This document shows, piece by piece, positions 1 through 64,000 of a DNA stretch of 64,000 nt. A model generated the notes under the pieces. It did no database searches. It was not told the origin of the DNA and saw only the letters and a program-made list of their open reading frames with translations. The translations under genes and the position numbers were made by a program. Within the stretch, counting starts at the first letter, position 1, and each line of letters starts with the position of its first letter. Source of the stretch: Terrimicrobium sacchariphilum (GTDB taxonomy: Bacteria; Verrucomicrobiota; Verrucomicrobiia; Chthoniobacterales; Terrimicrobiaceae); assembly GCF_001613545.1 (NCBI RefSeq), contig NZ_BDCO01000003.1:310001-374000 (forward strand), written 5' to 3'.

Positions 1-913
1 GCCCCAGCTGCCCCATGTTCAAACCGAGCGACTCTCTTGCGAAAAGCGTGATGAAGTTATTCGCGCCGGTGGTCGCCGCGATCATCAGCAGGCAAGTCAG
101 AAAGAAGTGCCGATAGAGCCGGATCTGCAGGCACTCCCGGAAGTAGGTGACGAAAGTTCTGGCGATTCCAGGCTGCTCCGACTTTTGCACGGGCGGGGGA
201 TATTCGCCTTCCTTCACTTTCATGCACATGAGGAAAAAGGCCACGATGTAGAATACGCCGACTCCGAGAAAGATGACCTGCCTGTGCTCAAGCAAATGCG
301 GAAAGACAAACCAGAGAAACAAGGTTCCGCTGATGGCTCCCACGATGCTGAACCAGGCGAGAAAGCGTGACATCACGCTGAGCGGGACGACATCGCGCAC
401 CAGCCAGTTGTAGCCGTTGACCAGGACCATGTTAAAGAAGTGGAAGCTGACCACGAGCACACAAAGGAGACCCAGTGTCACGGTGCCAGCGGTCATGGTC
501 GATGGCAGCAATCCTCCGGCCCATGAGTGGAGCCACTGACCCATCTCGGGAGCGAATCCCACACCGATGAGAGTCACAACCGTGAGCGGGGCAAAGACAT
601 AAAGGAGCGGAATACGTCGCCCGATCGGAGTACGGAGATTATCGCACCACTGGCTGATCATGGGCAGGAAGAGGACATTAACCAATCCCGCAAAGCTGCC
701 GGTCATGATGCCGATCAGGGTATTGGAGGCATTCAACTCCTTCAGGAAGATGGGCATGAACCGTGCAAAGATCGACTCAAAGAACTGAAAGGCAAAGTCG
801 CCCCAGAGAAGCCAGAGCGAGAGTATGAGTAGTCCCTTTTTGGAGTAGGTAAGACTTCCCGTCTTGTATTCGGTTACCGGAGTGGACGGAACGTTTGCCG
901 TGGCTGTTTGCAT
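1..913 (-). CDS. MFS transporter, N-terminal part (runs off left edge)
   Basis: Partial gene: about 304 residues are visible before the window edge. The protein begins MQTATANVPSTPVTEYK and then shows repeated long hydrophobic segments typical of a 12-helix major facilitator. A motif-A-like loop, CDNLRTPIGRRIP, lies near residue 90 between helices 2 and 3. It probably imports a sugar or oligosaccharide, given the adjacent glycoside hydrolase genes; the substrate is inference. The start is the ATG at 913. A copy of the locus-wide 16-bp inverted motif lies 128 bp upstream, so it is probably controlled with the hydrolases. Confidence 0.85.
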   Translation of the reverse strand, partial: MQTATANVPSTPVTEYKTGSLTYSKKGLLILSLWLLWGDFAFQFFESIFARFMPIFLKELNASNTLIGIMTGSFAGLVNVLFLPMISQWCDNLRTPIGRRIPLLYVFAPLTVVTLIGVGFAPEMGQWLHSWAGGLLPSTMTAGTVTLGLLCVLVVSFHFFNMVLVNGYNWLVRDVVPLSVMSRFLAWFSIVGAISGTLFLWFVFPHLLEHRQVIFLGVGVFYIVAFFLMCMKVKEGEYPPPVQKSEQPGIARTFVTYFRECLQIRLYRHFFLTCLLMIAATTGANNFITLFARESLGLNMGQLG

Positions 914-1040
914 GAGAGTTCAGTGCAGGGAGATGGTATTCTGGCGATCATCCATCAGGACGCCTGCGAATCTGCGGGCGGGAAGTCCCCTGGATGATCA
1001 TTAACCTACGATCACCTCTCGACCACCCAACTCTCTTTCA

Positions 1041-1056
1041 ACGCATCTCGTTGCAT
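1041..1056. promoter_or_regulatory. Candidate LacI-family operator, copy 1
   Basis: ACGCATCTCGTTGCAT, which on the minus strand is ATGCAACGAGATGCGT. It matches the motif found six more times between 1.8 and 18.9 kb. It lies between the MFS gene and the end of the secreted-protein gene, so it should act on the MFS gene. Assignment to the LacI protein encoded at 17754-18806 is inference. Confidence 0.6.
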
Positions 1057-1098
1057 GCGTGGAATCTTGCCGGGGCCGTGCCGCCGAGGCGCTGTGGA

Positions 1099-1749
1099 TC
1101 AGTTCTCCGAGATGCGAAACCCGCTCAGGAGCGGCGAACCCAGCTTATTTGATATCGAGATGATCACTTTCCCGCTGGCATCGGCGGTGGCCGTGAGCGA
1201 CGCCGAGAATTCCTCTTCAGGAGTGGAGTCGGAAAACTGGAAGTCTTTGACCCACTCGATCGCGCAAAACTCACCGCCCTCTCCCGAGGTGATATCGGTA
1301 AGGGTTTGATTCCCGGACCGCGTGCTCGTGAAGGAGAAGAACTCGATCGTGTATTTCTTTCCCGCCTTCAAGCCGGTGATGGAAACGATCAGCGGGTTGC
1401 CATCGAGGCTGCAGATCGCATCATAGTACAAAGCGCCCAGGGGCAGGTTTGCCATCGAGGGGTCCACGGTACAGAGCCGCCCCGCTACCGGTCCGCTGTC
1501 GCTCTCGGATTTTCCCGTCGTGACAGATACGCCGAGCTGCGAGGGATAAAGGTTATCGGCTGGAGAAAAGGACGCGGCCACGGGTCCGTTGGCTTCGGTC
1601 ATGCTGACATCGAAAGGCTGAAAGCCTGGCATGGTGGGACTTGCCGCGCCCTTCCCCTGAGCATTGAAATCCACGGCGAGAAGAGGAGTTTTGGCACAAA
1701 GGCTTCCAAGCGAAATGAGCGTACACAGGATGAGAACCAGAGCTTTCAT
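1099..1749 (-). CDS. Secreted protein of unknown function, 216 aa
   Basis: The N-terminus MKALVLILCTLISLGSLCA is a signal peptide with a likely cut near residue 19. The mature part starts TPLLAVDFNAQGKGAASPTMPGFQPF, where split into its DFNAQG and PGFQPF pieces it resembles beta-sandwich domains of secreted carbohydrate-active proteins. A segment TGLKAGKKYTIEFFSF looks like one strand pair of such a fold. No catalytic motif is recognised. It is transcribed away from the GH130 gene, and the shared 197-bp divergent region holds two operator-like sites. It may be an exported glycan-binding or accessory protein of the locus (inference). Confidence 0.65.
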   Translation of the reverse strand: MKALVLILCTLISLGSLCAKTPLLAVDFNAQGKGAASPTMPGFQPFDVSMTEANGPVAASFSPADNLYPSQLGVSVTTGKSESDSGPVAGRLCTVDPSMANLPLGALYYDAICSLDGNPLIVSITGLKAGKKYTIEFFSFTSTRSGNQTLTDITSGEGGEFCAIEWVKDFQFSDSTPEEEFSASLTATADASGKVIISISNKLGSPLLSGFRISEN

Positions 1750-1826
1750 GGGAAAAGGGGCGGTGGGAGTCGAGAAAACGTAGCCTCTAGTTTATCTCCG
1801 CTTCCCTCAGGATCAATCATCTCTCC

Positions 1827-1867
1827 ACGCATGTCGTTGCAGAGAAAGTTTACGCAACGACATGCGT
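1827..1867. promoter_or_regulatory. Paired candidate LacI-family operators, copies 2 and 3
   Basis: Two head-to-head copies: ACGCATGTCGTTGCAG at 1827-1842 and ACGCAACGACATGCGT at 1852-1867. Their starts are 25 bp apart, about two and a half helical turns. Copy 3 is the best-formed copy in the window. The pair lies between divergent genes, 79 bp before the GH130 start, so it could control both directions. Confidence 0.65.
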
Positions 1868-1945
1868 GGGCTGAATGTTGCCTCGATGCATGGCTTTTGG
1901 CACAGCTCGGTTCTCTGCCGGAGGAGATTCCCGGCGCTAATTTTC

Positions 1946-3154
1946 ATGGCCCCTGCTAAACGTACTGCTAAATCAACTTTCGCCTCACGTGTCAGCGAAG
2001 TCCGCGCCGCTCACGAAAAGCTGCTTCGCCGACGCAATCCGGTTGATCTCACTTGGGACAACGGGGTGTACGAGCGTTTTCAAAACCCTGTGCTCACCGC
2101 TGCCCACGCGCCGATCGAGTGGCGCTATGACTTCGACCGCGAGGCAAATCCCTTTTTCATGGAGCGGCTCGGGATCAACGCCGCCCTGAACCCCGGCGCG
2201 TTTCTCTGGAAGGGTAAGGTCTGTCTCGTCGTGCGCGTGGAGGGCAATGATCGCAAGAGCTTCTTCGCCATCGCCGAGTCGCCCAATGGTATTGACAATT
2301 TCCGCTTCTGGCCGGAACCGCTCGATCTGCCGGAGATCAAGCCGGAGACGAATGTCTATGACATGCGCATCACCTTCCACGAGGATGGCTGGATTTACGG
2401 CACCTTTTGCTCCGAGTCTCGGGCCAGGAAGGTCGCGCCGACCGATTTGTCCTCCGCCGATGCCCAGGCGGGTATGGTTCGGACAAAGGATTTTAAGAAA
2501 TGGGAGCGGCTTCCCAACCTGAAGACCCCGTCGAGCCAGCAGCGCAATGTCGTGCTGCACCCGGAGTTTGTGAAAGGTCAGTATGCCTTTTACACGCGCC
2601 CGATGGATGGATTCATCGATGTGGGTTCGGGCGGCGGCATCGGCTGGACGCTCTGCCGCGACATTACCTCAGGCAAGACCGGCAAGGAGGAGATCATCGA
2701 CGAGCGCGCCTATCATACGATTAAGGAGGTCAAGAACGGCCAGGGACCGCCCCCGCTGAAGACGAAGCACGGCTGGCTCCACCTCGCCCACGGCGTGCGA
2801 GGTTGCGCCTCGGGATTGCGCTATGTGCTCTATGCCTTCATAACCGCGCTGGACGATCCAAAGAAGATCATCGCGCAACCCGGCGGGCATTTCCTTGCCC
2901 CGTACGAGGGCGAGCGCATCGGCGATGTTTCCAATGTCACCTTCACCAACGGCTGGGTCGAGTTGCCCGACGGCACGGTGCTCATCTACTACGGCGGCTC
3001 CGACACGCGCTGCTACGTGGCGCGCACCACGGTGGACAAACTCGTCGACTGGTGCCTGAACACCCCGGAGGACGGCCTGACCACGCGCCGTTGCCTTGAT
3101 CAGCGTCTCGCCCTCATCCGGCGCAACCAGCAGATCCTCTCCGGGAAGAAATAG
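1946..3154 (+). CDS. GH130 family mannosyl-glucose phosphorylase-like enzyme
   Basis: 402 residues, close to the roughly 390 of characterised 4-O-beta-mannosyl-glucose phosphorylases. The five-bladed beta-propeller family is recognised from RRNPVDLTWDNGVYERFQNP near the start, GINAALNPGAFLWKGK, the NVYDMRITFHEDGWIYG block with the expected catalytic Asp in YDMRI, and the late VSNVTFTNGWVELPDGTVLI segment. The expected reaction is phosphorolysis of Man-beta-1,4-Glc to mannose 1-phosphate and glucose in the cytoplasm. The ATG at 1946 (MAPAKRTAKS) was chosen over upstream in-frame starts because those precede the conserved region by odd sequence and overlap the operator; a GGAGGAG lies about 20 nt upstream, which is rather far. 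No signal peptide. Confidence 0.85.
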   Translation: MAPAKRTAKSTFASRVSEVRAAHEKLLRRRNPVDLTWDNGVYERFQNPVLTAAHAPIEWRYDFDREANPFFMERLGINAALNPGAFLWKGKVCLVVRVEGNDRKSFFAIAESPNGIDNFRFWPEPLDLPEIKPETNVYDMRITFHEDGWIYGTFCSESRARKVAPTDLSSADAQAGMVRTKDFKKWERLPNLKTPSSQQRNVVLHPEFVKGQYAFYTRPMDGFIDVGSGGGIGWTLCRDITSGKTGKEEIIDERAYHTIKEVKNGQGPPPLKTKHGWLHLAHGVRGCASGLRYVLYAFITALDDPKKIIAQPGGHFLAPYEGERIGDVSNVTFTNGWVELPDGTVLIYYGGSDTRCYVARTTVDKLVDWCLNTPEDGLTTRRCLDQRLALIRRNQQILSGKK

Positions 3155-3230
3155 CCTTTCCTTGATGATTATTGGAACGAAGTTCCCATAGCCTGATGGT
3201 TCCTTTTCCGATCCGCCTCTAGTTTTTATT

Positions 3231-4586
3231 ATGTCTTCATCGTCTTCCGTCCTTAAAGAACAGATCCAGACCCCGGTGATCCACGAGTGCGACCTTTGTG
3301 TGATCGGCGGGTCCTGCACCGGGCTTTTTGCCGCCATCCGCGCCGCACGCCTCGGCTTGAGCGTCGCGATCGTGGAGATGCAGAACTGCTTCGGCGGTGT
3401 TGCGACCAGCTCGATGGTGAACATCTGGCACAGCCTGCTCGACGCCGAGTATCGCGACACAATCATCGGCGGATTGACCGTCGAGGTAGTCGAGCGCCTT
3501 CAACGCCGCGAGGCGGTGCGCACTATCGAGAAAAACCATGGCGCCGCCTTCATCTTCAACTCCGAGGAGTTGAAAACCGATCTCGATGAGATCGCGCAGG
3601 AGCACGGGTTAAAAATCTATTTTCACACTCAGTTCGTCGCACCCTGGGTGGAAGATGGCAAACTCCAAGCCGTCGTCGTGGAAAACAAGTCGGGTCGCGG
3701 AGCCATCCGCGCCCGTTTCTTCATTGATGCCTCCGGGGATGCAGATCTCGCCCATCGTCTAGGGTTGGAGACCTACTTTGCCAACCACTGGCAACCCGCC
3801 ACCACCTGCGCCAAGGTGTCCGGCTGGTCGACTCTGACGACGAACTTTCAGCGGGCGATCTATGAAAACGCCGAGGCCTTTGGAATTCCCGAGGGGTTTG
3901 CATGGGGGGCGACTGTTCCGGGGTCCGATATCTTTATGATGGCGGCAACACGTGTGCCCAAGGCCAACCCGGCCATCGCCGACGATCTGACAGCGGCGGA
4001 AATCGAAGGCCGTCGCCAGGTGCGGGCGCTCTTCGATATTTTCAAAAAGGTTTGTCCTGAGAATCAACTCGCCTTGCAGGCGCTGCCATCGCGAATCGGA
4101 GTGCGCGAGTCCCGACACGTGCGCTGCCTGCATCAGCTCAAGGGTGAGGAACTACTCTACGGACGGAGATTCCCCGATGCCATCGCCAATGGCTCCTACC
4201 GCGTCGACATTCATCATCAGGACAAACCGGGCAATACCTTCAAGTTTCTCGATGGACGCGAGGTGTACGAACGCCCCGGATTTCCAAATCAGCAAGGGCG
4301 CTGGCGACCGGAGACGGCGGAAAATCCGACGTTTTACCAGATCCCGTACCGCAGCATGGTGCCAAAGGACGGCCCGGACAATCTCCTCGTGGCTGGCCGC
4401 ATGATCGATGCTGACGAAACCGCCCATGGCGCGATCCGCGTGATGGTGAATATGAATCAAGTCGGCGAAGCCGCTGGCGTGGCCGCAGTTCTCGCGCTCA
4501 AGGATGGCGTGGCCGCACGCGCCATCGATACCGATCGTCTTCGCAACACCCTGACCGATGGCGGCTCGGTCATCATCCCCAACTAA
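3231..4586 (+). CDS. FAD-dependent oxidoreductase (FAD_oxidored type)
   Basis: 451 residues. A Rossmann FAD-binding segment DLCVIGGSCTGLFAAIRAA runs from about residue 21, with the acidic ribose-binding residue at the end of VAIVE (49), followed by CFGGVATSSMVN, the conserved loop of this family. The C-terminal dinucleotide-binding part contains DNLLVAGRMIDADETAHGA. The family occurs beside glycoside hydrolases in Verrucomicrobiota and Planctomycetota but its substrate is unknown, possibly oxidation of a sugar or polyol (inference). It has no export signal. It lies between two GH130 genes, with only 4 nt to the second, so the three are likely one operon. Confidence 0.8.
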   Translation: MSSSSSVLKEQIQTPVIHECDLCVIGGSCTGLFAAIRAARLGLSVAIVEMQNCFGGVATSSMVNIWHSLLDAEYRDTIIGGLTVEVVERLQRREAVRTIEKNHGAAFIFNSEELKTDLDEIAQEHGLKIYFHTQFVAPWVEDGKLQAVVVENKSGRGAIRARFFIDASGDADLAHRLGLETYFANHWQPATTCAKVSGWSTLTTNFQRAIYENAEAFGIPEGFAWGATVPGSDIFMMAATRVPKANPAIADDLTAAEIEGRRQVRALFDIFKKVCPENQLALQALPSRIGVRESRHVRCLHQLKGEELLYGRRFPDAIANGSYRVDIHHQDKPGNTFKFLDGREVYERPGFPNQQGRWRPETAENPTFYQIPYRSMVPKDGPDNLLVAGRMIDADETAHGAIRVMVNMNQVGEAAGVAAVLALKDGVAARAIDTDRLRNTLTDGGSVIIPN

Positions 4587-4590
4587 GTTT

Positions 4591-5607
4591 ATGTCTCGTA
4601 CTCCAGTGACCCTTACACGTCTCTCCACCACACCGATTCTCGAACCCCGCCCCGATGTCCAGTGGGAGCGCGGAGCGGTGCTCAACAGTGCCGTGTGGGA
4701 GGAGAATGGCACGACCTCTCTCCTCTATCGAGCCATCGATCACGAGACGGGGTGGACGCAGGAAAATCCCGAGGGCGGACGCTATTATACGAGCGTCGGC
4801 CTCGCTACGAGCGCGGATGGCATTCACTTCGACCGTCGCCCGGAACCGATTATTCCTTTCGGCTTCCTCGGCGGAACCTCCGAGGCTCAGGACTGTCGCA
4901 TCGTGAAAATCGACGGCACCTATTACCTGACCTACTGCCTGTACGACCAGGACATCGGCCTGCCGAGCCCGGGATACTCGGTGTCGACAGATCTCATTCA
5001 CTGGGAGCATCGCGGGGAGCTCGTCCCGTTCGCCGAGTTTGGGTACAATAAAAACGCCACCCTGTTCCCGGAGAGAATCGGTGGCAGATATGCCCTGCTC
5101 CACCGGCCCGAGGCTGCTGCCTTCCGTCATCTGCCGAAGCAACAGTTTGACTGGCGCACCTGGAGCCGCGGGCCGCTGACGAAGGAAGCCGACCTGCCAG
5201 GCGTAACCCTTTCCTTTTCCGATGACCTGAAGCACTGGACCGACACGACAGTGGTGATCAAGACGCGGGAAAACTCATGGGACGACGTGAAGGTCGGGCC
5301 GGGAGCTCCGCCGATTCGCACCTCGCAGGGATGGCTGAACGTCTACCATGCGGTGGACTCCGCGCACACCTATCGTCTTGGCCTGGCACTTCATGACATC
5401 AATGATCCCCGCATAGTCCTGAAGCGGCAGGATCATTGGATCCTCCAGCCCGAGCTGGACTGGGAAAAACACGGCGACGTGGACGGAGCCATCTTCACCT
5501 GCGGCGCCCTGCTGCGCGAGGGAAACATCCTGCGTGTCTACTACGCCGGCGCGGATACCAAGATCGGTGTCGCCGAGGCCTGCGTGGAGGACTTTCTGAA
5601 AAGCTAA
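4591..5607 (+). CDS. GH130 family phosphorylase/hydrolase, second copy
   Basis: 338 residues, a different GH130 subgroup from the gene at 1946. Supporting segments are ERGAVLNSAVWEENG, the active-site region AQDCRIVKIDGTYYLTYC (the Asp there corresponds to the family acid), VKVGPGAPPIRTSQGWLNVYH and VYYAGADTKIGVAEA. GH130 members of this size act on beta-1,2- or beta-1,4-linked manno-oligosaccharides or on mannose-GlcNAc. The ATG at 4591 follows the upstream stop by 4 nt; an earlier in-frame start would overlap the FAD gene. Cytoplasmic, as no signal peptide is present. Confidence 0.8.
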   Translation: MSRTPVTLTRLSTTPILEPRPDVQWERGAVLNSAVWEENGTTSLLYRAIDHETGWTQENPEGGRYYTSVGLATSADGIHFDRRPEPIIPFGFLGGTSEAQDCRIVKIDGTYYLTYCLYDQDIGLPSPGYSVSTDLIHWEHRGELVPFAEFGYNKNATLFPERIGGRYALLHRPEAAAFRHLPKQQFDWRTWSRGPLTKEADLPGVTLSFSDDLKHWTDTTVVIKTRENSWDDVKVGPGAPPIRTSQGWLNVYHAVDSAHTYRLGLALHDINDPRIVLKRQDHWILQPELDWEKHGDVDGAIFTCGALLREGNILRVYYAGADTKIGVAEACVEDFLKS

Positions 5608-5640
5608 CGCCCTTACGATAAGCTGGAACCCGTCCCTCGG

Positions 5641-5666
5641 GGGCCTTTCCAGGCATGGAAAGGTCC
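5641..5666. other. Intergenic hairpin
   Basis: A 10-bp stem (one G-T pair), GGGCCTTTCC with GGAAAGGTCC, closes a 6-nt loop between the second GH130 gene and the SGNH gene. There is no T-run after either arm, so a classical intrinsic terminator is not supported. It may weaken read-through or protect the mRNA. Confidence 0.4.
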
Positions 5667-5696
5667 TGCCACTGCAACACGATACCTTTCTTCCTT

Positions 5697-6977
5697 ATGC
5701 GATTTCCTCTGTCTCTCACCCGAAAGTCAGCCTCTTTCCTGATCGCGGCTGCCGTGCTCTCTGGGGTTCTTTCCCTTCCATCTCCCGCTCGCGCGGGGAT
5801 GCTTCAGCCGGGGGACTTTGTCGCCATTTGCGGAGACTCCATCACTGCCCAGAGGATCTACTCCGTCTATATGGAGGAGTACCTGATCCTTTGCCAGCCC
5901 GCTCCGGACCTTCAGGCACAGCAGTTCGGCTGGGGAGGAGAAAGCGCTCCGAGCTACCTGGACCGCATGGAAAACGACGTTATCGTCTTCCATCCCAATA
6001 TCGTGACTCTGTGTTACGGGATGAATGATGGCCGGTACACGCCGGTGAACCCCGGCACCCTCGATACCTACCGCAATGCCATGACGAGCATCGTGGAGGG
6101 ATTGAAGAAAGCAGGCGTGCGGAACATCGTGGTCGGCACGCCGGGCGCAGTCGATACGAATTCTTTCAAGAAACTCGACCCGGTCGTGTACAACAACACG
6201 CTCAAGGAACTCGGCAATGTCGCCCGCGACGTGGCGGAGAAGCAGGGCGTGGGATTTGCCGACGTCCACTCGGTCATGATCGAGGCCATGGCGAAAGCCA
6301 AGGCGAAGTACGGCGATAAATACAATGTCGCGGGCAATGACGGAATCCACCCGAACCGCAACGGCCACCTCATCATGGCCTATGCGTTTCTCAAGGCGCT
6401 GGGCTGCGACGGAGACATCGGCACCATCACGCTCGACATGAAGGACGGCAAAGCCGAGGCCACGGCAGGCCACAAGGTACTCGCCGCCGGGAAGGGCTTT
6501 GTGGAGGTCGAGTCGTCGCGCTATCCGTTTTGTTTTTCCGGCGATCCCGCCCAGCAGGAGTCGAATCTCGGCATGGCGGAGTTCATTCCCTTTAACAATG
6601 ATCTCAACCGATTCAATCTCGTGGTAAAAAATCCCACCGGCAAAAGCGTGAAGGTCACGTGGGGACAGAGCACCAAAACCTTTTCCGCCGAGCAGGCCGC
6701 CTCCGGGATCAACCTCGCTGCCGAGTTCCCGGAGAATCCCTTCAGCAAGCCGTTTGCCGAGGCTGAAGCCAGGATTCGCGAGAAGCAGACCCTGGAGGGC
6801 GTGCTCTCGAAAGATCTCCTGCATTCCACGCCGTTGTGGGTCCAGAGCTTTCCCGATGAAAAGGAGACCTTTCAGAAGCTCGCCGCCAAGATCGTCGACC
6901 GCGCCGCCGCTCGTCGCAAACAATCGTCCCAGCTCGCTGTGCTGGTAAAGTACAAGATCGTCGTCGAGTCGCTATAA
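5697..6977 (+). CDS. Secreted SGNH/GDSL-type hydrolase
   Basis: 426 residues. The signal peptide is about residues 1-33 (hydrophobic core FLIAAAVLSGVLSL, cut near ARA). SGNH block I is FVAICGDSITAQRIY (Ser nucleophile), block II includes FGWGGESA, block III is CYGMNDGRYTPV and block V is NDGIHPNRNGHLIMA (catalytic Asp and His). Such enzymes usually deacetylate or de-esterify glycans; removal of acetyl groups from mannan is plausible here but is inference. A C-terminal part of about 170 residues is of unknown function. It is paralogous to the gene at 14347. ATG at 5697 was chosen because it begins the signal peptide. Confidence 0.8.
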   Translation: MRFPLSLTRKSASFLIAAAVLSGVLSLPSPARAGMLQPGDFVAICGDSITAQRIYSVYMEEYLILCQPAPDLQAQQFGWGGESAPSYLDRMENDVIVFHPNIVTLCYGMNDGRYTPVNPGTLDTYRNAMTSIVEGLKKAGVRNIVVGTPGAVDTNSFKKLDPVVYNNTLKELGNVARDVAEKQGVGFADVHSVMIEAMAKAKAKYGDKYNVAGNDGIHPNRNGHLIMAYAFLKALGCDGDIGTITLDMKDGKAEATAGHKVLAAGKGFVEVESSRYPFCFSGDPAQQESNLGMAEFIPFNNDLNRFNLVVKNPTGKSVKVTWGQSTKTFSAEQAASGINLAAEFPENPFSKPFAEAEARIREKQTLEGVLSKDLLHSTPLWVQSFPDEKETFQKLAAKIVDRAAARRKQSSQLAVLVKYKIVVESL

Positions 6978-7033
6978 GGCGGCTCGCGAGACGGAGGCAG
7001 GCGACGGAGTGTTTGCCCGCCGACTGGCGGTTG

Positions 7034-9526
7034 TTATCGGGACGCCCAGACGAAGCTTTGCCGCAGAGGCAGATTTTCGGAGGAATTTCCGACGTGCGCA
7101 ATGAACTCACCGTCTTCGACCACCCAGGACCGGCTCGCCTCATCGTAGAAGGACAGATCCCTGCGGGTGATGGCAAAAGCGACTCGCGTTGATTCGCCCG
7201 GCTCCAGAGACACCTTGGCAAAGCCTTTGAGCTCGATCCTGGGCCGAGGCACGGAGCACACGATATCTTCCAGGTAAAGCTGGACCACATCCTTGCCCGA
7301 GACCGGGCCGTTATTGGTTACGGTCACCTCGACCACGATCGACTCCGGACCGGGGACAATCGAAAGGTCGGCATAGGAGAAGCGCGTATAGCTCAGGCCA
7401 TGGCCAAAACAGAAAAGAGGCTTCACATTGTGAGTGACATGATAGCGGTATCCGACCGTCAGGCCTTCACGGTAATGGCTGATGTCCGCTTGATAGGTGC
7501 CGAGATTGTTGTGGGCGGGCACATCCGCTAGCCGCCGGGGAAAGGTAAAGGGGAGTTTGCCCGAGGGATTGGTAATGCCGAAGAGCACCTCTGCCGCAGC
7601 CGTTCCGCCCTCCATCCCGTCGTACCAAAGCCAGAGGACGGCTTTCGCCTGCTCGATCCATGGCATCTCCACCGCAGACCCGCCGATGAAGGTCAGGACC
7701 GTGTCGGGATTGATCGTGAGGAGTTCTGCGATCAGTTCGTCCTGCCCGTCCGGGAGCGTGAGATCCTTGCGGTCACGCCCCTCAATGTCATCCATGTGGG
7801 TGAGTCCGCCGACGAATATCACCGCATCCGCCGAGCGCGCAAGAGCGAGAGCCTCATCACGGACGGAGCCGGTGTGCGACTGTCCGGGATGGGTCCAGCC
7901 AAATTTCACATAGGTGGCGTTGTCGCTTTTGCTATGACGCAGGGTGATGGCGACGACCTCGCCCTTGGTGAGCTGGAGGTCATACTTTTGAAGATGGCGT
8001 GTCGCGTCGCTCTCGGTACGGCAGACGGATTTTCCATTCACCAGTAGCTCGGCGATGCCATCTGTGACAAAACCAAACGCATATGCCCCGGTCTCCGGAG
8101 CAGTCAGCTCCGTCTGCCAGGTGATGCAAAAATTCTGCGGGTGAAAGCCGGAAGGCAGCGTATCGCTGAGATCGTGATAGGCGGCATTCTCCGCATAACC
8201 CGCGACGCCTGATCCGGCAAAGGAGCGACCATGTTGGTACAGCACTTTCCATCCGCGAACACCGGAACCCTCGTCAGCGGTGAACAGCAGTGGAGTGGAA
8301 ATCGGCTCCAGTCCGTCGCGATTGTCCGGATAGCCTCGGGCATAAACCACCTCAACCGAATCCCCGAGCAGTCGGCGGATTCCTTCGAGCGGCGTGATTT
8401 CGTAAAGGGTTTTTACCCCGGAACTGTTTCCTCCGGCGGCATGGCGGATCGCGGCATTCTCGCCGATCACGGCGAGGCGGCGGATCTTTTTGGAATCGAG
8501 CGGCAGTAGGTCGCCCTCGTTTTTCAGCAAAACGACTGCCTCGCGGGCGCAGTCTAGTGCTGCGCGCTGATGCTCAGGGGTATTGCGGGAGCCCGCCTTG
8601 CGGTGGGCATCAAACACCCCGGCGAGGTACATCACCCGGAGGGTGCGGCGGACCTTGTCATCAAGCTCAGCCATCGAGTATCGACCGGAGCGCAGCCCAT
8701 CCAGATAGGCTCGGGCCAGGAAGAAGTCGTCAAAGGATGCGACATTCGTGCCCATCTCGATGTCGGTGCCGCAGCGCGCCGCCTCCTCGGTGGAGGTCAC
8801 TCCTGCCCAGTCGCTGATAAAGGCGCCCTGAAAGCCCCACTCCGTTTTGAGCACCTCATTGACGAGATAGGCATGGTGACAGCAGTGTTGCCCGCGGAAC
8901 TTGTTGTAAGCACCCATGACCGTGAGCACTCCGCCGTCTCGCACTGCGGCCTCAAAGCCCGGAAGGTACAGCTCGCGCAACGTACGCTCATCCATCTCCA
9001 CGTCAGTGCCCGTGCGGTTGAGCTCCTGGTTGTTGGCGGCGTAGTGTTTCGCGCAGGCGGCGACGTCCTGTTCCTGGATGGCGCGAATGGCCGGGACGAC
9101 CAACTCCCTCACGAGATAGGGATCCTCGCTGTAATACTCAAAGTTGCGTCCGCAGAGCGGAGTACGGATGATGTTGAGTCCCGGCCCAAGGATCACATCC
9201 TTGCCGCGATGACGCGCCTCCGAGCCGAGGACCGCCCCTGCCTGCGCCATTAGCTCACGATTCCAGGTCGCGGCCTGGGCGGTGCCAGTGGGCAGATAGG
9301 TGGAGTGATCGTCGTCACATCCCGCCGGCTCCCAGGAAGTCTTGCTGATCTCATGTCGTACGCCATGCGGGCCGTCGGACATTTCAAAGACGGGGATGCC
9401 CAGGCGCTCGACGGGATTCACTCCAAACTTCGACCCGGAGTGGCAGAGAGACACCTTCTCCTCGAGCGTCAAGGCACGCAGGGTGTTTTCGACAAAGGCT
9501 TCCGCAGTCTGGGTACGGTCATTCAT
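7034..9526 (-). CDS. GH3 beta-glycosidase with PA14 insertion
   Basis: 830 residues. The N-terminal barrel contains GVRHEISK near 55, KHYAANN (160-166) and GAFISDWAGVTS with the likely nucleophile Asp239. A PA14 domain (about 410-545) is inserted into the second sheet domain, as in PA14-type GH3 enzymes, where it shapes the active site. The segment IEGRDRKDLTLP carries the probable acid/base Glu582. A fibronectin-III-like domain closes the protein (about 750-820). There is no signal peptide, so it should act in the cytoplasm or after other export, removing terminal beta-glucosyl, mannosyl or xylosyl units. It lies head to tail behind the GH38 gene with a 38-bp gap. Confidence 0.9.
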   Translation of the reverse strand: MNDRTQTAEAFVENTLRALTLEEKVSLCHSGSKFGVNPVERLGIPVFEMSDGPHGVRHEISKTSWEPAGCDDDHSTYLPTGTAQAATWNRELMAQAGAVLGSEARHRGKDVILGPGLNIIRTPLCGRNFEYYSEDPYLVRELVVPAIRAIQEQDVAACAKHYAANNQELNRTGTDVEMDERTLRELYLPGFEAAVRDGGVLTVMGAYNKFRGQHCCHHAYLVNEVLKTEWGFQGAFISDWAGVTSTEEAARCGTDIEMGTNVASFDDFFLARAYLDGLRSGRYSMAELDDKVRRTLRVMYLAGVFDAHRKAGSRNTPEHQRAALDCAREAVVLLKNEGDLLPLDSKKIRRLAVIGENAAIRHAAGGNSSGVKTLYEITPLEGIRRLLGDSVEVVYARGYPDNRDGLEPISTPLLFTADEGSGVRGWKVLYQHGRSFAGSGVAGYAENAAYHDLSDTLPSGFHPQNFCITWQTELTAPETGAYAFGFVTDGIAELLVNGKSVCRTESDATRHLQKYDLQLTKGEVVAITLRHSKSDNATYVKFGWTHPGQSHTGSVRDEALALARSADAVIFVGGLTHMDDIEGRDRKDLTLPDGQDELIAELLTINPDTVLTFIGGSAVEMPWIEQAKAVLWLWYDGMEGGTAAAEVLFGITNPSGKLPFTFPRRLADVPAHNNLGTYQADISHYREGLTVGYRYHVTHNVKPLFCFGHGLSYTRFSYADLSIVPGPESIVVEVTVTNNGPVSGKDVVQLYLEDIVCSVPRPRIELKGFAKVSLEPGESTRVAFAITRRDLSFYDEASRSWVVEDGEFIAHVGNSSENLPLRQSFVWASR

Positions 9527-9564
9527 GGGACGAGGTAATATTGATCTCCGGTACGCGCCCGGGC

Positions 9565-12500
9565 TCAGTTGGCTTTGAGCAAAACAGTACGGATGCCGAA
9601 CGGACGATGCCAGGCTATTGTCGCGACGGGGTCCTCCAGCAGGTTCACATCCCCGGCGAATGCGAGCGCGGACTTGGGCGTGACCGCCAGGGGCGATGCG
9701 CTGCCCGCCGCATCATAGAGACGTACGACGATCCCTTCGCCAGACTCGGCCACCTTGACTGTTTCGATGATGTGATCGGGGTGCGGCTCGGCGATCAGCG
9801 ATTCCGCAATCCGGGTCGCGCCCTCATGCGCCAGCAGCGGCGTGTTCAACTCGTAGGCCGGACGTACCACTGCTTCCACGGAGAAGCCGCTAACATGAGG
9901 CAGTAGCGAATACGTAAAGGTATGCACTCCGGCATCACCGCGCGGATCAGGATGTCCGCCACCCTTCAGGAGCGACAGGCGAATGCGGCTGCCGAGAACG
10001 GAAAGGCCGTATTTTCCATCATTGAGCAAAGCGACGCCGAAGGCGGATTCCGAAAGATCGGACCATTTGTGCTGACTGACCTCGAAGCGCGCGCGATCCT
10101 CGGCGAAATTGCGGTGAGTGCCGCGCTGGAGATGGCCAAACTGAATCTCGTGCCGGGCGTTCGGCGAGTGAACAGCCAGTTCAAACTCGACCCCGAGATA
10201 ACGGTGGGGCTCGGCCCAATCGACCACCGTCTCAAAGTCTACTTGCGCGGTGTGCGCGTGGACGACGATGTCCTGGGTGATCCGGGAACGTCGACCGAGC
10301 GTGATCGAGCGCCGCAGGCGGGCTTGCAACGGTCCGCAGGCCACGAGAGATAACTCGGCGGGCGAATCCAGCGGCGCGAGCTTGTGCTCGAGATCGGAAT
10401 CGATGTCCCAGTTGTCCCATTGAGCCGGGATGTCCTCGCCAAAGACCAGGGTATTGAGCGGGTTCTTGCCCTCCGTGCGCAGTTCGCGCCCGCTGGAGCG
10501 ATCCAGCCACGAGACGATGCGTCCGGCGTGATCAAATTTCAGGACGGCATGCGGAGTCTCCAGCGTATCATCGGCAAAGCGGAATGGTGGTGACTGATCC
10601 TCTTCCGGTAATCCGACCTCAAGGACGCGTGCTCCGAGCGGTGGGAGATCGATCCGGCCGAGAACACGGCGGCGCTCGCCCCATGGTGTTTCGACCATTT
10701 GTGAGGCGACACCAAGCGGGCAGGGGAGGTCTGCCGAGATCCATCCCGTACGGCGAGTCCAGCCCAGCGTATTATGAATGCTGATCGTCCCGGAGTTTTC
10801 GTCGGAAAGCGTACTGAGGAGTTCGCCTGCGTAGGCGCGACAGTCCGCAACCAACGAGGTGAGTTCGCGGATCGCCTGATCGTGGACGGCCGGAATGGAA
10901 GTTCCTGGCAGAATATCGTGGAATTGGTTCAGCAGGAGCACGCGCCAGAGCTCATCGAGACGCGCAGCATCGGGTTCCTGGCCGGCGAGGCTGGCTCGCG
11001 CTGCGCAGTAATCGAGATTGCGCAGGGCAAACTCCGCGGCGCGGACGAGGCGCTTGATGGCCGCTTGCTGGGTGAGCGTTCCGCGATGGCCTTCAAAGTA
11101 AAGCTCGCCCACATACAGCGGGGCGCGCGGGCTGTCATCCCGCAGATGCGTCATGAATTCGCTCACCGTAGTGTACTCGGCCCGGGGGCAACCTTCGAGA
11201 TCCTTCACCCGCCGCGCTAGCTCGAGCATTTCAAAATCCGGGCCGCCTCCGCCATCGCCGCGTCCGAAGGAAATGAGCCGCGCTTGGTTCACATCGGGGT
11301 GCCGTACGCAGTTCTCGGTCTTGCGAAAGTCCTTCGGTCCGGTGCCCGCGAGTTTGTTAATCAACGTCCCGGGGTCGGGTGCGCAATGAATGTCGTTGAA
11401 GTGCGTGAAAACGCGTGTGCCGTCGATACCCTCCCACCAGAAGGTGTCGTAGGGAAAGCTGTTGGTATCGTTCCAGGTCAGCTTGGTCGTGAGAAAGTAC
11501 TGGATACCGCAACCGGCGAGAATCTGCGGCAACGCGGCGGAATACCCAAAGGTGTCCGGCAGCCAGAACGTATCGGAGGTGTAGTTGAAATGCTTGCGGG
11601 TGAAGCGGCGTCCGACGAGGAACTGGCGGATCAAGGCCTCGCCCCCGGCGAGATTCACATCGGGCTCGATCCACACGCCGCCGTTGGGTTCCCAGCGACC
11701 TTCCGCGACGCGCTGCTTGATCCCCTCAAAGACATCGGGGTACCCCTCGCGCATGAAGTCTGCATGCAGTGCCGAGCTCTGGACGAAACGGTACTCCGGA
11801 TACTGCTCCATCAGCCGCAGGACATTGGAGTAGGTGCGGGCGCACTTGCGCTTCGCCTCCGCGACCGTCCAAAGCCAGGCGGTATCCATATGCGAGTGGC
11901 CGATCAAACCGGCGCGGGGAGCGACGTCCCCGTTGCGGCAAGCCAGCTCGGGCGCGAGGATTTCCCGGGCGCGGCGTACTCCTGCCCGCCAATCGTCCTC
12001 CAAAACCTCGCCCGGTTCTTCCCACAGGACGGCGTAAACTTCATCCAGCGCGGCCAGCAGGCGACCTTTGCGAAAGCTTCGGTCGGAGAGTGCCTCGGCC
12101 AGCGTGCGGATCGTGTGCAAATCGACGACAAAGTCCTTCACCTCCTCATCCCGCGTGGCGACATGCAGGCCCTTGAAGCACCTGATGAAAGGCGGACGGT
12201 AGGCATCCTGCGTGTGCACGGAATCCCCAGGGTGTGCGCCCACGATGGGATGACCGGCATAGGCTTCCAGCAGGATTTCGAAAACCTTTCCTGCACGAGG
12301 CGACTGCGCGATCATCAGAGCCCGGTGGTCGCCGCGCTGCCACTTGTAGTCTGCGTGGTTAAAGATCCCGCAGGCCTTGCCGTTGACAAAGAGCAGGCTT
12401 TCGCAGCCCCCGGTTTCAGCCACGAGATAGACCGGCCCGTCATAGTCGCGGTCGGCAGTCCATTCCGTGCGGAACCACGCGCTGCCACCTTCGCATCCCC

Positions 12501-12681
12501 AGGTCTGTCCTGCCTGATACGGGTTCCAGGTCTGTTCCCCGCCAGCCGCAGGCGGAGGAGTGAGATGGTCGGAGGTTTCGAAAAACGAGCCTTCGAGCTC
12601 ACGGGAGGGGCGATGAATCAGATTGCGATAGGTGGCTTCGATGCGGGCCAGCTTCGCGAGGGTTTGCGGCGAGGAGATCAC
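9565..12681 (-). CDS. GH38 alpha-mannosidase
   Basis: 1,038 residues, the usual size for bacterial GH38. An N-terminal beta-domain (about 40-170) precedes the catalytic barrel with GHSHMDTAWLW (261-271), whose His264 and Asp266 should bind zinc. FWLPDTFGYSAALPQI carries the nucleophile Asp376. The rest forms the beta-sandwich part of the family. It releases alpha-linked mannose. No signal peptide is seen, so probably cytoplasmic. The start is a GTG at 12681; no ATG precedes the conserved region and no clear ribosome binding site is visible, so the exact start is uncertain. Confidence 0.9.
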   Translation of the reverse strand: MISSPQTLAKLARIEATYRNLIHRPSRELEGSFFETSDHLTPPPAAGGEQTWNPYQAGQTWGCEGGSAWFRTEWTADRDYDGPVYLVAETGGCESLLFVNGKACGIFNHADYKWQRGDHRALMIAQSPRAGKVFEILLEAYAGHPIVGAHPGDSVHTQDAYRPPFIRCFKGLHVATRDEEVKDFVVDLHTIRTLAEALSDRSFRKGRLLAALDEVYAVLWEEPGEVLEDDWRAGVRRAREILAPELACRNGDVAPRAGLIGHSHMDTAWLWTVAEAKRKCARTYSNVLRLMEQYPEYRFVQSSALHADFMREGYPDVFEGIKQRVAEGRWEPNGGVWIEPDVNLAGGEALIRQFLVGRRFTRKHFNYTSDTFWLPDTFGYSAALPQILAGCGIQYFLTTKLTWNDTNSFPYDTFWWEGIDGTRVFTHFNDIHCAPDPGTLINKLAGTGPKDFRKTENCVRHPDVNQARLISFGRGDGGGGPDFEMLELARRVKDLEGCPRAEYTTVSEFMTHLRDDSPRAPLYVGELYFEGHRGTLTQQAAIKRLVRAAEFALRNLDYCAARASLAGQEPDAARLDELWRVLLLNQFHDILPGTSIPAVHDQAIRELTSLVADCRAYAGELLSTLSDENSGTISIHNTLGWTRRTGWISADLPCPLGVASQMVETPWGERRRVLGRIDLPPLGARVLEVGLPEEDQSPPFRFADDTLETPHAVLKFDHAGRIVSWLDRSSGRELRTEGKNPLNTLVFGEDIPAQWDNWDIDSDLEHKLAPLDSPAELSLVACGPLQARLRRSITLGRRSRITQDIVVHAHTAQVDFETVVDWAEPHRYLGVEFELAVHSPNARHEIQFGHLQRGTHRNFAEDRARFEVSQHKWSDLSESAFGVALLNDGKYGLSVLGSRIRLSLLKGGGHPDPRGDAGVHTFTYSLLPHVSGFSVEAVVRPAYELNTPLLAHEGATRIAESLIAEPHPDHIIETVKVAESGEGIVVRLYDAAGSASPLAVTPKSALAFAGDVNLLEDPVATIAWHRPFGIRTVLLKAN

Positions 12682-12766
12682 AGTTTGGAAAGAGAGATGA
12701 CGAAGGGAGAAATTGACTCATCCCGGGCAGAGCGTCGTGCCTGGCGGGGCGGTGCCGCCGCTTGCA

Positions 12767-12797
12767 GGGATGCCGGTTATTTGGTCCCCGGCATCCC
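12767..12797. terminator. Hairpin between GH38 and the PEP-CTERM gene
   Basis: A perfect 10-bp stem, GGGATGCCGG with CCGGCATCCC, around an 11-nt loop. It follows the stop of the gene at 12823-14196 and precedes the GH38 gene. Without a T-run it may be a weak or factor-assisted terminator. Confidence 0.45.
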
Positions 12798-12822
12798 CGT
12801 TTCAAAGGACGTCAGGAAGGGC

Positions 12823-14196
12823 TTACGCGCGGCGGCGGCGATAGGCGATCATCGCGCCGGTCAACGCCATGCCGAGGATCATGGTGCCGATGGTGGACGG
12901 TTCGGGTACGGTCACTGCGAGGGTTCCCGAGGTGTAAAGCGACGAGGTATCCCAGGTCAGGCCGCCGCTGAGTGTCGGCAGGAGGATGTCCGCAAAGGTG
13001 CCGGAGATGGCGATATTCCCGCCCGAGATATTCTCAAACAGATGGAGGACATCCCCGTTGACCCAGGTGTAGGCGCCCTTGTCGGTTAGGCTCAGGGTGA
13101 TGTTGTTGGCGTTGAGGCTGGCGAGCTTCACGATGTCGTAGGTATTGCTCGCTCCGCCGACATCGAAGACAAAGGTGGATGCGGACGATGCGCTTACAGG
13201 TCCATTGAGGAGCAGCGTGCCGATGTTGCCCGTACCGGCCGCGCCTGCATTGAGCGTACCGGAGGAGCTGAAGGTGAAGCCTGTGGTGGAGGTGATTCTG
13301 CCGGTACCGGCCAGCGTACCGCCCGAGATCACATAGGCTCCAGCGCCGGTGTGGGTGCCGTTAACCGCCAGAGTGCCGCCGGAGACGGTCGTCACGCCAG
13401 TGTAGGTATTGGTTCCGGAGAGCGTGAGGGAATGCGCTCCGGCCTTGGTTAGCGAGAGAACCGGGTGATTGCCAGACGTACCATTGGAAATGGTACCCGA
13501 AAATGTTGAGTCAGTGCCGCCGCCGGGTCCATTGCTGGGGTCGATGGTCAGAGTGGGATCGAAGTTACCGCTGCCGTCTACTGTGATAGAGGACAGGGAC
13601 GAAGTTGACGAAATGCCTGCCACCGTTTGCCCAACCGATTTCAGGACCAGTGAGGCAGTGTCGCTACCGAAGATCACGGTCGTGTTCGTAGGCAACGCAT
13701 TGGCAGCTTTCGTAAACAGGGAGCCGGAGGCGATGGTCGTATTGCCCGTGTAGGTATTTGCACCGTTCAGGTTGAGAATGTCGTTCCCGGCTTTGGTCAA
13801 GCCATTGGAACCCGTGATTGTTGAGAATATGTTGCTGCTGCCACCGCCTGCTGCCGTGATGGTTCCATTGATGGTGATCGTGCCGCCAGTGATAGTATAG
13901 CCCTTGGTATTGAAGGTGAGGTTGTTCACCGTAATTGGCGTTCCCAAGGTAACAGTACCTGCTGTTCCGCCAAAGATTGCGCTGTCATTGTTAGCGTTGG
14001 TCCAAACGGAGTCCGTCGAACCGTTGCTCCAGAAGGAGCTCGTCGTATTCCAGGTGCCGCTGCCTCCTGCCGGGCTGGTGGGCACTCCGGTCGGATCCCA
14101 GGTGAGGTTGGCCGCTTGAGCGGAAGAGAAGAGCGCAGGCAGGACGACTGCCGCCGTGAGGGGGAGAATGCGTAGAGAGGATGGGAGCTTCGTCAT
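12823..14196 (-). CDS. Autotransporter-type beta-strand repeat protein with PEP-CTERM tail
   Basis: 457 residues. The signal peptide covers about 1-31 (PLTAAVVLPALFSSAQA). The body is made of Gly/Thr/Asn-rich beta-helix-like repeats, including the tell-tale units LTKAGNDILNLNGANTYTG and LTKAGAHSLTLSGTNTYTG. The tail is VPEPSTIGTMILGMALTGA followed by RRRR, a PEP-CTERM sorting signal read by an exosortase, which is not in this window. It is probably a surface or extracellular-matrix protein. The start is ATG at 14196, preceded by GGGAG at 4 nt. Its promoter region shares three operator-like sites with the divergent SGNH gene. Confidence 0.85.
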   Translation of the reverse strand: MTKLPSSLRILPLTAAVVLPALFSSAQAANLTWDPTGVPTSPAGGSGTWNTTSSFWSNGSTDSVWTNANNDSAIFGGTAGTVTLGTPITVNNLTFNTKGYTITGGTITINGTITAAGGGSSNIFSTITGSNGLTKAGNDILNLNGANTYTGNTTIASGSLFTKAANALPTNTTVIFGSDTASLVLKSVGQTVAGISSTSSLSSITVDGSGNFDPTLTIDPSNGPGGGTDSTFSGTISNGTSGNHPVLSLTKAGAHSLTLSGTNTYTGVTTVSGGTLAVNGTHTGAGAYVISGGTLAGTGRITSTTGFTFSSSGTLNAGAAGTGNIGTLLLNGPVSASSASTFVFDVGGASNTYDIVKLASLNANNITLSLTDKGAYTWVNGDVLHLFENISGGNIAISGTFADILLPTLSGGLTWDTSSLYTSGTLAVTVPEPSTIGTMILGMALTGAMIAYRRRRA

Positions 14197-14244
14197 ACTC
14201 CCACCGCTATTAACCCCATTCGTGACGCGAACTACCATTTTGTC

Positions 14245-14300
14245 ACGCATGACGTTGCGTAAATGCACGCAATATTGCACATCTCCGCAACGAGATGCGG
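14245..14300. promoter_or_regulatory. Candidate LacI-family operators, copies 4 and 5
   Basis: ACGCATGACGTTGCGT at 14245-14260 and CCGCAACGAGATGCGG at 14285-14300, 40 bp apart and head to head. Between them lies the short palindrome GCAATATTGC (14269-14278). They sit between divergent genes, 49 bp and 47 bp from the two start codons. Confidence 0.65.
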
Positions 14301-14346
14301 GACCTTCCCATTGCGCGGAGGAAACGAGAAATTACCCTTTTGAAAA

Positions 14347-15678
14347 ATGGCCTCCTCACTCTTCTCCCTGCGCTGCGTGCTCATCGCGCTTGCCCTGCCT
14401 GCTGTCCTCACCGTCTCAAACCTTCATGCAGACCCGGAGAAGGGCTTTTTCCTGAAGAACGGAGATCGCGTCGTCTTCTACGGCGACAGCATCACGGATC
14501 AGCGGCTGTATACGAGTTTCGTTGAGACCTACGTTCTTACTCGTTTCCCGACGATGGACATCACTTTCGTCCACTCGGGATGGGGAGGGGATACCGTCGC
14601 CGGAGGCAAGACGAGCGGCAGCATCGATACCCGCCTGGAGCGCGACGTCTTCGTTTACAAGCCCACCGTCATGACCGTGATGCTCGGGATGAACGACGGA
14701 CGGTATCGCCCCTTTGACCAGCAGCTTTTCGACGCCTATCGCACGGGAATGGCTTCCATCGTGGAAAAGGCGAGGGAGCGTTTCCCTGACATTCGTATCA
14801 CGCTGCTTCGTCCCACTCCCTACGACGAAGTCACCCGCGGTCTCGATGGCAAGGTTGCGGGCGGCTACAATCCCGTCCTCATTCGCTTCGGTGATGCGGT
14901 GCAAAAGATCGCCGAGGATAACAACCAGACCGTCATCGACCTGAACGCCCCCATGGTCGCGCTGCTGGAAAAGGCAAAATCACTCGATGCTCCCGTTTCC
15001 GAGAAAATCATTCCCGACCACATCCACCCCCTCAAGGCAGGGCAGCTTGCGATGGCTTTCGAACTGCTTCGCGCCTGGAACGCTCCGTCTCTCGTCACCG
15101 ATGTCGGCATCGACGTGGCGAACCGCAAGTTTACCGCCGCAGCCAACACCAAAGCGACGGATCTCGCCATCGCGGATGGCAAGATTTCATGGACCCAGCT
15201 CGATGATGCCCTTCCCATGCCGGTGGACCGTGAGAACCCGGAAACGGCGCTCGTGCTCCGCTGCATCGACTTCGACGGTTTGCTCGATCAGCAGACGCTT
15301 CGCGTCACCGGTGCCGATGGTCCCGCTTACCGCCTCCTCATCGATGGCCAGACAATGGGCGAGTTCACCAGTGCCCAGCTTTCCGAGGGTATCAACCTCG
15401 CCAAGCTCCCCACTCCGATGATCGCCCAGGCGGAAAAGGTTCACGATCTGACCTTGAAGCGCACTGCGCTGGTTCAAACCCGCCGCAACACCTTCCAGGT
15501 TCCCTATGCCAATAGTGAAGAGCCGATCAAGGGCAACCTCGAGCGGCTTATGGGCTCGCTCGATGACGCCGCGGAGTCGGCGCGCTCCATCCAGCGCCAG
15601 ATGGCGGTTCCCGTTCCTCATCGCTACGAGCTAGTGCCTGTCTCCAGTCCCGCCCCGGAAAAGACCGCGGCCCGATAA
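14347..15678 (+). CDS. Secreted SGNH/GDSL-type hydrolase, paralogue
   Basis: 443 residues. The signal peptide is about 1-28 (CVLIALALPAVLTVSNLHA). Block I is VVFYGDSITDQRLYTSF, block II HSGWGGDTVAGG, block III MLGMNDGRYRPF and block V IIPDHIHPLKAGQLAMA. It shares overall plan and length with the gene at 5697, including the long C-terminal part, so the two probably arose by duplication and may act on different ester groups. The role as a glycan esterase is inference. Two operator-like sites lie directly upstream. Confidence 0.8.
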   Translation: MASSLFSLRCVLIALALPAVLTVSNLHADPEKGFFLKNGDRVVFYGDSITDQRLYTSFVETYVLTRFPTMDITFVHSGWGGDTVAGGKTSGSIDTRLERDVFVYKPTVMTVMLGMNDGRYRPFDQQLFDAYRTGMASIVEKARERFPDIRITLLRPTPYDEVTRGLDGKVAGGYNPVLIRFGDAVQKIAEDNNQTVIDLNAPMVALLEKAKSLDAPVSEKIIPDHIHPLKAGQLAMAFELLRAWNAPSLVTDVGIDVANRKFTAAANTKATDLAIADGKISWTQLDDALPMPVDRENPETALVLRCIDFDGLLDQQTLRVTGADGPAYRLLIDGQTMGEFTSAQLSEGINLAKLPTPMIAQAEKVHDLTLKRTALVQTRRNTFQVPYANSEEPIKGNLERLMGSLDDAAESARSIQRQMAVPVPHRYELVPVSSPAPEKTAAR

Positions 15679-15716
15679 AATATGAGTTCGCTCCCGAGCG
15701 GAGGATTGGCGAGATC

Positions 15717-15732
15717 ATGCAACGACATGCGT
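15717..15732. promoter_or_regulatory. Candidate LacI-family operator, copy 6
   Basis: ATGCAACGACATGCGT, 176 bp before the GH5 start and 38 bp after the SGNH stop. It matches the best copy at 15 of 16 positions. It would control the GH5 gene. Confidence 0.6.
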
Positions 15733-15907
15733 AAGGTGCGTGTTGCTGCCGTCAAATCCATGAGCCACGTTCACACCGCAGCCAAGAACAAGCTCCCTGA
15801 GTTCCACTCGTCCGCCTGCATGGCGAGATGAGCTCTCAGGACTTCCCCAGTTATCCCACCTGAATAATCCGACTGCTTCGACACTCAAGCCGTACACCAG
15901 TTCCGCC

Positions 15908-17065
15908 ATGATCCGATCCCATCTCAAGCGCCTCCTCCCTCGTTTCCTTGCCCTGCTTTGCCTTGCCGCCGCACCTGCCACGGCACAAACGAAGCCGGTT
16001 GCTGCACCAGTCGCTACACCTTCTCCCGCTGAAGACGCCATATGGCTGAAAGTAAAGGGCGATCAGATCGTTACCTCTCCGCTCAGCGAAGGGGGAGAAA
16101 AACCATTCATCCCGGTTGGGATCGGCTATTGCCGAGATGTCATCATCAAAGCCCAGGACGACGCGGTGATGAAGTTTTGCAAGGACCGGCACCTCAATAC
16201 GGTGAGGCTTTCCTTTTACCTTCTCAACTTCAATGGCAAGAAGGACCGGCCTATCGATGTCGAGGCCCACATCCGAGATTTCATCGATCCTGTCGTTGAG
16301 GCGGCACGCAGGCACAAGATGTATGTGATCCTGGATGATCACGAGTACCTGAGCGCGCCGATCGATGAAGCCACCGCTCGCGAGAAGCAGAACGCAAAGA
16401 TCTGGGATGAAGCCACCATCCAAAAGTGGATCGACGGATGGGTGGCGGTCGCCACGCACTACCGCGACAACCCTTATGTGCTCGGGTACGAACTGATGAA
16501 TGAGCCGCACGATATCACCCCGCAGGCCGCGCGAGACGCCTTGACCCGCTGCCTGAAAGCGATTCGTGAGGTGGACAAAAAGCACATCGTTCTCCTTGGA
16601 AATAACAACTGGTCCCACTCCCGTTCGATGGAAAAAACCTGGGGAGAAACTGCCTCTACCGTCGATGCGCCTTACAACAACGTCGTTTTTGCCTTCCACG
16701 ATTATCCCGAGGATGATCACCCGTGGAAGGTTGAAAAGAACATCACCGCGTTCCGGGATAAACATAATGTCCCCGTGCTTTGCACGGAATTCGGCGCCAC
16801 GCATTGGAACAAGAGCGAGACCGTATGCCGGGAATTTGAGACGGGCATGGTGACTGTCTTTGCCAAGGAGAACGTCGGCTGGATGATATGGGCGCTTGGC
16901 AAGCTCGAGGACAATCCCCGCAACTCCTACAATGAAGTGGACAAAGTCGGCATGGGCCCTCCGCGCCAGTATGATTCCTGCGCCTACAGCGACATCTGGA
17001 TCCCGGCGGCCCGCATCCTGGCCAGTCCATTTCCGGAGCCTGCCGGGGCAGCCGCAGCTAAATAG
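15908..17065 (+). CDS. Secreted GH5 family glycoside hydrolase
   Basis: 385 residues. Signal peptide about 1-26 (FLALLCLAAAPATA), then a Pro/Ala linker to about residue 42. The TIM barrel shows LNTVRLSFYL, the acid/base Glu199 in YELMNEPHD, the HDYPEDDHPW loop and the nucleophile Glu294 in VLCTEFGATHW. GH5 includes endo-mannanases and endo-glucanases; the surrounding mannose-specific genes favour a mannanase or mannosidase, but the subfamily cannot be fixed by eye. It would make the oligosaccharides that the cytoplasmic enzymes of the locus consume. Confidence 0.85.
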   Translation: MIRSHLKRLLPRFLALLCLAAAPATAQTKPVAAPVATPSPAEDAIWLKVKGDQIVTSPLSEGGEKPFIPVGIGYCRDVIIKAQDDAVMKFCKDRHLNTVRLSFYLLNFNGKKDRPIDVEAHIRDFIDPVVEAARRHKMYVILDDHEYLSAPIDEATAREKQNAKIWDEATIQKWIDGWVAVATHYRDNPYVLGYELMNEPHDITPQAARDALTRCLKAIREVDKKHIVLLGNNNWSHSRSMEKTWGETASTVDAPYNNVVFAFHDYPEDDHPWKVEKNITAFRDKHNVPVLCTEFGATHWNKSETVCREFETGMVTVFAKENVGWMIWALGKLEDNPRNSYNEVDKVGMGPPRQYDSCAYSDIWIPAARILASPFPEPAGAAAAK

Positions 17066-17123
17066 TCAAAATAACGGCGCCGACTGCTCTTTATCGATGC
17101 CAGCTCCCCGAATCCTTATCGAA

Positions 17124-17648
17124 ATGAAAAAATATCGCGTATTGTTCCTTGTCCTGCTGCTGCCAATGATCGCGCGCTGCGAGGAGCCTATTGTTGAGTT
17201 GTTTCCACCGACCGTGACCTCAAAATACAAGGGAGGCTGCGGCACGTTTGGGAAGGCAAGCGTCGAGCCGCGGCAGGGTGAAGCACCGATTAATCTCACG
17301 GTCACCGCCTGGAAGTCTGGAATCATGTGGTGGTTCGCCAACCATACCCAGATACCTCGTGGAGCTGTCGAGTCTTGGGGGAACTATGCCATCCGGGTCG
17401 AGTTTCGAATGCTGGACAACGCCCAAAACGTCACGGTAAAGGCCTCCTGGAGAGGCGTGGCTGAGCCAGCGATATTCTCGGAGCAGACAATGGCCTCCGT
17501 GGATGTCGAGGCTAATGCCTGGACTGCGATCACCCTTCCTGCGCCGGACATTTCGGCTTGGGACGCTGATCGTATCAATGGGCTCGGTCTGGAGTTTCCT
17601 GAAGGGCATTACGAGATACGCAAAATCGATATCGTCCCGGCGCCCTGA
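17124..17648 (+). CDS. Small secreted protein, possibly carbohydrate-binding
   Basis: 174 residues. The N-terminus MKKYRVLFLVLLLPMIARC is a signal peptide or possibly a lipoprotein signal. The mature part is rich in beta-strands (IRVEFRMLDNAQNVTVKASW, INGLGLEFPEGHYEIRKIDI), a pattern like CBM-type beta-sandwiches that end with a strand reading out bound sugar. The ATG at 17124 is preferred because it begins the hydrophobic core; an in-frame ATG at 17097 would add nine residues. It follows the GH5 gene by 58 bp and is probably cotranscribed. The function is unproven. Confidence 0.6.
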   Translation: MKKYRVLFLVLLLPMIARCEEPIVELFPPTVTSKYKGGCGTFGKASVEPRQGEAPINLTVTAWKSGIMWWFANHTQIPRGAVESWGNYAIRVEFRMLDNAQNVTVKASWRGVAEPAIFSEQTMASVDVEANAWTAITLPAPDISAWDADRINGLGLEFPEGHYEIRKIDIVPAP

Positions 17649-17753
17649 CCATCCTTTCCAAAAGGAAATAACTTTCCATTTCGGCTGTGGAACTCTTGCG
17701 AGGCGTTCCACGGTGCGGTATTTTTTCCTGCCTCCCAGGCTTGAGACCGCCGC

Positions 17754-18806
17754 ATGCCCTCGAATACCCCTACCCAGAAAGACATTGCTGAGGCCGCAAG
17801 AGTTTCCGGATCGACTGTCAGCCGAGCTTTGCGCAATGATCCCACCATTCCCTCGGAGACCCGCGAGAGAATCATGCGCGTGGCGCGGGATCTCGGCTAT
17901 CGCCCAAACCCATTCGTTAACGCGAACATGCTCAATGTTCGACGTCCCAATCGCAAACACACAAAAGCGATCCTGGCCTACATCACCCCGATTCCCCTCA
18001 ACGAATATTTCGCGATCGTTCCGCAGAGGGAAATCTCCTACAACGGCGCCTGCAAGCGGGCCGACGAACTCGGCTTTCAGGTCGATCCCGTGCCGATCAA
18101 GGAGAACGGCGTCTACCTGAGCAGCAGGCGGTGCACGGAGATCCTGCTGGCCCGGGGCGTTCAGGGGATCGTTTTTGCCATGTTTGAGAATCCCTATGTT
18201 CGCTTCCATCTGGACTGGGATCGTTTTGCCGTCGCCACCCACGATTTTCGCATGGTTCAGCCGCGCTTTTCCGAGGCTGGGTCGAACCACTATCTGAATA
18301 CCCAAAAGATCCTCCGCAACCTCAACCACCTCCGTTACAAACGAATCGGCCTGGCCATTCCTGCCCGGGCCGATCGATACACGCAGGGAGCCTTTAGCGC
18401 GGCGTTTTGCCTCTACCGGGACACTCAGCCGAAGGTTAATCAGATCGCGCGGTTCACCCCCAGCGCGCTGAAGGATTGGAACCGTGAAAATTTCCTCAGC
18501 TGGTACAAGAAGGCGAAACCGGATGCGATCATCTGCATCTCAGACGACATCCTGAGCTGGCTTCAGGACGCCGGAGTGAGTGTGCCTCAGGATGTCGGCC
18601 TGGCCAGTCTGGCCTGGGAGCGCGAAAAAGAGCCTGCCGGCTGGAGCGGGATATACCAGCAGCACGAAATGGTCGGAGCCGCAGCTGTCCAGCTCGTTGT
18701 CGATCAGCTGATGCTAAACGAGCGCGGAAAGCCCCGCTATCCCAAAACCATCCTCATCGACGGCGAATGGGTCCCCGGGAGTACTCTTTGCCAGCAGGGA
18801 CTCTGA
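17754..18806 (+). CDS. LacI-family transcriptional regulator
   Basis: 350 residues. The N-terminal helix-turn-helix reads DIAEAARVSGSTVSRALRND, followed by GYRPNPFVNANMLNVRR, the hinge region. The rest resembles the periplasmic-binding-protein-like effector domain (GVQGIVFAMFENPY, KRIGLAIPARADRYTQG, PDAIICISDDILSWLQ). It most likely binds a sugar and represses, or in this phylum sometimes activates, the mannan-type locus before it. The seven copies of RYGCAACGASATGCGT around 1-18.9 kb are the obvious candidate operators (inference). No copy is seen directly upstream of its own start. Confidence 0.9.
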   Translation: MPSNTPTQKDIAEAARVSGSTVSRALRNDPTIPSETRERIMRVARDLGYRPNPFVNANMLNVRRPNRKHTKAILAYITPIPLNEYFAIVPQREISYNGACKRADELGFQVDPVPIKENGVYLSSRRCTEILLARGVQGIVFAMFENPYVRFHLDWDRFAVATHDFRMVQPRFSEAGSNHYLNTQKILRNLNHLRYKRIGLAIPARADRYTQGAFSAAFCLYRDTQPKVNQIARFTPSALKDWNRENFLSWYKKAKPDAIICISDDILSWLQDAGVSVPQDVGLASLAWEREKEPAGWSGIYQQHEMVGAAAVQLVVDQLMLNERGKPRYPKTILIDGEWVPGSTLCQQGL

Positions 18807-18870
18807 ACGCCTTCTGCGAGTTCTCCCGTCGAACATTGCGTGGTAATCCAGCAGCCCGTGACCCTCTTTT

Positions 18871-18886
18871 ACGCAACGACATGCAT
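18871..18886. promoter_or_regulatory. Candidate LacI-family operator, copy 7
   Basis: ACGCAACGACATGCAT, 54 bp upstream of the vccB start codon and 65 bp after the LacI stop. The location suggests that the Verru_Chthon cassette is under the same regulator as the sugar genes. Confidence 0.6.
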
Positions 18887-18939
18887 AAACCGCCGGTTGT
18901 TAACCAGGATCGGGCGTATTTATTACGTATGAGACCCTC

Positions 18940-19413
18940 ATGAGAACACTCCTCCCCAACGCAATTCGCTCGCGCGCCTGCGGCTTTAGCCTGGTGGAAA
19001 TCGTGCTCGCCATCGGTATCACCTCGTTTGCCCTCATTGCAACGCTCGGCCTCCTTCCGGTGGGACTCAACAGCCTCCGCGAATCCAGCACGCAGACCGC
19101 CGTCGCCAATATCTCCCAGTATATCCGAGGAGAGCTTCAGCAGATATCATTTAACCCCCAAGCCTCCTTCAACGTTCAAAACCTGAACTCGGCGACATAT
19201 TACTTTACCAAGGATGGAGTGAAGACGGACGCCGGTAGCGGATACTATCAGGCCAAATTTGATCTGACCAATGGCTCCGTGGGAGGAAATACCTTTAACG
19301 CCACCTCGGCCCAAAATATCAAGGTGACGCTTTCCTATCCCGCGACAGCGGCAGCCGCCGCCCGAAAAACCTTCGTTTTTTCGCTGTTCGCCGCGCGGCA
19401 ATCGAACCAGTAG
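18940..19413 (+). CDS. vccB: Verru_Chthon cassette protein B (pilin-like)
   Basis: 157 residues. The prepilin-type leader ends at CGFSLVEIVLAIGITSFALI (residues about 14-33): a Gly before Phe for cleavage and Glu at +5, followed by a hydrophobic helix. The remainder is a short pseudopilin-like head (QYIRGELQQISFNPQASF). It matches the layout of the B component of the four-gene cassette known from Verrucomicrobium and Chthoniobacter. It is the first gene of a B-C-D-A operon. The processing enzyme is likely the prepilin peptidase at 53297. The function of the cassette is not established; a pseudopilus-like secretion or surface structure is a guess. Confidence 0.8.
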   Translation: MRTLLPNAIRSRACGFSLVEIVLAIGITSFALIATLGLLPVGLNSLRESSTQTAVANISQYIRGELQQISFNPQASFNVQNLNSATYYFTKDGVKTDAGSGYYQAKFDLTNGSVGGNTFNATSAQNIKVTLSYPATAAAAARKTFVFSLFAARQSNQ

Positions 19414-19429
19414 TTCTCCACCCTGCCGT

Positions 19430-20407
19430 ATGGCTACTGCACCATTTGCGCTGTCTTCTCGCAGCCGCTTCAGAAGGGCTTTCACCATTCTGGAGATGCT
19501 GGTGGCGACGACGGTGCTCGTTCTGCTCCTTACGCTGATCGCGAGCGTATTGAGCCAGACCACATCGACGATTCGGCAGTCGACCGCCCAGGCGGATGCG
19601 TTTACCGCGGCTCGTTCGGCCTTCGACCTTGTCACCCGTCATCTCGCGCAGGCCATCCTCAATCCCTATTGGGACTACGACAGCCCTACATCGCCCACTC
19701 GCTATTTGCGGCAGTCCGATCTGCATTTTGTTGTGCGTCAAAACACAAAGGATCCCAGCAGCGGTCAGGAGGTGTTCTTTCAGGCGCCCGATGGGTTTTC
19801 CTTATCACCATCCTATCAATCTGCATCTGGCCTCCTGAACGCCTGCGGATACCGTGTGGTCTATGGCAATGACGACGCCTTTCGGGCGACGTCGGCGTCT
19901 GCCCCGAGATGGCGCTATCGGCTCATGCAGAGCCTCCAGCCTGCCGAGAGTCTCCGGGTCTTTGATGATAAGACAGTCTCCAACCCAGCGTGGATACAGT
20001 CGGCCTTGACGACGGAACTTCCGGTGACTGAGAACATCATTGCGATGATTGTCTGGCCCCGCCTTTCCGCCGGGGATGATCCCACTGGAACGACTCTTTC
20101 CTCAGACTACCAGTACAACTCCCGCGAAAACGCCGCAGCCAAGCCGCAGCCCTCCACCGCCAACCAGCTGCCGCCCACGGTTCAGATAACTCTCATCGCC
20201 ATCAGCGAAGCCTCTGCCGCGCGCATCGACACGCGATCATCGTCTGCACCAACAGAAATCGAGAGCGCGCTGGCGGGGAAGTTTACCCAAGCTTCCCAGT
20301 TTCAGCACGATCTCGACGAAGTTGCGCAAAAGTTAACCGCCAAAAACATTGCCTTTCAGATTTTCACGCTCTCGGTCGTCATGAAGGAGTCGAAATGGAG
20401 CCCGTGA
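19430..20407 (+). CDS. vccC: Verru_Chthon cassette protein C (pilin-like)
   Basis: 325 residues. The prepilin-like segment RRAFTILEMLVATTVLVLLL (about 14-33) keeps the Glu at position +5 after an Ala-Phe cleavage site, an atypical Ala instead of Gly. The head domain is large and includes TRHLAQAILNPYWDYDSP and VTENIIAMIVWPRLSAGDD, resembling minor pseudopilins of the GspJ/GspK type. It starts 16 bp after vccB and its end overlaps vccD by 13 nt, so translation is probably coupled. Confidence 0.8.
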   Translation: MATAPFALSSRSRFRRAFTILEMLVATTVLVLLLTLIASVLSQTTSTIRQSTAQADAFTAARSAFDLVTRHLAQAILNPYWDYDSPTSPTRYLRQSDLHFVVRQNTKDPSSGQEVFFQAPDGFSLSPSYQSASGLLNACGYRVVYGNDDAFRATSASAPRWRYRLMQSLQPAESLRVFDDKTVSNPAWIQSALTTELPVTENIIAMIVWPRLSAGDDPTGTTLSSDYQYNSRENAAAKPQPSTANQLPPTVQITLIAISEASAARIDTRSSSAPTEIESALAGKFTQASQFQHDLDEVAQKLTAKNIAFQIFTLSVVMKESKWSP

Positions 20408-21009
20408 TTTTTCGCCCCCGCGCCTTTTCGATCGTCGAGCTCCTGGTCGTCATCGCCATCATTAGCATCCTCATGGCGCTCACCGTTCCAGCCGTCTCCT
20501 CGCTGATCGAGAATACAAACGTGACCCGCGGAGCCCAACTCGTGGAAAGCCAGATCCAACTCGCCCGCCAGCTCGCCTCCTCCAGGAATCGGCCCGTTGA
20601 GGTCCGTCTCATCAAGGTTCCCGCGCAATCCGCCACCGGGGTCAGTGCCATTCAACTCTGGCAGATGGACCCGCCGAGTGGCGCCAATGCCGCGCAGGCT
20701 CGCCCGCTGACACGCGCGGAAATGCTTCCGACGGCGATCTGCATTTCTGAAGACGCCACTGCGGCGTCCCGTCTTTTCGCCAAATGCGGCTTTACCAACT
20801 CGATCCCCTCCGGCTCGCCCCTTTCTGGCAGTTCCTACGCCGCCTTTCAGATCTTTCCCTCGGGCCTGCTCTCTCCCTACGTGGATATGCAGACGGCTTA
20901 CATGACCGTATTGCCGACGCGAAATGCCAAGGAGACATCGCTGCCCCGCAACTACGCGATCATCCAGATCAACCCCATGACAGGAACTCCCAGCACCTAC
21001 CGGCCATAA
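20395..21009 (+). CDS. vccD: Verru_Chthon cassette protein D (pilin-like)
   Basis: 204 residues. The leader is very short: RPRAFSIVELLVVIAIISIL (about 6-25) with Glu at +5, followed by MALTVPAVSSLIENTNVTRG, a GspH-like continuation. The head ends with YAIIQINPMTGTPSTYRP. It overlaps vccC at its start and its stop codon overlaps the vccA start by one base (TAATG), the pattern of a tightly coupled operon. Confidence 0.8.
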   Translation: MEPVIFRPRAFSIVELLVVIAIISILMALTVPAVSSLIENTNVTRGAQLVESQIQLARQLASSRNRPVEVRLIKVPAQSATGVSAIQLWQMDPPSGANAAQARPLTRAEMLPTAICISEDATAASRLFAKCGFTNSIPSGSPLSGSSYAAFQIFPSGLLSPYVDMQTAYMTVLPTRNAKETSLPRNYAIIQINPMTGTPSTYRP

Positions 21010-24000
21010 TGATCCTCCCGACATTAGCAAGATCCAGGCAACGCGGCGTGGCGTTGGTGATTGTGCTCGCCATGGTGGCTCTCATCGCCGCCCTTGCCAT
21101 CGGCTTTCTCAATCGCGCCGGGTCCAATCGCAGCGCAGCCGCAAGCTATGGCGCCACCGCGACCACCCGGCAGATCGCCGACAACACAGTCAATATCGTC
21201 CAGGGACAGATCAATCTCGCCACCCAGCTTCCTGCGGGTTCCGTGTGGGCGTCTCAGCCCGGCGCCATCCGCACCTTCAAGTCCGACGGCTCGCTCGACA
21301 CCATCTATCGGCTCTACTCGGCATCATCGTTGACTGCCTCCAACTACAACGCCCTGGCGACCGATGTTCCCTCTGCCAACTGGGCTTCTGCTCCCGCGAT
21401 TTGGGTGGACCTCAATGCCCCGGCAGTGCGCACCGGCACGTCCTCCCTAAGCTATCCCATTCTCGATCCGAGATCTCCGACAGGCTCCGGCCTCCTCAAC
21501 CTCGATGGTTTTGCCCTGACAAATCCGCCGGGCTCTTCCAGCAGTCAGCCTGTTCCCATGCCAGTGCGATGGCTTTATGTTCTCCGCAATGGCGAAATCA
21601 TCGCGCCCGACAATGGCGGCTCGGGACAAATAGCCACCTTTGCCAACTCCAACGTGAAGCCAAGCGCGGACAATCCCATCGTGGGACGCACTGCCTTCTG
21701 GACCGATGACGAAAGCTGCAAGATCAACGTCAATACTGCCGGTGATGGGACCTTCTGGGACACTCCCCATGTTGACGCCCCGGACGAACACAAACTGGCA
21801 AACAGCCAGCCCATGGCCCGGGAATTCAATCGCTATCCCGGTCACCCGGCCACCACTTCGCTCAAGGCAGTCTTTACGGCTCTGGGTGTCGATCTCGGGA
21901 CCTACCCCTCGGCCATGGGGCAGACATCGAATCTCTTCAAATTGCTTCCTCGCTACAATGACGACTACGGCTCCAAGCAAGGCACAGCTACAACGACGGC
22001 CTCCTCCAATCCCGTCACCGCGAAATCTGGTCGCTTTTATTCCGGTACGGGAGAGATGCTTTTCAGCCCCGCGCGTACCAGTTCGGGATTGACGCTTTCC
22101 CAGACCGAGGTGGGGAAGTTTTTCCTCACCGCCACCAGCCGCGCGCCAGAGCTGAATCTCTTCGGCCAGCCCCGCATTGCCACCTGGCCCGTCTCGGAAA
22201 ACTCCAGCGACAGCTATCGAACTCCCGTCGATCGTCTCATCGCCTTTGCCTCCACCATCAATGGCAAGCCGTATTATTTCACCCGTCTCAATCCCCGCAG
22301 CACCACTGTTGATATTTCCCTCAATCGTAATCAGGAGCTTCTGAACTATCTCGATCGCTCCACCCAGCGCAATGTACCCGGCGTCGGCAAAAGCTTCGTC
22401 GACAAATACGGGCAGGCTGAAACCCGGCAGATTCTCACCGAGATTTTCGACTACATCCGTTGCATGAACCTGAGGGATTCGACATTAAGCGAAACCTATC
22501 AATACGCTACCCGCTCGCCTAGCGCCGCCTCAAACGAAACCTACGGACTTGGCGAGGTGACGCCGAGCATTTCAACCAGCTGGGGTACGCAAGGTTTTGG
22601 ACGATTTTATCGCATTACCGAGGTGGCGCTTGTATTCGTCGCCGTGGGGGAGGGATCCAACGGCTCGACAAGCGCCACCCCGGTCCTTTCTAGCCAGGCA
22701 GGGACGGTGGGCTATACTGGATCCCTCCCCGGTTTCACCCCGGCAAACTCCACGCGGGCCGTTCAGGCCTTCCTGGTCATGAACTTCTTCGATCCCAATT
22801 TCGGATGGAGCAGTCACTACCCCAATGCGAACATTACCGTTTCGGGGCTCAATTCCTTTAAACTTAACAACCAATCGATGGCCATGCCGGGAAGTGCATC
22901 GATCCCGCTATTTTTTACGACGCCTCCCCTTCACTCGCGCGCCTACGGGGGGCCTCTCGACTGGCGGGTTCTTCTCCGCAAGTTCGGCCCCAATTCGCCG
23001 CCGAAATCGGGAGCCTATGCGGAGTTTCCCTTCTACAGCAAGATCCTTGAGATCCCAACAGGACCGGGTTCCATGGATTTCTCCGGCGGCAAGCTGACCA
23101 TCCAGCTCTACGACGAGAAATCGAATCTCGTTTCAACCTACGACATCGACTTTCCGAGCTACTCGACGCTGCCGATTCCATCATTGCCAGTTTTTCGGCA
23201 GTTTGGCGTTAACCTCAGTGACCTCAACGATCGGTTTGGGAAGGGCTCTGCCTTATCAAACAACTTCCCGACCACGCTTATTGATCCCGCTGATGTCGTC
23301 TTCGGTGTTGTACCCTCCAAAGCAAGCGGTGACTACCGTCTCCTGGCCAGAACCAACGTCCCATCGTCAGTGTTTGTCCGTCACCCATCCGCAGGAACCC
23401 AGGCCCAGGGTTTCGGCTTTGACACCCCGGTGCTGGAGTTTAGCGGCTCCATCCGTGGCACACTATACGATCCCGCTCTTCTCCAGAACCGGAAGCCCTT
23501 TGTCCCTGCCACCGTGCAGGGGGCATTCGTGGGTGGATCATCGAATATTCCGGGCGACTGGGATAATGGATTTGGAAGACGGCTCGATGGCCCCTTCATC
23601 AACAAACCGGATGAGGGAACAATCTATAATGCCGGTACAGAAGACCCGTATTTCAAAACGGACTACGGCGAAACCGCCATTGGAGCCTCGTTCTTTTCCG
23701 CCAATCGCCAGGTGCCATCGCCTGCGATGTTCGGCTCGCTCCCGACGGGGGTCCTGTCAATGAAACCCTGGCAGACCCTGCTTTTCCGCCCCGGGCCAAC
23801 AGGGCATCCCGGATCGGATGACCCCAGGGATCACTATCTGCTCGATCTCTTCTGGATGCCCGTCGCCGAACCCTACGCTATCAGCGAACCCTTCTCCACC
23901 GCAGGAAAGGTCAATATGAATTACCAGATCCTGCCCTTTACCTATATCACTCGCAACACCGCTCTCCGCGCCGTCCTCAGTCCCGAGAAGGTCGCTCAGA

Positions 24001-24530
24001 TCGGCAAGGTTTCCGGTGCCTACACCCGCGTAATTTCAGGCTCTGCGCGATCATCACTGAACCTCAATGACACGGACGGAACCCTGCGTCAGTTCAAAGA
24101 GCGTTTTTCACAAGGCGACATCTTCCGCTCCGCCACGGAAATCTGCGACATCTTCCTTGTCCCGTCCGGTTCATCGTGGACATCCGACTCTGCGGCGAGA
24201 ACGGCGTGGTACGGAGACAACTTCACCTACGTGGGTGACAACCTCCGCGAGCGTCCCTACGCCACGATCTACCCGCGAGTCACCACCAAGTCGAATACCT
24301 TCCGCGTCTACTACACAACTCAATCGCTGAACAATCGCTCCACCAACCCCGCCGTCTGGAATGAATCTCTCGGCGTCGTCACCGGCGAGTATCGCGGATC
24401 GACCACGATCGAGCGCTATCTCAACCCCGCCGATACCAATCTGCCGGACGCCGCGACCGATACCTCGAATCCCTCACTGGAAGGCTACTACCGCTGGAGG
24501 ATCGTCGAGCAAACAAGCTTCGCCCCCTGA
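21009..24530 (+). CDS. vccA: Verru_Chthon cassette protein A (very large protein)
   Basis: 1,173 residues. The N-terminus MILPTLARSRQRGVALVIVL is followed by one hydrophobic helix (to about residue 33) and RAGSNRSAAASYGATATTRQ, like the start of PilX/GspK-type minor pilins. The long remainder is rich in Ser, Pro and aromatic residues without a recognised domain; SCKINVNTAGDG resembles the calcium or zinc-bearing region of GspK-like proteins. It probably caps or forms a surface structure with B, C and D. The ATG at 21009 was chosen because it overlaps the vccD stop and begins just before the helix; in-frame starts further upstream lie inside vccD. Confidence 0.8.
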   Translation: MILPTLARSRQRGVALVIVLAMVALIAALAIGFLNRAGSNRSAAASYGATATTRQIADNTVNIVQGQINLATQLPAGSVWASQPGAIRTFKSDGSLDTIYRLYSASSLTASNYNALATDVPSANWASAPAIWVDLNAPAVRTGTSSLSYPILDPRSPTGSGLLNLDGFALTNPPGSSSSQPVPMPVRWLYVLRNGEIIAPDNGGSGQIATFANSNVKPSADNPIVGRTAFWTDDESCKINVNTAGDGTFWDTPHVDAPDEHKLANSQPMAREFNRYPGHPATTSLKAVFTALGVDLGTYPSAMGQTSNLFKLLPRYNDDYGSKQGTATTTASSNPVTAKSGRFYSGTGEMLFSPARTSSGLTLSQTEVGKFFLTATSRAPELNLFGQPRIATWPVSENSSDSYRTPVDRLIAFASTINGKPYYFTRLNPRSTTVDISLNRNQELLNYLDRSTQRNVPGVGKSFVDKYGQAETRQILTEIFDYIRCMNLRDSTLSETYQYATRSPSAASNETYGLGEVTPSISTSWGTQGFGRFYRITEVALVFVAVGEGSNGSTSATPVLSSQAGTVGYTGSLPGFTPANSTRAVQAFLVMNFFDPNFGWSSHYPNANITVSGLNSFKLNNQSMAMPGSASIPLFFTTPPLHSRAYGGPLDWRVLLRKFGPNSPPKSGAYAEFPFYSKILEIPTGPGSMDFSGGKLTIQLYDEKSNLVSTYDIDFPSYSTLPIPSLPVFRQFGVNLSDLNDRFGKGSALSNNFPTTLIDPADVVFGVVPSKASGDYRLLARTNVPSSVFVRHPSAGTQAQGFGFDTPVLEFSGSIRGTLYDPALLQNRKPFVPATVQGAFVGGSSNIPGDWDNGFGRRLDGPFINKPDEGTIYNAGTEDPYFKTDYGETAIGASFFSANRQVPSPAMFGSLPTGVLSMKPWQTLLFRPGPTGHPGSDDPRDHYLLDLFWMPVAEPYAISEPFSTAGKVNMNYQILPFTYITRNTALRAVLSPEKVAQIGKVSGAYTRVISGSARSSLNLNDTDGTLRQFKERFSQGDIFRSATEICDIFLVPSGSSWTSDSAARTAWYGDNFTYVGDNLRERPYATIYPRVTTKSNTFRVYYTTQSLNNRSTNPAVWNESLGVVTGEYRGSTTIERYLNPADTNLPDAATDTSNPSLEGYYRWRIVEQTSFAP

Positions 24531-24811
24531 TAGCAGAAGATGGCTTCGAAAAGTTTCTCGTCCATATCTGGAACGGAATTCGCATTAGCCTCCGGTTTGA
24601 CCGAAACCCGGTGCAGTTGCATCGCCTATTTCCGGAAGCGAACTAAAATGAAGCTTTCAGCATACCATTCGCGGTAGCCGGAGTCGGTGTTTGTACTCGC
24701 AATTAGCTCGCTTACGACTTGGTGGGCACTTCCACACAACCAACGCAGTCGCGGAAACTGCGTGCTGTGCTTCATGGAGCCTCTGTGGGGTTAGGAGTTC
24801 CACCACGATAA
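24531..24811. other. Intergenic stretch, no gene seen
   Basis: Short reading frames here lack coding character in both directions. A terminator for the cassette is expected here, but no stem followed by a T-run was recognised. Confidence 0.5.
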
Positions 24812-25105
24812 TCACCACCGCTGGGAGCGCGAACTCTCGCCGCGGGCTGCCTGCGCCGGCAGAAAGGAGTCGCGAGGCGTAGGCTCGGACTCGGAGTCCG
24901 GAGCGGGTGGGTTTTCTCTGAGATCCAAGACGTTGTCGTCCGAGGGAAGCTGGCGCTGGCTGGATCGGCCCAGGGCGTGAAGCTTGAGCCGGCACGCCAT
25001 TTCCGTGCGGGCCACCAACCTTGCGATGTCCCTGATTTCATGACCTTGCTGGTGGAAATGTAAAAGCTTCTCCACCTGTTCGGATGTCCACTTCTGGCAG
25101 GTCAT
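24812..25105 (-). CDS. Small protein with Myb/SANT-like DNA-binding segment
   Basis: 97 residues starting MTCQKWTSEQVEKLLHFHQQ. The first 50 residues have the W-x(5)-L-L spacing and helix pattern of Myb-like or GcrA-like DNA-binding domains (GHEIRDIARLVARTEMACRL as the second and third helices). The C-terminal half is polar and probably disordered. It starts just after the stop of the 49-aa frame upstream (TGA then ATG, one base between), so the two look cotranscribed. There is no clear ribosome binding site. Function unknown, possibly a small regulator. Confidence 0.45.
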   Translation of the reverse strand: MTCQKWTSEQVEKLLHFHQQGHEIRDIARLVARTEMACRLKLHALGRSSQRQLPSDDNVLDLRENPPAPDSESEPTPRDSFLPAQAARGESSRSQRW

Positions 25106-25106
25106 G

Positions 25107-25256
25107 TCAGTCGTTGTTGATTTCGCGAAGGATGAAATCCGCGCTGGCCGCGACCGCGATGGCGGTGAGCCGACCCAGCTCCTGGAGCAGGGTCTCGGCA
25201 TCGTATTCATCTTCGCCCAGGGCGGCGTGAATGTTGTGAAGCTGCTGGTGAATCAT
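25107..25256 (-). CDS. Very small protein, 49 aa, unknown
   Basis: Begins MIHQQLHNIHAALGEDEYD and ends ADFILREINND. The composition is plausible for a helical small protein. Its stop is one base from the start of the Myb-like gene. Support is the compact two-gene layout and normal codon use; no homologue is recognised, and no strong ribosome binding site is visible. Confidence 0.35.
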   Translation of the reverse strand: MIHQQLHNIHAALGEDEYDAETLLQELGRLTAIAVAASADFILREINND

Positions 25257-25524
25257 TCCGAGAGCTTCTGGCAGTGAGGTCAGTGATCTGAGCGGCGATG
25301 AGATCTTTTCTCTTGCCCACCGGATCCTGCGTCGGGCCGCTCGTCAGAGGGTATTGCCACGCGGACACGCCGCGCTGGGGCGTCTCGTCTATCTCGACGG
25401 AATTCCGCAACGCGACGTTGTGCGCCGCCTCGGAGTTTTCGAGTCAACCATCTGCCGGTGGCTCAAGGTCGTCCGCACCTATCTCCATGGAGCAGCCAAT
25501 GCAGAGGAATTCATCTTTAGATAA
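25252..25524 (+). pseudogene. Possible remnant of a sigma-like/HTH protein
   Basis: An open frame without a usable start codon ends with GIPQRDVVRRLGVFESTICR then WLKVVRTYLHG, which has the length and residue pattern of a region-4-like helix-turn-helix of ECF sigma factors. The first part (about residues 15-45) is basic. Its missing start and the absence of a sigma region 2 suggest a truncated relic. It overlaps the 49-aa gene by 5 bp on the other strand. The HTH resemblance is by eye only. Confidence 0.3.
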
Positions 25525-25660
25525 GCCAATAAGTTCCAGCCGGAGCTATTTGGCTGGTATCACAGCATAGGTGTTGACGTTGCAAAATTGAATAATGCTA
25601 TTATGTTGGCTGGTTTTGGGTGAAATTCCTCCTCTTAAAGAGGGCCTGGAGGCTCGTCGC

Positions 25661-26701
25661 CTAGTTGCTCTGCTCGTGAAGCGAGAGAGGCATTGCTGGG
25701 GAATCGAGGGGACGGAACCTAAGGCATGAGCCTTCCCTCCATGCATTTGGTATGGTTATGGACTGGGAGCGAGTTGTTATATGGATTTCGCGGTGCTGGA
25801 GATTGAGTGCGAGCGCATTCACTGCCGTCCAGCCCATGTTGGAGTAGTCCGGTCGTAGTCCCGAGTCAGTACCCCCAAAGGCATCGATGCGGCAGACATC
25901 AATGGAGTTGTCCAGCTTATATGGCCCGGTTTGAAGCCATTGTCCATTGGTTACGACTACGTCGGGTCGGCTTCTTTTGAGCCACTTTTCCAAGTTGCTA
26001 GACGAGAAATTCGATAGGGGAGGGAGGTGTGTGATTTTCGGATGCCGATACTGGAACGTGAGATAGGCGGAAAGAATTACCCAGCCGTGTCTCATCTCCT
26101 CGCGGTTGGACACAGCGAGTCCGATGCGCTTGTAGCCGCGAATTAGGAGTTCCACGAACATGGCGTGGAAGTCCTCGACGGAGTCGCGTGTGATATTAGT
26201 CAGCTTGGAATCAACGAGGGTCTGGCCAATCTCAACGGCTGCAAACTTTGACCAGTCAAACTTTAGGTGAAACGGTATGGTGGTAATGCCGGGCGAGATG
26301 ATCAAACCGCGGATGCCTCGCGCCAGGATCTGCCGGGAGAGGGCTTGCTGGTCCCTTTCCGTGGAGGGGTACGAGAAGCAGTCGAGCGTATACCCAAGTT
26401 CCCGCGCGCGCTGTGAGGCGCCGTCGCAGATCTCCTTTAGCCACGGCATGGAGGCATATCGATCCTGGGGTAGATCGGCGAGAAAGGCCAGGGTCTCGCG
26501 GTAGATGGGCTTGTCCGGTCGTCGGGCATAGGCCAGGGCGTTGGATAGGCTGGGATCGCGCACATATCCGAGTTTCTTAGCGATCGTGAGGATGCGTTTG
26601 CGGGTTTCCTGGTTCACCCCTGTCGGACCTCGCAAGGCCTTCGACACGGTATACACACTCACACCCGCCTGTCGGGCGATCTGTCTCAGGCTCACGCGCA
26701 T
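25661..26701 (-). CDS. LacI-family transcriptional regulator of the second sugar locus
   Basis: 346 residues. The HTH is SLRQIARQAGVSVYTVSKAL (4-23), followed by GVNQETRKRILTIAKKLGYV and the hinge. The effector domain shows RGIRGLIISPGITTIPFHLK and GYKRIGLAVSNREEMRHGWV. It is transcribed away from the pseudopilin and hydrolase operon. A palindrome lies against its start codon, so it probably represses itself and perhaps the divergent operon. The ATG at 26701 is the only start that keeps the whole HTH; no ribosome binding site precedes it. Confidence 0.9.
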   Translation of the reverse strand: MRVSLRQIARQAGVSVYTVSKALRGPTGVNQETRKRILTIAKKLGYVRDPSLSNALAYARRPDKPIYRETLAFLADLPQDRYASMPWLKEICDGASQRARELGYTLDCFSYPSTERDQQALSRQILARGIRGLIISPGITTIPFHLKFDWSKFAAVEIGQTLVDSKLTNITRDSVEDFHAMFVELLIRGYKRIGLAVSNREEMRHGWVILSAYLTFQYRHPKITHLPPLSNFSSSNLEKWLKRSRPDVVVTNGQWLQTGPYKLDNSIDVCRIDAFGGTDSGLRPDYSNMGWTAVNALALNLQHREIHITTRSQSITIPNAWREGSCLRFRPLDSPAMPLSLHEQSN

Positions 26702-26703
26702 GT

Positions 26704-26716
26704 GCTAACTGTTAGC
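26704..26716. promoter_or_regulatory. LacI-type operator GCTAACTGTTAGC
   Basis: A perfect 13-bp palindrome with half-sites GCTAAC and GTTAGC, a classic LacI-family half-site pattern. It begins 3 bp from the regulator's start codon, in the place of a ribosome binding site, and lies 92 bp before the pseudopilin gene. It differs from the 1-18.9 kb motif, which fits a separate regulator. Confidence 0.65.
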
Positions 26717-26807
26717 GTAAAGACCCGTTGCACTCCAAGACCAAAAACTGGAATCGTCGTCTCACCCAAGAAAACCGCTCTCACTAGCTCTCCCCCAGAG
26801 AAATTCC

Positions 26808-27449
26808 ATGATGCCCGAAATTTGCCGTTCCTCTGCGCCCCGCCGCCTTGATCAGGGCTTTACTTTGATCGAAGTGCTTGCGGTCATCGTCATCCTTGGG
26901 GTGCTTGCGGCGATGGTGATTCCCGCAATATCCTCGGTGCGGGCTCGAGGGCATGCTGTCGCGTGCATGTCTAATCTGCGGCAAGTCGGACTCGGGATGG
27001 AACTCTACCTACAGGAAAATCGCGGATACTATCCGGAGATCTACGGCAAGGGTACGGAGCCGACAAAGACGTGGATGTGGAAACTGGGGCCCTACCTGGA
27101 TTTTCCAGAAAATGCCATGGGACCCTCTCCCTTGGCCAAGGCGGCTGGGGTGTTCGTCTGCCCAGATCCATCTTTTAATCGCAAAACTCGTAACGCCTCC
27201 TACGCCTACAATGTCGCCATCGACTGGTCACCGTGGTTCTACCGGAAAAGCGCGGTGCCGGAGCCGCGCAAGACATTTCTGGTGGTTGAGGCCGATGTAA
27301 ACAGCGACTACTTCTCACCCTTTGCGACGGCTGATGTCTCGCGACGTCACCCGGGACATACCGCCAATTTCCTTTTCGTCGATGGCCATGTCGAAGCGTT
27401 GTCTCAAACCATACCGGCGACTGACACCCGCTGGCGGTGGGGGAATTAA
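26808..27449 (+). CDS. Type II secretion-like pseudopilin with C-terminal H-x-DG motif
   Basis: 213 residues. The prepilin leader ends at LDQGFTLIEVLAVIVILGVL (Gly before Phe, Glu at +5). The C-terminus has SRRHPGHTANFLFVDGHVEA, the 'H-X9-DG' hallmark of the large pseudopilin families of Planctomycetota and Verrucomicrobiota, here with ten residues between His and Asp-Gly. It is the first gene of the operon with the large hydrolase at 27472 (22-bp gap). Such pseudopilins often stand alone next to secreted enzymes; a role in export of the neighbours is inference. Confidence 0.85.
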   Translation: MMPEICRSSAPRRLDQGFTLIEVLAVIVILGVLAAMVIPAISSVRARGHAVACMSNLRQVGLGMELYLQENRGYYPEIYGKGTEPTKTWMWKLGPYLDFPENAMGPSPLAKAAGVFVCPDPSFNRKTRNASYAYNVAIDWSPWFYRKSAVPEPRKTFLVVEADVNSDYFSPFATADVSRRHPGHTANFLFVDGHVEALSQTIPATDTRWRWGN

Positions 27450-27471
27450 GGTTTATGGGAGGCTTTGTACA

Positions 27472-30400
27472 GTGAGAGGAAAAGCAGTGCCTCGGAGGCG
27501 TATTCATCACCGGCTGGCTTGGGGAGTGATCGGACTTGTGCTGGCGCATTGCTCTTTGCGGGCTGGAGACCTCGGGGCTTTGCAGAGTCTTTCCCCGGCA
27601 GCGGGAGGTAGCTTTGTTCTGGGCGATCTGGCGTTTTCCCTGGCGCATTTTGATTCGACGTGGAGGAGGGTCGACCAGACGGATTTCAAGACGGAGCAGG
27701 GCTATCCGCGTGTGGAAAACGGGGAGTGGAAGACCCGAGGCGCAATGAAGCTCTCCGACAGCAGCAGCCTGCTGGTGGAGGAAACCATAAGCGAAGGCCG
27801 CGATGGCGCGATCCATGTCCGCTACGACGTGGAGAAGCTGGGAGACATCCCGACGCAGGTGTTGTGTGTGACCACCTCGCTGCCGATAGAGGCCTCTGCA
27901 GGCCGGGAGATAAAGGTTAATGGCTCCCCTCAGGTGCTTCCTAACGACTTTGAGAACACGGTCCTCTTTACTGGGGTTGCGCGCGATCTGGCGCTGCCGG
28001 GTGCTTCCGGAGAAATTTCGGTGAATGGAGGCAGGTACGCTTACATCCAAGATGACCGTCGTTGGGGAGGGGAGGCGTTCCAGATACGCATCCCGCTGGT
28101 TCATGAGGGAGACGACTCCAGGTACTCGATCGAGTTGACCTTACGCGAGATCCCCTACGAGAGCTGGCCCGTGTCGATCAAGGAAAAGGTAAATCGCGGA
28201 TGGAAGGATCCGGTCGCTGCGGACGGCAAAGGGGGGTGGACCGATCAGGGCCCTCTGAATGACATGAGCGTGCTGCCTTCCGGTCCCCTCAAGCTCCACG
28301 GAATCAATTTTGATCTGCTGCCCCAGGCCTCGCAAGATGAGCGCACCTGTCTCGTGCTCACCGGGCGAGAGTCGGGCAATGACGGCTTTCTGCGGGAGGT
28401 CGCGATCCCGGTCGAGGGGAGGTCTCCTGCGGCCCTGTATCTCCTGCACGCGAGTGCCTGGTTGCCGGATGGCAACGGGCAGGTCGGCTCGCTCGAGGCG
28501 GTATTTGCGGATGGAACGGTCGAGGAGTTCCCCATCCTGGCCAACCGCGACGTGGGGGACTGGTGGGGGCCTGTGCCGCTATCCAATGGCGCCGTGGGCT
28601 GGACCGGGCTCAACCAGAGCAGCAATGTCGGATTATATATTTCGCGCTTCGATCTGCCCGGTAAGCCGCTGCGGGAGATAAGGCTGAAAGGCTCGGGGCG
28701 CGCTCTTTGGATGGTCGCCGGATTGTCTGTTTCCAATGATCGGATCCAGCTCCCGAGTAATCAGCCCACTGTTGTCAAGGCCGGGGGGGAGTGGGTGCCT
28801 TTTGCCCATCGACTTGATATCGACAAGGGAAGCGTCTTTGACTTCTCGTTCCTGAACGAAGGCCCAGCCGGGCAATGGGGATTCCTCAAGGTCTCTCCTG
28901 CTGGCAGATTTGAGTTCGAGAAGAAACCCGGGGAGTTGGTCCGCTTTTGGGGTGCGAATCTTTGCTTTGAGGCAAACTTCCCCAGCCACGATCTGGCGGA
29001 TCGTGTGGCGGATCGCCTTGCTCGGTCCGGATACAATGTTGTCCGACTGCACCATTACGATGCGGGTTTGGTGCGACCGGGGGGCAGGTCGTATGAATTC
29101 GACCCGGAGCGGCTTGATCGCATGGAGTACCTGATCGCCGCGTTGAAGAAGCGGGGCATCTATATTTCTATCGATCTGTATTCGATGCGGAAATTCCGCG
29201 TGGACGAGATTCCCGATCTGGGGCGCGATTTTGACCACGAGATCAAACAACTCATCCCGCTTTCGGAGAAGGCGTTTGATTCGTGGAAGCGTTTTGCCCA
29301 GGCTCTCCTCCAGCACGTCAATCCGTACACCGGCTTATCGCTGGCTGATGATCCGGTGCTGGTCGGGATATGTCCGGTCAATGAAGATTCTCCGCTAGAG
29401 CTGCCTCGTGGGGATGAACCCTTGGCGCAGCTTTACCGGCAGGCTTTTGAAAAATGGAAGGACGGGCAGCCTGCCGAGGTGGTCGCCGCGCACCCGGCTG
29501 CGGAGCTGAGATTCCTGATGGACCTGCACCTGCGCACGGATGATCGCCTGCGCGCGACCTTGCGGGATCTCGGCGCAAAAGCTCCCATCACGGGTGCGAA
29601 TTTCCACGAATTGGAAATGCTCACCCTGGCCCGGGAACGCTACGACTACGTCGATACCCATATGTACTGGGATCATCCGCTCTTCGTCGGAGCGCTGTGG
29701 AAGCTGCCTTTCCGGTTTAACCAAACCAGCGCGGTCCGTTACGAATCTTCGCTCCCGCGGCTACTCATGCCGACCCGCGTGCTCGGGCGACCGTTTACCG
29801 TGACGGAGTTCAACTTCGTCATGCCCAACATGTATCGGGCGGAGGGAGCGCTCCTCGCTCCTTCCTACGCCTCGCTGCAAGGGTGGGATGCCATGTTTAA
29901 TTTCGACTATGCATCAAGCGATGTTCGGCTGGACACCATCGGGATCGGAAGTATTTTTGATTTATCGACTGATCCTATTGGAATGCTGGCGGATCGTTTC
30001 AGCGCCCTCGTCTTCCGACGGGGCGATGTCCGACCAGCCACTACCGTAATCGGATTCGTACCCGGTGCGGACCGGATGTTTGGCGTTGAGGGGACTCGGC
30101 CCCGGGATTTTCCCCGGGAGTTCTCCCGTCTGGGCCTTGTCGCGAAAATCGGTGTGCTGCCCACGGTTGGAGGAGATGCTCTGTCAGTAAGGGCGAGGGT
30201 GTTTGATGATCCGGCTCTGCTCAAAGAGAAGGGCGGAGACAGTGATTATCTTGTCGATGGTTCCCTCGTCGCACGGCTCATCCGGGATGGCGTGCTGCCC
30301 GCGGGTTCGCTGACCGACAAGTCGGGCAGTGCGCTGATCAAAAGTGAAACAGGGGAGATCGAACTTGATCCGTCGCGCGGCATGTTTGCCCTTGCGACGC

Positions 30401-30837
30401 CGCGTAGCGCGGGATTTGTGCTGCCCGGAGGAGAGGTGGGGCGGGGGGACTTCCTCAGTGTTCGTAACGGTCCGGCGTTTGGCGTTTTCTGCGTCGCGTC
30501 TGTCGATGGCAAGGCTCTGGTAGAAAGCCGCCGCATCCTCCTCCTGCACCTCACTGATGTGCTGAATAAGGGAATGAAGTTCCAGGATTCGAATCGCCGG
30601 TTGCTAGCGGAACTGGGGGAGATGCCGCATCTGGCGCATCGGGCGTCGGCGACTGTGGAGCTGGCTTTGCCTGCAGGGACTTGGCGGGCCTGGAGCGTTC
30701 GTACGGACGGCTCCCGGGTCAAAGAGATTTCTCTCGGTGAAAAAGACGGCCGCCGGGTTCTTGATCTCTCTACCGGGCGAGGTGATGGCGCGGGGTTCTC
30801 GTACGAGATCACCCGGGAGGATGAGGCCGGTAGCTAA
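27472..30837 (+). CDS. Large secreted clan-A-like glycoside hydrolase
   Basis: 1,121 residues from a GTG at 27472 preceded by GGGAGG at 9 nt; earlier in-frame starts lie inside the pseudopilin gene and are rejected. The signal peptide is about 1-31 (GVIGLVLAHCSLRA). N-terminal beta-domains (about 35-450) precede a TIM barrel beginning near KPGELVRFWGANLCFEA, with YNVVRLHHYDAG, the acid/base Glu in ICPVNEDSP and the nucleophile Glu in FTVTEFNFVMPN. A C-terminal beta-domain follows. This plan is that of GH5-like or related clan A enzymes; the family and substrate cannot be fixed by eye. Confidence 0.75.
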   Translation: MRGKAVPRRRIHHRLAWGVIGLVLAHCSLRAGDLGALQSLSPAAGGSFVLGDLAFSLAHFDSTWRRVDQTDFKTEQGYPRVENGEWKTRGAMKLSDSSSLLVEETISEGRDGAIHVRYDVEKLGDIPTQVLCVTTSLPIEASAGREIKVNGSPQVLPNDFENTVLFTGVARDLALPGASGEISVNGGRYAYIQDDRRWGGEAFQIRIPLVHEGDDSRYSIELTLREIPYESWPVSIKEKVNRGWKDPVAADGKGGWTDQGPLNDMSVLPSGPLKLHGINFDLLPQASQDERTCLVLTGRESGNDGFLREVAIPVEGRSPAALYLLHASAWLPDGNGQVGSLEAVFADGTVEEFPILANRDVGDWWGPVPLSNGAVGWTGLNQSSNVGLYISRFDLPGKPLREIRLKGSGRALWMVAGLSVSNDRIQLPSNQPTVVKAGGEWVPFAHRLDIDKGSVFDFSFLNEGPAGQWGFLKVSPAGRFEFEKKPGELVRFWGANLCFEANFPSHDLADRVADRLARSGYNVVRLHHYDAGLVRPGGRSYEFDPERLDRMEYLIAALKKRGIYISIDLYSMRKFRVDEIPDLGRDFDHEIKQLIPLSEKAFDSWKRFAQALLQHVNPYTGLSLADDPVLVGICPVNEDSPLELPRGDEPLAQLYRQAFEKWKDGQPAEVVAAHPAAELRFLMDLHLRTDDRLRATLRDLGAKAPITGANFHELEMLTLARERYDYVDTHMYWDHPLFVGALWKLPFRFNQTSAVRYESSLPRLLMPTRVLGRPFTVTEFNFVMPNMYRAEGALLAPSYASLQGWDAMFNFDYASSDVRLDTIGIGSIFDLSTDPIGMLADRFSALVFRRGDVRPATTVIGFVPGADRMFGVEGTRPRDFPREFSRLGLVAKIGVLPTVGGDALSVRARVFDDPALLKEKGGDSDYLVDGSLVARLIRDGVLPAGSLTDKSGSALIKSETGEIELDPSRGMFALATPRSAGFVLPGGEVGRGDFLSVRNGPAFGVFCVASVDGKALVESRRILLLHLTDVLNKGMKFQDSNRRLLAELGEMPHLAHRASATVELALPAGTWRAWSVRTDGSRVKEISLGEKDGRRVLDLSTGRGDGAGFSYEITREDEAGS

Positions 30838-30884
30838 CGACTTCCTAATACAACGCAAATCAACCAATCCAACTCCACAAACCT

Positions 30885-31667
30885 ATGAAAGTAACCACCA
30901 TATCTCATCGTGTCGCCATGTTGCCGGCCGTCCTGCTGGCCGCGGGATCCCTCTTTCTCTGCACCCAGGCTACCCATGCCGCGGCGATTTACCTGGAGAC
31001 GTTTCCCGGCAATAGCTCCGCCAATGCCGCGATGAGCACGATCGGCTGGACCGCATACAAGGGCGCCTCTGCAACAAACATCACCAGCACGACGGGAGGC
31101 AGCCAGTATGTGGCCATCGCCAATCTGGCCGGAAATCCCGGACCTGCGATTGGCTTCCTCGCGATCGTCAATAGCGGGAGTCCTCAGCCGGCGGCCGAGT
31201 CTTACGCCACTTTCCAGACGGGACTCAGCCTGGCAAATCCCACTACGATTTCGTGGAACATGAATGGCAATGGACCCGCGTCCCCGTTGCGACTTCTCGT
31301 CCAGGTAAGCGGTTCCTGGTATGCCACGGATTCCACCTTTATTCCGACCAGCTTTACGAGCGGTGCAAACTTTACGAACGCACCGGCGCAGGATGTCTAT
31401 CGCTCCTTTAACTTTACCACCGATAAGTCCGCGTGGCGCTCGTTTACCTTCTCCCAAGGCGTCGGGATGAGTGTAGGCAATACGACAATCTCCTCCGATC
31501 TGGCTTCGTCGACGATCACGGGCATCGGGTTTTACGCCGACCTGTCGTCGGGATCCGTCCTCCGTGTCGATCAGCTTCAGGTGGTTCCCGAGCCGGGCTC
31601 AGCCGCTCTGCTCCTTGGCGCCGGTGCGATGTTCGTCCTTCTCCGCGTTCGCCGCCGGACTGCCTAA
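30885..31667 (+). CDS. Secreted PEP-CTERM sorting-domain protein
   Basis: 260 residues. Signal peptide about 1-32 (MLPAVLLAAGSLFLCTQATHA). The body is a beta-rich domain with GWTAYKGASATNITSTTGG and STITGIGFYADLSSG. The tail is VPEPGSAALLLGAGAMFVLL then RVRRR, a PEP-CTERM signal with a hydrophobic span and a basic end. Probably a surface or exopolysaccharide-associated protein. It stands between two enzyme genes with short gaps, so likely in the same operon. Function unknown beyond sorting. Confidence 0.8.
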   Translation: MKVTTISHRVAMLPAVLLAAGSLFLCTQATHAAAIYLETFPGNSSANAAMSTIGWTAYKGASATNITSTTGGSQYVAIANLAGNPGPAIGFLAIVNSGSPQPAAESYATFQTGLSLANPTTISWNMNGNGPASPLRLLVQVSGSWYATDSTFIPTSFTSGANFTNAPAQDVYRSFNFTTDKSAWRSFTFSQGVGMSVGNTTISSDLASSTITGIGFYADLSSGSVLRVDQLQVVPEPGSAALLLGAGAMFVLLRVRRRTA

Positions 31668-31689
31668 GAATCATAGCGTTCAGCCATCC

Positions 31690-33417
31690 ATGAGATTCCC
31701 GTTGTTTCTACTTGCCTCGGTCTTGTCTTCGGCGACATTGGTCCGAGCTGTCGATTCGCCTGTCATTGACGGGCTGCATCAAGACCTTGATCGGCGCTTT
31801 ATCGTGCGCCCGCAAGGCTTGGTCCTCGATTACGTCAATACCGATGGATCGATCGAACTTCCCAAGGGCGACGAGCCAACACTCGGGAAACCCAACTCAC
31901 TATCGTGGTGGACGCCGCTTGAGAACGGGCCTTTTCTTTCCGGGCTTTATCTCGACGGCGTCCTCATGCGGTGGCAGGTGACCAAGTCGCCAGAGGATGC
32001 GAGGGTCGCTCGGGAACTCGTGCAGGGATTGCTGAAGTGCGCCTCCCTCAACGATCAGCCTGCCTTCATCGCCCGGGGCTTTTACCCGCCTGAGAATACC
32101 TACTACCCGATCGGCTCGGATGACCAGACAGCCCCGTGGTTCTACGGTCTCTGGAAGTACCTGCAGACCGATCTGCCGACCGCGGGGGAGCGCAAGGAGA
32201 TCGAGGCCAAGATTCTCTCCGTGGCCGATGCGCTCGCTCAAAACGGCTGGAAGATGCCATGTGCCGCGATAGGCGACATGCAGGCTGGTGAGACTCGGGG
32301 AGAATGGGCTGGCGGTGGTTATCGGGCCGTTTCGCGGCGGCTCTTTGCCAGCCGTATCGCTTACGAGATCAGTCGCGACGACCGGTGGAGGCAGGATTAT
32401 GAAGCCGCGCTTACCGAGGCGGTCGAGGGCTCTCGCTCACGCATTGATATCATCGAGGCAGGAATCGATCTCGAGTGGCGTGCGCTGCCCCAGCTCGCAG
32501 TGAATCATCTTTGGATTTATGTCATTTCCCAGGCGATGGTTGCGGAACTCGCCCGCCTGGAGTCAGACGCGGCAGTGCGGGCCAGATATGAAACCTCGCT
32601 GCAACGCACCGCCGAGCGATGCGCGGGATTCGTCCGGGATTCGATGCAGGGAAATCTGGCCGACGCCAAGTTCCTGACCGACTGGCGTGTCATGAACGCC
32701 TCATGGCGGCCGCAGACGACTCCGAAGGAGGCCGTGGATCTCGCAATGGAGCAGCTCAAGGCCTGGGGAAACCGCGGTCGCGACCTGGAGGTGATCAATG
32801 TCCGTGAACCCGCCTGCGCCGCCTGGATTGCGTTTTACGCTCCGAAAAGCTCGGATACCATTGCCGCTGCCGCTTCGAAATTTGGGCGGTTTGTTCAAGC
32901 TGTGCCGTGGACTCGGTTGCATTCGTCCGCGGGAATTTTCGCGGAATCGGCCTGGTATCTATTGAATGCTCACGTCGGCTTGGGCGCGGGCTTGCCAAAG
33001 GCTGTCGCCGAGCCAGCGGCTCCTTCGAATGTGACGGTGTCTCGCATCGGGCAGAAGAATCAACGTGCCACCGGGCAGTTTGATTTTGCTGAGATCCCGA
33101 CGGCGTTTTCTGGATATTCTCTCTATACCGTGCCGCGAGGGGCCTCGGATCAACCGGGTTCCGGCTTTGAGCTGCGGGCGTCTCACGATGGTCGCGCCTG
33201 GCTGCTGGTGATGCCCAAGGGAAATGTCGAGATTCCGGAAGGCTGGGAGCCGGCCGGGGTCACGATCAGGTGGAAGGCTGGCGACAATGTCTTCGCCGAC
33301 CGCGTCTACCAGCGCGCGGTCAAGGCGGGCGAGACCATCGTGGTGCCGCCTTCGGAGGGAATTGACAACTCCGGAACCTACGCGATCCCGCACGCTTTGA
33401 TTTTGGAGGGCAAGTAA
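31690..33417 (+). CDS. Secreted (alpha/alpha)6-type sugar enzyme, unclassified
   Basis: 575 residues. Signal peptide about 1-20 (FPLFLLASVLSSATLVRA). The body is helix-rich with segments such as SLSWWTPLENGPFLSGLYLD, PIGSDDQTAPWFYGLWKYL and GIDLEWRALPQLAVNHLWIY, fitting an (alpha/alpha)6 toroid as in unsaturated glycuronyl hydrolases or alpha-rhamnosidase-like enzymes. A C-terminal beta-domain starts near residue 450. The specific family is not recognised. Its stop codon is immediately followed by the ATG of the next gene (no gap). ATG at 31690 chosen as the start of the signal peptide. Confidence 0.6.
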   Translation: MRFPLFLLASVLSSATLVRAVDSPVIDGLHQDLDRRFIVRPQGLVLDYVNTDGSIELPKGDEPTLGKPNSLSWWTPLENGPFLSGLYLDGVLMRWQVTKSPEDARVARELVQGLLKCASLNDQPAFIARGFYPPENTYYPIGSDDQTAPWFYGLWKYLQTDLPTAGERKEIEAKILSVADALAQNGWKMPCAAIGDMQAGETRGEWAGGGYRAVSRRLFASRIAYEISRDDRWRQDYEAALTEAVEGSRSRIDIIEAGIDLEWRALPQLAVNHLWIYVISQAMVAELARLESDAAVRARYETSLQRTAERCAGFVRDSMQGNLADAKFLTDWRVMNASWRPQTTPKEAVDLAMEQLKAWGNRGRDLEVINVREPACAAWIAFYAPKSSDTIAAAASKFGRFVQAVPWTRLHSSAGIFAESAWYLLNAHVGLGAGLPKAVAEPAAPSNVTVSRIGQKNQRATGQFDFAEIPTAFSGYSLYTVPRGASDQPGSGFELRASHDGRAWLLVMPKGNVEIPEGWEPAGVTIRWKAGDNVFADRVYQRAVKAGETIVVPPSEGIDNSGTYAIPHALILEGK

Positions 33418-34539
33418 ATGGATCAGCGACTCGACAGCATTCGCTTCGGGGTAAACTACATCCCACGCGAAAACTGGTGGTATGCCTGGAACGACTTTTC
33501 TCAAGACTCGATCGCCCGCGATCTCGACGCCATCGCCGCGCTCGGTGCGGATCATCTTCGCATCATGCTGGTCTGGCCTTACCTTCAGCCAAATCGCGGC
33601 TGGGTGAGTCCCGCGCATCTAGATCGGCTCGATCAGCTCATGGTTCTCACGGCGGAGAGAAATCTCGATGTCTGCCCCGCCTTGTACACGGGCTGGCTGA
33701 GCGGCTGGCCCTTCCGTCCTGTATTTGATGAGGGCAGGGATTTTTACCGCGAGCCTGCCATGCGCGAGCCCTCCGAGCTCTACATGCGAGCCTGCGCGGA
33801 ACGGCTGAACCAGCATGCAAACTTTCTCGGGTTTGATCTCGGCAACGAAATGAATGGCTGCTGGAAGACGCCAGACCCCCGCGATGGCGATCTCTGGATG
33901 GAGCATTTCCTATCCCTCGCTGAGGAGCTTTGTCCGCAGGCGATGCATGTGAATGGCGTCGATCACCAGCCCTGGTTTTATCCCGAGACGTTTACGCCTG
34001 GATTCCTCGCGCAGAGGCAGCGCCTTATCGCCCTGCATTGCTGGGTCGAGTTTACCGGTGCTCTCCAGCGCGGCGATCACAGGCAACGTGCCAGCGTGCA
34101 GTTGGTGCCGGCGATGGCGGCCTTGGCGCGAAAGTACGCGGGTGACATGGCCAAGCCTATCTGGCTTCAGGAGTTTGGTGCGACATCTCACTGGATGCCG
34201 GAGGCGGAAATTCCAGCCTTCCTGGAGGCTTCCGTGCGCGCTGCCGTAGCTGGAGGCGTGGGGCGCATCACGTGGTGGGCGAGCCACGATATTTCACCAA
34301 AGTTCCAGTTTCCTGAAATCGAGTATGATATGGGCTTGCTGGATACCTCCAACCGCCCGAAGAAAGTCGGGGAGACTTTCCGCGATCTGGCAAAGGAACT
34401 CTCCGGAAGGGCATTGACGATTCCGGATTGGGGGGGACTTCCGGAGTTGCCCGTTGCTTCGCCTGACAAGACACAATCCGAGCTCCATCAGCAGACCTGG
34501 CGGTGGATCGAGGAGGTGCAAGGCATCATCTCGCCGTAG
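33418..34539 (+). CDS. GH5-like glycoside hydrolase, cytoplasmic
   Basis: 373 residues without a signal peptide. The TIM barrel shows FGVNYIPRENWWYAWNDF, GADHLRIMLVWPYLQPN, the acid/base Glu in GFDLGNEMNGCW, HCWVEFTGA and the nucleophile Glu in IWLQEFGATSHWMP, then RITWWASHDISP. This is the clan A order. It begins directly after the preceding stop codon, so its translation is probably coupled to the exported enzyme. It should split an imported oligosaccharide, perhaps delivered by the symporter that follows. Confidence 0.75.
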   Translation: MDQRLDSIRFGVNYIPRENWWYAWNDFSQDSIARDLDAIAALGADHLRIMLVWPYLQPNRGWVSPAHLDRLDQLMVLTAERNLDVCPALYTGWLSGWPFRPVFDEGRDFYREPAMREPSELYMRACAERLNQHANFLGFDLGNEMNGCWKTPDPRDGDLWMEHFLSLAEELCPQAMHVNGVDHQPWFYPETFTPGFLAQRQRLIALHCWVEFTGALQRGDHRQRASVQLVPAMAALARKYAGDMAKPIWLQEFGATSHWMPEAEIPAFLEASVRAAVAGGVGRITWWASHDISPKFQFPEIEYDMGLLDTSNRPKKVGETFRDLAKELSGRALTIPDWGGLPELPVASPDKTQSELHQQTWRWIEEVQGIISP

Positions 34540-34620
34540 GCGCGAACGCCCGATCGCTGCGTCGCCGCAAAATTGCGCCATGTGCTCTGCCTTTAGTTAC
34601 TCGACCCCATCTTGCACCCG

Positions 34621-36048
34621 ATGAGTGAGCGTCATCGGATTGCCCCGACCGACCGGATTCCCCTGGGCCAGAAGGTGGCGTTTGGTGCGGGGAATTGTGC
34701 GGACTACTTTGCCTCCGGTTTGACGATCGGCGTCCTGTGGATGCCGTATTTCAATATCGGTCTGGGCATCGATCCGGCGAAGCTCGGCCTCATCCTGATG
34801 GTGCTCCAGGCGTGGAATGCCGTGATGGACCCCGTCATGGGAAATCTGTCCGATAACGCCCGCACCAGATGGGGGCGACGCCGTCCCTTCATGTTTGTCG
34901 GGGCGATCCTCACGGCGGCGATCTCGCCCTGGATCTGGCGCCCGCCGACGGAGTGGGGGGAGAATGCGATGGTCGCTTACCTGATCATTGTCGGCATGGT
35001 TTTCTATACGGCGTTTTCGAGCTGGGCGATGGCTTATTATGGACTCCAGCTGGAGCTGACTCCCAACTACGATGAACGCACGCGCCTTACGGCCTGGATC
35101 ACGTTGTTTGGCAAGCTGAGCGGTCTCCTGGGGGGCTGGGCAATGGCCATCCTCGCCGGTCCGTTGTTTGCGAATCCCGATACGGGTAAGCCGGACATCG
35201 TGCATGGCATGAAGGTTTGCAGTTGGTTCGTCGCGGTTCTGATCCTCGTCGTGGGTTTGCTGCCTGCCCTGTTTGTGAAGGAGCGCTACTACGAGGCGGA
35301 GACAAAGTTCCAGTCTCGCGAACCCTTCTGGCAAAGCATTCGCGAGTCCATCCAATGTCATCCCATGTGGATGTTGATCTCGCTGTCATTCTTTCTGGTC
35401 GTCGGCAGCAGCGCGGTCGGGACTCTGGGGCAGTACGTGAATATCTACTACGTCTGCCATGGCGATCTTGCCGTCTCCTCAATCATCACGGGATGGAAAA
35501 GCTGCGCGATGGTGATCACCGGCATCCTTTGCATACCGCTCTACACCTGGCTGGGAGAGCGGTATGACAAAAAAAACGTCGTGGGATTCATGCTCGCCGC
35601 GAGTTTGCTGGGACATGTCCTGAACTACTTCTTGATGACACCCAAGATGCCCTACCTGCAGATCATACCGGGGATATTTGAGTCCTGCGCCATTGCCGCC
35701 GTGTGGCTTTTCGTTCCATCCATGAAGGCGGACGTCGCAGACTATGATGAGCTCAAGACGACGCGGCGGCGCGAGGGCGCTCTGAATGCATTTTATTCCT
35801 GGTTCATCAAAGCCGCGCTGACCTGCTCGATGGGGCTCGGCGGGTTGGTTCTCAATGTCTCTGGGTTTGATGTTAGGAAAGCGTCCAATCAGTCGTCGGA
35901 GGTGCTCCACTCGATGCTGCTGCTTTATGTCGGCCTGCCGCTCGTCATCTGGGCGTGTGGACTGATCTTTGTCTGGCTATATCCTCTGGATAGGAAACGG
36001 ATGATCGCGATCCGCCAGCAGCTGGAAGCGCGGCGTGGAGCGCTTTAG
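34621..36048 (+). CDS. GPH-family sugar:cation symporter (MelB-like)
   Basis: 475 residues, about 12 membrane helices. The loop DPVMGNLSDNARTRWGRRRP (70-89) between helices 2 and 3 is the signature of glycoside-pentoside-hexuronide symporters. FYTAFSSWAMAYYGLQLELT and the late SMKADVADYDELKTTRRREG are also family-typical. It probably imports the di- or oligosaccharide made by the secreted enzymes. ATG at 34621 is preferred to the TTG nine bases upstream. Confidence 0.85.
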   Translation: MSERHRIAPTDRIPLGQKVAFGAGNCADYFASGLTIGVLWMPYFNIGLGIDPAKLGLILMVLQAWNAVMDPVMGNLSDNARTRWGRRRPFMFVGAILTAAISPWIWRPPTEWGENAMVAYLIIVGMVFYTAFSSWAMAYYGLQLELTPNYDERTRLTAWITLFGKLSGLLGGWAMAILAGPLFANPDTGKPDIVHGMKVCSWFVAVLILVVGLLPALFVKERYYEAETKFQSREPFWQSIRESIQCHPMWMLISLSFFLVVGSSAVGTLGQYVNIYYVCHGDLAVSSIITGWKSCAMVITGILCIPLYTWLGERYDKKNVVGFMLAASLLGHVLNYFLMTPKMPYLQIIPGIFESCAIAAVWLFVPSMKADVADYDELKTTRRREGALNAFYSWFIKAALTCSMGLGGLVLNVSGFDVRKASNQSSEVLHSMLLLYVGLPLVIWACGLIFVWLYPLDRKRMIAIRQQLEARRGAL

Positions 36049-36130
36049 GGGTAACGATGGCACGTATCTATATTCTCCAAAATCCTTCACGACTATTTGG
36101 CGTTACGTTCGTTAGTTTCAATCTTTTGCC

Positions 36131-37019
36131 ATGTTGAATTCTTTACCGCGCCACCAGCGTCCTGCGAAACTGAGCAGGTTCCTGTTCGGAGTTTCCGACT
36201 ATCCGGAGCATTGGCATCCTGAAGAGCGAAGGAACGACGCTGCAATGATGGCGGCAGCCGGGGTGAATATTGTGCGAATGGCCGAGTTTGCCTGGGATCG
36301 GATCGAACCTCAGCCGGGGAATTTTGAGTTTTCGATCTTTGATGAAACCATAGACGCGCTCGGCACTGTGGGGATCGACACGATCTTGTGCACGCTGCGG
36401 TGCCGAGATATATTGGAACGGGGTACTGGGCCACGATAATATGCCCCGACGTCGGTACCATGAGCTTGCCCAGGAGGGAGCGGAGTTCGCCCGCATCGGC
36501 GACCGGATTCTTGGTACCACCCTCTCGGTGAAGGGCGCTGTTTTGATCGACAGCGATCAGGACGAGGCTCATCAGACACTGCCGATGGGGCTTCCCTCCC
36601 CGGATGATCAGAGGCGGGTGATCCTGAGAGAGCTTTTGCGCCGAAAGATTGCGGCTGGGTTTATCAACGCACGCGACTCCTTCGAGGGGCTTAAAGTCAT
36701 TTTCATGCCCGGGTTCATTCTAGTGGATGAGGATCTGGCGGCGAGGCTTGCAGATTTCGTGAAAGATGGCGGATTGCTGGTGGCCACTGCGCGCTCAGCG
36801 ACCCGGCATCGGAACAACCGCGCCTGCGAATTTGCTCCGCCCGCCTTTTTAAATGATGTCTTCGGCGTGACCATCGAGGAGTTTGGCAAGCTCGAGCATG
36901 GCTCGATCGACCTTGAGGTTGGCAAATGGACTTCTGTGGAGTCGGGAGGCGCCATTTGGTGTGGCCATCATCGAAAGCCTGACGACTCCATGAGCTATTG
37001 GGCGCTTCTTTCTCGCTAA
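36131..37019 (+). pseudogene. GH42 beta-galactosidase broken by an internal deletion
   Basis: The first 88 codons are a normal GH42 start (FGVSDYPEHWHPEERRND, GVNIVRMAEFAWDRIEPQPG). Homology stops near 36394. From about 36396 a frame shifted by +1 reads CGAEIYWNGVLGHDNMPRRR and then a GH42 trimerisation domain up to a stop at 37017-37019. Most of the catalytic barrel, roughly 280-330 residues including the nucleophile, is missing, and the last domain also looks cut short. The two parts cannot make an active enzyme. A short protein from ATG 36441 could still be made. The remains point to past use of a galactoside. Confidence 0.8.
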
Positions 37020-37799
37020 ATGCCAGGAAAGGTTCAATCGCTCCAGCGCGCTTTTCGTCTTCTTTATCTGGTGGCGGGACGTGATGAGGGATGCAGCGTA
37101 CGGGAAATGGCGGATGGAGCGGGGCTCAAACTCATCACGGCCTATAACCTGATCCGTACTCTGGAATCAGAGGGCTTCTTGCGAAGGTCGGAACCGCCTT
37201 TGCGATTTCACCTCGGCTATGCAGTGCAGGAACTGAAGCAGCTAAACGACGGGAGAGGGTTGCTCAAGGAAGCTGTCAACGAGTTGCTTAAGGGCCAGAG
37301 GGATATGCCCGAGGCAAGCTTTTCCGTGATTCAGTGGGCAGAAGGAGACACCTATCAGCGAATCGGGGTGGAGCCGGGACGAATCGGGCGTCTTGTTCGG
37401 CGTCGAGAGTGTCATATTCATCCGTACGCGGCGCCAGGAGCGCTGCTCTTTCTCGCCTTTGCGAGCGAGGCAGAGGCAGAGCTTTTTTATCGGAAACATC
37501 CGTTTGAAAAGGAAGGAACCGGCGCGTGGATATCCCGGGACCATCTCGAGAGATTCCTTGTCAGGATTCGACAGTTCGGCTGGGCCCAACTTGACTCTCC
37601 ATGCGACGGCATCTGTCGAATAGCAGCTCCCGTTTGGTCGCAGGGTAGGATTGTTGCCGCCTTCTCGGCAGATTCCTGTGTAAGAGGCGCAGCGGAGACC
37701 AGTCGGAGGAAACTCGCGCGCGTATGCCGGACACTGGCGGATTCGCTCACCGACAGGCTGCGCTGTTTGCAACGACCTCCTGCTGCCGCGGTCGATTGA
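37020..37799 (+). CDS. IclR-family transcriptional regulator
   Basis: 259 residues. The winged HTH is at about 4-60 (SLQRAFRLLYLVAGRDEGCS, LKLITAYNLIRTLESEGFLR), followed by the IclR effector-domain pattern (HIHPYAAPGALLFLAFASEA, GICRIAAPVWSQGRIVAAFS). It begins on the base after the stop of the GH42 relic, so it was probably cotranscribed with it and may have controlled it. It ends in a 53-bp convergent overlap with the LamG-like gene. Confidence 0.85.
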   Translation: MPGKVQSLQRAFRLLYLVAGRDEGCSVREMADGAGLKLITAYNLIRTLESEGFLRRSEPPLRFHLGYAVQELKQLNDGRGLLKEAVNELLKGQRDMPEASFSVIQWAEGDTYQRIGVEPGRIGRLVRRRECHIHPYAAPGALLFLAFASEAEAELFYRKHPFEKEGTGAWISRDHLERFLVRIRQFGWAQLDSPCDGICRIAAPVWSQGRIVAAFSADSCVRGAAETSRRKLARVCRTLADSLTDRLRCLQRPPAAAVD

Positions 37800-38619
37800 C
37801 GATCTGTGAGTAAGGCATGCTTGCCCTGAAGATCTCGGCGATTTCAGAAGGAACAAGGGCTCGCTCAAAGACCGCCAGTCCGCCAACTAAACCATGAAAG
37901 AGATTCGCATGCACATGGCCCTCCTCGATCGGATGGCCATCTCGCATCACGACCCGCTCTGGACGAGCGACAGCTCCAACGGTGAAGTTTGCTCCCTCCT
38001 TGCCTCCGTCGAAAATCCCTCCCGGATAATGGTAGGGATTTCGCTCTCCTCGGGAGTCCAACTGACCGTTGAGATAGGCGGCAGCGTAGACCCCATCGTA
38101 AGTCATCGCAACAAATTGCCATTCACCAAAAGGAACCGCTGTAGAGCCGATGGCGGCGTCCATGCAATACCGGGCTCCGGGTGTCGGTCCCCCTATCGAG
38201 GAGACATGTGCTCCCACCTGTTGGCTGCTATTATGAATTCCGAGATTCAGAAAAAGGCAATACTGGCGTAATCCGTGCTCGTTCCACATCCCGGAAATAG
38301 CCTCGCAACCTCGTTCCGGCCCGGTTTCCCGCTTGATCCAGGCGATAATACTGAGGCTCGCCTGCGATCCGTGTATATTGAGCCGGGGGCATTCGGAGCG
38401 GGGAATATCCAGCCACGCTCCGGACCCGAATTGCGCGGCGAGGGGACCGATTGGGTTCTCGCGATCTTCCACCAGCGGTACGCGACCTCCATTGGGGTGC
38501 AGCACATAGTTGCACGGTCCCTTGGCCACGTGTCCGAAATCGTTCGCCTGAAAGTCCCAAAAGCTGACGAGGCCGGAGATATCTTCAGTCAGCAGGTGAA
38601 TGAACTGCGTGCGGTTCAT
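37747..38619 (-). CDS. LamG-like (concanavalin-type) domain protein
   Basis: 290 residues. The body fits a laminin-G-like jelly roll: LVSFWDFQANDFGHVAKGPC, ASLSIIAWIKRETGP, GEWQFVAMTYDGVYAAAYLN and LVGGLAVFERALVPSEIAEI. This last pair of segments is the usual end of the fold. There is no signal peptide, which is unusual for the family, so it may be cytoplasmic or exported another way. It could bind glycans (inference). Its 3' end overlaps the IclR gene by 53 bp. Confidence 0.7.
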   Translation of the reverse strand: MNRTQFIHLLTEDISGLVSFWDFQANDFGHVAKGPCNYVLHPNGGRVPLVEDRENPIGPLAAQFGSGAWLDIPRSECPRLNIHGSQASLSIIAWIKRETGPERGCEAISGMWNEHGLRQYCLFLNLGIHNSSQQVGAHVSSIGGPTPGARYCMDAAIGSTAVPFGEWQFVAMTYDGVYAAAYLNGQLDSRGERNPYHYPGGIFDGGKEGANFTVGAVARPERVVMRDGHPIEEGHVHANLFHGLVGGLAVFERALVPSEIAEIFRASMPYSQIVNRPRQQEVVANSAACR

Positions 38620-39530
38620 AATCTCCCAATAGAATGTCGCTCAGGAGCAATGTCGAGGCACTCTCAGAGAGTTTAGCGATTAGCGTTTATCAATGTTGAA
38701 TCTGGATCCTGAAGTCAGGTTGTTTCCTGGCAAATGTATTCATGGTCCCTGCCGGGCATCGGTGAGCCATTCCGTCGTTGATAGATCTTGTGAAACAGAT
38801 GGATGGGATGGCCTCTAGAGAAATCTACCTTTTACCGAGGTGGCCTCAGTGACATCGTGACTGATGGAGTCGGCGTTACCACGATTCGACGTATCTTCTG
38901 TCGGGCGGGATATTGTTGGTTTTCTTGGGCTCCTGCTTTGCTGGAGCAGTCCAGACAGTCACCATCGACCGGATCTTCGTGCTTTTGTTTGTGCCCGCAG
39001 TCCTGATGTCGCTCGTCTAGTTGGAGCCGTAGGCGATCTGGTACGGGCCTCCCCAAGGATCGAGGAATAACATCATCAAGGCGTTCAACGACCAGTTTGG
39101 CGGCCTGTTCAACGCCTTATGATCGGTCCCCTGGCTATGGTGGCGGAGACAAGACGAATTCCTGGGCCAGGGGAAGGCGTTCGTTTGTTCGAGGAGTCGG
39201 GAGCATTTTATTCCCCGGGGTGGACAAACGGAATGATCTGCCCGGAACGGAGCCGGACTGGGCAAATGAGATTTTCTCCTTCTGCCGCTGGCCGGCGCTG
39301 GCGTTTAGCTCTTGTCTTCCGGCGGAATAGGCGCGGAGTCCCGGATGATGATGCCGTTTCGTAGCAGGCAGGTGATTCTGGCTCGGCGGGTGGAAAGATC
39401 GCCAAGAATTTTACGAAAATCACCCTCCGGTTCCCCAGCCAAATATCACCCTCTCAAGAGGAGGTTATGACTTTGTTATGACTTTTGACCAAAAAACACG
39501 GGAATCCGTGTAAGTCGTTGATTATGAGGG
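38620..39530. other. Region of about 900 bp without a supported gene
   Basis: Short frames occur on both strands, but none has a start, a ribosome binding site and a recognisable sequence together. One membrane-like stretch (reading ILLVFLGSCFAGAVQTVTID near 38910-38970) lacks a proper start and may be the relic of a membrane protein. The right end borders the integrated element. Confidence 0.4.
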
Positions 39531-39929
39531 GTGGTGCGCGATACAGGGTTCGAACCTGTTGGCGCTCCTCTGATTATCAATGACTTGCGTAAGGGCTGCC
39601 ACACCGGCTGCCACACGAACGAGTCCCAAGCGGGAGAGTTTCCCGAAGGCTTCGAGATTTGCGAGGTCATCAATGCTTGGCTCACTCTGCCCAAGCCGTT
39701 GCGGGCGGCTGTGCTCGCCATCGTTCGATCTCACAAGGAAGACTTGTCCATAAACCGCCCGGAGGCGGAGGTTGCGGCAGCGCGAGCCCCGAAGGGGAAC
39801 AGCTCGCGCGCTGGCGCCAAGCCAGAGCAACCGGTTTGTGGGCAAGTCGCCGTCACCCCTTTGACCGTGGGCAAAGTCGCCCAGGCCAAAACCAAGAAAA
39901 CCCAACCTAGAAAGGAACCCACAAAATGA
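39531..39929 (+). CDS. Displaced C-terminal tail of the element integrase
   Basis: A 132-codon open frame that begins inside the core repeat: VVRDTGFEPV, the same frame as integrase residues 405-414. After the core it continues GAPLIINDLRKGCHTGCHTN and holds INAWLTLPKPLRAAVLAIV, a segment like the tails of many tyrosine integrases ('W-x-x-L-P-x-x-x-R/K-x-x-I/V'). On the excised circle it would be fused in frame to the integrase, giving about 536 residues. In the integrated state it has only GTG codons at 39531/39534 as possible starts, so it may be untranslated. Its stop overlaps the orf89 start (ATGA). Confidence 0.7.
   Translation: MVRDTGFEPVGAPLIINDLRKGCHTGCHTNESQAGEFPEGFEICEVINAWLTLPKPLRAAVLAIVRSHKEDLSINRPEAEVAAARAPKGNSSRAGAKPEQPVCGQVAVTPLTVGKVAQAKTKKTQPRKEPTK
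39532..39559. repeat. attL: 28-bp core repeat, displaced tRNA-Val 3' end
   Basis: Identical over 28 bp to 44017-44044, covering the CCA end, acceptor strand and T-arm of tRNA-Val. The flanking bases differ (G before, T after; A before, G after in attR). It is not a complete tRNA gene, since no anticodon arm follows. Confidence 0.9.
39597..39627. promoter_or_regulatory. Left-arm integrase-binding candidate sites
   Basis: TGCCACA at 39597-39603 and 39609-39615 (12 bp apart), then AGTCCC at 39622-39627. The same set with the same spacing recurs at 43861-43891 on the other side of the core. They begin 38 bp from the core. Confidence 0.65.
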
Positions 39930-40195
39930 CATTCCACGGACTTGTCATCGCTCACCAAGACTCCAGCTACGACAGCAAGCGCGGCCGCATCGCCCAAGAG
40001 ACCCTTACCTGTCTCGACGCCGATCAAACCGTGAAACTGACGGATACCGTCGATTGCGTCTTCTCGGCTGGATTGATCCCGCAAGCCTCAACGATGGTCG
40101 GCAAGACGCTGGCCTTCTTCGTGGATGCGGTACGCCCCAGCAACACGATGCGCCCCCGGTTCGTCGTGAAAGGACTTGCGCCGGCCAAATCGTAG
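39926..40195 (+). CDS. Small protein next to rep, possible ssDNA-binding protein
   Basis: 89 residues: MTFHGLVIAHQDSSYDSKRG to VVKGLAPAKS. Predicted mostly beta-strand, with a basic end (NTMRPRFVVKGLAPAKS). A small beta-barrel next to a HUH Rep is where filamentous phages and related replicons keep their ssDNA-binding protein, so that role is a guess from position and size only. Its ATG overlaps the stop of the integrase tail and its stop lies 2 bp before rep, so it is translated in series with both. Confidence 0.55.
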   Translation: MTFHGLVIAHQDSSYDSKRGRIAQETLTCLDADQTVKLTDTVDCVFSAGLIPQASTMVGKTLAFFVDAVRPSNTMRPRFVVKGLAPAKS

Positions 40196-40197
40196 CC

Positions 40198-40764
40198 ATG
40201 CACGCAACGTCCGGCCTTCTCTATCAGCTCGGCTCAGTCTCCTGGGATTGGTTCGGTACGCTGACCTTCGGAATGCGAAAGGTTCCCATTGACCAGTCGC
40301 AGCCCGATCTCTTGGAGAAGGGGAAGAAGTTCAACATCGTGGGCTGCCGTGTTCCATCCGCTGCGGTCCGTTACTCGATGTTCTTTCAATGGCTGCGCCA
40401 GCAAGAGCGCCACTGGCAGCAGAAGAAAACAGAATGGGTGCTACGACACGAGAAGGGCGAGATTGGAGGCCGTCCACACTTTCACTTTTTGATCAGAGCC
40501 CTGCCTCCGGGCGCAAATACGAGCCACTATCGCATGGCAGCGATGAGCCGATGGGAATCCCTCGGCGGTGGCATGGCAAGGATTCGGCGGTTCGACAATG
40601 CAGAGCATGGAGGGGAAAAGGACGCTGTCAGCTACGTCCTCAAGAACCTGGGCGCAAACGCCTACGAACTGGCCAAATTCGAGCGAGACGAATTCGATTC
40701 GATCCGGATTTCGGACGCCCTCATTGCGTCCCTGACGGAACGGAGCCAGAGAATCACCGTCTAA
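40198..40764 (+). CDS. rep: HUH-type rolling-circle replication initiator
   Basis: 188 residues. Motif I is WDWFGTLTF (16-24). Motif II is GRPHFHFLIR with the metal-binding His94 and His96. Motif III is AVSYVLKNLG with the nicking Tyr146 and Lys149. One catalytic Tyr suggests a plasmid or ssDNA-virus type initiator rather than the two-Tyr phiX type. It would nick the plus-strand origin of the circular form. ATG at 40198 was chosen because it lies 2 bp after orf89; an open frame upstream overlaps orf89. A large hairpin 43 bp downstream may be an origin. Confidence 0.8.
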   Translation: MHATSGLLYQLGSVSWDWFGTLTFGMRKVPIDQSQPDLLEKGKKFNIVGCRVPSAAVRYSMFFQWLRQQERHWQQKKTEWVLRHEKGEIGGRPHFHFLIRALPPGANTSHYRMAAMSRWESLGGGMARIRRFDNAEHGGEKDAVSYVLKNLGANAYELAKFERDEFDSIRISDALIASLTERSQRITV

Positions 40765-40806
40765 GGCCGATCTGGAAGAAGTCCAGGTTGCTCCTGTCAA
40801 GGTGGC

Positions 40807-40843
40807 CCCACCGGATGCGGCGCGTCAGCGCCGCGCCGGTGGG
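40807..40843. other. Strong hairpin after rep (origin or terminator candidate)
   Basis: Stem arms CCCACCGG-AT-GCGGCGC and GCGCCGC-G-CCGGTGGG close a GTCA loop: 15 pairs with one small bulge. It lies in the 266-bp gap between rep and orf305, which is otherwise without a gene. No T-run follows, so a rolling-circle origin is at least as likely as a terminator. Confidence 0.5.
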
Positions 40844-41030
40844 TCGCTTGAAGGAGCATTGTGTCTTGATCAGATTGCGAATTATAGGCTTAGAGCTTGT
40901 GGTCTCCTGTGAGCTTATTTGTCTTGAGATTTTCCGTCGAATCTGTAGGAGGCTTTTAAGTTGAAGCTTACTCGAGTGTTTGGCTTATTTACTGAGAGTG
41001 AGAGTTTTCTAAATTGAGAAGAGCAAAATT

Positions 41031-41948
41031 ATGATTATTCAGGGGAAGCGGATCAATAGATGTAGTCGTTATTTTTCGTCTGTTCCGGATGAAACGCCCA
41101 TCCTCATCGCGAGAAGTGTTGGCGATATTGATGCTCCGACGCTCGCAAGAATTGGGTTTCCAATTCCGTGTGAGGAGAATTTTGCGGTTCTTCCTGCGCC
41201 TGTGTTCGGTCCAGTATCTCGATACAACGCGAATGGCAAAGAAGTTCCAGATCGGAGTCTTCCAATGGAAACGGTTAGTCGGTGGGTGTACAGCACATGG
41301 ACCGATTGGCATGGGAATGAGCATAGTGGTTTTGTGTTGCGTTACTATAACAGGTACCCAAGGCGAAATTTCCCTCCTCCAAGTGTTGAAATCAGGGTTT
41401 CTGCAGACGTATCGGGTAATCTGTTTTTAACAACCGAAGCGTTTAATCATAGCTCAAATCGACAAGACGCCACGCTTCATCGCGTAAACCTCTTTCTGGA
41501 GATATTTGGAATTTGTGAAGTTTTAACGGAAAACTTGGAGCGTATAATTGTTGCGCCTGTTCGAAAGGTTAATTGGAGATTGCTCCCTGCGGGGCAAAAT
41601 CCTTTTGATCAGCTTCTTACGCAACTCGACGAGATCGTCAGTAGAACCGATCCTGGTTACCGAGAAGCTGTCTTGGAGCGAGCTGAGCTTATTAATTCAT
41701 TTGGTCCAAGTCAGATCGTGATTGGGCAGGGTGGATTTCGCGAGTATGTGGTTTACCGATTTCCAGATAGGGGCTTGAACTTTCTGGAGAGTGTTTTCCG
41801 TGGCAATGCGACCTATGTCTTTGGGGATGATTGGGAGCATCTGTCGCAATTGACGAAAGCAGAGATTATTGCTGGGGGACTGGCAATTGAGCGTATCGTG
41901 CATGGAAATGACTGGAGGCCTCGAATCCAAAGATATTTTCGCCCTTGA
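41031..41948 (+). CDS. Cargo protein of unknown function, 305 aa
   Basis: Begins MIIQGKRINRCSRYFSSVPD. No signal peptide or membrane segment and no domain recognised. Noteworthy parts are RWVYSTWTDWHGNEHSGFVL, LHRVNLFLEIFGICEVLTEN and GDDWEHLSQLTKAEIIAGGL. Base composition is clearly more A+T-rich than the host genes, as for the next gene. It stands alone between the rep hairpin and the integrase operon, the position of cargo in such elements, so a role in defence, superinfection exclusion or host interaction is possible but unsupported. Confidence 0.7.
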   Translation: MIIQGKRINRCSRYFSSVPDETPILIARSVGDIDAPTLARIGFPIPCEENFAVLPAPVFGPVSRYNANGKEVPDRSLPMETVSRWVYSTWTDWHGNEHSGFVLRYYNRYPRRNFPPPSVEIRVSADVSGNLFLTTEAFNHSSNRQDATLHRVNLFLEIFGICEVLTENLERIIVAPVRKVNWRLLPAGQNPFDQLLTQLDEIVSRTDPGYREAVLERAELINSFGPSQIVIGQGGFREYVVYRFPDRGLNFLESVFRGNATYVFGDDWEHLSQLTKAEIIAGGLAIERIVHGNDWRPRIQRYFRP

Positions 41949-41952
41949 ATAG

Positions 41953-41987
41953 AGGTTGACATTTTGTAAACCAATGTCAGGTTGACA
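41953..41987. promoter_or_regulatory. Inverted and direct repeats before the integrase operon
   Basis: AGGTTGACA occurs at 41953-41961 and 41979-41987. Within this, TGACATT (41957-41963) and AATGTCA (41973-41979) form a perfect 7-bp inverted repeat. It ends 2 bp before the GTG start of orf207, so a bound protein would control the excision operon. Confidence 0.55.
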
Positions 41988-41989
41988 GT

Positions 41990-42613
41990 GTGTTAACTGA
42001 GATACCTGAGGAACTCTGGCCGATTATCGGCAGTCCTGATAAAGGGACTAGAATTTACCGACGCGAAAGTGCGTCGGAGGAGGAGATTGCAGATTGGTAT
42101 GATCTTCTCACTCAACTCGTCGGGCCCACTGTTTCGCCTGGCGGAGTTAGTATGTATTGTCCCGTCTCTCGCGCGGCAGTGCACAAGCGAGTGCAAGAAG
42201 GGAAAATGAGCATGTTTTTGTTTCACGTTTCTCATCGGAAAACCACTCTTTTTGGTAAAGAGCGGGTGCTTCGGCAGTCTCCTTTTGCATACATCCCAGT
42301 GTCGGAGGCTAAGGCATGGCGCAAAGAACTTGAGGAAAGAGCGGTAAAGCAGGGAATAATCACGGAGACGGAGCTTCGTGAAGCAAAGCCGGAATGGAAG
42401 CGCCAATTGGTTCAACGTTTGGTGGATTCGGGGGCTGCAACCGTCGGAGAAATCGAGGGAGAGGCCCCGGATTGGCGAGGAGACTTCATGCTGTGGCCGA
42501 ATAAGAAAGAGCGAAAACCCGATCTCGGCACTCTTGAAGTTCTTAAACATATCGGTTCGACCATGCTGGATGGGGTCAAGAAGAGTTCCAGAAAAGTGAA
42601 ATTGCTTCTATGA
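41990..42613 (+). CDS. Unknown element protein with possible DNA-binding segment
   Basis: 207 residues from a GTG at 41990. The segment SMYCPVSRAAVHKRVQEGKM is shaped like a helix-turn-helix of the excisionase/MerR kind, and the rest (EAKAWRKELEERAVKQGI, LREAKPEWKRQLVQRLVD) is helical and charged. It is the first gene of the operon orf207-xis-int, with an ATGA overlap to the next gene, so it may be the element's regulator. An inverted repeat directly upstream would be a natural autoregulatory site. Inference from position and the HTH-like segment. Confidence 0.65.
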   Translation: MLTEIPEELWPIIGSPDKGTRIYRRESASEEEIADWYDLLTQLVGPTVSPGGVSMYCPVSRAAVHKRVQEGKMSMFLFHVSHRKTTLFGKERVLRQSPFAYIPVSEAKAWRKELEERAVKQGIITETELREAKPEWKRQLVQRLVDSGAATVGEIEGEAPDWRGDFMLWPNKKERKPDLGTLEVLKHIGSTMLDGVKKSSRKVKLLL

Positions 42614-42803
42614 ATGGAGATCCACTTTTGTCGCTTAAGCAAGTTGCTGGGGAGTTAAATGTTTGCGTTAAAACGATTTATCGCCTCGTTGACTCTGGTA
42701 AGCTGCCGAGACCGGTGAAGGTTGGACGATGCTCCCGCTTTTCAAGAAGTGTGATTGATCGCTTTAAGCGTCAGATAGGCGCGTTTGCCTCCCCATCCGG
42801 GTT

Positions 42804-42807
<4 letters not shown>
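42610..42807 (+). CDS. Excisionase-like HTH protein (AlpA/MerR type)
   Basis: 65 residues: LLSLKQVAGELNVCVKTIYR and VDSGKLPRPVKVGRCSRFSR, the winged-helix 'helix_turn_helix_17' pattern of recombination directionality factors, which bend DNA and bias the integrase to excision. It overlaps orf207 and int by ATGA on both sides, so it is translated with them. Confidence 0.8.
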
Positions 42808-44091
<1,284 letters not shown>

Positions 44092-44467
44092 GTGACGAGC
44101 CCTGCATTCAATCGGATTTCCCGCAAAACGCAATAGAAGAATATCGATTTGCTGTAATTCCGGGCTTTCCCGGCTTTGGGTGCGCTTTGAAAGGTGGGCG
44201 CTCAAAGAGGATTTGCGAGCCGTGAGGTCTATTTTCAATGCAACTCTCCACGTAGTGGATTATCTCCGTAGATTTTTCCCCAGAATATTTGCGGCTGCCG
44301 AGAGAGATTCTGTTCTTCTCTGGAAATTCGTTTGGGCGGGGCGAGATGTCTGGCTGGAAGGGATCGCATGCTTGATGCGAATGGTTGTGAATCCGGATTC
44401 CCTTATAGGTAAACATTGACCAGTTCCGCTTGCAAAGGAGGCGGGGTCGGAGGATTGTCACTCGGAT
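44092..44467. other. Intergenic, 376 bp, no gene seen
   Basis: It would carry the promoter of tRNA-Val (minus strand) and of the peroxiredoxin gene (plus). No convincing coding frame was found. AAAGGAGG-like sequence near 44434 precedes the peroxiredoxin start but is too distant to be its ribosome binding site. Confidence 0.5.
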
Positions 44468-44953
44468 ATGGTTCTTGCGCCAGGTGATATCGCCCCGGAT
44501 TTCACAGCTCCGGTGGTTGGGGAGGGGATTCCGGAGGGTGCGCAGTTTACGCTTTCCTCGTCGCGAGGGACTCCCGTGATTTTATATTTTTACCCCAAGG
44601 ACGATACGCCCGGATGTACGAAGCAGGCCTGTGATTTACGGGATCGTTACTCCGAGGTGATTGAAAACGGGGCGAGGGTTTTCGGCGTGAGCGTTGATCC
44701 GATCGAGACCCACAAGAAGTTTATTCTGAAGCACAATCTGCCATTTCCGCTGATTAGTGACGCGGATCGAGAGATCGTGCAGGCCTATGGCGTGTGGGTG
44801 GAGCGTTCCATGTATGGAAAGAAGTATTTTGGCACGGAGCGCAGCACGTTTGTGATCAATCCGGAGGGCAGGGTCAAATCGATCTACAGAAAGGTGAAGC
44901 CCGAGGAGCATACTGGAACCGTCATTGAGGACTTGAGACACTTTGAACCGTGA
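44468..44953 (+). CDS. bcp: Bcp-type thiol peroxidase (peroxiredoxin Q)
   Basis: 161 residues, family-typical. APDFTAPVVGEG opens the thioredoxin fold; FYPKDDTPGCTKQACDLRD holds the peroxidatic Cys50 and resolving Cys55 in the usual C-x4-C arrangement. GTERSTFVINPEGRVKSIYR is the conserved end. It reduces peroxides with thioredoxin in the cytoplasm. A TTG-initiated frame of the next gene would overlap its stop, so the two may be cotranscribed. Confidence 0.9.
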   Translation: MVLAPGDIAPDFTAPVVGEGIPEGAQFTLSSSRGTPVILYFYPKDDTPGCTKQACDLRDRYSEVIENGARVFGVSVDPIETHKKFILKHNLPFPLISDADREIVQAYGVWVERSMYGKKYFGTERSTFVINPEGRVKSIYRKVKPEEHTGTVIEDLRHFEP

Positions 44954-44966
44954 CACTTTATTGAGC

Positions 44967-46085
44967 ATGTACGACCGGCTGTTTCAGCTGGTCGATAAGC
45001 TGCCGGAGGGGATGAAAAAGCCCATCCTGCGGGAGATCTCGCCGATTCGTGAGGTCTTTCTCGAGCAGCGACCGGCGCGGCTCATGCTGGTGGGCAGCGT
45101 GGGCAAGAGCGTTCCGGAGTTTCTGCACACCGCCTGCGGCGTCACGGTGGAGACTGGTGAGATGTCGGGTGGTTGGCGTAGCTACAAACTCTCCGGTCGC
45201 TCGGGCCGTGGAGAGGCGCAGATCTTGGATGCTCGCTTCGATGCCCCGGATGATGTCGTGGCGGCGGCGATCGCGCATGCTGCTCCGGATGTATTGATTT
45301 ACCTGCGAGAAAATCTCGAGCCTGAGGCGATCTGGACCAAAGCGATTGCGCGGGTCGCGCAGAGCGGCGCTGAGACGCCTATCGTTGGCATCGCCTATGG
45401 CGGCGAGCCTGCACGAGCTCGCTTGCAGGCGCTTTTTGCCTCTGACCGCCAGTTTTCCATGCGCCGCTCTGTGGTGTGCATGCCCGATGAGGAGGAGTGG
45501 GGCGTGGGCGAGGCGATCTGCGCCGTGCTGCCAAATGCCGCGCGACTCGAGTTTGCCCGCATCGCCGGAGCGAAAAAGGCACAGGCGGAAATCGCCGGGT
45601 CGCTCCTGAAATCCTTTACCACGGTGTGCGGCGTGATTGGTCTTCAGCCCATTCCTCTGGCCGACATGCCGGTGCTCACGACCTTGCAGACGCTCATGGT
45701 CGGGCTGGTCGTTTATGTCTCGGGAAAGCCCGTCAATGTGCGACTGGTCACCGAGTTTCTCGGGGCGCTCGGACTCAATATTGGGGCGGGCATCCTTTTC
45801 CGTGAAAGTGCGCGGGCCATTATCAAGATCGTTCCTTTGTGGGGCAATGCTGTCTCTGGATTCGTCGCGGGCGCGGGTACCTATGCGGTTGGACGTGCGG
45901 CGATCTCATACTTCATCGAGGAATCCCCCATCGCCGAAACCCAGAAGCTTTTCCATCGTTTGCTGCCGGGATGGGATGCCTTCAAGCGTCGTCGCCTGCC
46001 ATCCCTGAAGACGGCCCAGACCATGGAGGCCGAGCAGATTGAGGCAAAGGCGCCTCCTGTTGGGGAAAACCCCGGAAACAAGTAA
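44967..46085 (+). CDS. DUF697-like protein with degenerate GTPase domain
   Basis: 372 residues. The N-terminal part (about 30-190) has the outline of a small GTPase (PARLMLVGSVGKSVPEFLHT, then VLIYLRENLE in place of a switch region, and TPIVGIAYGGEPARA), but the phosphate-binding loop lacks the first Gly of GxxxxGKS. The C-terminal part (210-340) contains membrane-like helices (TLQTLMVGLVVYVSG, AVSGFVAGAGTYAVGRAAIS), as in DUF697/YcjF-type proteins. ATG at 44967 was chosen; a TTG at 44943 that overlaps bcp is an alternative. Function unknown. Confidence 0.65.
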   Translation: MYDRLFQLVDKLPEGMKKPILREISPIREVFLEQRPARLMLVGSVGKSVPEFLHTACGVTVETGEMSGGWRSYKLSGRSGRGEAQILDARFDAPDDVVAAAIAHAAPDVLIYLRENLEPEAIWTKAIARVAQSGAETPIVGIAYGGEPARARLQALFASDRQFSMRRSVVCMPDEEEWGVGEAICAVLPNAARLEFARIAGAKKAQAEIAGSLLKSFTTVCGVIGLQPIPLADMPVLTTLQTLMVGLVVYVSGKPVNVRLVTEFLGALGLNIGAGILFRESARAIIKIVPLWGNAVSGFVAGAGTYAVGRAAISYFIEESPIAETQKLFHRLLPGWDAFKRRRLPSLKTAQTMEAEQIEAKAPPVGENPGNK

Positions 46086-46247
46086 GCGAGATACTTGATT
46101 GGGACTCCTCTTCTGGTCCGTTGAGTCTGGCTGCTAGGCCTGGGGAGGGATGTTCTGGAGTGAAATTCCGGACCGCTTCATTGCTGCTGGGTGACTGGCG
46201 GTTGGGTGCTCGCGTGCATACTCGGCTATATCTCAGGCGGAAACTTT

Positions 46248-47705
46248 CTAGTAACCTTCACGAAGCTGGGAGAAAGCCGCGCCGAGTAGTTCGATCACGA
46301 TCCGGGCCGAGAGTTTTTCCGGAGAACTAAAGGGGGCTGATGCACCCATCTCCCCGGCTCGTCCGCAGACCCAAGCGCCGAGCACTGCGCTCTTCAGGAG
46401 GTCGCCGTTCAGTTGCCCAGCAAGGGCTGCGCAGGTTCCCGTAAGAACGTCCCCCATGCCGCCGCTCGCCATTCCGGGATTGCCTGTGGAGTTGTAATAG
46501 CAGGCTTCCGCGTTGCCGATGATGGTGCGGGCACCCTTGAGCAGGAGCGTGGCGGTATACTGGTTTGTGAAATCACGGAACCAGTCGATGCGTGGGCGAT
46601 TGCGCTGGGGAAACAGCCTCTCCATTTCCCCCGGGTGTGGGGTTAGCAGGCGAGGGCCGCGACAGGTTTTCAGGATCGAGGTATCCTGCGAGACGGCGTT
46701 CAGGGCGTCGGCATCTACGACCATTGCATGAGGCCATTCCTTCACGAGCGCGACGACATCATTATCATAGGCGCGTCCCAAGCCGGGTCCCACAGCGAGG
46801 ACGTTCATCGGTTCCTCGAGGACCTCGCGGAGGCTCTCCACCTCCTTCACCATTACTTCAGGCACGCAAGCGGCTGCCAGGACGGGCTGGATGTCGGCAT
46901 GGGCGTACACCGTGACGAGGCCAGCTCCGGCAGCCACAGCGGCGGCGGAAGCGAGTCGGGCGGCTCCAGTCATCCCATGCGATCCTGCGATGATGCCGAC
47001 ACGTCCGCACATCCCTTTGTGTGTGTCAAAGGCGCGAGGAGGCAACCAGTACCGTAGCTCCTCGGGGGAGGAAAGTCTCGGCGAACTCTCGCGATCGAAA
47101 TCGAGCTCACGAAGGGGAATAAAGGCGAGGCGGCCGACGTGATTCGTCGCCGCATCGGCGACCAGACCGCGTTTGGGTGCGCCGATCGTTGCTGTGAGGT
47201 CTGCCTGCACACAGGTGGCGGAGGGCTCTCCGGTGTCGCCGTTGAGTCCGCTCGGGATGTCGATGGCCAGCACCCAGGCATTTCGGCTCAGGCGCAGGGA
47301 ATTCATGCGCCGGATGGCATCGGCGGCTTCCTGGCGGGGTTCACCCGAGACACCCGTGCCGAGCAGCCCGTCCAGCAGCACAAGGGAACCGCCGAAATCC
47401 TCCCGGGATGACAGGTCGAGCGATAGCAGGTGCCTTCTCGGCAGTTCCGAAAGCTCCTCGGCAGGATAGGCAAGTTCCACGCTGATATTCCATCCCCACC
47501 GGCGCAAATGGCGCAGCGCTACCAAGGCGTCGCCACCGTTGTTTCCCTTGCCGCAATAAGCAATACATGTCCCGGGCCGGGAGTGGAACTGCCGGACGAT
47601 GCGGGCGATGCCGAGTCCAGCCTCCTCCATGAGATGCTCCGCGCTTACACCGCGGCTGAAGACCGCGCTTTCCATTCGCCGCATTTCCTCGCAGGTCACG
47701 AGCAT
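46248..47705 (-). CDS. nnr: Bifunctional NAD(P)H-hydrate epimerase/dehydratase
   Basis: 485 residues, the usual fused form. The epimerase half (1-215) shows MLVTCEEMRRMESAVFSRGV, CGKGNNGGDALVALRHLRRW and AIDIPSGLNGDTGE. The dehydratase half (230-485) shows GRVGIIAGSHGMTGAARLAS, LLTPHPGEMERLF and GNPGMASGGMGDVLTGTCAA. It repairs hydrated NAD(P)H: the first half interconverts the R and S forms, the second uses ADP or ATP to dehydrate the S form. Cytoplasmic. Confidence 0.95.
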   Translation of the reverse strand: MLVTCEEMRRMESAVFSRGVSAEHLMEEAGLGIARIVRQFHSRPGTCIAYCGKGNNGGDALVALRHLRRWGWNISVELAYPAEELSELPRRHLLSLDLSSREDFGGSLVLLDGLLGTGVSGEPRQEAADAIRRMNSLRLSRNAWVLAIDIPSGLNGDTGEPSATCVQADLTATIGAPKRGLVADAATNHVGRLAFIPLRELDFDRESSPRLSSPEELRYWLPPRAFDTHKGMCGRVGIIAGSHGMTGAARLASAAAVAAGAGLVTVYAHADIQPVLAAACVPEVMVKEVESLREVLEEPMNVLAVGPGLGRAYDNDVVALVKEWPHAMVVDADALNAVSQDTSILKTCRGPRLLTPHPGEMERLFPQRNRPRIDWFRDFTNQYTATLLLKGARTIIGNAEACYYNSTGNPGMASGGMGDVLTGTCAALAGQLNGDLLKSAVLGAWVCGRAGEMGASAPFSSPEKLSARIVIELLGAAFSQLREGY

Positions 47706-47826
47706 GGGGATAATCTAGCAGGGCATCAGTGTTGTGCCAGAGCGGTTTCTGAAAAGCTGGGATTGCGCTCGCGCCTCGCTGAGAGGTAGCAGAGTGGAAC
47801 TACTGATGCTCGTTTTTGCGAGACTC

Positions 47827-48975
47827 CTAGCTGAACAGGTCACGGAGCCGGTCCGTGAAGCTTTTGTGCAGAGGAGTGTTTTCCTCGCCACAGAGCTGGG
47901 CAAAATGCTCGAGCGCCTTGCGCTGTTCGCCGTTGAGGCGCGTTGGCACCTCGACCTGCACTCGCGCCAGGATGTCGCCGCGGCTGGAGCTTCCGAGTCC
48001 AGGCATGCCCTGGCTGCGAATGCGAAAGACGCTGTCTCCCTGCGTGCCTGCGGGAATCTTGAGAGAAACTGCTCCGCTGAGTGTCGGCACGCGGACCTCT
48101 CCTCCGAGAGCGGCGACCGAAAACGGGATTGGGATTTCGCAATGCAGGTCCATCCCGTCACGCTGAAAGATTGCGTGCTCCTTCAGATGGATCACGACGT
48201 AAAGGTCGCCCGAGGTACCGCCGCGCAGGCCAGCCTCGCCGCCTCCGCTGCTACGGAGCCTTGCGCCCTCATCGATTCCAGCGGGAATCTTAAGTTTCAC
48301 GCGTGACGTGCGTTCCGTGCGCCCTTCACCGTGGCAGGTTTTACAGGGTTTTTCGATCACGCTGCCCGTGCCGTGGCAGTTTGGGCAGGTCTGGGCGACC
48401 TGGAAAAATCCGCGGGAGGCCACGACCTGGCCGCGACCGCGGCATACCGAGCATGTGACGGCGCGGGAGCCTTTTTGCGCTCCACTGCCGCCGCAATCCT
48501 CACAGGCGTCGAGCTTGCGGATCTCGATCTCCTTTTCGCAACCCGTACCCGCCTCCTCGAGGGTGATCTGCAGGTCGTAACGCAGGTCCGAGCCACGCTG
48601 GCGTCCGGAGCCGTCGCCGCCTCCTCCGCCGAAAAATTGTTCAAAAATGCCCCCAGCGCCACCGCTGGAGCCGAAGACCTCGCGGAAGAGGTCGAAAGGA
48701 TCGTGAAAGCCGCCTGCACCTCCGCCACCGCCCATGCCGCCGCCTTGCTGAAAGGCTGCATGGCCGTAACGGTCGTAGGCAGCCCGCTTCTGGGCATCCA
48801 TGAGGATCTCGTACGCTTCGCCGAGTTCCTTGAAACGTTCCTCCGCCTCGTGGTCTCCCGGGTTCTTGTCCGGGTGATACTTGATCGCGAGCTTGCGGTA
48901 GGATTTTTTGATCTCCTCTTCCGTGGACTCGCGCCGGACTTCCAGGACTTCGTAGTAGCAGCGCTTCGTCATCAT
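47827..48975 (-). CDS. dnaJ: Chaperone DnaJ
   Basis: 382 residues. J-domain (1-70) with HPD at [10 protein letters not shown], a Gly/Phe-rich region (about 75-125), four CxxCxGxG zinc motifs ([32 protein letters not shown]) and the substrate-binding C-terminal domain ([16 protein letters not shown]). It delivers unfolded proteins to DnaK and stimulates its ATPase. ATGA overlap with grpE. DnaK is not in the window. Confidence 0.97.
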
Positions 48976-49508
48976 CCCTGTGCCGGTCCCTTGGATACCA
49001 CCACGCTGGCGGGGCGGATCAACCGGTCTTTCAACTTGAAGCCCTTGCGGATCTGGCGGAGCACCGTGCCCTCGGGGACGGTGTCGCTTTCCTCCTGGGC
49101 CATGGCCTCGTGGAGGTTGGGGTCAAAGGTCTGGCCGACGGCATCGACCGCTTCGATCCCATAGTCGCGCAGGAAATCCTCCAGTTGCTTGCGCACCATG
49201 TCGAGGCCCATCACGATGCCAGACGGGTCTGTTGCGGTGCGGGCAGCACTGAGGCCGAGTTCGAAATTGTCAAAAATCGGCACGAGGCTCTCGACGAGCG
49301 AGGCATTGGCGTAGCGAATGGCCTCTTCTTTCTCGCGGATGGCACGCTTGCGGTAGTTCTCGAGGTCGGCGCGGGTACGGAGAGCGAGGTCCTTGTACTT
49401 CTCCAACTCCGCCGCGAGGTCGAGCTGCGGAGTGGCTTCTGCTCCGGGTGTTTCCGGGGCGGCTTCCACGGTCTGCTGTTCGTCCAGTTTTTCGGAATCG
49501 GTACTCAT
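48972..49508 (-). CDS. grpE: Nucleotide exchange factor GrpE
   Basis: 178 residues. An acidic N-terminus precedes a long coiled coil ([39 protein letters not shown]) and the beta-wing end ([40 protein letters not shown]). It releases ADP from DnaK. It overlaps the phosphatase upstream and dnaJ downstream by ATGA each. Confidence 0.95.
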
Positions 49509-50935
49509 TTCTTTCGGATTGCGATCAAAGTTATGTCGTCGTGTTGCGGATAGTTGCCCACAAAGCCCTTCACGTCATCCGTGATGCGACCGACGATGGC
49601 ATTCGCCCCATTGGGCGCGCTGTTTTGCAACAGATCGATCAGGCGGGGCAGCCCGTATTCGGCTCCCTCCCGGTTGAGCGCTTCGGTGGCTCCATCCGTG
49701 TAAAGCAGCACGCAATCGTCGGCATGCAGGTCGAACTGAAAGTCCGCGCAAACTCTATTGAAGACCGTACCGCTGTCAATACCCAGCGCCATCCCCTTGG
49801 GAGACAGCTTTTCGATGTCTCCCGTGGCAGAGCGGTAGAGGAGGGGGGCGTCATGGCCCGCGCGAGCGAGCGTCACGCTGTTGTTCTCTGAGTCGAGGAT
49901 CAGGTACGCCATGCTGATGAACATGTCCTCCTTGATGTCGGGGTAAAGCTGCTGGTTGACCCGGCGGAGCACCTCGGCGGCAGAGGTCTTGCCCACCGCT
50001 TCGCTACGGATCACGCTTCGACACATGGCCATGATCAAAGAAGCTGGCACGCCCTTGCCGGAGACATCGGCGATGGCGACGCCAAGGCGACGGTCATCCA
50101 CCCGGATATAGTCGAGGTAATCGCCGCTCACCTGCCTGGCCGGGACGTTAATACCGCTCAATTCGTAGCCTGTGATGGTTGGCGGCGCGGAGGGAAGCAG
50201 GATGGCCTGAATTTCCCGGGCAATCTCGAGATCATGGTCGAGGCGTTTCTTTTCTCCGGCCTCGAGATAGACGACCTCGTTGTAGAGGGCAAAGGCCGAT
50301 TGCTCGGCGATCGTCTTGAAGACATTCATGTCCTTCTCGGTGAAAGGTGTGCTCATCGGGCCGTTGGCCAGGGCGAGCACGCCGAGGATCTTGCGACGAT
50401 AAATCAACGGAGCCACCATCGCAGAATGAGCGACGAGCGGGTTGTCAGCGGCGGGATTGGGAATCAACTCGGCTTCCACGTAGAGGCGGGGGCGAGGATC
50501 GACCAGGGAGGCGCCCATGATGCCCTCGCCGCGGCGGATCGAGCTGAGTCGCAGGTAACTCTCCAATGCCATGTGGTTCGTCTCCGCCTGCTGCAGGACG
50601 TGCTCGGGTACCTCATGAAGAGCCGGACACCCCTTGGAGATGAACCCGGGTACGAGCATCGAGTCCGATTTATCCATCAGGTAAAGCGCTCCCCCATGGG
50701 CATCAAGGATGCGGGTGGCTGCTTCAACGATGAGGCGGTGGAGTTCCGACGAGCGAACGCCCTCGGAAAAGGCCTCGCCAAGTTCGTGCAGAAAGTCAAA
50801 TACACGGTCCTCCTCCACCTGGAGTTCGGCGCGCTGGCGTTCCAGCTCGGCAATGCGCCGTGTGAAGGTATTAAGCACTACCAACAGCGCGATGAACGCG
50901 CCGAAGAAGAGCGTGAAAAAGATGTAGGTCCACAT
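49505..50935 (-). CDS. Membrane-anchored GAF-SpoIIE (PP2C-type) phosphatase
   Basis: 476 residues. One N-terminal membrane helix (MWTYIFFTLFFGAFIALLVV), a short coiled coil, a GAF domain (about 65-225, AATRILDAHGGALYLMDKSD) and an RsbU/SpoIIE phosphatase domain (250-475) with DLEIAREIQAILLPSAP, ARQVSGDYLDYIRV, GVAIADVSGKGVPASLIMA and LLYTDGATEALN, carrying the metal-binding Asp residues. It should remove phosphate from a STAS-domain antagonist, and one is encoded directly upstream (50969). It overlaps grpE by ATGA. Confidence 0.9.
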   Translation of the reverse strand: MWTYIFFTLFFGAFIALLVVLNTFTRRIAELERQRAELQVEEDRVFDFLHELGEAFSEGVRSSELHRLIVEAATRILDAHGGALYLMDKSDSMLVPGFISKGCPALHEVPEHVLQQAETNHMALESYLRLSSIRRGEGIMGASLVDPRPRLYVEAELIPNPAADNPLVAHSAMVAPLIYRRKILGVLALANGPMSTPFTEKDMNVFKTIAEQSAFALYNEVVYLEAGEKKRLDHDLEIAREIQAILLPSAPPTITGYELSGINVPARQVSGDYLDYIRVDDRRLGVAIADVSGKGVPASLIMAMCRSVIRSEAVGKTSAAEVLRRVNQQLYPDIKEDMFISMAYLILDSENNSVTLARAGHDAPLLYRSATGDIEKLSPKGMALGIDSGTVFNRVCADFQFDLHADDCVLLYTDGATEALNREGAEYGLPRLIDLLQNSAPNGANAIVGRITDDVKGFVGNYPQHDDITLIAIRKK

Positions 50936-50968
50936 TCGGAATGGGCTCCGCCCTCCCGGACGGTGCGA

Positions 50969-51520
50969 TTATCCCTCTTTGTCTGAGGAACCTTGAGCAT
51001 TCAACTCATTCCGCAAAAACTCCAGCACATCTTTGAACTTCACCGCATTCGCCCGGTCGGCTTCGACCAAGGCCTCGTGTGCCTCGAGAACCGCCTGCTT
51101 TTGGGCCTCGGCCTCCAGGGCCTTGGGTTCGGCGATCCGGAGGGCGTCATCATCGGGCAGGGGTTCCGTCTCGGCTGCGATCGAACCGAGGGATTCCACG
51201 GTGAAAAGCTGGTCGAGTCCGAGGCTGGAAAGGAGGTCGGAGTTGCGCTCGTTGACGTTGGTGGCGCGGAGGGAACCCTGGCCGAGCTCGCGCAGACGGA
51301 GGGCTACACCGGCAAGGGTGCCCATGAAGGTCGAGTCCATCTGCTCGCAGTCCTGGAGATCCACGACGAATTCGCGGAATCCGCGCTGGATCATCTGCTT
51401 GACGAATTCCTTGAGTCCGGAGCTGTTTTGAAAACTCCCTCTGCCTTCCACTTTGACCCAGGCCGTGCGATCAACGCAGCCGACGAGGACAGATGATGAG
51501 GTGCTCACGTGTGAGGTCAC
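50969..51520 (-). CDS. STAS-domain protein (anti-sigma factor antagonist-like)
   Basis: 183 residues. The STAS fold (about 10-115) has FREFVVDLQDCEQMDSTFMG, where the Ser after Asp is the usual phosphorylation site, and LRATNVNERNSDLLSSLGLD. A helical C-terminal extension of about 65 residues is rich in Glu and Ala. It is the expected partner of the phosphatase behind it (33-bp gap). Translation begins at a GTG (51520); a second GTG four codons later is possible. An anti-sigma kinase is not in the window. Confidence 0.85.
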   Translation of the reverse strand: MTSHVSTSSSVLVGCVDRTAWVKVEGRGSFQNSSGLKEFVKQMIQRGFREFVVDLQDCEQMDSTFMGTLAGVALRLRELGQGSLRATNVNERNSDLLSSLGLDQLFTVESLGSIAAETEPLPDDDALRIAEPKALEAEAQKQAVLEAHEALVEADRANAVKFKDVLEFLRNELNAQGSSDKEG

Positions 51521-51569
51521 TATTAGCCCACTCTCGAGGCGGGTGTCAAATGTCCCCCGGCGAGGTCCA

Positions 51570-52085
51570 TTATTTCCACATGAAGGACTGTCGGAACGCC
51601 ACGATCCGACCGTCTACGATCAGCAGAACGCGCCACGAGGTAACCCGCCCGTTTTCCTGAAAGTCATCGCCGGTGACTTCAAAGTCCGATTTGTGCGAAC
51701 CCCGAGTCGATGGGTAGTAGCGCTCCTGAGCCATCACGTAGTTGCCCAAGGCGGCCTGGCGGTACTCGAAACGAACCGTGACGTCGGCTTCCTGTGTGGC
51801 GCGCCAGAAGAAGCAATAGTAGTTGCCCTCACGCTGCTGGCGATCCCAGGAGTCTACCGCTCCGAAGTTGATCCGGTTTCGCTCGAAGGTAGCTGGCTCG
51901 TTTTCCGCGGAGATGTTCTGATCGACCGGCTGGTTGTAGTACATCTTGATCTTTCGGAACTGAAAGGCGTTATCCAGCGCGAGCGGCAGGACATTGGCGC
52001 GCTCCAGCTTCGTCGCAGGCTCCTGGACCGACGAGCAGGCGGTAAAAAGAATGGCAGTAAGGGCGAGTACGAGGAATGTCCTCAT
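51570..52085 (-). CDS. Putative lipoprotein, unknown
   Basis: 171 residues. MRTFLVLALTAILFTACSSV is a lipoprotein signal with the lipid-attached Cys17. The mature protein has beta-rich stretches with many aromatic residues (FQFRKIKMYYNQPVDQN, NYYCFFWRATQEADVTVRFE, WRVLLIVDGRIVAFRQSFMW). The family is not recognised. ATG at 52085 starts the signal peptide; frames further upstream lack one. Confidence 0.75.
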   Translation of the reverse strand: MRTFLVLALTAILFTACSSVQEPATKLERANVLPLALDNAFQFRKIKMYYNQPVDQNISAENEPATFERNRINFGAVDSWDRQQREGNYYCFFWRATQEADVTVRFEYRQAALGNYVMAQERYYPSTRGSHKSDFEVTGDDFQENGRVTSWRVLLIVDGRIVAFRQSFMWK

Positions 52086-52221
52086 GGAGGCCGCATACAA
52101 GCGGCTTTGTGTGACGGTGTCAATGGCACGGCATGCGGAAGGTGCACTGCCCGCAGGCTTGACTACCGGGAGGCGAGCCATCATACGAGTCGGTTCCCGG
52201 CGCACGATCCGCCGTCTTCCC

Positions 52222-52737
52222 ATGAAAGCCCACGATATCTTCCAACAGTTGCCTGAAAGCTTCGCTGGCGACGTCTTCCAGTTTCTCTACGACAACGACA
52301 AGCCGGCCTACCGTGCCTGCGTGCAGGTTCTTTCCACACGCCGGAAGCTCCGCCCGATCATCCTGGAGCGCAAATCCCGCGAGGAGAGGCACTTGTGGAT
52401 GCGTAACGAGATTACCCGCAAGGCGAATGAGGATGCGTCGATCGAGATTCTCCAGACCTGGCTCCTCGGTGCGCACAAGCCGATGATCTGTCAGTTTCTC
52501 GATACTCTGAAAATTCCGCACAATGGACATGGTCTCATTGATGATCTCCCGCCGGAGCCTTCGGAAGCCGCTGTTAACGAGGCGGTTGAAGGGCTTTTGA
52601 AAGACTACCCGCAGGAGGCTGTGGCCGCCTACCTCAACCTCTTCATTGAGATGGATATTGCACAATGGCCCACGCTGGAGAAAATGCTCGCGAGCGATTC
52701 CCGGCTTTGCCTCGCTCCGCAAACACCCGCCGCATGA
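52222..52737 (+). CDS. Conserved-looking hypothetical protein
   Basis: 171 residues, soluble and helical: MKAHDIFQQLPESFAGDVFQ, YRACVQVLSTRRKLRPIILE, PKMICQ-like helices (AHKPMICQFLDTLKIPHNG) and EEAV-rich end. No catalytic motif. Its stop overlaps the gmhA start by ATGA, so it is translated with that gene. Unknown function, possibly linked to heptose or envelope synthesis by position. Confidence 0.7.
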   Translation: MKAHDIFQQLPESFAGDVFQFLYDNDKPAYRACVQVLSTRRKLRPIILERKSREERHLWMRNEITRKANEDASIEILQTWLLGAHKPMICQFLDTLKIPHNGHGLIDDLPPEPSEAAVNEAVEGLLKDYPQEAVAAYLNLFIEMDIAQWPTLEKMLASDSRLCLAPQTPAA

Positions 52738-53300
52738 CGCCTTACCAATCCTCGCTTCAGGACGCTCTGGACACCTTTGAATCCCTACGCGCCCTCGAGG
52801 AGCCTCTTTCCCAGGCGGCCAAGGTGGTACTCGATTGCCTCGTCTCGGGAGGGAAACTCCTCTTCTGTGGCAACGGAGGCAGCGCCGCCGATGCGGCGCA
52901 CATGGCCACGGAGTTTACCTGCCGGTTCAACGGCGACCGTCGTCCCTACCCTGCGATCGCGCTCACCGTGGATGGCGGCCTGATGACTGCCATCGGCAAC
53001 GATTATTCTTTTCACGACGTCTTTTCCCGCCAGGTGCATGCCTACGGCAAACCGGGCGATGTTCTCATCGCGCTGACGACCAGTGGCAAATCGCGCAACG
53101 TGCTCTTCGCCATTGAGGAGGCTCGTCGTCGTGGCTTGCGGACGATTACGCTGCTGGGCAAAGGGGGCGGGTTTACCGCTGGCGCTTCCGAGATCGAGTT
53201 GATCGTGCCGGGAACGGTGACGGCTCGCATCCAGGAAGCGCAGAAGTTCTTGCTTCACGCCCTTTGCGAGCAGGTCGAGGTCGATCTGCCCAAGGAATGA
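52734..53300 (+). CDS. gmhA: D-sedoheptulose 7-phosphate isomerase
   Basis: 188 residues with the SIS sugar-isomerase fold. CGNGGSAADAAHMATEFTCR (45-64) includes the Gly-rich loop and the catalytic Glu60; DGGLMTAIGNDYSFHDVFSR and DVLIALTTSGKSRNVLFAIE are family-typical. It makes D-glycero-D-manno-heptose 7-phosphate, the first step to ADP-heptose for lipopolysaccharide. It overlaps the prepilin peptidase gene (ATGA). Confidence 0.9.
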   Translation: MTPYQSSLQDALDTFESLRALEEPLSQAAKVVLDCLVSGGKLLFCGNGGSAADAAHMATEFTCRFNGDRRPYPAIALTVDGGLMTAIGNDYSFHDVFSRQVHAYGKPGDVLIALTTSGKSRNVLFAIEEARRRGLRTITLLGKGGGFTAGASEIELIVPGTVTARIQEAQKFLLHALCEQVEVDLPKE

Positions 53301-54403
53301 GGGAAACGGTACTCACCGTCTTTTCCGCTGTATTGGGGGCGATCATAGGGTCGTTCCTCAATGCCTGCATTCATCGCCTCCCTCGAAATCTTTCGCTCGA
53401 CCAGCCACGGCGCTCCTTCTGCCCCTCGTGCGGCAAGACCATTCCTTGGTACGAAAATCTGCCGGTTATCAGCTGGCTCGCTTTGCGCGGGCGGTGCTCC
53501 GGCTGCCATGCGAAGATTTCTCCACGATACATTCTGGTGGAGATCCTCACTTCCGGGCTGTTTCTTGCTGCGTGGCTGACGTTTGGCCTGCCGTTGGCAC
53601 CGGCCTACTGGCTGTTCCTCGCGCTCCTGGTCACGGCGACCTTCATCGACATCGAGCATTTCATTATCCCGGATGTCATCACCATCGGCGGGACGGCCGC
53701 GGGTGTCGTCCTGAGTGTCATCCTTCCCGGCCTCATGCAGACGGACTCCCGGCTCCACGCTTTATTTGCCTCACTGGGAGCTGCCGCTCTCGGGTACGGC
53801 ATTCTCTGGCTTATCGTCGAGGGTGGCAAACTCGCCTTCGGTCGCAAGCGACATGTATTCAAGGAGGAGTTGCCGTTCTCATGGAAGCGCGATGGCGATA
53901 CCGCGACGCTCACGGTGGGCGAGGATTCCCTTCTCTGGCACGAGATCGATTTTCGCGAGCGCGACCAACTTGTCATTGAAAGCACCGGAGCTTCGATTGA
54001 TGGTCGGGTGCTGGAGGGTTCGCCGGTGCTGCGTTTTCGCTATCACGTGCTGCTCGATGAAGGGCAGGAGAAACCTCTGGATCAGATCGATGAGATCAAG
54101 GGTAAGCTCACTGCCATTACCATCCCCCGAGAGGCGATGGGATTTGGCGACGTCAAGTTTATCGCGGCCATCGGAGCCTTCCTGGGTTGGCAGGCGGTTG
54201 TTTTCACCATTTGCGCCGCCTCGATTATCGGATGTGTCGCCGCTGTCGCCGGGATATTCCTGGCGCGCGACCGCTCCGGTGCGCGGGTGCCGTTTGGCCC
54301 ATTTCTTGCCCTTGGCGCCGCGCTTTGGGTGTTTTTCGGTCCCGCCATCTGGGACTGGTATTTCAATGTCATGGCTCGTCCTGGTCATGACCTTGCCTTT
54401 TAA
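53297..54403 (+). CDS. pilD: Prepilin peptidase/methyltransferase (A24 family) with large insertion
   Basis: 368 residues, longer than the usual 250-290. The N-terminal methylase part has the four Cys of CPSCGKTIPWYENLP and CSGCHAKISPRY. The catalytic Asp pairs are in ATFIDIEHFIIPD and AMGFGDVKFIAAIG. Between them an insertion of about 95 hydrophilic residues (KRHVFKEELPFSWKRDGDTA to PREAM) interrupts the membrane helices. It should cut and methylate the prepilin-like proteins of this genome, including the cassette and the pseudopilin at 26808. It overlaps gmhA by ATGA. ATG at 53297. Confidence 0.9.
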   Translation: MRETVLTVFSAVLGAIIGSFLNACIHRLPRNLSLDQPRRSFCPSCGKTIPWYENLPVISWLALRGRCSGCHAKISPRYILVEILTSGLFLAAWLTFGLPLAPAYWLFLALLVTATFIDIEHFIIPDVITIGGTAAGVVLSVILPGLMQTDSRLHALFASLGAAALGYGILWLIVEGGKLAFGRKRHVFKEELPFSWKRDGDTATLTVGEDSLLWHEIDFRERDQLVIESTGASIDGRVLEGSPVLRFRYHVLLDEGQEKPLDQIDEIKGKLTAITIPREAMGFGDVKFIAAIGAFLGWQAVVFTICAASIIGCVAAVAGIFLARDRSGARVPFGPFLALGAALWVFFGPAIWDWYFNVMARPGHDLAF

Positions 54404-54435
54404 CGCCGCAACGCGGATGATTTCGGGTTCGATCC

Positions 54436-56262
54436 ATGGCCGATAAGAAGAAGATTCCCTTTACTCAGCTCCTCAAGGAGTTCTGGGGCCCCTATTTTAA
54501 ACTTGCCACCTACATGCGGCCTTACCTGCCCCGGGTCGTGTTTGGCATGGTCTGCGGCATTCTCGCCGGTACGCTGAACGGCACGATTCCACTCGTGCTC
54601 AACTATGTGGGGCAGAAGGTCCTCCCGGCTGGTCAGACCCTGGGCAAGATCAACCCGATGAAGATGCACGGAGCCGATGCCGGTCCAGCCATTGATACGG
54701 TCATCTGGATCAGCATGCTCATTCCGGCCGTCATGGTGGCGCGCGGCATCTTCTCGTACCTCAACTCGTATTACCTTTCCTGGGTCAGCTTCCACATCCT
54801 GCGCGATCTGCGTTCCGAGCTGTTCCGCCACCTGATGTCCCAGCCGATGGCTTTTTTCAACAAGGCCAAGTCCGGCAAGCTCATCGCCCGCGTGATCAAT
54901 GACACCCGCGTCGCGCAGAATGCCCTCACCAGCATCTCCGGCGATCTCGTGAAGGAGCCGGTGGCCGTGGTGACCGGCATCGTCGTGCTGGTGAGCCTCG
55001 ACTGGCGCTTCAGCCTCACGACCCTGCTCCTTTTCCCGATCTGCATGGTGCCGGTGCTCGTCTTTGGCCGGAAGATTCGGCAGGCGGGCAAGGCCGAGGA
55101 AAACGAAGCCGGAGCCATGGCGGTCATCCTGCAGGAGAGTTTCGCCGGCGTACGCGTGATCAAGTCCTTCGCTCGCGAGGATTACCAAGCCTCGCAGTTT
55201 GCCAAGTCCAGCGATCTCCAGTGCCGCAACAGCATGCGCGTGCGCAAGAGCATGGATATCGTCCAGCCGCTGATCGAGTCGGTCTCGGCCTTTGGCGTCG
55301 TGCTGGCGATCCTCTACGTCTACTACTACCACATCGGCATCATCCAGTTTGCCGCGCTCTGCTTCGGTATCTTCCTGCTGTACAATCCGGTCAAGTCGCT
55401 GAGCCGTATTCCCTTGCAGATGCAGAAGTGCATGGCCTCGGCCTCGAATGTCTTTGACCTCCTGAACAAGCAGCCGGCGATCCAGGATGCCCCCGATGCG
55501 GTGGTCCTGAAGGGCTGCCGGGGTGGTCTCAACTTCGAGAACATCACCTTCTCCTACGGCTCCGAGCAGAATGCCGTGAAGGACATGAACCTCGTGGTCG
55601 AGCCGCACAAGAAGTATGCGCTCGTCGGCTCCAGCGGCGCGGGCAAGAGCACCGTGCTCTCGCTCATCCTGCGCTTCTACGATCCGCAGCAGGGCGTGAT
55701 CCAGCTCGACGGGGTCGACATCCGCAAGATCTCGCAGAATTCGCTCCGCGAGCACATCGGCGTGGTCACGCAGGAGACCTTCCTTTTCCACGACACGATC
55801 TACGAGAATATCCGCTACGGCCGCCTCGACGCCACCGAGGCCGAGATCATTGCGGCAGCCAAGCTGGCCTACGCCCACGACTTCATCGTGGCCCAGCCCG
55901 AGGGGTACAACAGCATCGTCGGCGACAAGGGCTGCCTGCTCTCCGGCGGCCAGCAGCAACGTCTTGCCATCGCCCGCGCCCTGCTCAAGAACGCGCCGAT
56001 CCTCCTCCTCGACGAGGCCACGTCGGCTCTCGACTCCGAGTCCGAGCACATGATCCAGGCCGCGCTCGATCGCCTCTCACAGGGCCGTACGGTGATCGCC
56101 ATCGCCCACCGTCTCTCGACCATCCTGAAATCCGATAAGATCGTCGTCATGGACAAGGGCATGGTCGTCGACGCGGGTCCGCACGCCGAGCTGCTGGAGC
56201 GTTCGCCGATCTACCGCAAGCTCTACGAGCTGCAGTTCAACCACGACAAGATTGCCGCGTAA
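54436..56262 (+). CDS. MsbA-like ABC exporter (membrane plus ATPase)
   Basis: 608 residues, half-transporter. The membrane domain (about 20-330) has six helices and the coupling region ESFAGVRVIKSFAREDYQAS. The ATPase domain has Walker A GSSGAGKST, signature LSGGQQQRLAIARAL, Walker B ILLLDEATSALDSE and the H-loop in AIAHRLST. Such dimers flip lipid A-core or drugs. The gene starts 33 bp after pilD and ends at a strong terminator. The substrate cannot be read from the sequence; a lipid role would fit the gmhA neighbour. Confidence 0.9.
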   Translation: MADKKKIPFTQLLKEFWGPYFKLATYMRPYLPRVVFGMVCGILAGTLNGTIPLVLNYVGQKVLPAGQTLGKINPMKMHGADAGPAIDTVIWISMLIPAVMVARGIFSYLNSYYLSWVSFHILRDLRSELFRHLMSQPMAFFNKAKSGKLIARVINDTRVAQNALTSISGDLVKEPVAVVTGIVVLVSLDWRFSLTTLLLFPICMVPVLVFGRKIRQAGKAEENEAGAMAVILQESFAGVRVIKSFAREDYQASQFAKSSDLQCRNSMRVRKSMDIVQPLIESVSAFGVVLAILYVYYYHIGIIQFAALCFGIFLLYNPVKSLSRIPLQMQKCMASASNVFDLLNKQPAIQDAPDAVVLKGCRGGLNFENITFSYGSEQNAVKDMNLVVEPHKKYALVGSSGAGKSTVLSLILRFYDPQQGVIQLDGVDIRKISQNSLREHIGVVTQETFLFHDTIYENIRYGRLDATEAEIIAAAKLAYAHDFIVAQPEGYNSIVGDKGCLLSGGQQQRLAIARALLKNAPILLLDEATSALDSESEHMIQAALDRLSQGRTVIAIAHRLSTILKSDKIVVMDKGMVVDAGPHAELLERSPIYRKLYELQFNHDKIAA

Positions 56263-56282
56263 GGCGGTCGCAGGACACGAAA

Positions 56283-56306
56283 AAGGGCCGGTTCGCACCG
56301 GCCCTT
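56283..56306. terminator. Bidirectional terminator between ABC exporter and prfB
   Basis: Stem AAGGGCCGG with CCGGCCCTT (9 bp) and a 6-nt loop, with an A-run in front. It lies between two convergent genes and can serve both. Confidence 0.8.
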
Positions 56307-56328
56307 GGGAGTTTCGTGGGAAGGACGA

Positions 56329-57463
56329 TTATTCCTCGTCGTCCTGGGCGCCCTTCTTGTAGGTCAGGCCGCGCAGCTTGCCCTCGATAAAGGCATCGAT
56401 GTCGCCATCCATCACACCCTGGATGTCGCTGGTCTGCACGCCGGTGCGCAGGTCCTTCACCATCTGGTAGGGCTGGAAGACGTACGAGCGAATCTGGTTG
56501 CCCCAGGCGATGTCGCCCTTTTCGCCGTATTGACGCTCTACCTCGGCGCGCTTCTTGTCGGCCTCGATCTGGTAGAGCTTGGCCTTGAGCATCTTCATAG
56601 CCATTTCGCGGTTGCGGCCCTGACTTCGCTCCGCCTGGCAGGCGACCACGATGCCGGTGGGCAGGTGGGTGATGCGCACGGCAGTCTCCACCTTGTTCAC
56701 GTTCTGCCCGCCCTTGCCGCCGGAGCGGTAGGTGTCGAGTTTGAGGTCGGCCTCGTTGATCTCAATGGGCGCGTCCTCGATCTCGGGGACCACGTCCACG
56801 CTGGCAAAGGAGGTATGGCGGCGCTTGTTGGCGTCGAAGGGCGAAATGCGCACAAGACGATGCACGCCGCGCTCCGTCTGGAGGTAGCCGTAGGGATGAT
56901 CGCCCGAGACGCGGAGCGTGGCGGACTTGATGCCCGCCTCGTCGCCGGTCTGGATGTCGACCGACTCGGCCTTGAGCCCGCTGCGTTCCATCCACCGCGT
57001 GTACATGCGCAGCAGCATGTCGGCCCAGTCGCACGACTCCGTGCCGCCGGCTCCGGCATGAATGGTGATAAAGGCGGGAGATTTGTCGAATTCCCCGGAA
57101 AGAAGCTGCTGGAGCTCAAATTTCTCCAGGTCCTTCAGGACGGACTGGTACTCGGCCTCGACGTCCTTGATGGCGGCGAGCTGGTTCGGTCCGGTCTCCT
57201 CGGCGGCGAGCTCCTTGAGCACCTCGAGGTCGGCGACGCGGGATTCCAGCGCGTTGAAGGGCTGGATCTTGGCGCGGAGGGAGGAAACCAGCTCGACATC
57301 GCGCTGGGCGGTTTCCTTGTTGTTCCAGAAGTCCGGCGCAGCCATGCGCCCTTCGACTTCGGAGAGTTGCTGAGTCAGGCTGGGGAGGTCAAAGAAACCT
57401 CCGCAATTCACCCAGACGGGACGAAATCGCGGAGGCGTCAATCGCTTCGAGTTGTTCGATCAT
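56329..57463 (-). CDS. prfB: Peptide chain release factor 2 (programmed +1 frameshift)
   Basis: About 377 residues after frameshifting. A first frame of 24 codons starts at ATG 57463 ([20 protein letters not shown] then RRFL) and meets a TGA at 57391-57389. The second frame starts with the GAC at 57390-57388 ([20 protein letters not shown]) and runs to 56329. Motifs are [20 protein letters not shown], the GGQ in [13 protein letters not shown] and [14 protein letters not shown]. It releases peptides at UGA and UAA. A single-frame reading from 57441 would give a false N-terminus. It follows rimO by 63 bp. Confidence 0.95.
57388..57403 (-). other. prfB recoding site (AGG TTT CTT TGA C)
   Basis: On the minus strand CGGAGGTTTCTTTGAC. 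GGAGG acts as an internal Shine-Dalgarno, CTT is the slippery codon and TGA the stop that is bypassed, then GAC is read in +1. This is the conserved bacterial RF2 autoregulation: scarce RF2 allows the shift, plentiful RF2 stops at TGA. Confidence 0.95.
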
Positions 57464-57526
57464 GGAAAGGACAAGCATGCCGCAAAGGCGCGGCGGCGCA
57501 AAAGGAAAAATGCCGATGCCAGCCGC

Positions 57527-58891
57527 TTATAGCGGCTTCGCCACGAGGTCGTACACCTGCGATCCCGTCACCTTCACGTCCACGAAGGAGCCGACCGGGA
57601 CGGACTTTGTCAATACCACACGGCAATCCACGTCGGGTGCGTCGTACTCGGTACGGCCCAGGCGGGCCTGGTCGGCGAGGACGCGGAAGGTGCGGCCCTT
57701 CTGGGCCTCGGCCCACTCGGCGGCGATGCGCTGCTGGAGCTTCATGGCCTCGCGATGGCGGCGGTTCTTGGTGCGGGTGAGCACCTGGTTCTCCATCTTC
57801 GCGGCGCGGGAACCCTCCTCCTGCGAGTAGCAGAAGACGCCCAGCCGCTCGAAGCGTACCTTTTCGATGAACTCGAGCAGGGACGCGAAATGCGCCTCCG
57901 TTTCGCCGGGGAAGCCGACGATGAAGGTGGTGCGGATGGCGAGATTCGGGATTCCCGCCCGCAGGCGGTCGATGAGGTTTTCGATGTGCTCGCGCGAGGT
58001 TTCGCGGCGCATGAGGTTCAACATGTCGCCATGGATGTGCTGGAGCGGCATGTCGATATAGCGCGCCACCTTGGGGTTCCGGGCGATGGCCTGGATCAGG
58101 TCGTCGCTCCAGTGGGCCGGGTGGGTGTAGAGGAGGCGAATCCAGAAATCTCCCTCGATCTGGCCGAGTTCGTCGAGCAGGCGGATGAGCGTCGGGCCGC
58201 GGAGCGGATCGACGGGCTGGCGCGGGCCGGCTTTTTCCTGCCACAGGTCCATGCCGTAGTACGTCGTGTCCTGGCTGATGAGATTGATCTCGCGGATGCC
58301 CTCGGAGACGAGGCGGCGGGCCTCAGCGACGACGCTTTCCACCGTGCGGCTGCGATGGCGGCCGCGCATTTGCGGGATCACGCAAAAGCTGCACGGGTGG
58401 TTGCACCCCTCGGCGATCTTCAGGTAGGTCGTGTGCGTCGGGGTGAGGCGGAAGCGCGGCGTGTCGTAGTCGGGGATGTACTTTGACTTGGGCGAGATGA
58501 GGGCAAAGGGCGCCTCGGTTTCCTTGGAGAGCACATCGCGAAAGATCTCGCCGGCGGTGGCGATCTGGTCGAGACCGATGAAGGCATCCACCTCGGGCAG
58601 TTCGCGCACGAGCTCGTCGCGATACCGCTGGGACAGGCAGCCACTGACCACGAGCTTCTGCTCCGGGCGGCGCTTGGCGCTCAGGATGGCGTCGATCGAC
58701 TCCTGCTTGGCGCTGTCGATGAAGCCGCACGTGTTGACCACGATGACATCGGCTTCGTCGGCGTCGGCGGTGATTTCAAAACCGGCTACGGCAGCGCCGC
58801 CGAGCATCACCTCGGCATCGACGAGATTCTTGGCACAGCCGAGGCTGATCATACCCACCTTGGGCGTTTGGACGCCTTGAGATTCTTTCAT
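57527..58891 (-). CDS. rimO: Ribosomal protein S12 methylthiotransferase
   Basis: 454 residues. The N-terminal MTTase domain has VGMISLGCAKNLVDAEVMLG, NTCGFIDSAKQESID and SGCLSQRY (three Cys for one cluster). The radical-SAM domain has KIAEGCNHPCSFCVIPQMRG (CxxxCxxC), and a TRAM domain closes the protein. It adds a methylthio group to an Asp of S12. It lies in the run rodZ-like, rimO, prfB on one strand with short gaps. Confidence 0.95.
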   Translation of the reverse strand: MKESQGVQTPKVGMISLGCAKNLVDAEVMLGGAAVAGFEITADADEADVIVVNTCGFIDSAKQESIDAILSAKRRPEQKLVVSGCLSQRYRDELVRELPEVDAFIGLDQIATAGEIFRDVLSKETEAPFALISPKSKYIPDYDTPRFRLTPTHTTYLKIAEGCNHPCSFCVIPQMRGRHRSRTVESVVAEARRLVSEGIREINLISQDTTYYGMDLWQEKAGPRQPVDPLRGPTLIRLLDELGQIEGDFWIRLLYTHPAHWSDDLIQAIARNPKVARYIDMPLQHIHGDMLNLMRRETSREHIENLIDRLRAGIPNLAIRTTFIVGFPGETEAHFASLLEFIEKVRFERLGVFCYSQEEGSRAAKMENQVLTRTKNRRHREAMKLQQRIAAEWAEAQKGRTFRVLADQARLGRTEYDAPDVDCRVVLTKSVPVGSFVDVKVTGSQVYDLVAKPL

Positions 58892-58909
58892 GACTGGAAC
58901 AGAGGGCCG

Positions 58910-59581
58910 TTACTGGACGGCGTTGCCGTGCGAAACGGTGCCTCCGACGAAGAGCGGAGGAGTGTTTGCTGGCACGGACTCGGTGGCAGAGGATTGGACG
59001 GGAGCCGCCGTGGCAGGTTCCGAAGCGGGAACTGCGGGCGCTTCGGCGGGTTCTGCAGCCGGAGCGGGCGGGGTGGAAGGTTCGACGATCAGCGAACGAT
59101 CGTCTTTCACGATCTGATCCTTGGCGAGCCGGTCAAGAGGACCGAGCCGCTGGAGCTTGATGGCAAAGGGAATGGCGAAGGCGAGAAGCAGGATGACCAC
59201 TGCGGCGACGATCAACCCTGTGATCAGGCGGCGCTGGCGCAGCGGGCGGATCTTCTTGCGCACGTAGGTGCGGGGGCCTTCCTCGAGATATTGGTAGCCT
59301 GCCGCTCCGCACACTCCGGGCGCGGGCAGGAGGTGCTTGATCGCATCGACCTCCAGACCCAGATAACGGGCGTAGTCGGTCAGGAACATCCGGGCGTAGC
59401 TCGGATGCGAAAACTGCGAGAAATCATCATGCTCGATCTCGCGCAAACGCTGCACCCGGATGCGGGTGTCGTGCGCTGCTTTTTCGATCGGCAAATCCTT
59501 CGCCTTGCGGGCAGCCGCCAGCCTGGAGCCAAGGGACTCCCCGGATTCGTCGGAATCGAATACTGCTGCGACGTCGAACAT
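58910..59581 (-). CDS. RodZ-like membrane protein with N-terminal HTH
   Basis: 223 residues. A Cro/C1-like HTH (about 15-80, SLGSRLAAARKAKDLPIEKA, RLREIEHDDFSQFSHPSYAR, MFLTDYARYLGLEV) is followed by a basic stretch, one membrane helix (LITGLIVAAVVILLLAFAIP) and a Pro/Ala-rich periplasmic tail without the C-terminal beta-domain of true RodZ. The layout fits the cell-shape protein that links MreB to the membrane. Eighteen bp separate it from rimO. Confidence 0.8.
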   Translation of the reverse strand: MFDVAAVFDSDESGESLGSRLAAARKAKDLPIEKAAHDTRIRVQRLREIEHDDFSQFSHPSYARMFLTDYARYLGLEVDAIKHLLPAPGVCGAAGYQYLEEGPRTYVRKKIRPLRQRRLITGLIVAAVVILLLAFAIPFAIKLQRLGPLDRLAKDQIVKDDRSLIVEPSTPPAPAAEPAEAPAVPASEPATAAPVQSSATESVPANTPPLFVGGTVSHGNAVQ

Positions 59582-59722
59582 TAGGCAGGTGAAATATTAG
59601 CGAAGAGGCTGCCGTGCTTCGTTCGATGAGGCCCGGCCGCGCCTATCTCTGATTCTTATGTGGCTCAATTCGAAGCGAACACAAGCGGAAATCCCGCCCT
59701 CCGAGGAGAAAACGCGAGATTT

Positions 59723-62200
59723 TTAATCGATGCTGTCCAGATCGATCAGAATCTCGCGATCCTTGGCTCCATCGCGCGGGCCGACGATGCCGCGTTGTTC
59801 GAGAATGTCCACGATGCGCGCAGCCCGCGTGTAACCCAGGCGCAGCCTGCGCTGGAAGAGCGAGGTCGAGGCCCGGCGCTCCTGCTTCATCACCTCGAGC
59901 ACCTTGTCGACCAGCTCCTCGTCTTCGTCCGTCACGTCCTCTTCGTCGATGGTCGGGCTGTTGAGCTTGTCGTGGATGCTGGACTCAAATTTCGGTTTGG
60001 CCTGTTCCGCGACGAACTTCACCAGACGGTGAATCTCATCATCCGTCACGAGCACGCCCTGCGAGCGCTGCAATTGCGAGCTGGCGGGAGGCAGGTAAAG
60101 CATGTCGCCCTGGCCGAGGAGCTTTTCCGCGCCCTTCTGGTCGAGGATGACCCGGCTGTCGAGGCCGGAGGCGACCTGGAAGGCGATGCGGCTCGGGATG
60201 TTGGCCTTGATGATGCCGGTGACGACGTCCGCGCGGGGCGTCTGGGTGGCCACGATGAGATGAATGCCCGCCGCGCGCGCCATCTGGGTGATGCGGGCGA
60301 TGGCGCTTTCCACATCCGCCGGGGCGGTCTGCATGAGGTCGGCCAGCTCGTCGATGATCACGACGATGTACGGCATCCGATCGGGGATGATGAGGTCGCT
60401 GTCGCGCGGGACGGAGATGGGCTTGGTTTCCTCCTCCTCTTCGTCCTCCTCGGGAGCATCGGGTTCTGCGGCTGTATCTTCGGTGACGGTCTCTGGCGCG
60501 TCCTCGGGCGATTCCTCTTCTCCCTTGGCGGCGGCCTCGGCATCGAGCTCGGCCTGGGATTTCGGCAGCGGGCGGTCGTTGAAGGCGCCGATGTTGCGCA
60601 CGCCGGTCTTGGCAAAGATCTGGTAGCGCTGCTCCATCTCGTCGACCACCCAGCGGAGGGCGAGGAGCACCTTCTTCGGGTCGGTCACGACCGGGGTGAC
60701 GAGGTGGGGGAGTTCGTTGTAGGTCTGCATCTCGACGACCTTCGGGTCGATCATGATGAAGCGCAGTTCCTCCGGCGTGTAGCGGAAGAGTAGGCTGGCG
60801 ATGATGGAGTTGATGCAGACGCTCTTGCCGCTGCCCGTCGTACCCGCCACGAGGCAGTGGGGCATCTTGGCGAGGTCGGCGATGATGGTCTTGCCGTAGA
60901 CGTCCTTGCCGAGGGCCAGCGGAAGCTTGGCACCGGTTTGGAGCCAGTCCTCGGTCTCGAGCAGTTCGCGCAGGGTCACCTTGACCTTGCTGGAGTTGGC
61001 GATCTCAATGCCGACGGTGTCCTTGCCCGGAATCGGGGCGAGAATGTTGATGCGCTGGGCGCGGGTGGCGCGGGCGATGTCGCGCTCCAGCGCGGTGATG
61101 CGATCCACGCGCACGCCCTTGTCGGGATAAACCTCAAAGCGCGTAATGGTCGGCCCGCGCGTGATGTCGCCCGGCTGGGCCTTGATGCCAAACTGCGCCA
61201 GCGTGTCGATGATGGTGTTTTGCACGCCGAGGAGCTCGCTCGGATCGGCGGGCTTGCGGCCTTCCTCGTCGTGCGGGTCGAGCAGGTCGAGGGGCGGGAG
61301 CTGGTAGTTTTCCAGGGCGAGGCCGCCGACGAGGCCGGGACGCGGCTCGGAGCGTTTTTTCCGGTTGGCCTCGATGTCGGCCAGAGACGGCTTCTTTGCG
61401 GAGGGCGCGGTGGCGTCGAAGATGCGCGGTTCGGGAAACGATTCCGCCTGGGGCTCCGGCGCAGCGGAGGGTTCCTCGGCGGGCGCGTCTTCGCCCTTGG
61501 CAGGCTTTTTGCGGAGCTGGCGCTCGAGTTTTTCCGCCTGTTTCGCCAGTTTGCGCTGCTCGGCCTCCATGCGCTCGGTTTCTTCCATCTCGGCGAGGCG
61601 TTTTTTCTCGGCCTCGGCCCGGGCTTTCCGCCAGTCGTTCCACATCTTGCGACCCACGAGGATGGGATGGAAGCCCGTGGCGAGAATGAGGCTCACCAGA
61701 TAAATCAGGAGCAGGACGACGGGAGCGCCGACCGGGCCCAGCGGGCCGCCGAAAGCCTTTTCACCGACCCATTTGCCAACCCAGCCTCCCGGACCCTCGA
61801 TGCGAAATGCCTTTTCCCAGCCATGGAGGAACCATGGTTGCAACTGAAGCAGGCACGCGCCGCACAGGACGCAGAGAAATCCCCAGCCCGCGCGTTCGCG
61901 CAGCGAGAAGTCGCGAATCATCAGCTTTGCCAGCCCGTAGCCTGCGAAGAAGATGATCCAGAGGTAAGCCGCCGCGCCGAAGAGAAAATAGAGGTAACCC
62001 GCCACGATTGCGCCGATAACGCCGCAGAGGTTGTGCATCACCGGATTGGAGACCGTCGTGGTACTGATGAGAGGCACCCATGCGGGAATGTCACGGGGAT
62101 GATATGAGATCAGCGCCACGGGCAGCAGCAGAGCCACTCCCAGGAACAGCAGGCCGATCACCGCATCCCAGGTGCCGCGACGTTTTGGTTTGTTCGCCAT
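59723..62200 (-). CDS. ftsK: DNA translocase FtsK/SpoIIIE
   Basis: 825 residues from ATG 62200, preceded by GGAGGG at 5 nt. Four or five membrane helices (about 10-175), a charged linker, then the motor: LGKDVYGKTIIADLAKMPHC, Walker A VAGTTGSGKSVCINS and Walker B YIVVIIDELADLMQ. The winged-helix gamma domain ends the protein (STSLFQRRLRLGYTRAARIV). It pumps chromosomal DNA through the division septum to dif. An acidic low-complexity insertion of about 60 residues sits inside the motor domain (see finding). Confidence 0.95.
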   Translation of the reverse strand: MANKPKRRGTWDAVIGLLFLGVALLLPVALISYHPRDIPAWVPLISTTTVSNPVMHNLCGVIGAIVAGYLYFLFGAAAYLWIIFFAGYGLAKLMIRDFSLRERAGWGFLCVLCGACLLQLQPWFLHGWEKAFRIEGPGGWVGKWVGEKAFGGPLGPVGAPVVLLLIYLVSLILATGFHPILVGRKMWNDWRKARAEAEKKRLAEMEETERMEAEQRKLAKQAEKLERQLRKKPAKGEDAPAEEPSAAPEPQAESFPEPRIFDATAPSAKKPSLADIEANRKKRSEPRPGLVGGLALENYQLPPLDLLDPHDEEGRKPADPSELLGVQNTIIDTLAQFGIKAQPGDITRGPTITRFEVYPDKGVRVDRITALERDIARATRAQRINILAPIPGKDTVGIEIANSSKVKVTLRELLETEDWLQTGAKLPLALGKDVYGKTIIADLAKMPHCLVAGTTGSGKSVCINSIIASLLFRYTPEELRFIMIDPKVVEMQTYNELPHLVTPVVTDPKKVLLALRWVVDEMEQRYQIFAKTGVRNIGAFNDRPLPKSQAELDAEAAAKGEEESPEDAPETVTEDTAAEPDAPEEDEEEEETKPISVPRDSDLIIPDRMPYIVVIIDELADLMQTAPADVESAIARITQMARAAGIHLIVATQTPRADVVTGIIKANIPSRIAFQVASGLDSRVILDQKGAEKLLGQGDMLYLPPASSQLQRSQGVLVTDDEIHRLVKFVAEQAKPKFESSIHDKLNSPTIDEEDVTDEDEELVDKVLEVMKQERRASTSLFQRRLRLGYTRAARIVDILEQRGIVGPRDGAKDREILIDLDSID

Positions 62201-62240
62201 GAGAACCCTCCATCCTTCACGATTCCGGTCCCGGCGGCAA

Positions 62241-62261
62241 CGCTGCAATTTGGAATTGCAG
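62241..62261. promoter_or_regulatory. Palindrome between ftsK and manA
   Basis: GCTGCAATT-TGG-AATTGCAGC, a perfect 9-bp inverted repeat, in the 92-bp region between divergent genes. Weaker outer arms (CCCGGC with GCCGGG) extend it. It may be an operator for either gene or a structured leader. Confidence 0.5.
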
Positions 62262-62292
62262 CGGGGCCGGGAGTCGGCGAAACGAGAGGGGT

Positions 62293-63243
62293 ATGTCTCT
62301 GCAAGATTCTCTCGTCTTTGAGCCCCTCGCCATGGAACGCGTCTGGGGTGGCCGCCGACTCGAGGCGGTTTTCGGAAAACGCCTCCCCCAGGGGGCGCCG
62401 ATCGGGGAGCTTTGGGAACTGGTCGACCGCGAGGACGCGCAGAGCGTTGTTCACCAGGGAGAATTGCAGGGGGCCACTCTCAATGAGCTTTGGAAAAATC
62501 GCCGAGCCGAGGTTTTTGGTGAAGATTATGTCACCAGCGAGGCTCCTCGTTTCCCGATTTTGATCAAGCTGCTCGATGCTCGCGAGCGGCTTTCTGTGCA
62601 GGTTCACCCACCGGTGAGCATGGCTGCAGCCCTGAATGGTGAGCCAAAGACCGAGATGTGGTACTTTGCCGACGCCCTGCCCGGAGCGACCATTTATGCC
62701 GGGTTGAAGCACGGCGTCACCCGCGATCGCTTTGAGACGCTGCTCCGCGAGGGCCATGTGGCCGAGGCGCTGCACGTCGTGCCGGTTTCCACGGGCGACA
62801 GCATTTTCATTCCCAGCGGACGCCTCCACGCCATCGGCGAGGGCAATGTCATCGTCGAGGTGCAGCAGAACAGCGACACGACCTACCGTGTCTTTGACTG
62901 GAACCGCGTCGGCCTCGACGGTTCACCGCGCAAGCTGCACATCGAGGAGTCGATGGTCTCGACCGATTTTGCCGATTTCGAACCCGGCGTGCAGCACGTC
63001 GAGCAGGGTACCGTGGCCGAATGCCCGTACTTCAAGGTGGAGAAAGTGAGCCTCGAAGGCCGGATTCCCGCCATCGAAAACAACCGATTCGCCGTTTACA
63101 CCGTGCTCGAGGGCAAGGTGACGGTTGGCTCGCGGTCCTTCGTTCCCGGCGAGTTCTTCCTCGTCCCGGCCAGCTTTGCCTCGGCGACGCTCGCTCCGGT
63201 CGACGGCAAGGCCGTCGTCCTGCGCACGACCCTGCCGGTTTAA
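62293..63243 (+). CDS. manA: Mannose-6-phosphate isomerase, class I
   Basis: 316 residues. The cupin fold shows LAMERVWGGRRLEAVFGKRL, GELWELVDREDAQSVV, LIKLLDARERLSVQVHPPVS (zinc ligands Gln and His), AKTE-type Glu in EPKTEMWYF and SIFIPSGRLHAIGEGNVIVE. It interconverts mannose 6-phosphate and fructose 6-phosphate. It would link the products of the mannose locus to glycolysis, though the two are 43 kb apart. The region upstream is shared with ftsK. Confidence 0.9.
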   Translation: MSLQDSLVFEPLAMERVWGGRRLEAVFGKRLPQGAPIGELWELVDREDAQSVVHQGELQGATLNELWKNRRAEVFGEDYVTSEAPRFPILIKLLDARERLSVQVHPPVSMAAALNGEPKTEMWYFADALPGATIYAGLKHGVTRDRFETLLREGHVAEALHVVPVSTGDSIFIPSGRLHAIGEGNVIVEVQQNSDTTYRVFDWNRVGLDGSPRKLHIEESMVSTDFADFEPGVQHVEQGTVAECPYFKVEKVSLEGRIPAIENNRFAVYTVLEGKVTVGSRSFVPGEFFLVPASFASATLAPVDGKAVVLRTTLPV

Positions 63244-63249
63244 ACCACT

Positions 63250-63927
63250 CTAGTTTTCGCCCAGCCGGAGAATATCGTCGGCGGCGCAGGCGGCGCCGAA
63301 TCCGTTGTCGATATTTGTCACGGTCACGCCGCTGCCGCAGCTGTTGAGCATGCCCAGCAGCGCGGCGAGGCCGGAGAAATTCGCCCCATACCCCACGCTG
63401 GTGGGAACGGCGATGACGGGCCGCTGGACCAGCCCGGCGACTACGCTGGGCAGGGCGCCCTCCATTCCGGCGACCACGATCAGCACGCCGTGCGAGCGCA
63501 CGCGTCCCACCTCGCCCAGGAGGCGATGAAGTCCGGCCACGCCGACATCGTTGACCCGATCCACCGTGCGTCCGAAGGATTCCAGGCACACAGCCGCCTC
63601 CTCGGCCACCGGCAAATCCGCCGTGCCTGCACAAAGCACCCCGACGGACCATTTTTGCGGGGATAGCGTGGGTTCGCCGACCCGGATGCACCGGGCGCGC
63701 GGGTGAAATCTGGCCTCCGGCAGCTCGGCAACGACAGCCTGATACTGCTCATCGGTGGCGCGGGTCACCAGCACGCGCTGGCCTGCCTGCACGAGGGCTC
63801 GAGAGATTTCGGCCACCTCGCCCGGCAGCTTGCCGGGACCGAAAACCACTTCGGGACGACCGCAGCGACGCTCACGGTCGAGATCGACCCGGGCAAACCC
63901 CAGGTCGCGTACATCATCAGTGCTCAT
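63250..63927 (-). CDS. larB: LarB-like AIR-carboxylase homologue
   Basis: 225 residues. The N-terminus GFARVDLDRERRCGRPEVVF is the LarB hallmark, followed by GVLCAGTADLPVAEEAAVCL, NDVGVAGLHRLLGEVGRVRS and VIAVPTSVGYGANFSG of the PurE-like fold. LarB carboxylates nicotinic acid adenine dinucleotide in making the pincer cofactor of lactate racemase. ATG at 63927, 11 bp inside the upstream gene. LarC and LarE are not in the window. Confidence 0.85.
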   Translation of the reverse strand: MSTDDVRDLGFARVDLDRERRCGRPEVVFGPGKLPGEVAEISRALVQAGQRVLVTRATDEQYQAVVAELPEARFHPRARCIRVGEPTLSPQKWSVGVLCAGTADLPVAEEAAVCLESFGRTVDRVNDVGVAGLHRLLGEVGRVRSHGVLIVVAGMEGALPSVVAGLVQRPVIAVPTSVGYGANFSGLAALLGMLNSCGSGVTVTNIDNGFGAACAADDILRLGEN

Positions 63928-64000
63928 TCTCGCGAAAGTACATGCGCATCGGCACCATGCCACTTTCAACGAAGCCGTTTTTGCGATAAAAATCCTTCTG
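63917..64000 (-). CDS. GNAT acetyltransferase, C-terminal end (runs off right edge)
   Basis: Last 27 codons: QKDFYRKNGFVESGMVPMRM then YFRENEH and stop. 'FYRKNGF' is the common C-terminal motif of GNAT N-acetyltransferases. Its stop overlaps the larB start by 11 bp. The substrate is unknown because the rest is outside the window. Confidence 0.7.
   Translation of the reverse strand, partial: QKDFYRKNGFVESGMVPMRMYFRENEH

Follow-up and report, generated by a model that had tools for sequence, protein, structure and literature searches.

A Verru_Chthon minor-pilin cassette of Terrimicrobium sacchariphilum as a probable member of a mannan-locus LacI regulon

Background

The minor pilins of the tip complex of type IVa pili are FimU, PilV, PilW and PilX, PilY1 being a large protein. 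Type II secretion systems (T2SS) have GspH, GspI, GspJ and GspK (XcpU-V-W-X), four minor prepilin-type proteins; GspK measures about 300 residues and carries no Glu at position +5. A tip component with affinity for sugars is PilC of Streptococcus sanguinis, a modular lectin minor pilin that carries an additional domain, binds glycans and has been modelled at the tip of the pilus (PMC9934059). A pulG-like pseudopilin of Verruconatronum alginivorum is over-expressed on alginate, and 67 homologous proteins occur in one genome (PMC13274419).

Verru_Chthon cassettes are recognized by four NCBIfam models (TIGR02596, TIGR02598, TIGR02599 and TIGR02600), the descriptions of which give no function; a link to sugar regulons and a fold assignment are added here. 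In literature searches with subscription journals mostly outside coverage, no paper on the cassette was found, nothing relevant linking Verrucomicrobi, type II secretion and LacI, and none linking prepilins or pilins, polysaccharide utilization loci and Verrucomicrobi. The cassette analyzed lies in a 64,000-nucleotide stretch of the T. sacchariphilum genome (the window), and very probably belongs to the LacI regulon of a mannan locus.

Results

The vccBCDA cassette and its products

The cassette spans positions 18940-24530 of the window on the plus strand, in the order B-C-D-A, and the coordinates, obtained with a home-made gene caller, and the NCBIfam scores confirm the four genes of the first-pass annotation. 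All four models match side by side. VccB (18940..19413) scores 76 bits against TIGR02598 (cut-off 51), VccD (20395..21009) 104 bits against TIGR02596 (cut-off 70), and VccA (21009..24530), 1,173 aa long, 934 bits against TIGR02600 (cut-off 332), so that A, B and D are members by score; VccC (19430..20407) matches TIGR02599 over its full length, at 252 bits just below the cut-off of 256.5. The vccA ATG at 21009 overlaps the vccD stop. A prepilin-type N-terminus is present on all four proteins. Prepilin-peptidase sites with Glu at +5 are found in VccB (G/FSLVE), VccC (A/FTILE) and VccD (A/FSIVE), and VccA, like GspK, is devoid of this residue. Glu is found at +5 in 63 of 63 aligned VccC proteins, and in none of the 73 VccA rows having a residue there (74 rows aligned). 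By sequence, VccB, a PilV/GspI-like minor pilin, gives weak matches to PilV and prepilin-dependent models, and the best T2SS model for the GspH-like VccD is GspH, again a weak match.

Predicted structures make VccC a likely GspJ-type minor pilin, and VccA a likely GspK with about 900 extra residues. The VccC model aligned to ten GspJ/XcpW/EpsJ or TTHA1219 entries at Z 9.6-11.5, the next row being at 4.6. The VccA model aligned to GspK (3ci0_K) over 259 of 280 residues at Z 7.5, a value below 8 and middling by the aligner's own note, the next row being at Z 4.1; VccA residues 11-87 also match a GspK sequence model (E 2e-5). The proposal that VccA starts like a minor pseudopilin tip protein is thus supported by a GspK-like predicted fold. 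Foldseek gave no match to the PDB at E<=0.001 for either model, and nothing useful came from sequence searches of the VccA profile and VccC against solved structures. Against the GspK of the same genome, the alignment of the VccA profile is confined to the N-terminal helix (E 0.0019, probability 14%), and the VccC profile does not match the protein in the GspJ position of the resident T2SS.

The genome has one T2SS-type cluster, apparently complete and away from the window cassette, and further assembly-type ATPases elsewhere. Machinery genes are absent from the scanned neighbours of the window cassette (neighbour 17124-17648 being scanned only within the family tally described below). As the T2SS is encoded elsewhere, the cassette is best described as working like a T2SS tip, not as being one. 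The idea of a genome lacking a canonical GspK was dropped, since PF03934 misses the GspK later found there. The predicted likeness to GspH-GspI-GspJ-GspK is accompanied by clear differences: VccA is far larger than GspK, and vcc genes are set apart from the T2SS cluster, occur in many copies, and reside beside local sugar regulators. A set of minor pilins with a large tip head would also resemble the type IVa priming complex with PilY1 (PMC7541494), except that VccA would join a head and a GspK/PilX-like base in one polypeptide, and no match of PilY1 to the cassette was seen.

A candidate operator shared with mannan genes

A LacI-type gene (17754..18806, plus strand; PF00356 HTH and PF13377 sensor domains) lies directly upstream of vccBCDA on the same strand. 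Between the two is a 16-bp candidate operator (18871..18886, plus strand), ACGCAACGACATGCAT within TTTACGCAACGACATGCATAAA (18868-18889), which ends 54 bp before the vccB ATG. The operator-like site proposed earlier on is therefore in place, with weak symmetry and a recurrence above chance. When the intergenic region was shuffled 500 times, 117 shuffles reached the two-fold symmetry of the site, and palindromicity alone was consequently rejected as proof of an operator; recurrence was used instead.

The motif recurs at six other positions. A perfect copy (1852..1867, plus strand) lies 79 bp before a GH130 gene (1946..3154, plus strand; beta-1,4-mannooligosaccharide phosphorylase family), and a copy with two mismatches (1827..1842, minus strand) in the same divergent intergenic stretch. 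Copies with one mismatch are found 176 bp before a GH5 glycoside hydrolase gene (site 15717..15732, plus strand; gene 15908..17065, plus strand) and 87 bp before a GDSL-type esterase gene (site 14245..14260, minus strand; gene 14347..15678, plus strand). The latter is paired with a copy with three mismatches (14285..14300, plus strand), located between the GDSL gene and the gene of a PATR repeat protein with a PEP-CTERM motif (12823..14250, minus strand), the start of which adjoins the pair. The 14245 site overlaps the first bases of the PATR gene as called from 14250, and falls inside it if the start is the GTG at 14280, where the ORF may begin. A possible further operator with two mismatches (1041..1056, minus strand) is intergenic, not close before any called gene. 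None of the seven candidate operators lies wholly within a called gene, and intergenic DNA makes up only 12% of the first 25 kb. A second GH130 gene (4606..5607, plus strand), a GH3 gene (7034..9526, minus strand) and a GH38 gene (9565..12681, minus strand; alpha-mannosidase family) also belong to the mannan locus.

Recurrence of the motif in the window is not due to chance. The 16-mer ACGCAACGACATGCGT has seven matches, while 300 letter-shuffled motifs average 0.51 and none reaches seven; TACGCAACGACATGCGTA has five, against 0.01 expected (0 of 100 shuffles reach five); TTTAYGCAN6TGCRTAAA, with up to three mismatches, has four against 0.20 expected (0 of 100 shuffles reach four). A genome-wide search with the 18-mer (up to three mismatches) gave six matches, five of them within one 17-kb stretch of the window. 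The reversed pattern used as control gave five matches, and therefore single distant matches mean nothing, and the clustering of five of the six is what counts.

The membership of vccBCDA in the mannan-locus LacI regulon is very probable, the same operator being repeated before genes of the locus (GH130, GDSL/PATR, GH5 and vccB). The claim that the cassette is placed under a sugar regulator thus holds in so far as the cassette, next to a LacI gene, and the sugar genes have a locus-specific candidate operator in common. The LacI protein is likely to be the reader of the 18871 operator. Among nine other LacI proteins compared, its nearest relative is that of locus L039 (161 of 340 residues identical), where the cassette is preceded by a related site, CGCAACGAGGTGCAC; this is a single occurrence, with nothing shared in that locus, and may be taken as support only.

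Cassettes and sugar regulators in the genus

Of the thirteen Verru_Chthon cassettes in this genome, 12 have a LacI- or Peripla_BP_3-type regulator no more than 5 kb away (circular-shift mean 2.5; 0 of 10,000 shifts reach 12). LacI genes alone are this close to 8 of the 13, against 1.75 expected, and response regulators, monitored as a control (53 of 70 own-genome genes tested), to none. In two congeners, regulators flank 10 of 13 and 8 of 11 cassettes at the same distance, against 2.5 and 2.3 expected, the LacI lists contributing all but their weakest entries (42 of 43 and 48 of 50). Ten weaker-scoring cassettes of this genome show no significant link (regulator within 5 kb in 4 of 10, against 1.9 expected; LacI in 0 of 10).

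Among the neighbours of the cassettes, Peripla_BP_3 (12 of 91 genes), LacI (10) and several glycoside hydrolase and lyase families are found in a tally of the commonest 25 of 87 Pfam families. In random regions (127 genes; 169 families in all), none of these is among the 25 commonest, which include GFO/IDH/MocA and the carbohydrate-binding domain CBM_4_9.

When VccA proteins of the three species are grouped by orthology, a LacI- or Peripla_BP_3-type regulator lies no further than 5 kb from at least one member in 17 of the 19 groups (loci L073, L083 and L089, for which the gene caller gave no VccA, are absent from the grouping). The link to sugar regulators in other genomes, set beforehand as the check on the proposal, is therefore present within the genus.

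Shared sites were also observed at other cassettes. The perfect palindrome ATCACATCCGGATGTGAT stands 59 bp before the L034 cassette, and again 32 bp before the gene following the cassette, and is unchanged in L072, the ortholog of L034 in another species; a GntR-Peripla_BP_3 regulator lies close by in L034. Further shared sites occur at L070, L040/L076 and L041/L077. Palindromic 18-mers located before the cassette and recurring in the locus were detected by an automatic scan in 11 of 34 genus loci, with 18 matches on counting both strands, against about 5.4 expected from other loci; those in L031, L038, L042 and L084, and one in L034, may be due to chance. The remaining 23 loci gave none, the window included, as a consequence of the 18-mer and symmetry limits of the scan. 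In L035, vccB, vccC and vccD are not found directly upstream of vccA.

Cassettes outside the genus

Relatives yielded 80 loci, 73 of which were used, 7 cut-off loci being left out. Regulators, searched with HMMs built from proteins of this genome and with no per-genome background, were counted at 27 of the 73 loci, a figure to which no significance is attached (as a rough yardstick, a regulator was also present in 3 of 13 20-kb regions drawn at random from the own genome). Outside the genus, a LacI- or Peripla_BP_3-type regulator lies within 5 kb in 19 of 63 loci. The fetched stretches gave none at the 10 loci of two Verrucomicrobium genomes or at the 2 of Chthoniobacter flavus Ellin428, and the link to sugars hence looks lineage-specific, not universal: the connection proposed at the outset stands for the genus and fails as a general rule. 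Gene order varies among loci of relatives, and in 5 of 73 no B, C or D gene was detected near vccA. A cassette is present at E<=1e-60 in 12 of 23 relatives, and at E<=1e-80 in at least 3 of 144 genomes of the phylum, a lower bound, at most four candidates being scored per genome.

Discussion

Gene families, shared candidate operators, enrichment of regulators and predicted folds were all observed in the analysis. What we infer is the reading of this operator by the neighbouring LacI, the assembly of a tip, its use of a shared engine and the final function. The best reading is that cassettes encode accessory tip complexes, induced by sugars, which use a common engine, that of type II secretion or of type IV pili. 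For the window, a LacI-switched minor-pilin tip, with a giant GspK head aiding glycan use, is somewhat favoured as an explanation of the whole. The vccBCDA genes would specify four accessory minor (pseudo)pilins of GspI, GspJ, GspH and GspK type, VccA being a GspK with a globular part enlarged by some 900 residues. The four proteins would join into a priming complex at the tip, headed by the giant VccA, and genes elsewhere in the genome would supply the machinery that builds the filament beneath. The neighbouring LacI, bound to the locus-specific operator found also before mannan genes, would hold off synthesis of the cassette, and the cognate sugar would release repression. The tip may then aid glycan use in one of two ways: it may keep the polymer at the surface of the cell, as do tip adhesins of the PilY1/PilC type, or engage enzymes of the locus for export, as does the GspHIJK tip.

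The Verru_Chthon cassette thus gains a likely structural identity, as a set of minor pilins of GspI/J/H/K type in which K is giant, and a likely place in regulation, as a member of locus-specific sugar regulons; together these make its role testable, apparently in the cultured type strain. The alginate-induced pseudopilin of V. alginivorum is from the same phylum and is likewise raised on a polysaccharide, but is a PulG-like pilin and not a four-gene cassette (PMC13274419). If confirmed, this would show how soil Verrucomicrobiota link the breakdown of polymers with an apparatus dedicated to export or to the cell surface, and how a single engine, for secretion or for pili, may swap its tip by diet. 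It may be ventured, tentatively, that a single bacterium has at least 13 sugar-switched pseudopilus tip kits, that every kit comes with an operator and a giant GspK head of its own, and that the glycan-matched kit is mounted on the shared engine; such a system, if true, would be the Verrucomicrobiota counterpart of the SusCD-type outer-membrane pairs of Bacteroidetes.

Each cassette could instead replace or supplement the housekeeping GspHIJK, VccA being a head for recognition of cargo and not a glycan binder, and one T2SS would export the enzymes of each cassette's own locus. This is possible, though doubtful: a single T2SS-type cluster was seen against 13 cassettes, hydrolase and lyase genes surround the latter, and substrate recognition is described as depending critically on the tip complex of the T2SS (PMC6211770), yet a head of the size of VccA may not fit the T2SS secretin. 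A type IV pilus tip holding polymer near the cell, with VccA as a PilY1-sized adhesin head on a PilX/GspK base, is likewise a guarded conjecture. It is consistent with the strand-rich, less conserved VccA region at residues ~541-840, between more conserved flanks, and has precedents in the lectin-bearing minor pilin of S. sanguinis (PMC9934059) and in dextran-binding pili-like fibres of Planctomycetes (PMC5394234). No Pfam family is found in VccA at E<=0.01, however, nor, in contrast to PilC (PMC9934059), was a lectin family seen; VccA matches at Z 2-3, two of them to beta-sandwich parts of glycosidases, prove nothing.

Cassettes serving the export or anchoring of giant PATR/PEP-CTERM surface proteins, the link to sugars being secondary, are unlikely. 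In 8 of 73 loci of relatives, a PATR ORF of 1,049-2,482 aa lies on the same strand no more than 0.6 kb upstream of vccA, and the PATR/PEP-CTERM gene of the window starts at a candidate operator pair; still, no more than 20 of 73 relatives have PATR at any position of the fetched stretch. In the own genome the association is weak, and was rejected as the main explanation: PATR genes lie within 6 kb of 4 of 13 cassettes (1.8 expected, p 0.10), and within 10 kb of 7 (2.4 expected, p 0.009). That cassettes spread as passengers among catabolic loci with no role in glycan use, regulators being linked by hitchhiking, is quite improbable. Copy number is indeed uneven (13, 13 and 11 in three congeners, with the patchy occurrence in relatives and in the phylum given above), as gene order is variable. 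Against this, in the window, L034/L072, L070 and L041/L077, a site common to other genes precedes the first gene of the cassette by 25-91 bp, and in two of these it is kept between species; the 34 VccA proteins of the genus fall into 19 groups, 11 of which are common to two or three proteins.

Regulators near the cassettes

The genome (3 contigs, 4,751,807 bases, the window being G000:C3:310001-374000) encodes 13 VccA proteins scoring above the NCBIfam cut-off, plus about 10 weaker relatives. A LacI gene lies within 5 kb of 8/13 cassettes (circular-shift mean 1.75, p 0.0008), and four of the others have nearby GntR or AraC domains fused to the sugar sensor Peripla_BP_3. Any LacI or Peripla_BP_3 regulator is found at this distance from 12/13 cassettes (mean 2.5; 0/10,000 shifts), and from 10/13 (2.5 expected) and 8/11 (2.3 expected) cassettes in two congeners. 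The three species are not independent samples, 34 of the 37 VccA proteins sorting into 19 ortholog groups; in 17 of these groups such a regulator lies no more than 5 kb from one or more of the members. Among the three ungrouped proteins, L089 has one at 2.1 kb, L073 and L083 none within 5 kb. The association of cassette and regulator is general within the genus. None of the 13 own-genome cassettes has a response regulator within 5 kb, for the 53 of 70 such genes that were checked. The 91 genes surrounding the 13 cassettes at this distance feature, by Pfam, 12 Peripla_BP_3 and 10 LacI matches, three alginate lyases, three polysaccharide deacetylases, three sodium:solute symporters and several GH families, none of which ranks among the 25 commonest families in the 127 genes of 13 random regions.

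Candidate operators

A mannan-type locus fills the window up to 24.5 kb. Its genes encode, in series, GH130, FAD oxidoreductase, GH130, GDSL, GH3, GH38, a PATR/PEP-CTERM protein, GDSL, GH5 and LacI, followed by vccB, vccC, vccD and vccA (18940-24530). The first-pass annotation had placed the cassette under sugar control on the basis of the upstream LacI gene and an operator-like site at 18871-18886, 54 bp before vccB; the sequence of this site does recur in the window, but its symmetry is ordinary for the region. Allowing up to three mismatches, the 18-mer TACGCAACGACATGCGTA has five matches in the window, against 0.01 expected, and six in the whole genome, five of them in the window; the reversed pattern, used as control, has five in the genome. 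The 16-mer operator motif is matched seven times in the window (at 1041, 1827, 1852, 14245, 14285, 15717 and 18871), where 300 letter-shuffled motifs average 0.51. None of the seven lies entirely within a called gene; the match at 14245 extends over the PATR gene's start as called, and no called gene shortly follows that at 1041. The sites at 1827/1852 and 14245/14285 are closely spaced, and closely paired operators are common in LacI-type control regions.

The 18871 site is likely read by the LacI at 17754-18806, rather than by the second LacI at 25661-26701, because the own-genome locus L039, which holds the nearest paralog of the window VccA (79% identical), also holds the closest relative of this LacI among nine others compared (161/340 identical) and a related site, CGCAACGAGGTGCAC. 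The latter is found once, before the L039 cassette, and does not recur elsewhere in that locus. Immediately past the window cassette, a further regulator-pilin-hydrolase grouping occupies 25661-30837: the second LacI gene, on the minus strand, is divergent from a GspG-like DUF1559 pilin (26808-27449), after which comes a large ORF with a weak GH5-like stretch (27322-30837).

Putative shared sites were found in other loci. In loci L034 and L072, orthologs from two species, the cassette is preceded at 59 bp by ATCACATCCGGATGTGAT, and a second copy stands 32 bp ahead of the gene following the cassette. Locus L070 has AAGTTATCGTGATAACTT 91 bp before the cassette, and its LacI gene is preceded at 38 bp by a copy carrying two changes; L041/L077 have AAATCACATGTTTGATAT at two places, 25 bp ahead of the cassette and 44 bp ahead of the divergent gene next to it. 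Sites resembling TATTTTATGCAAAATA are upstream of both cassette and regulator gene in L040 and L076, those in L076 being weaker, with the cassette-side copy within a called gene. The motifs vary from locus to locus, as would be expected if each locus had its own regulator. The automatic scan from which these sites came gave matches in 11/34 loci, the window not among them, so that the evidence for candidate shared operators covers a minority of cassettes.

Weaker cassettes and relatives

None of the ten weaker-scoring own-genome cassettes has a LacI gene within 5 kb. A LacI or Peripla_BP_3 regulator is near 4/10 of them at 5 kb (p 0.11, insignificant) and 6/10 at 8 kb (p 0.02), and GntR-Peripla_BP_3 and GH38 genes are also among their neighbours. 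Loci L043-L052 of this genome hold a second cassette type in ten copies, the A protein of which falls below the TIGR02600 cut-off. L052, the sole copy scanned for small pilins, has the order D-B-C-A. A 212-247-aa protein comes next in 8/10; two were scanned, with an NCBIfam or Pfam match in neither. Elsewhere, in L035, L074 and L085, vccA lacks B, C and D directly upstream, and in L035 a GH106 rhamnosidase gene comes next after it.

Of 80 loci fetched from relatives, 73 were used. A LacI- or GntR-Peripla_BP_3-type regulator is present in the fetched stretch of 27/73, and of 20/63 (19 of them within 5 kb) once the 10 loci of two congeners are removed. Neither the ten loci of Verrucomicrobium sp. 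BvORR034/BvORR106 nor the two of Chthoniobacter flavus Ellin428 have such a regulator in the fetched stretch. Gene order varies over the 73 loci (BCDA 21, ABCD 18, BCAD 16, DBCA 6, A alone 5, BCA 4, CAD 2, ABC 1). Eight of the 73 loci (L126, L130, L135, L145, L146, L154, L158, L166) carry a giant ORF with PATR repeats (1,049-2,482 aa) on the same strand, at most 0.6 kb upstream of vccA, which suggests a partner surface protein.

Protein identity and filament machinery

VccB, VccC and VccD have prepilin-type N-termini, with weak model matches of VccB to PilV-type and VccD to GspH-type proteins. In relatives, the prepilin motif with Glu, under a loose definition, is present in 66/66 B, 67/68 C and 64/64 D hits, and VccC has Glu at +5 in 63/63 rows. 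VccA has it in 0/73 rows having a residue there; lack of Glu at +5 is a mark of GspK. The GspK model matches VccA residues 11-87. Foldseek alone gave no significant match for the predicted VccA structure (pLDDT 85, pTM 0.88), which aligns with 259 of the 280 residues of E. coli GspK at Z 7.5 (next row Z 4.1). The aligned residues run from 42 to 1173 of the model, so that roughly 900 VccA residues would be insertions relative to GspK. Residues 541-840 are the least conserved on average, and strand-rich in the model. The predicted VccC structure (pLDDT 92, pTM 0.85) has ten matches at Z 9.6-11.5, all of them to GspJ-type or TTHA1219 entries, the next row being at 4.6.

The literature search found no published work on the Verru_Chthon cassette. 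The nearest experimental hint comes from another verrucomicrobium, in which a PulG-like pseudopilin was over-expressed on alginate (PMC13274419); background on tip complexes is in PMC6211770, PMC9934059 and PMC5394234.

PF00437 assembly or retraction ATPases have eight matches in this genome, and eight in each congener. Locus L171 of this genome is a T2SS-type cluster, in which GspG exceeds its cut-off, GspK (304 aa), GspM, GspD, GspE and GspF are best matches, each below its own cut-off, and three further small proteins without match occupy the H-I-J positions. The scanned neighbours of the window cassette include no machinery genes, engine genes being elsewhere, and the cassettes are therefore read as putative accessory tips on a shared engine, with a head that may bind either glycan or cargo. 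In another own-genome locus (L173:6802-8566), four small pilin-like ORFs immediately precede a 761-aa ORF overlapping an assembly-ATPase match, and are possibly part of another type IV filament.
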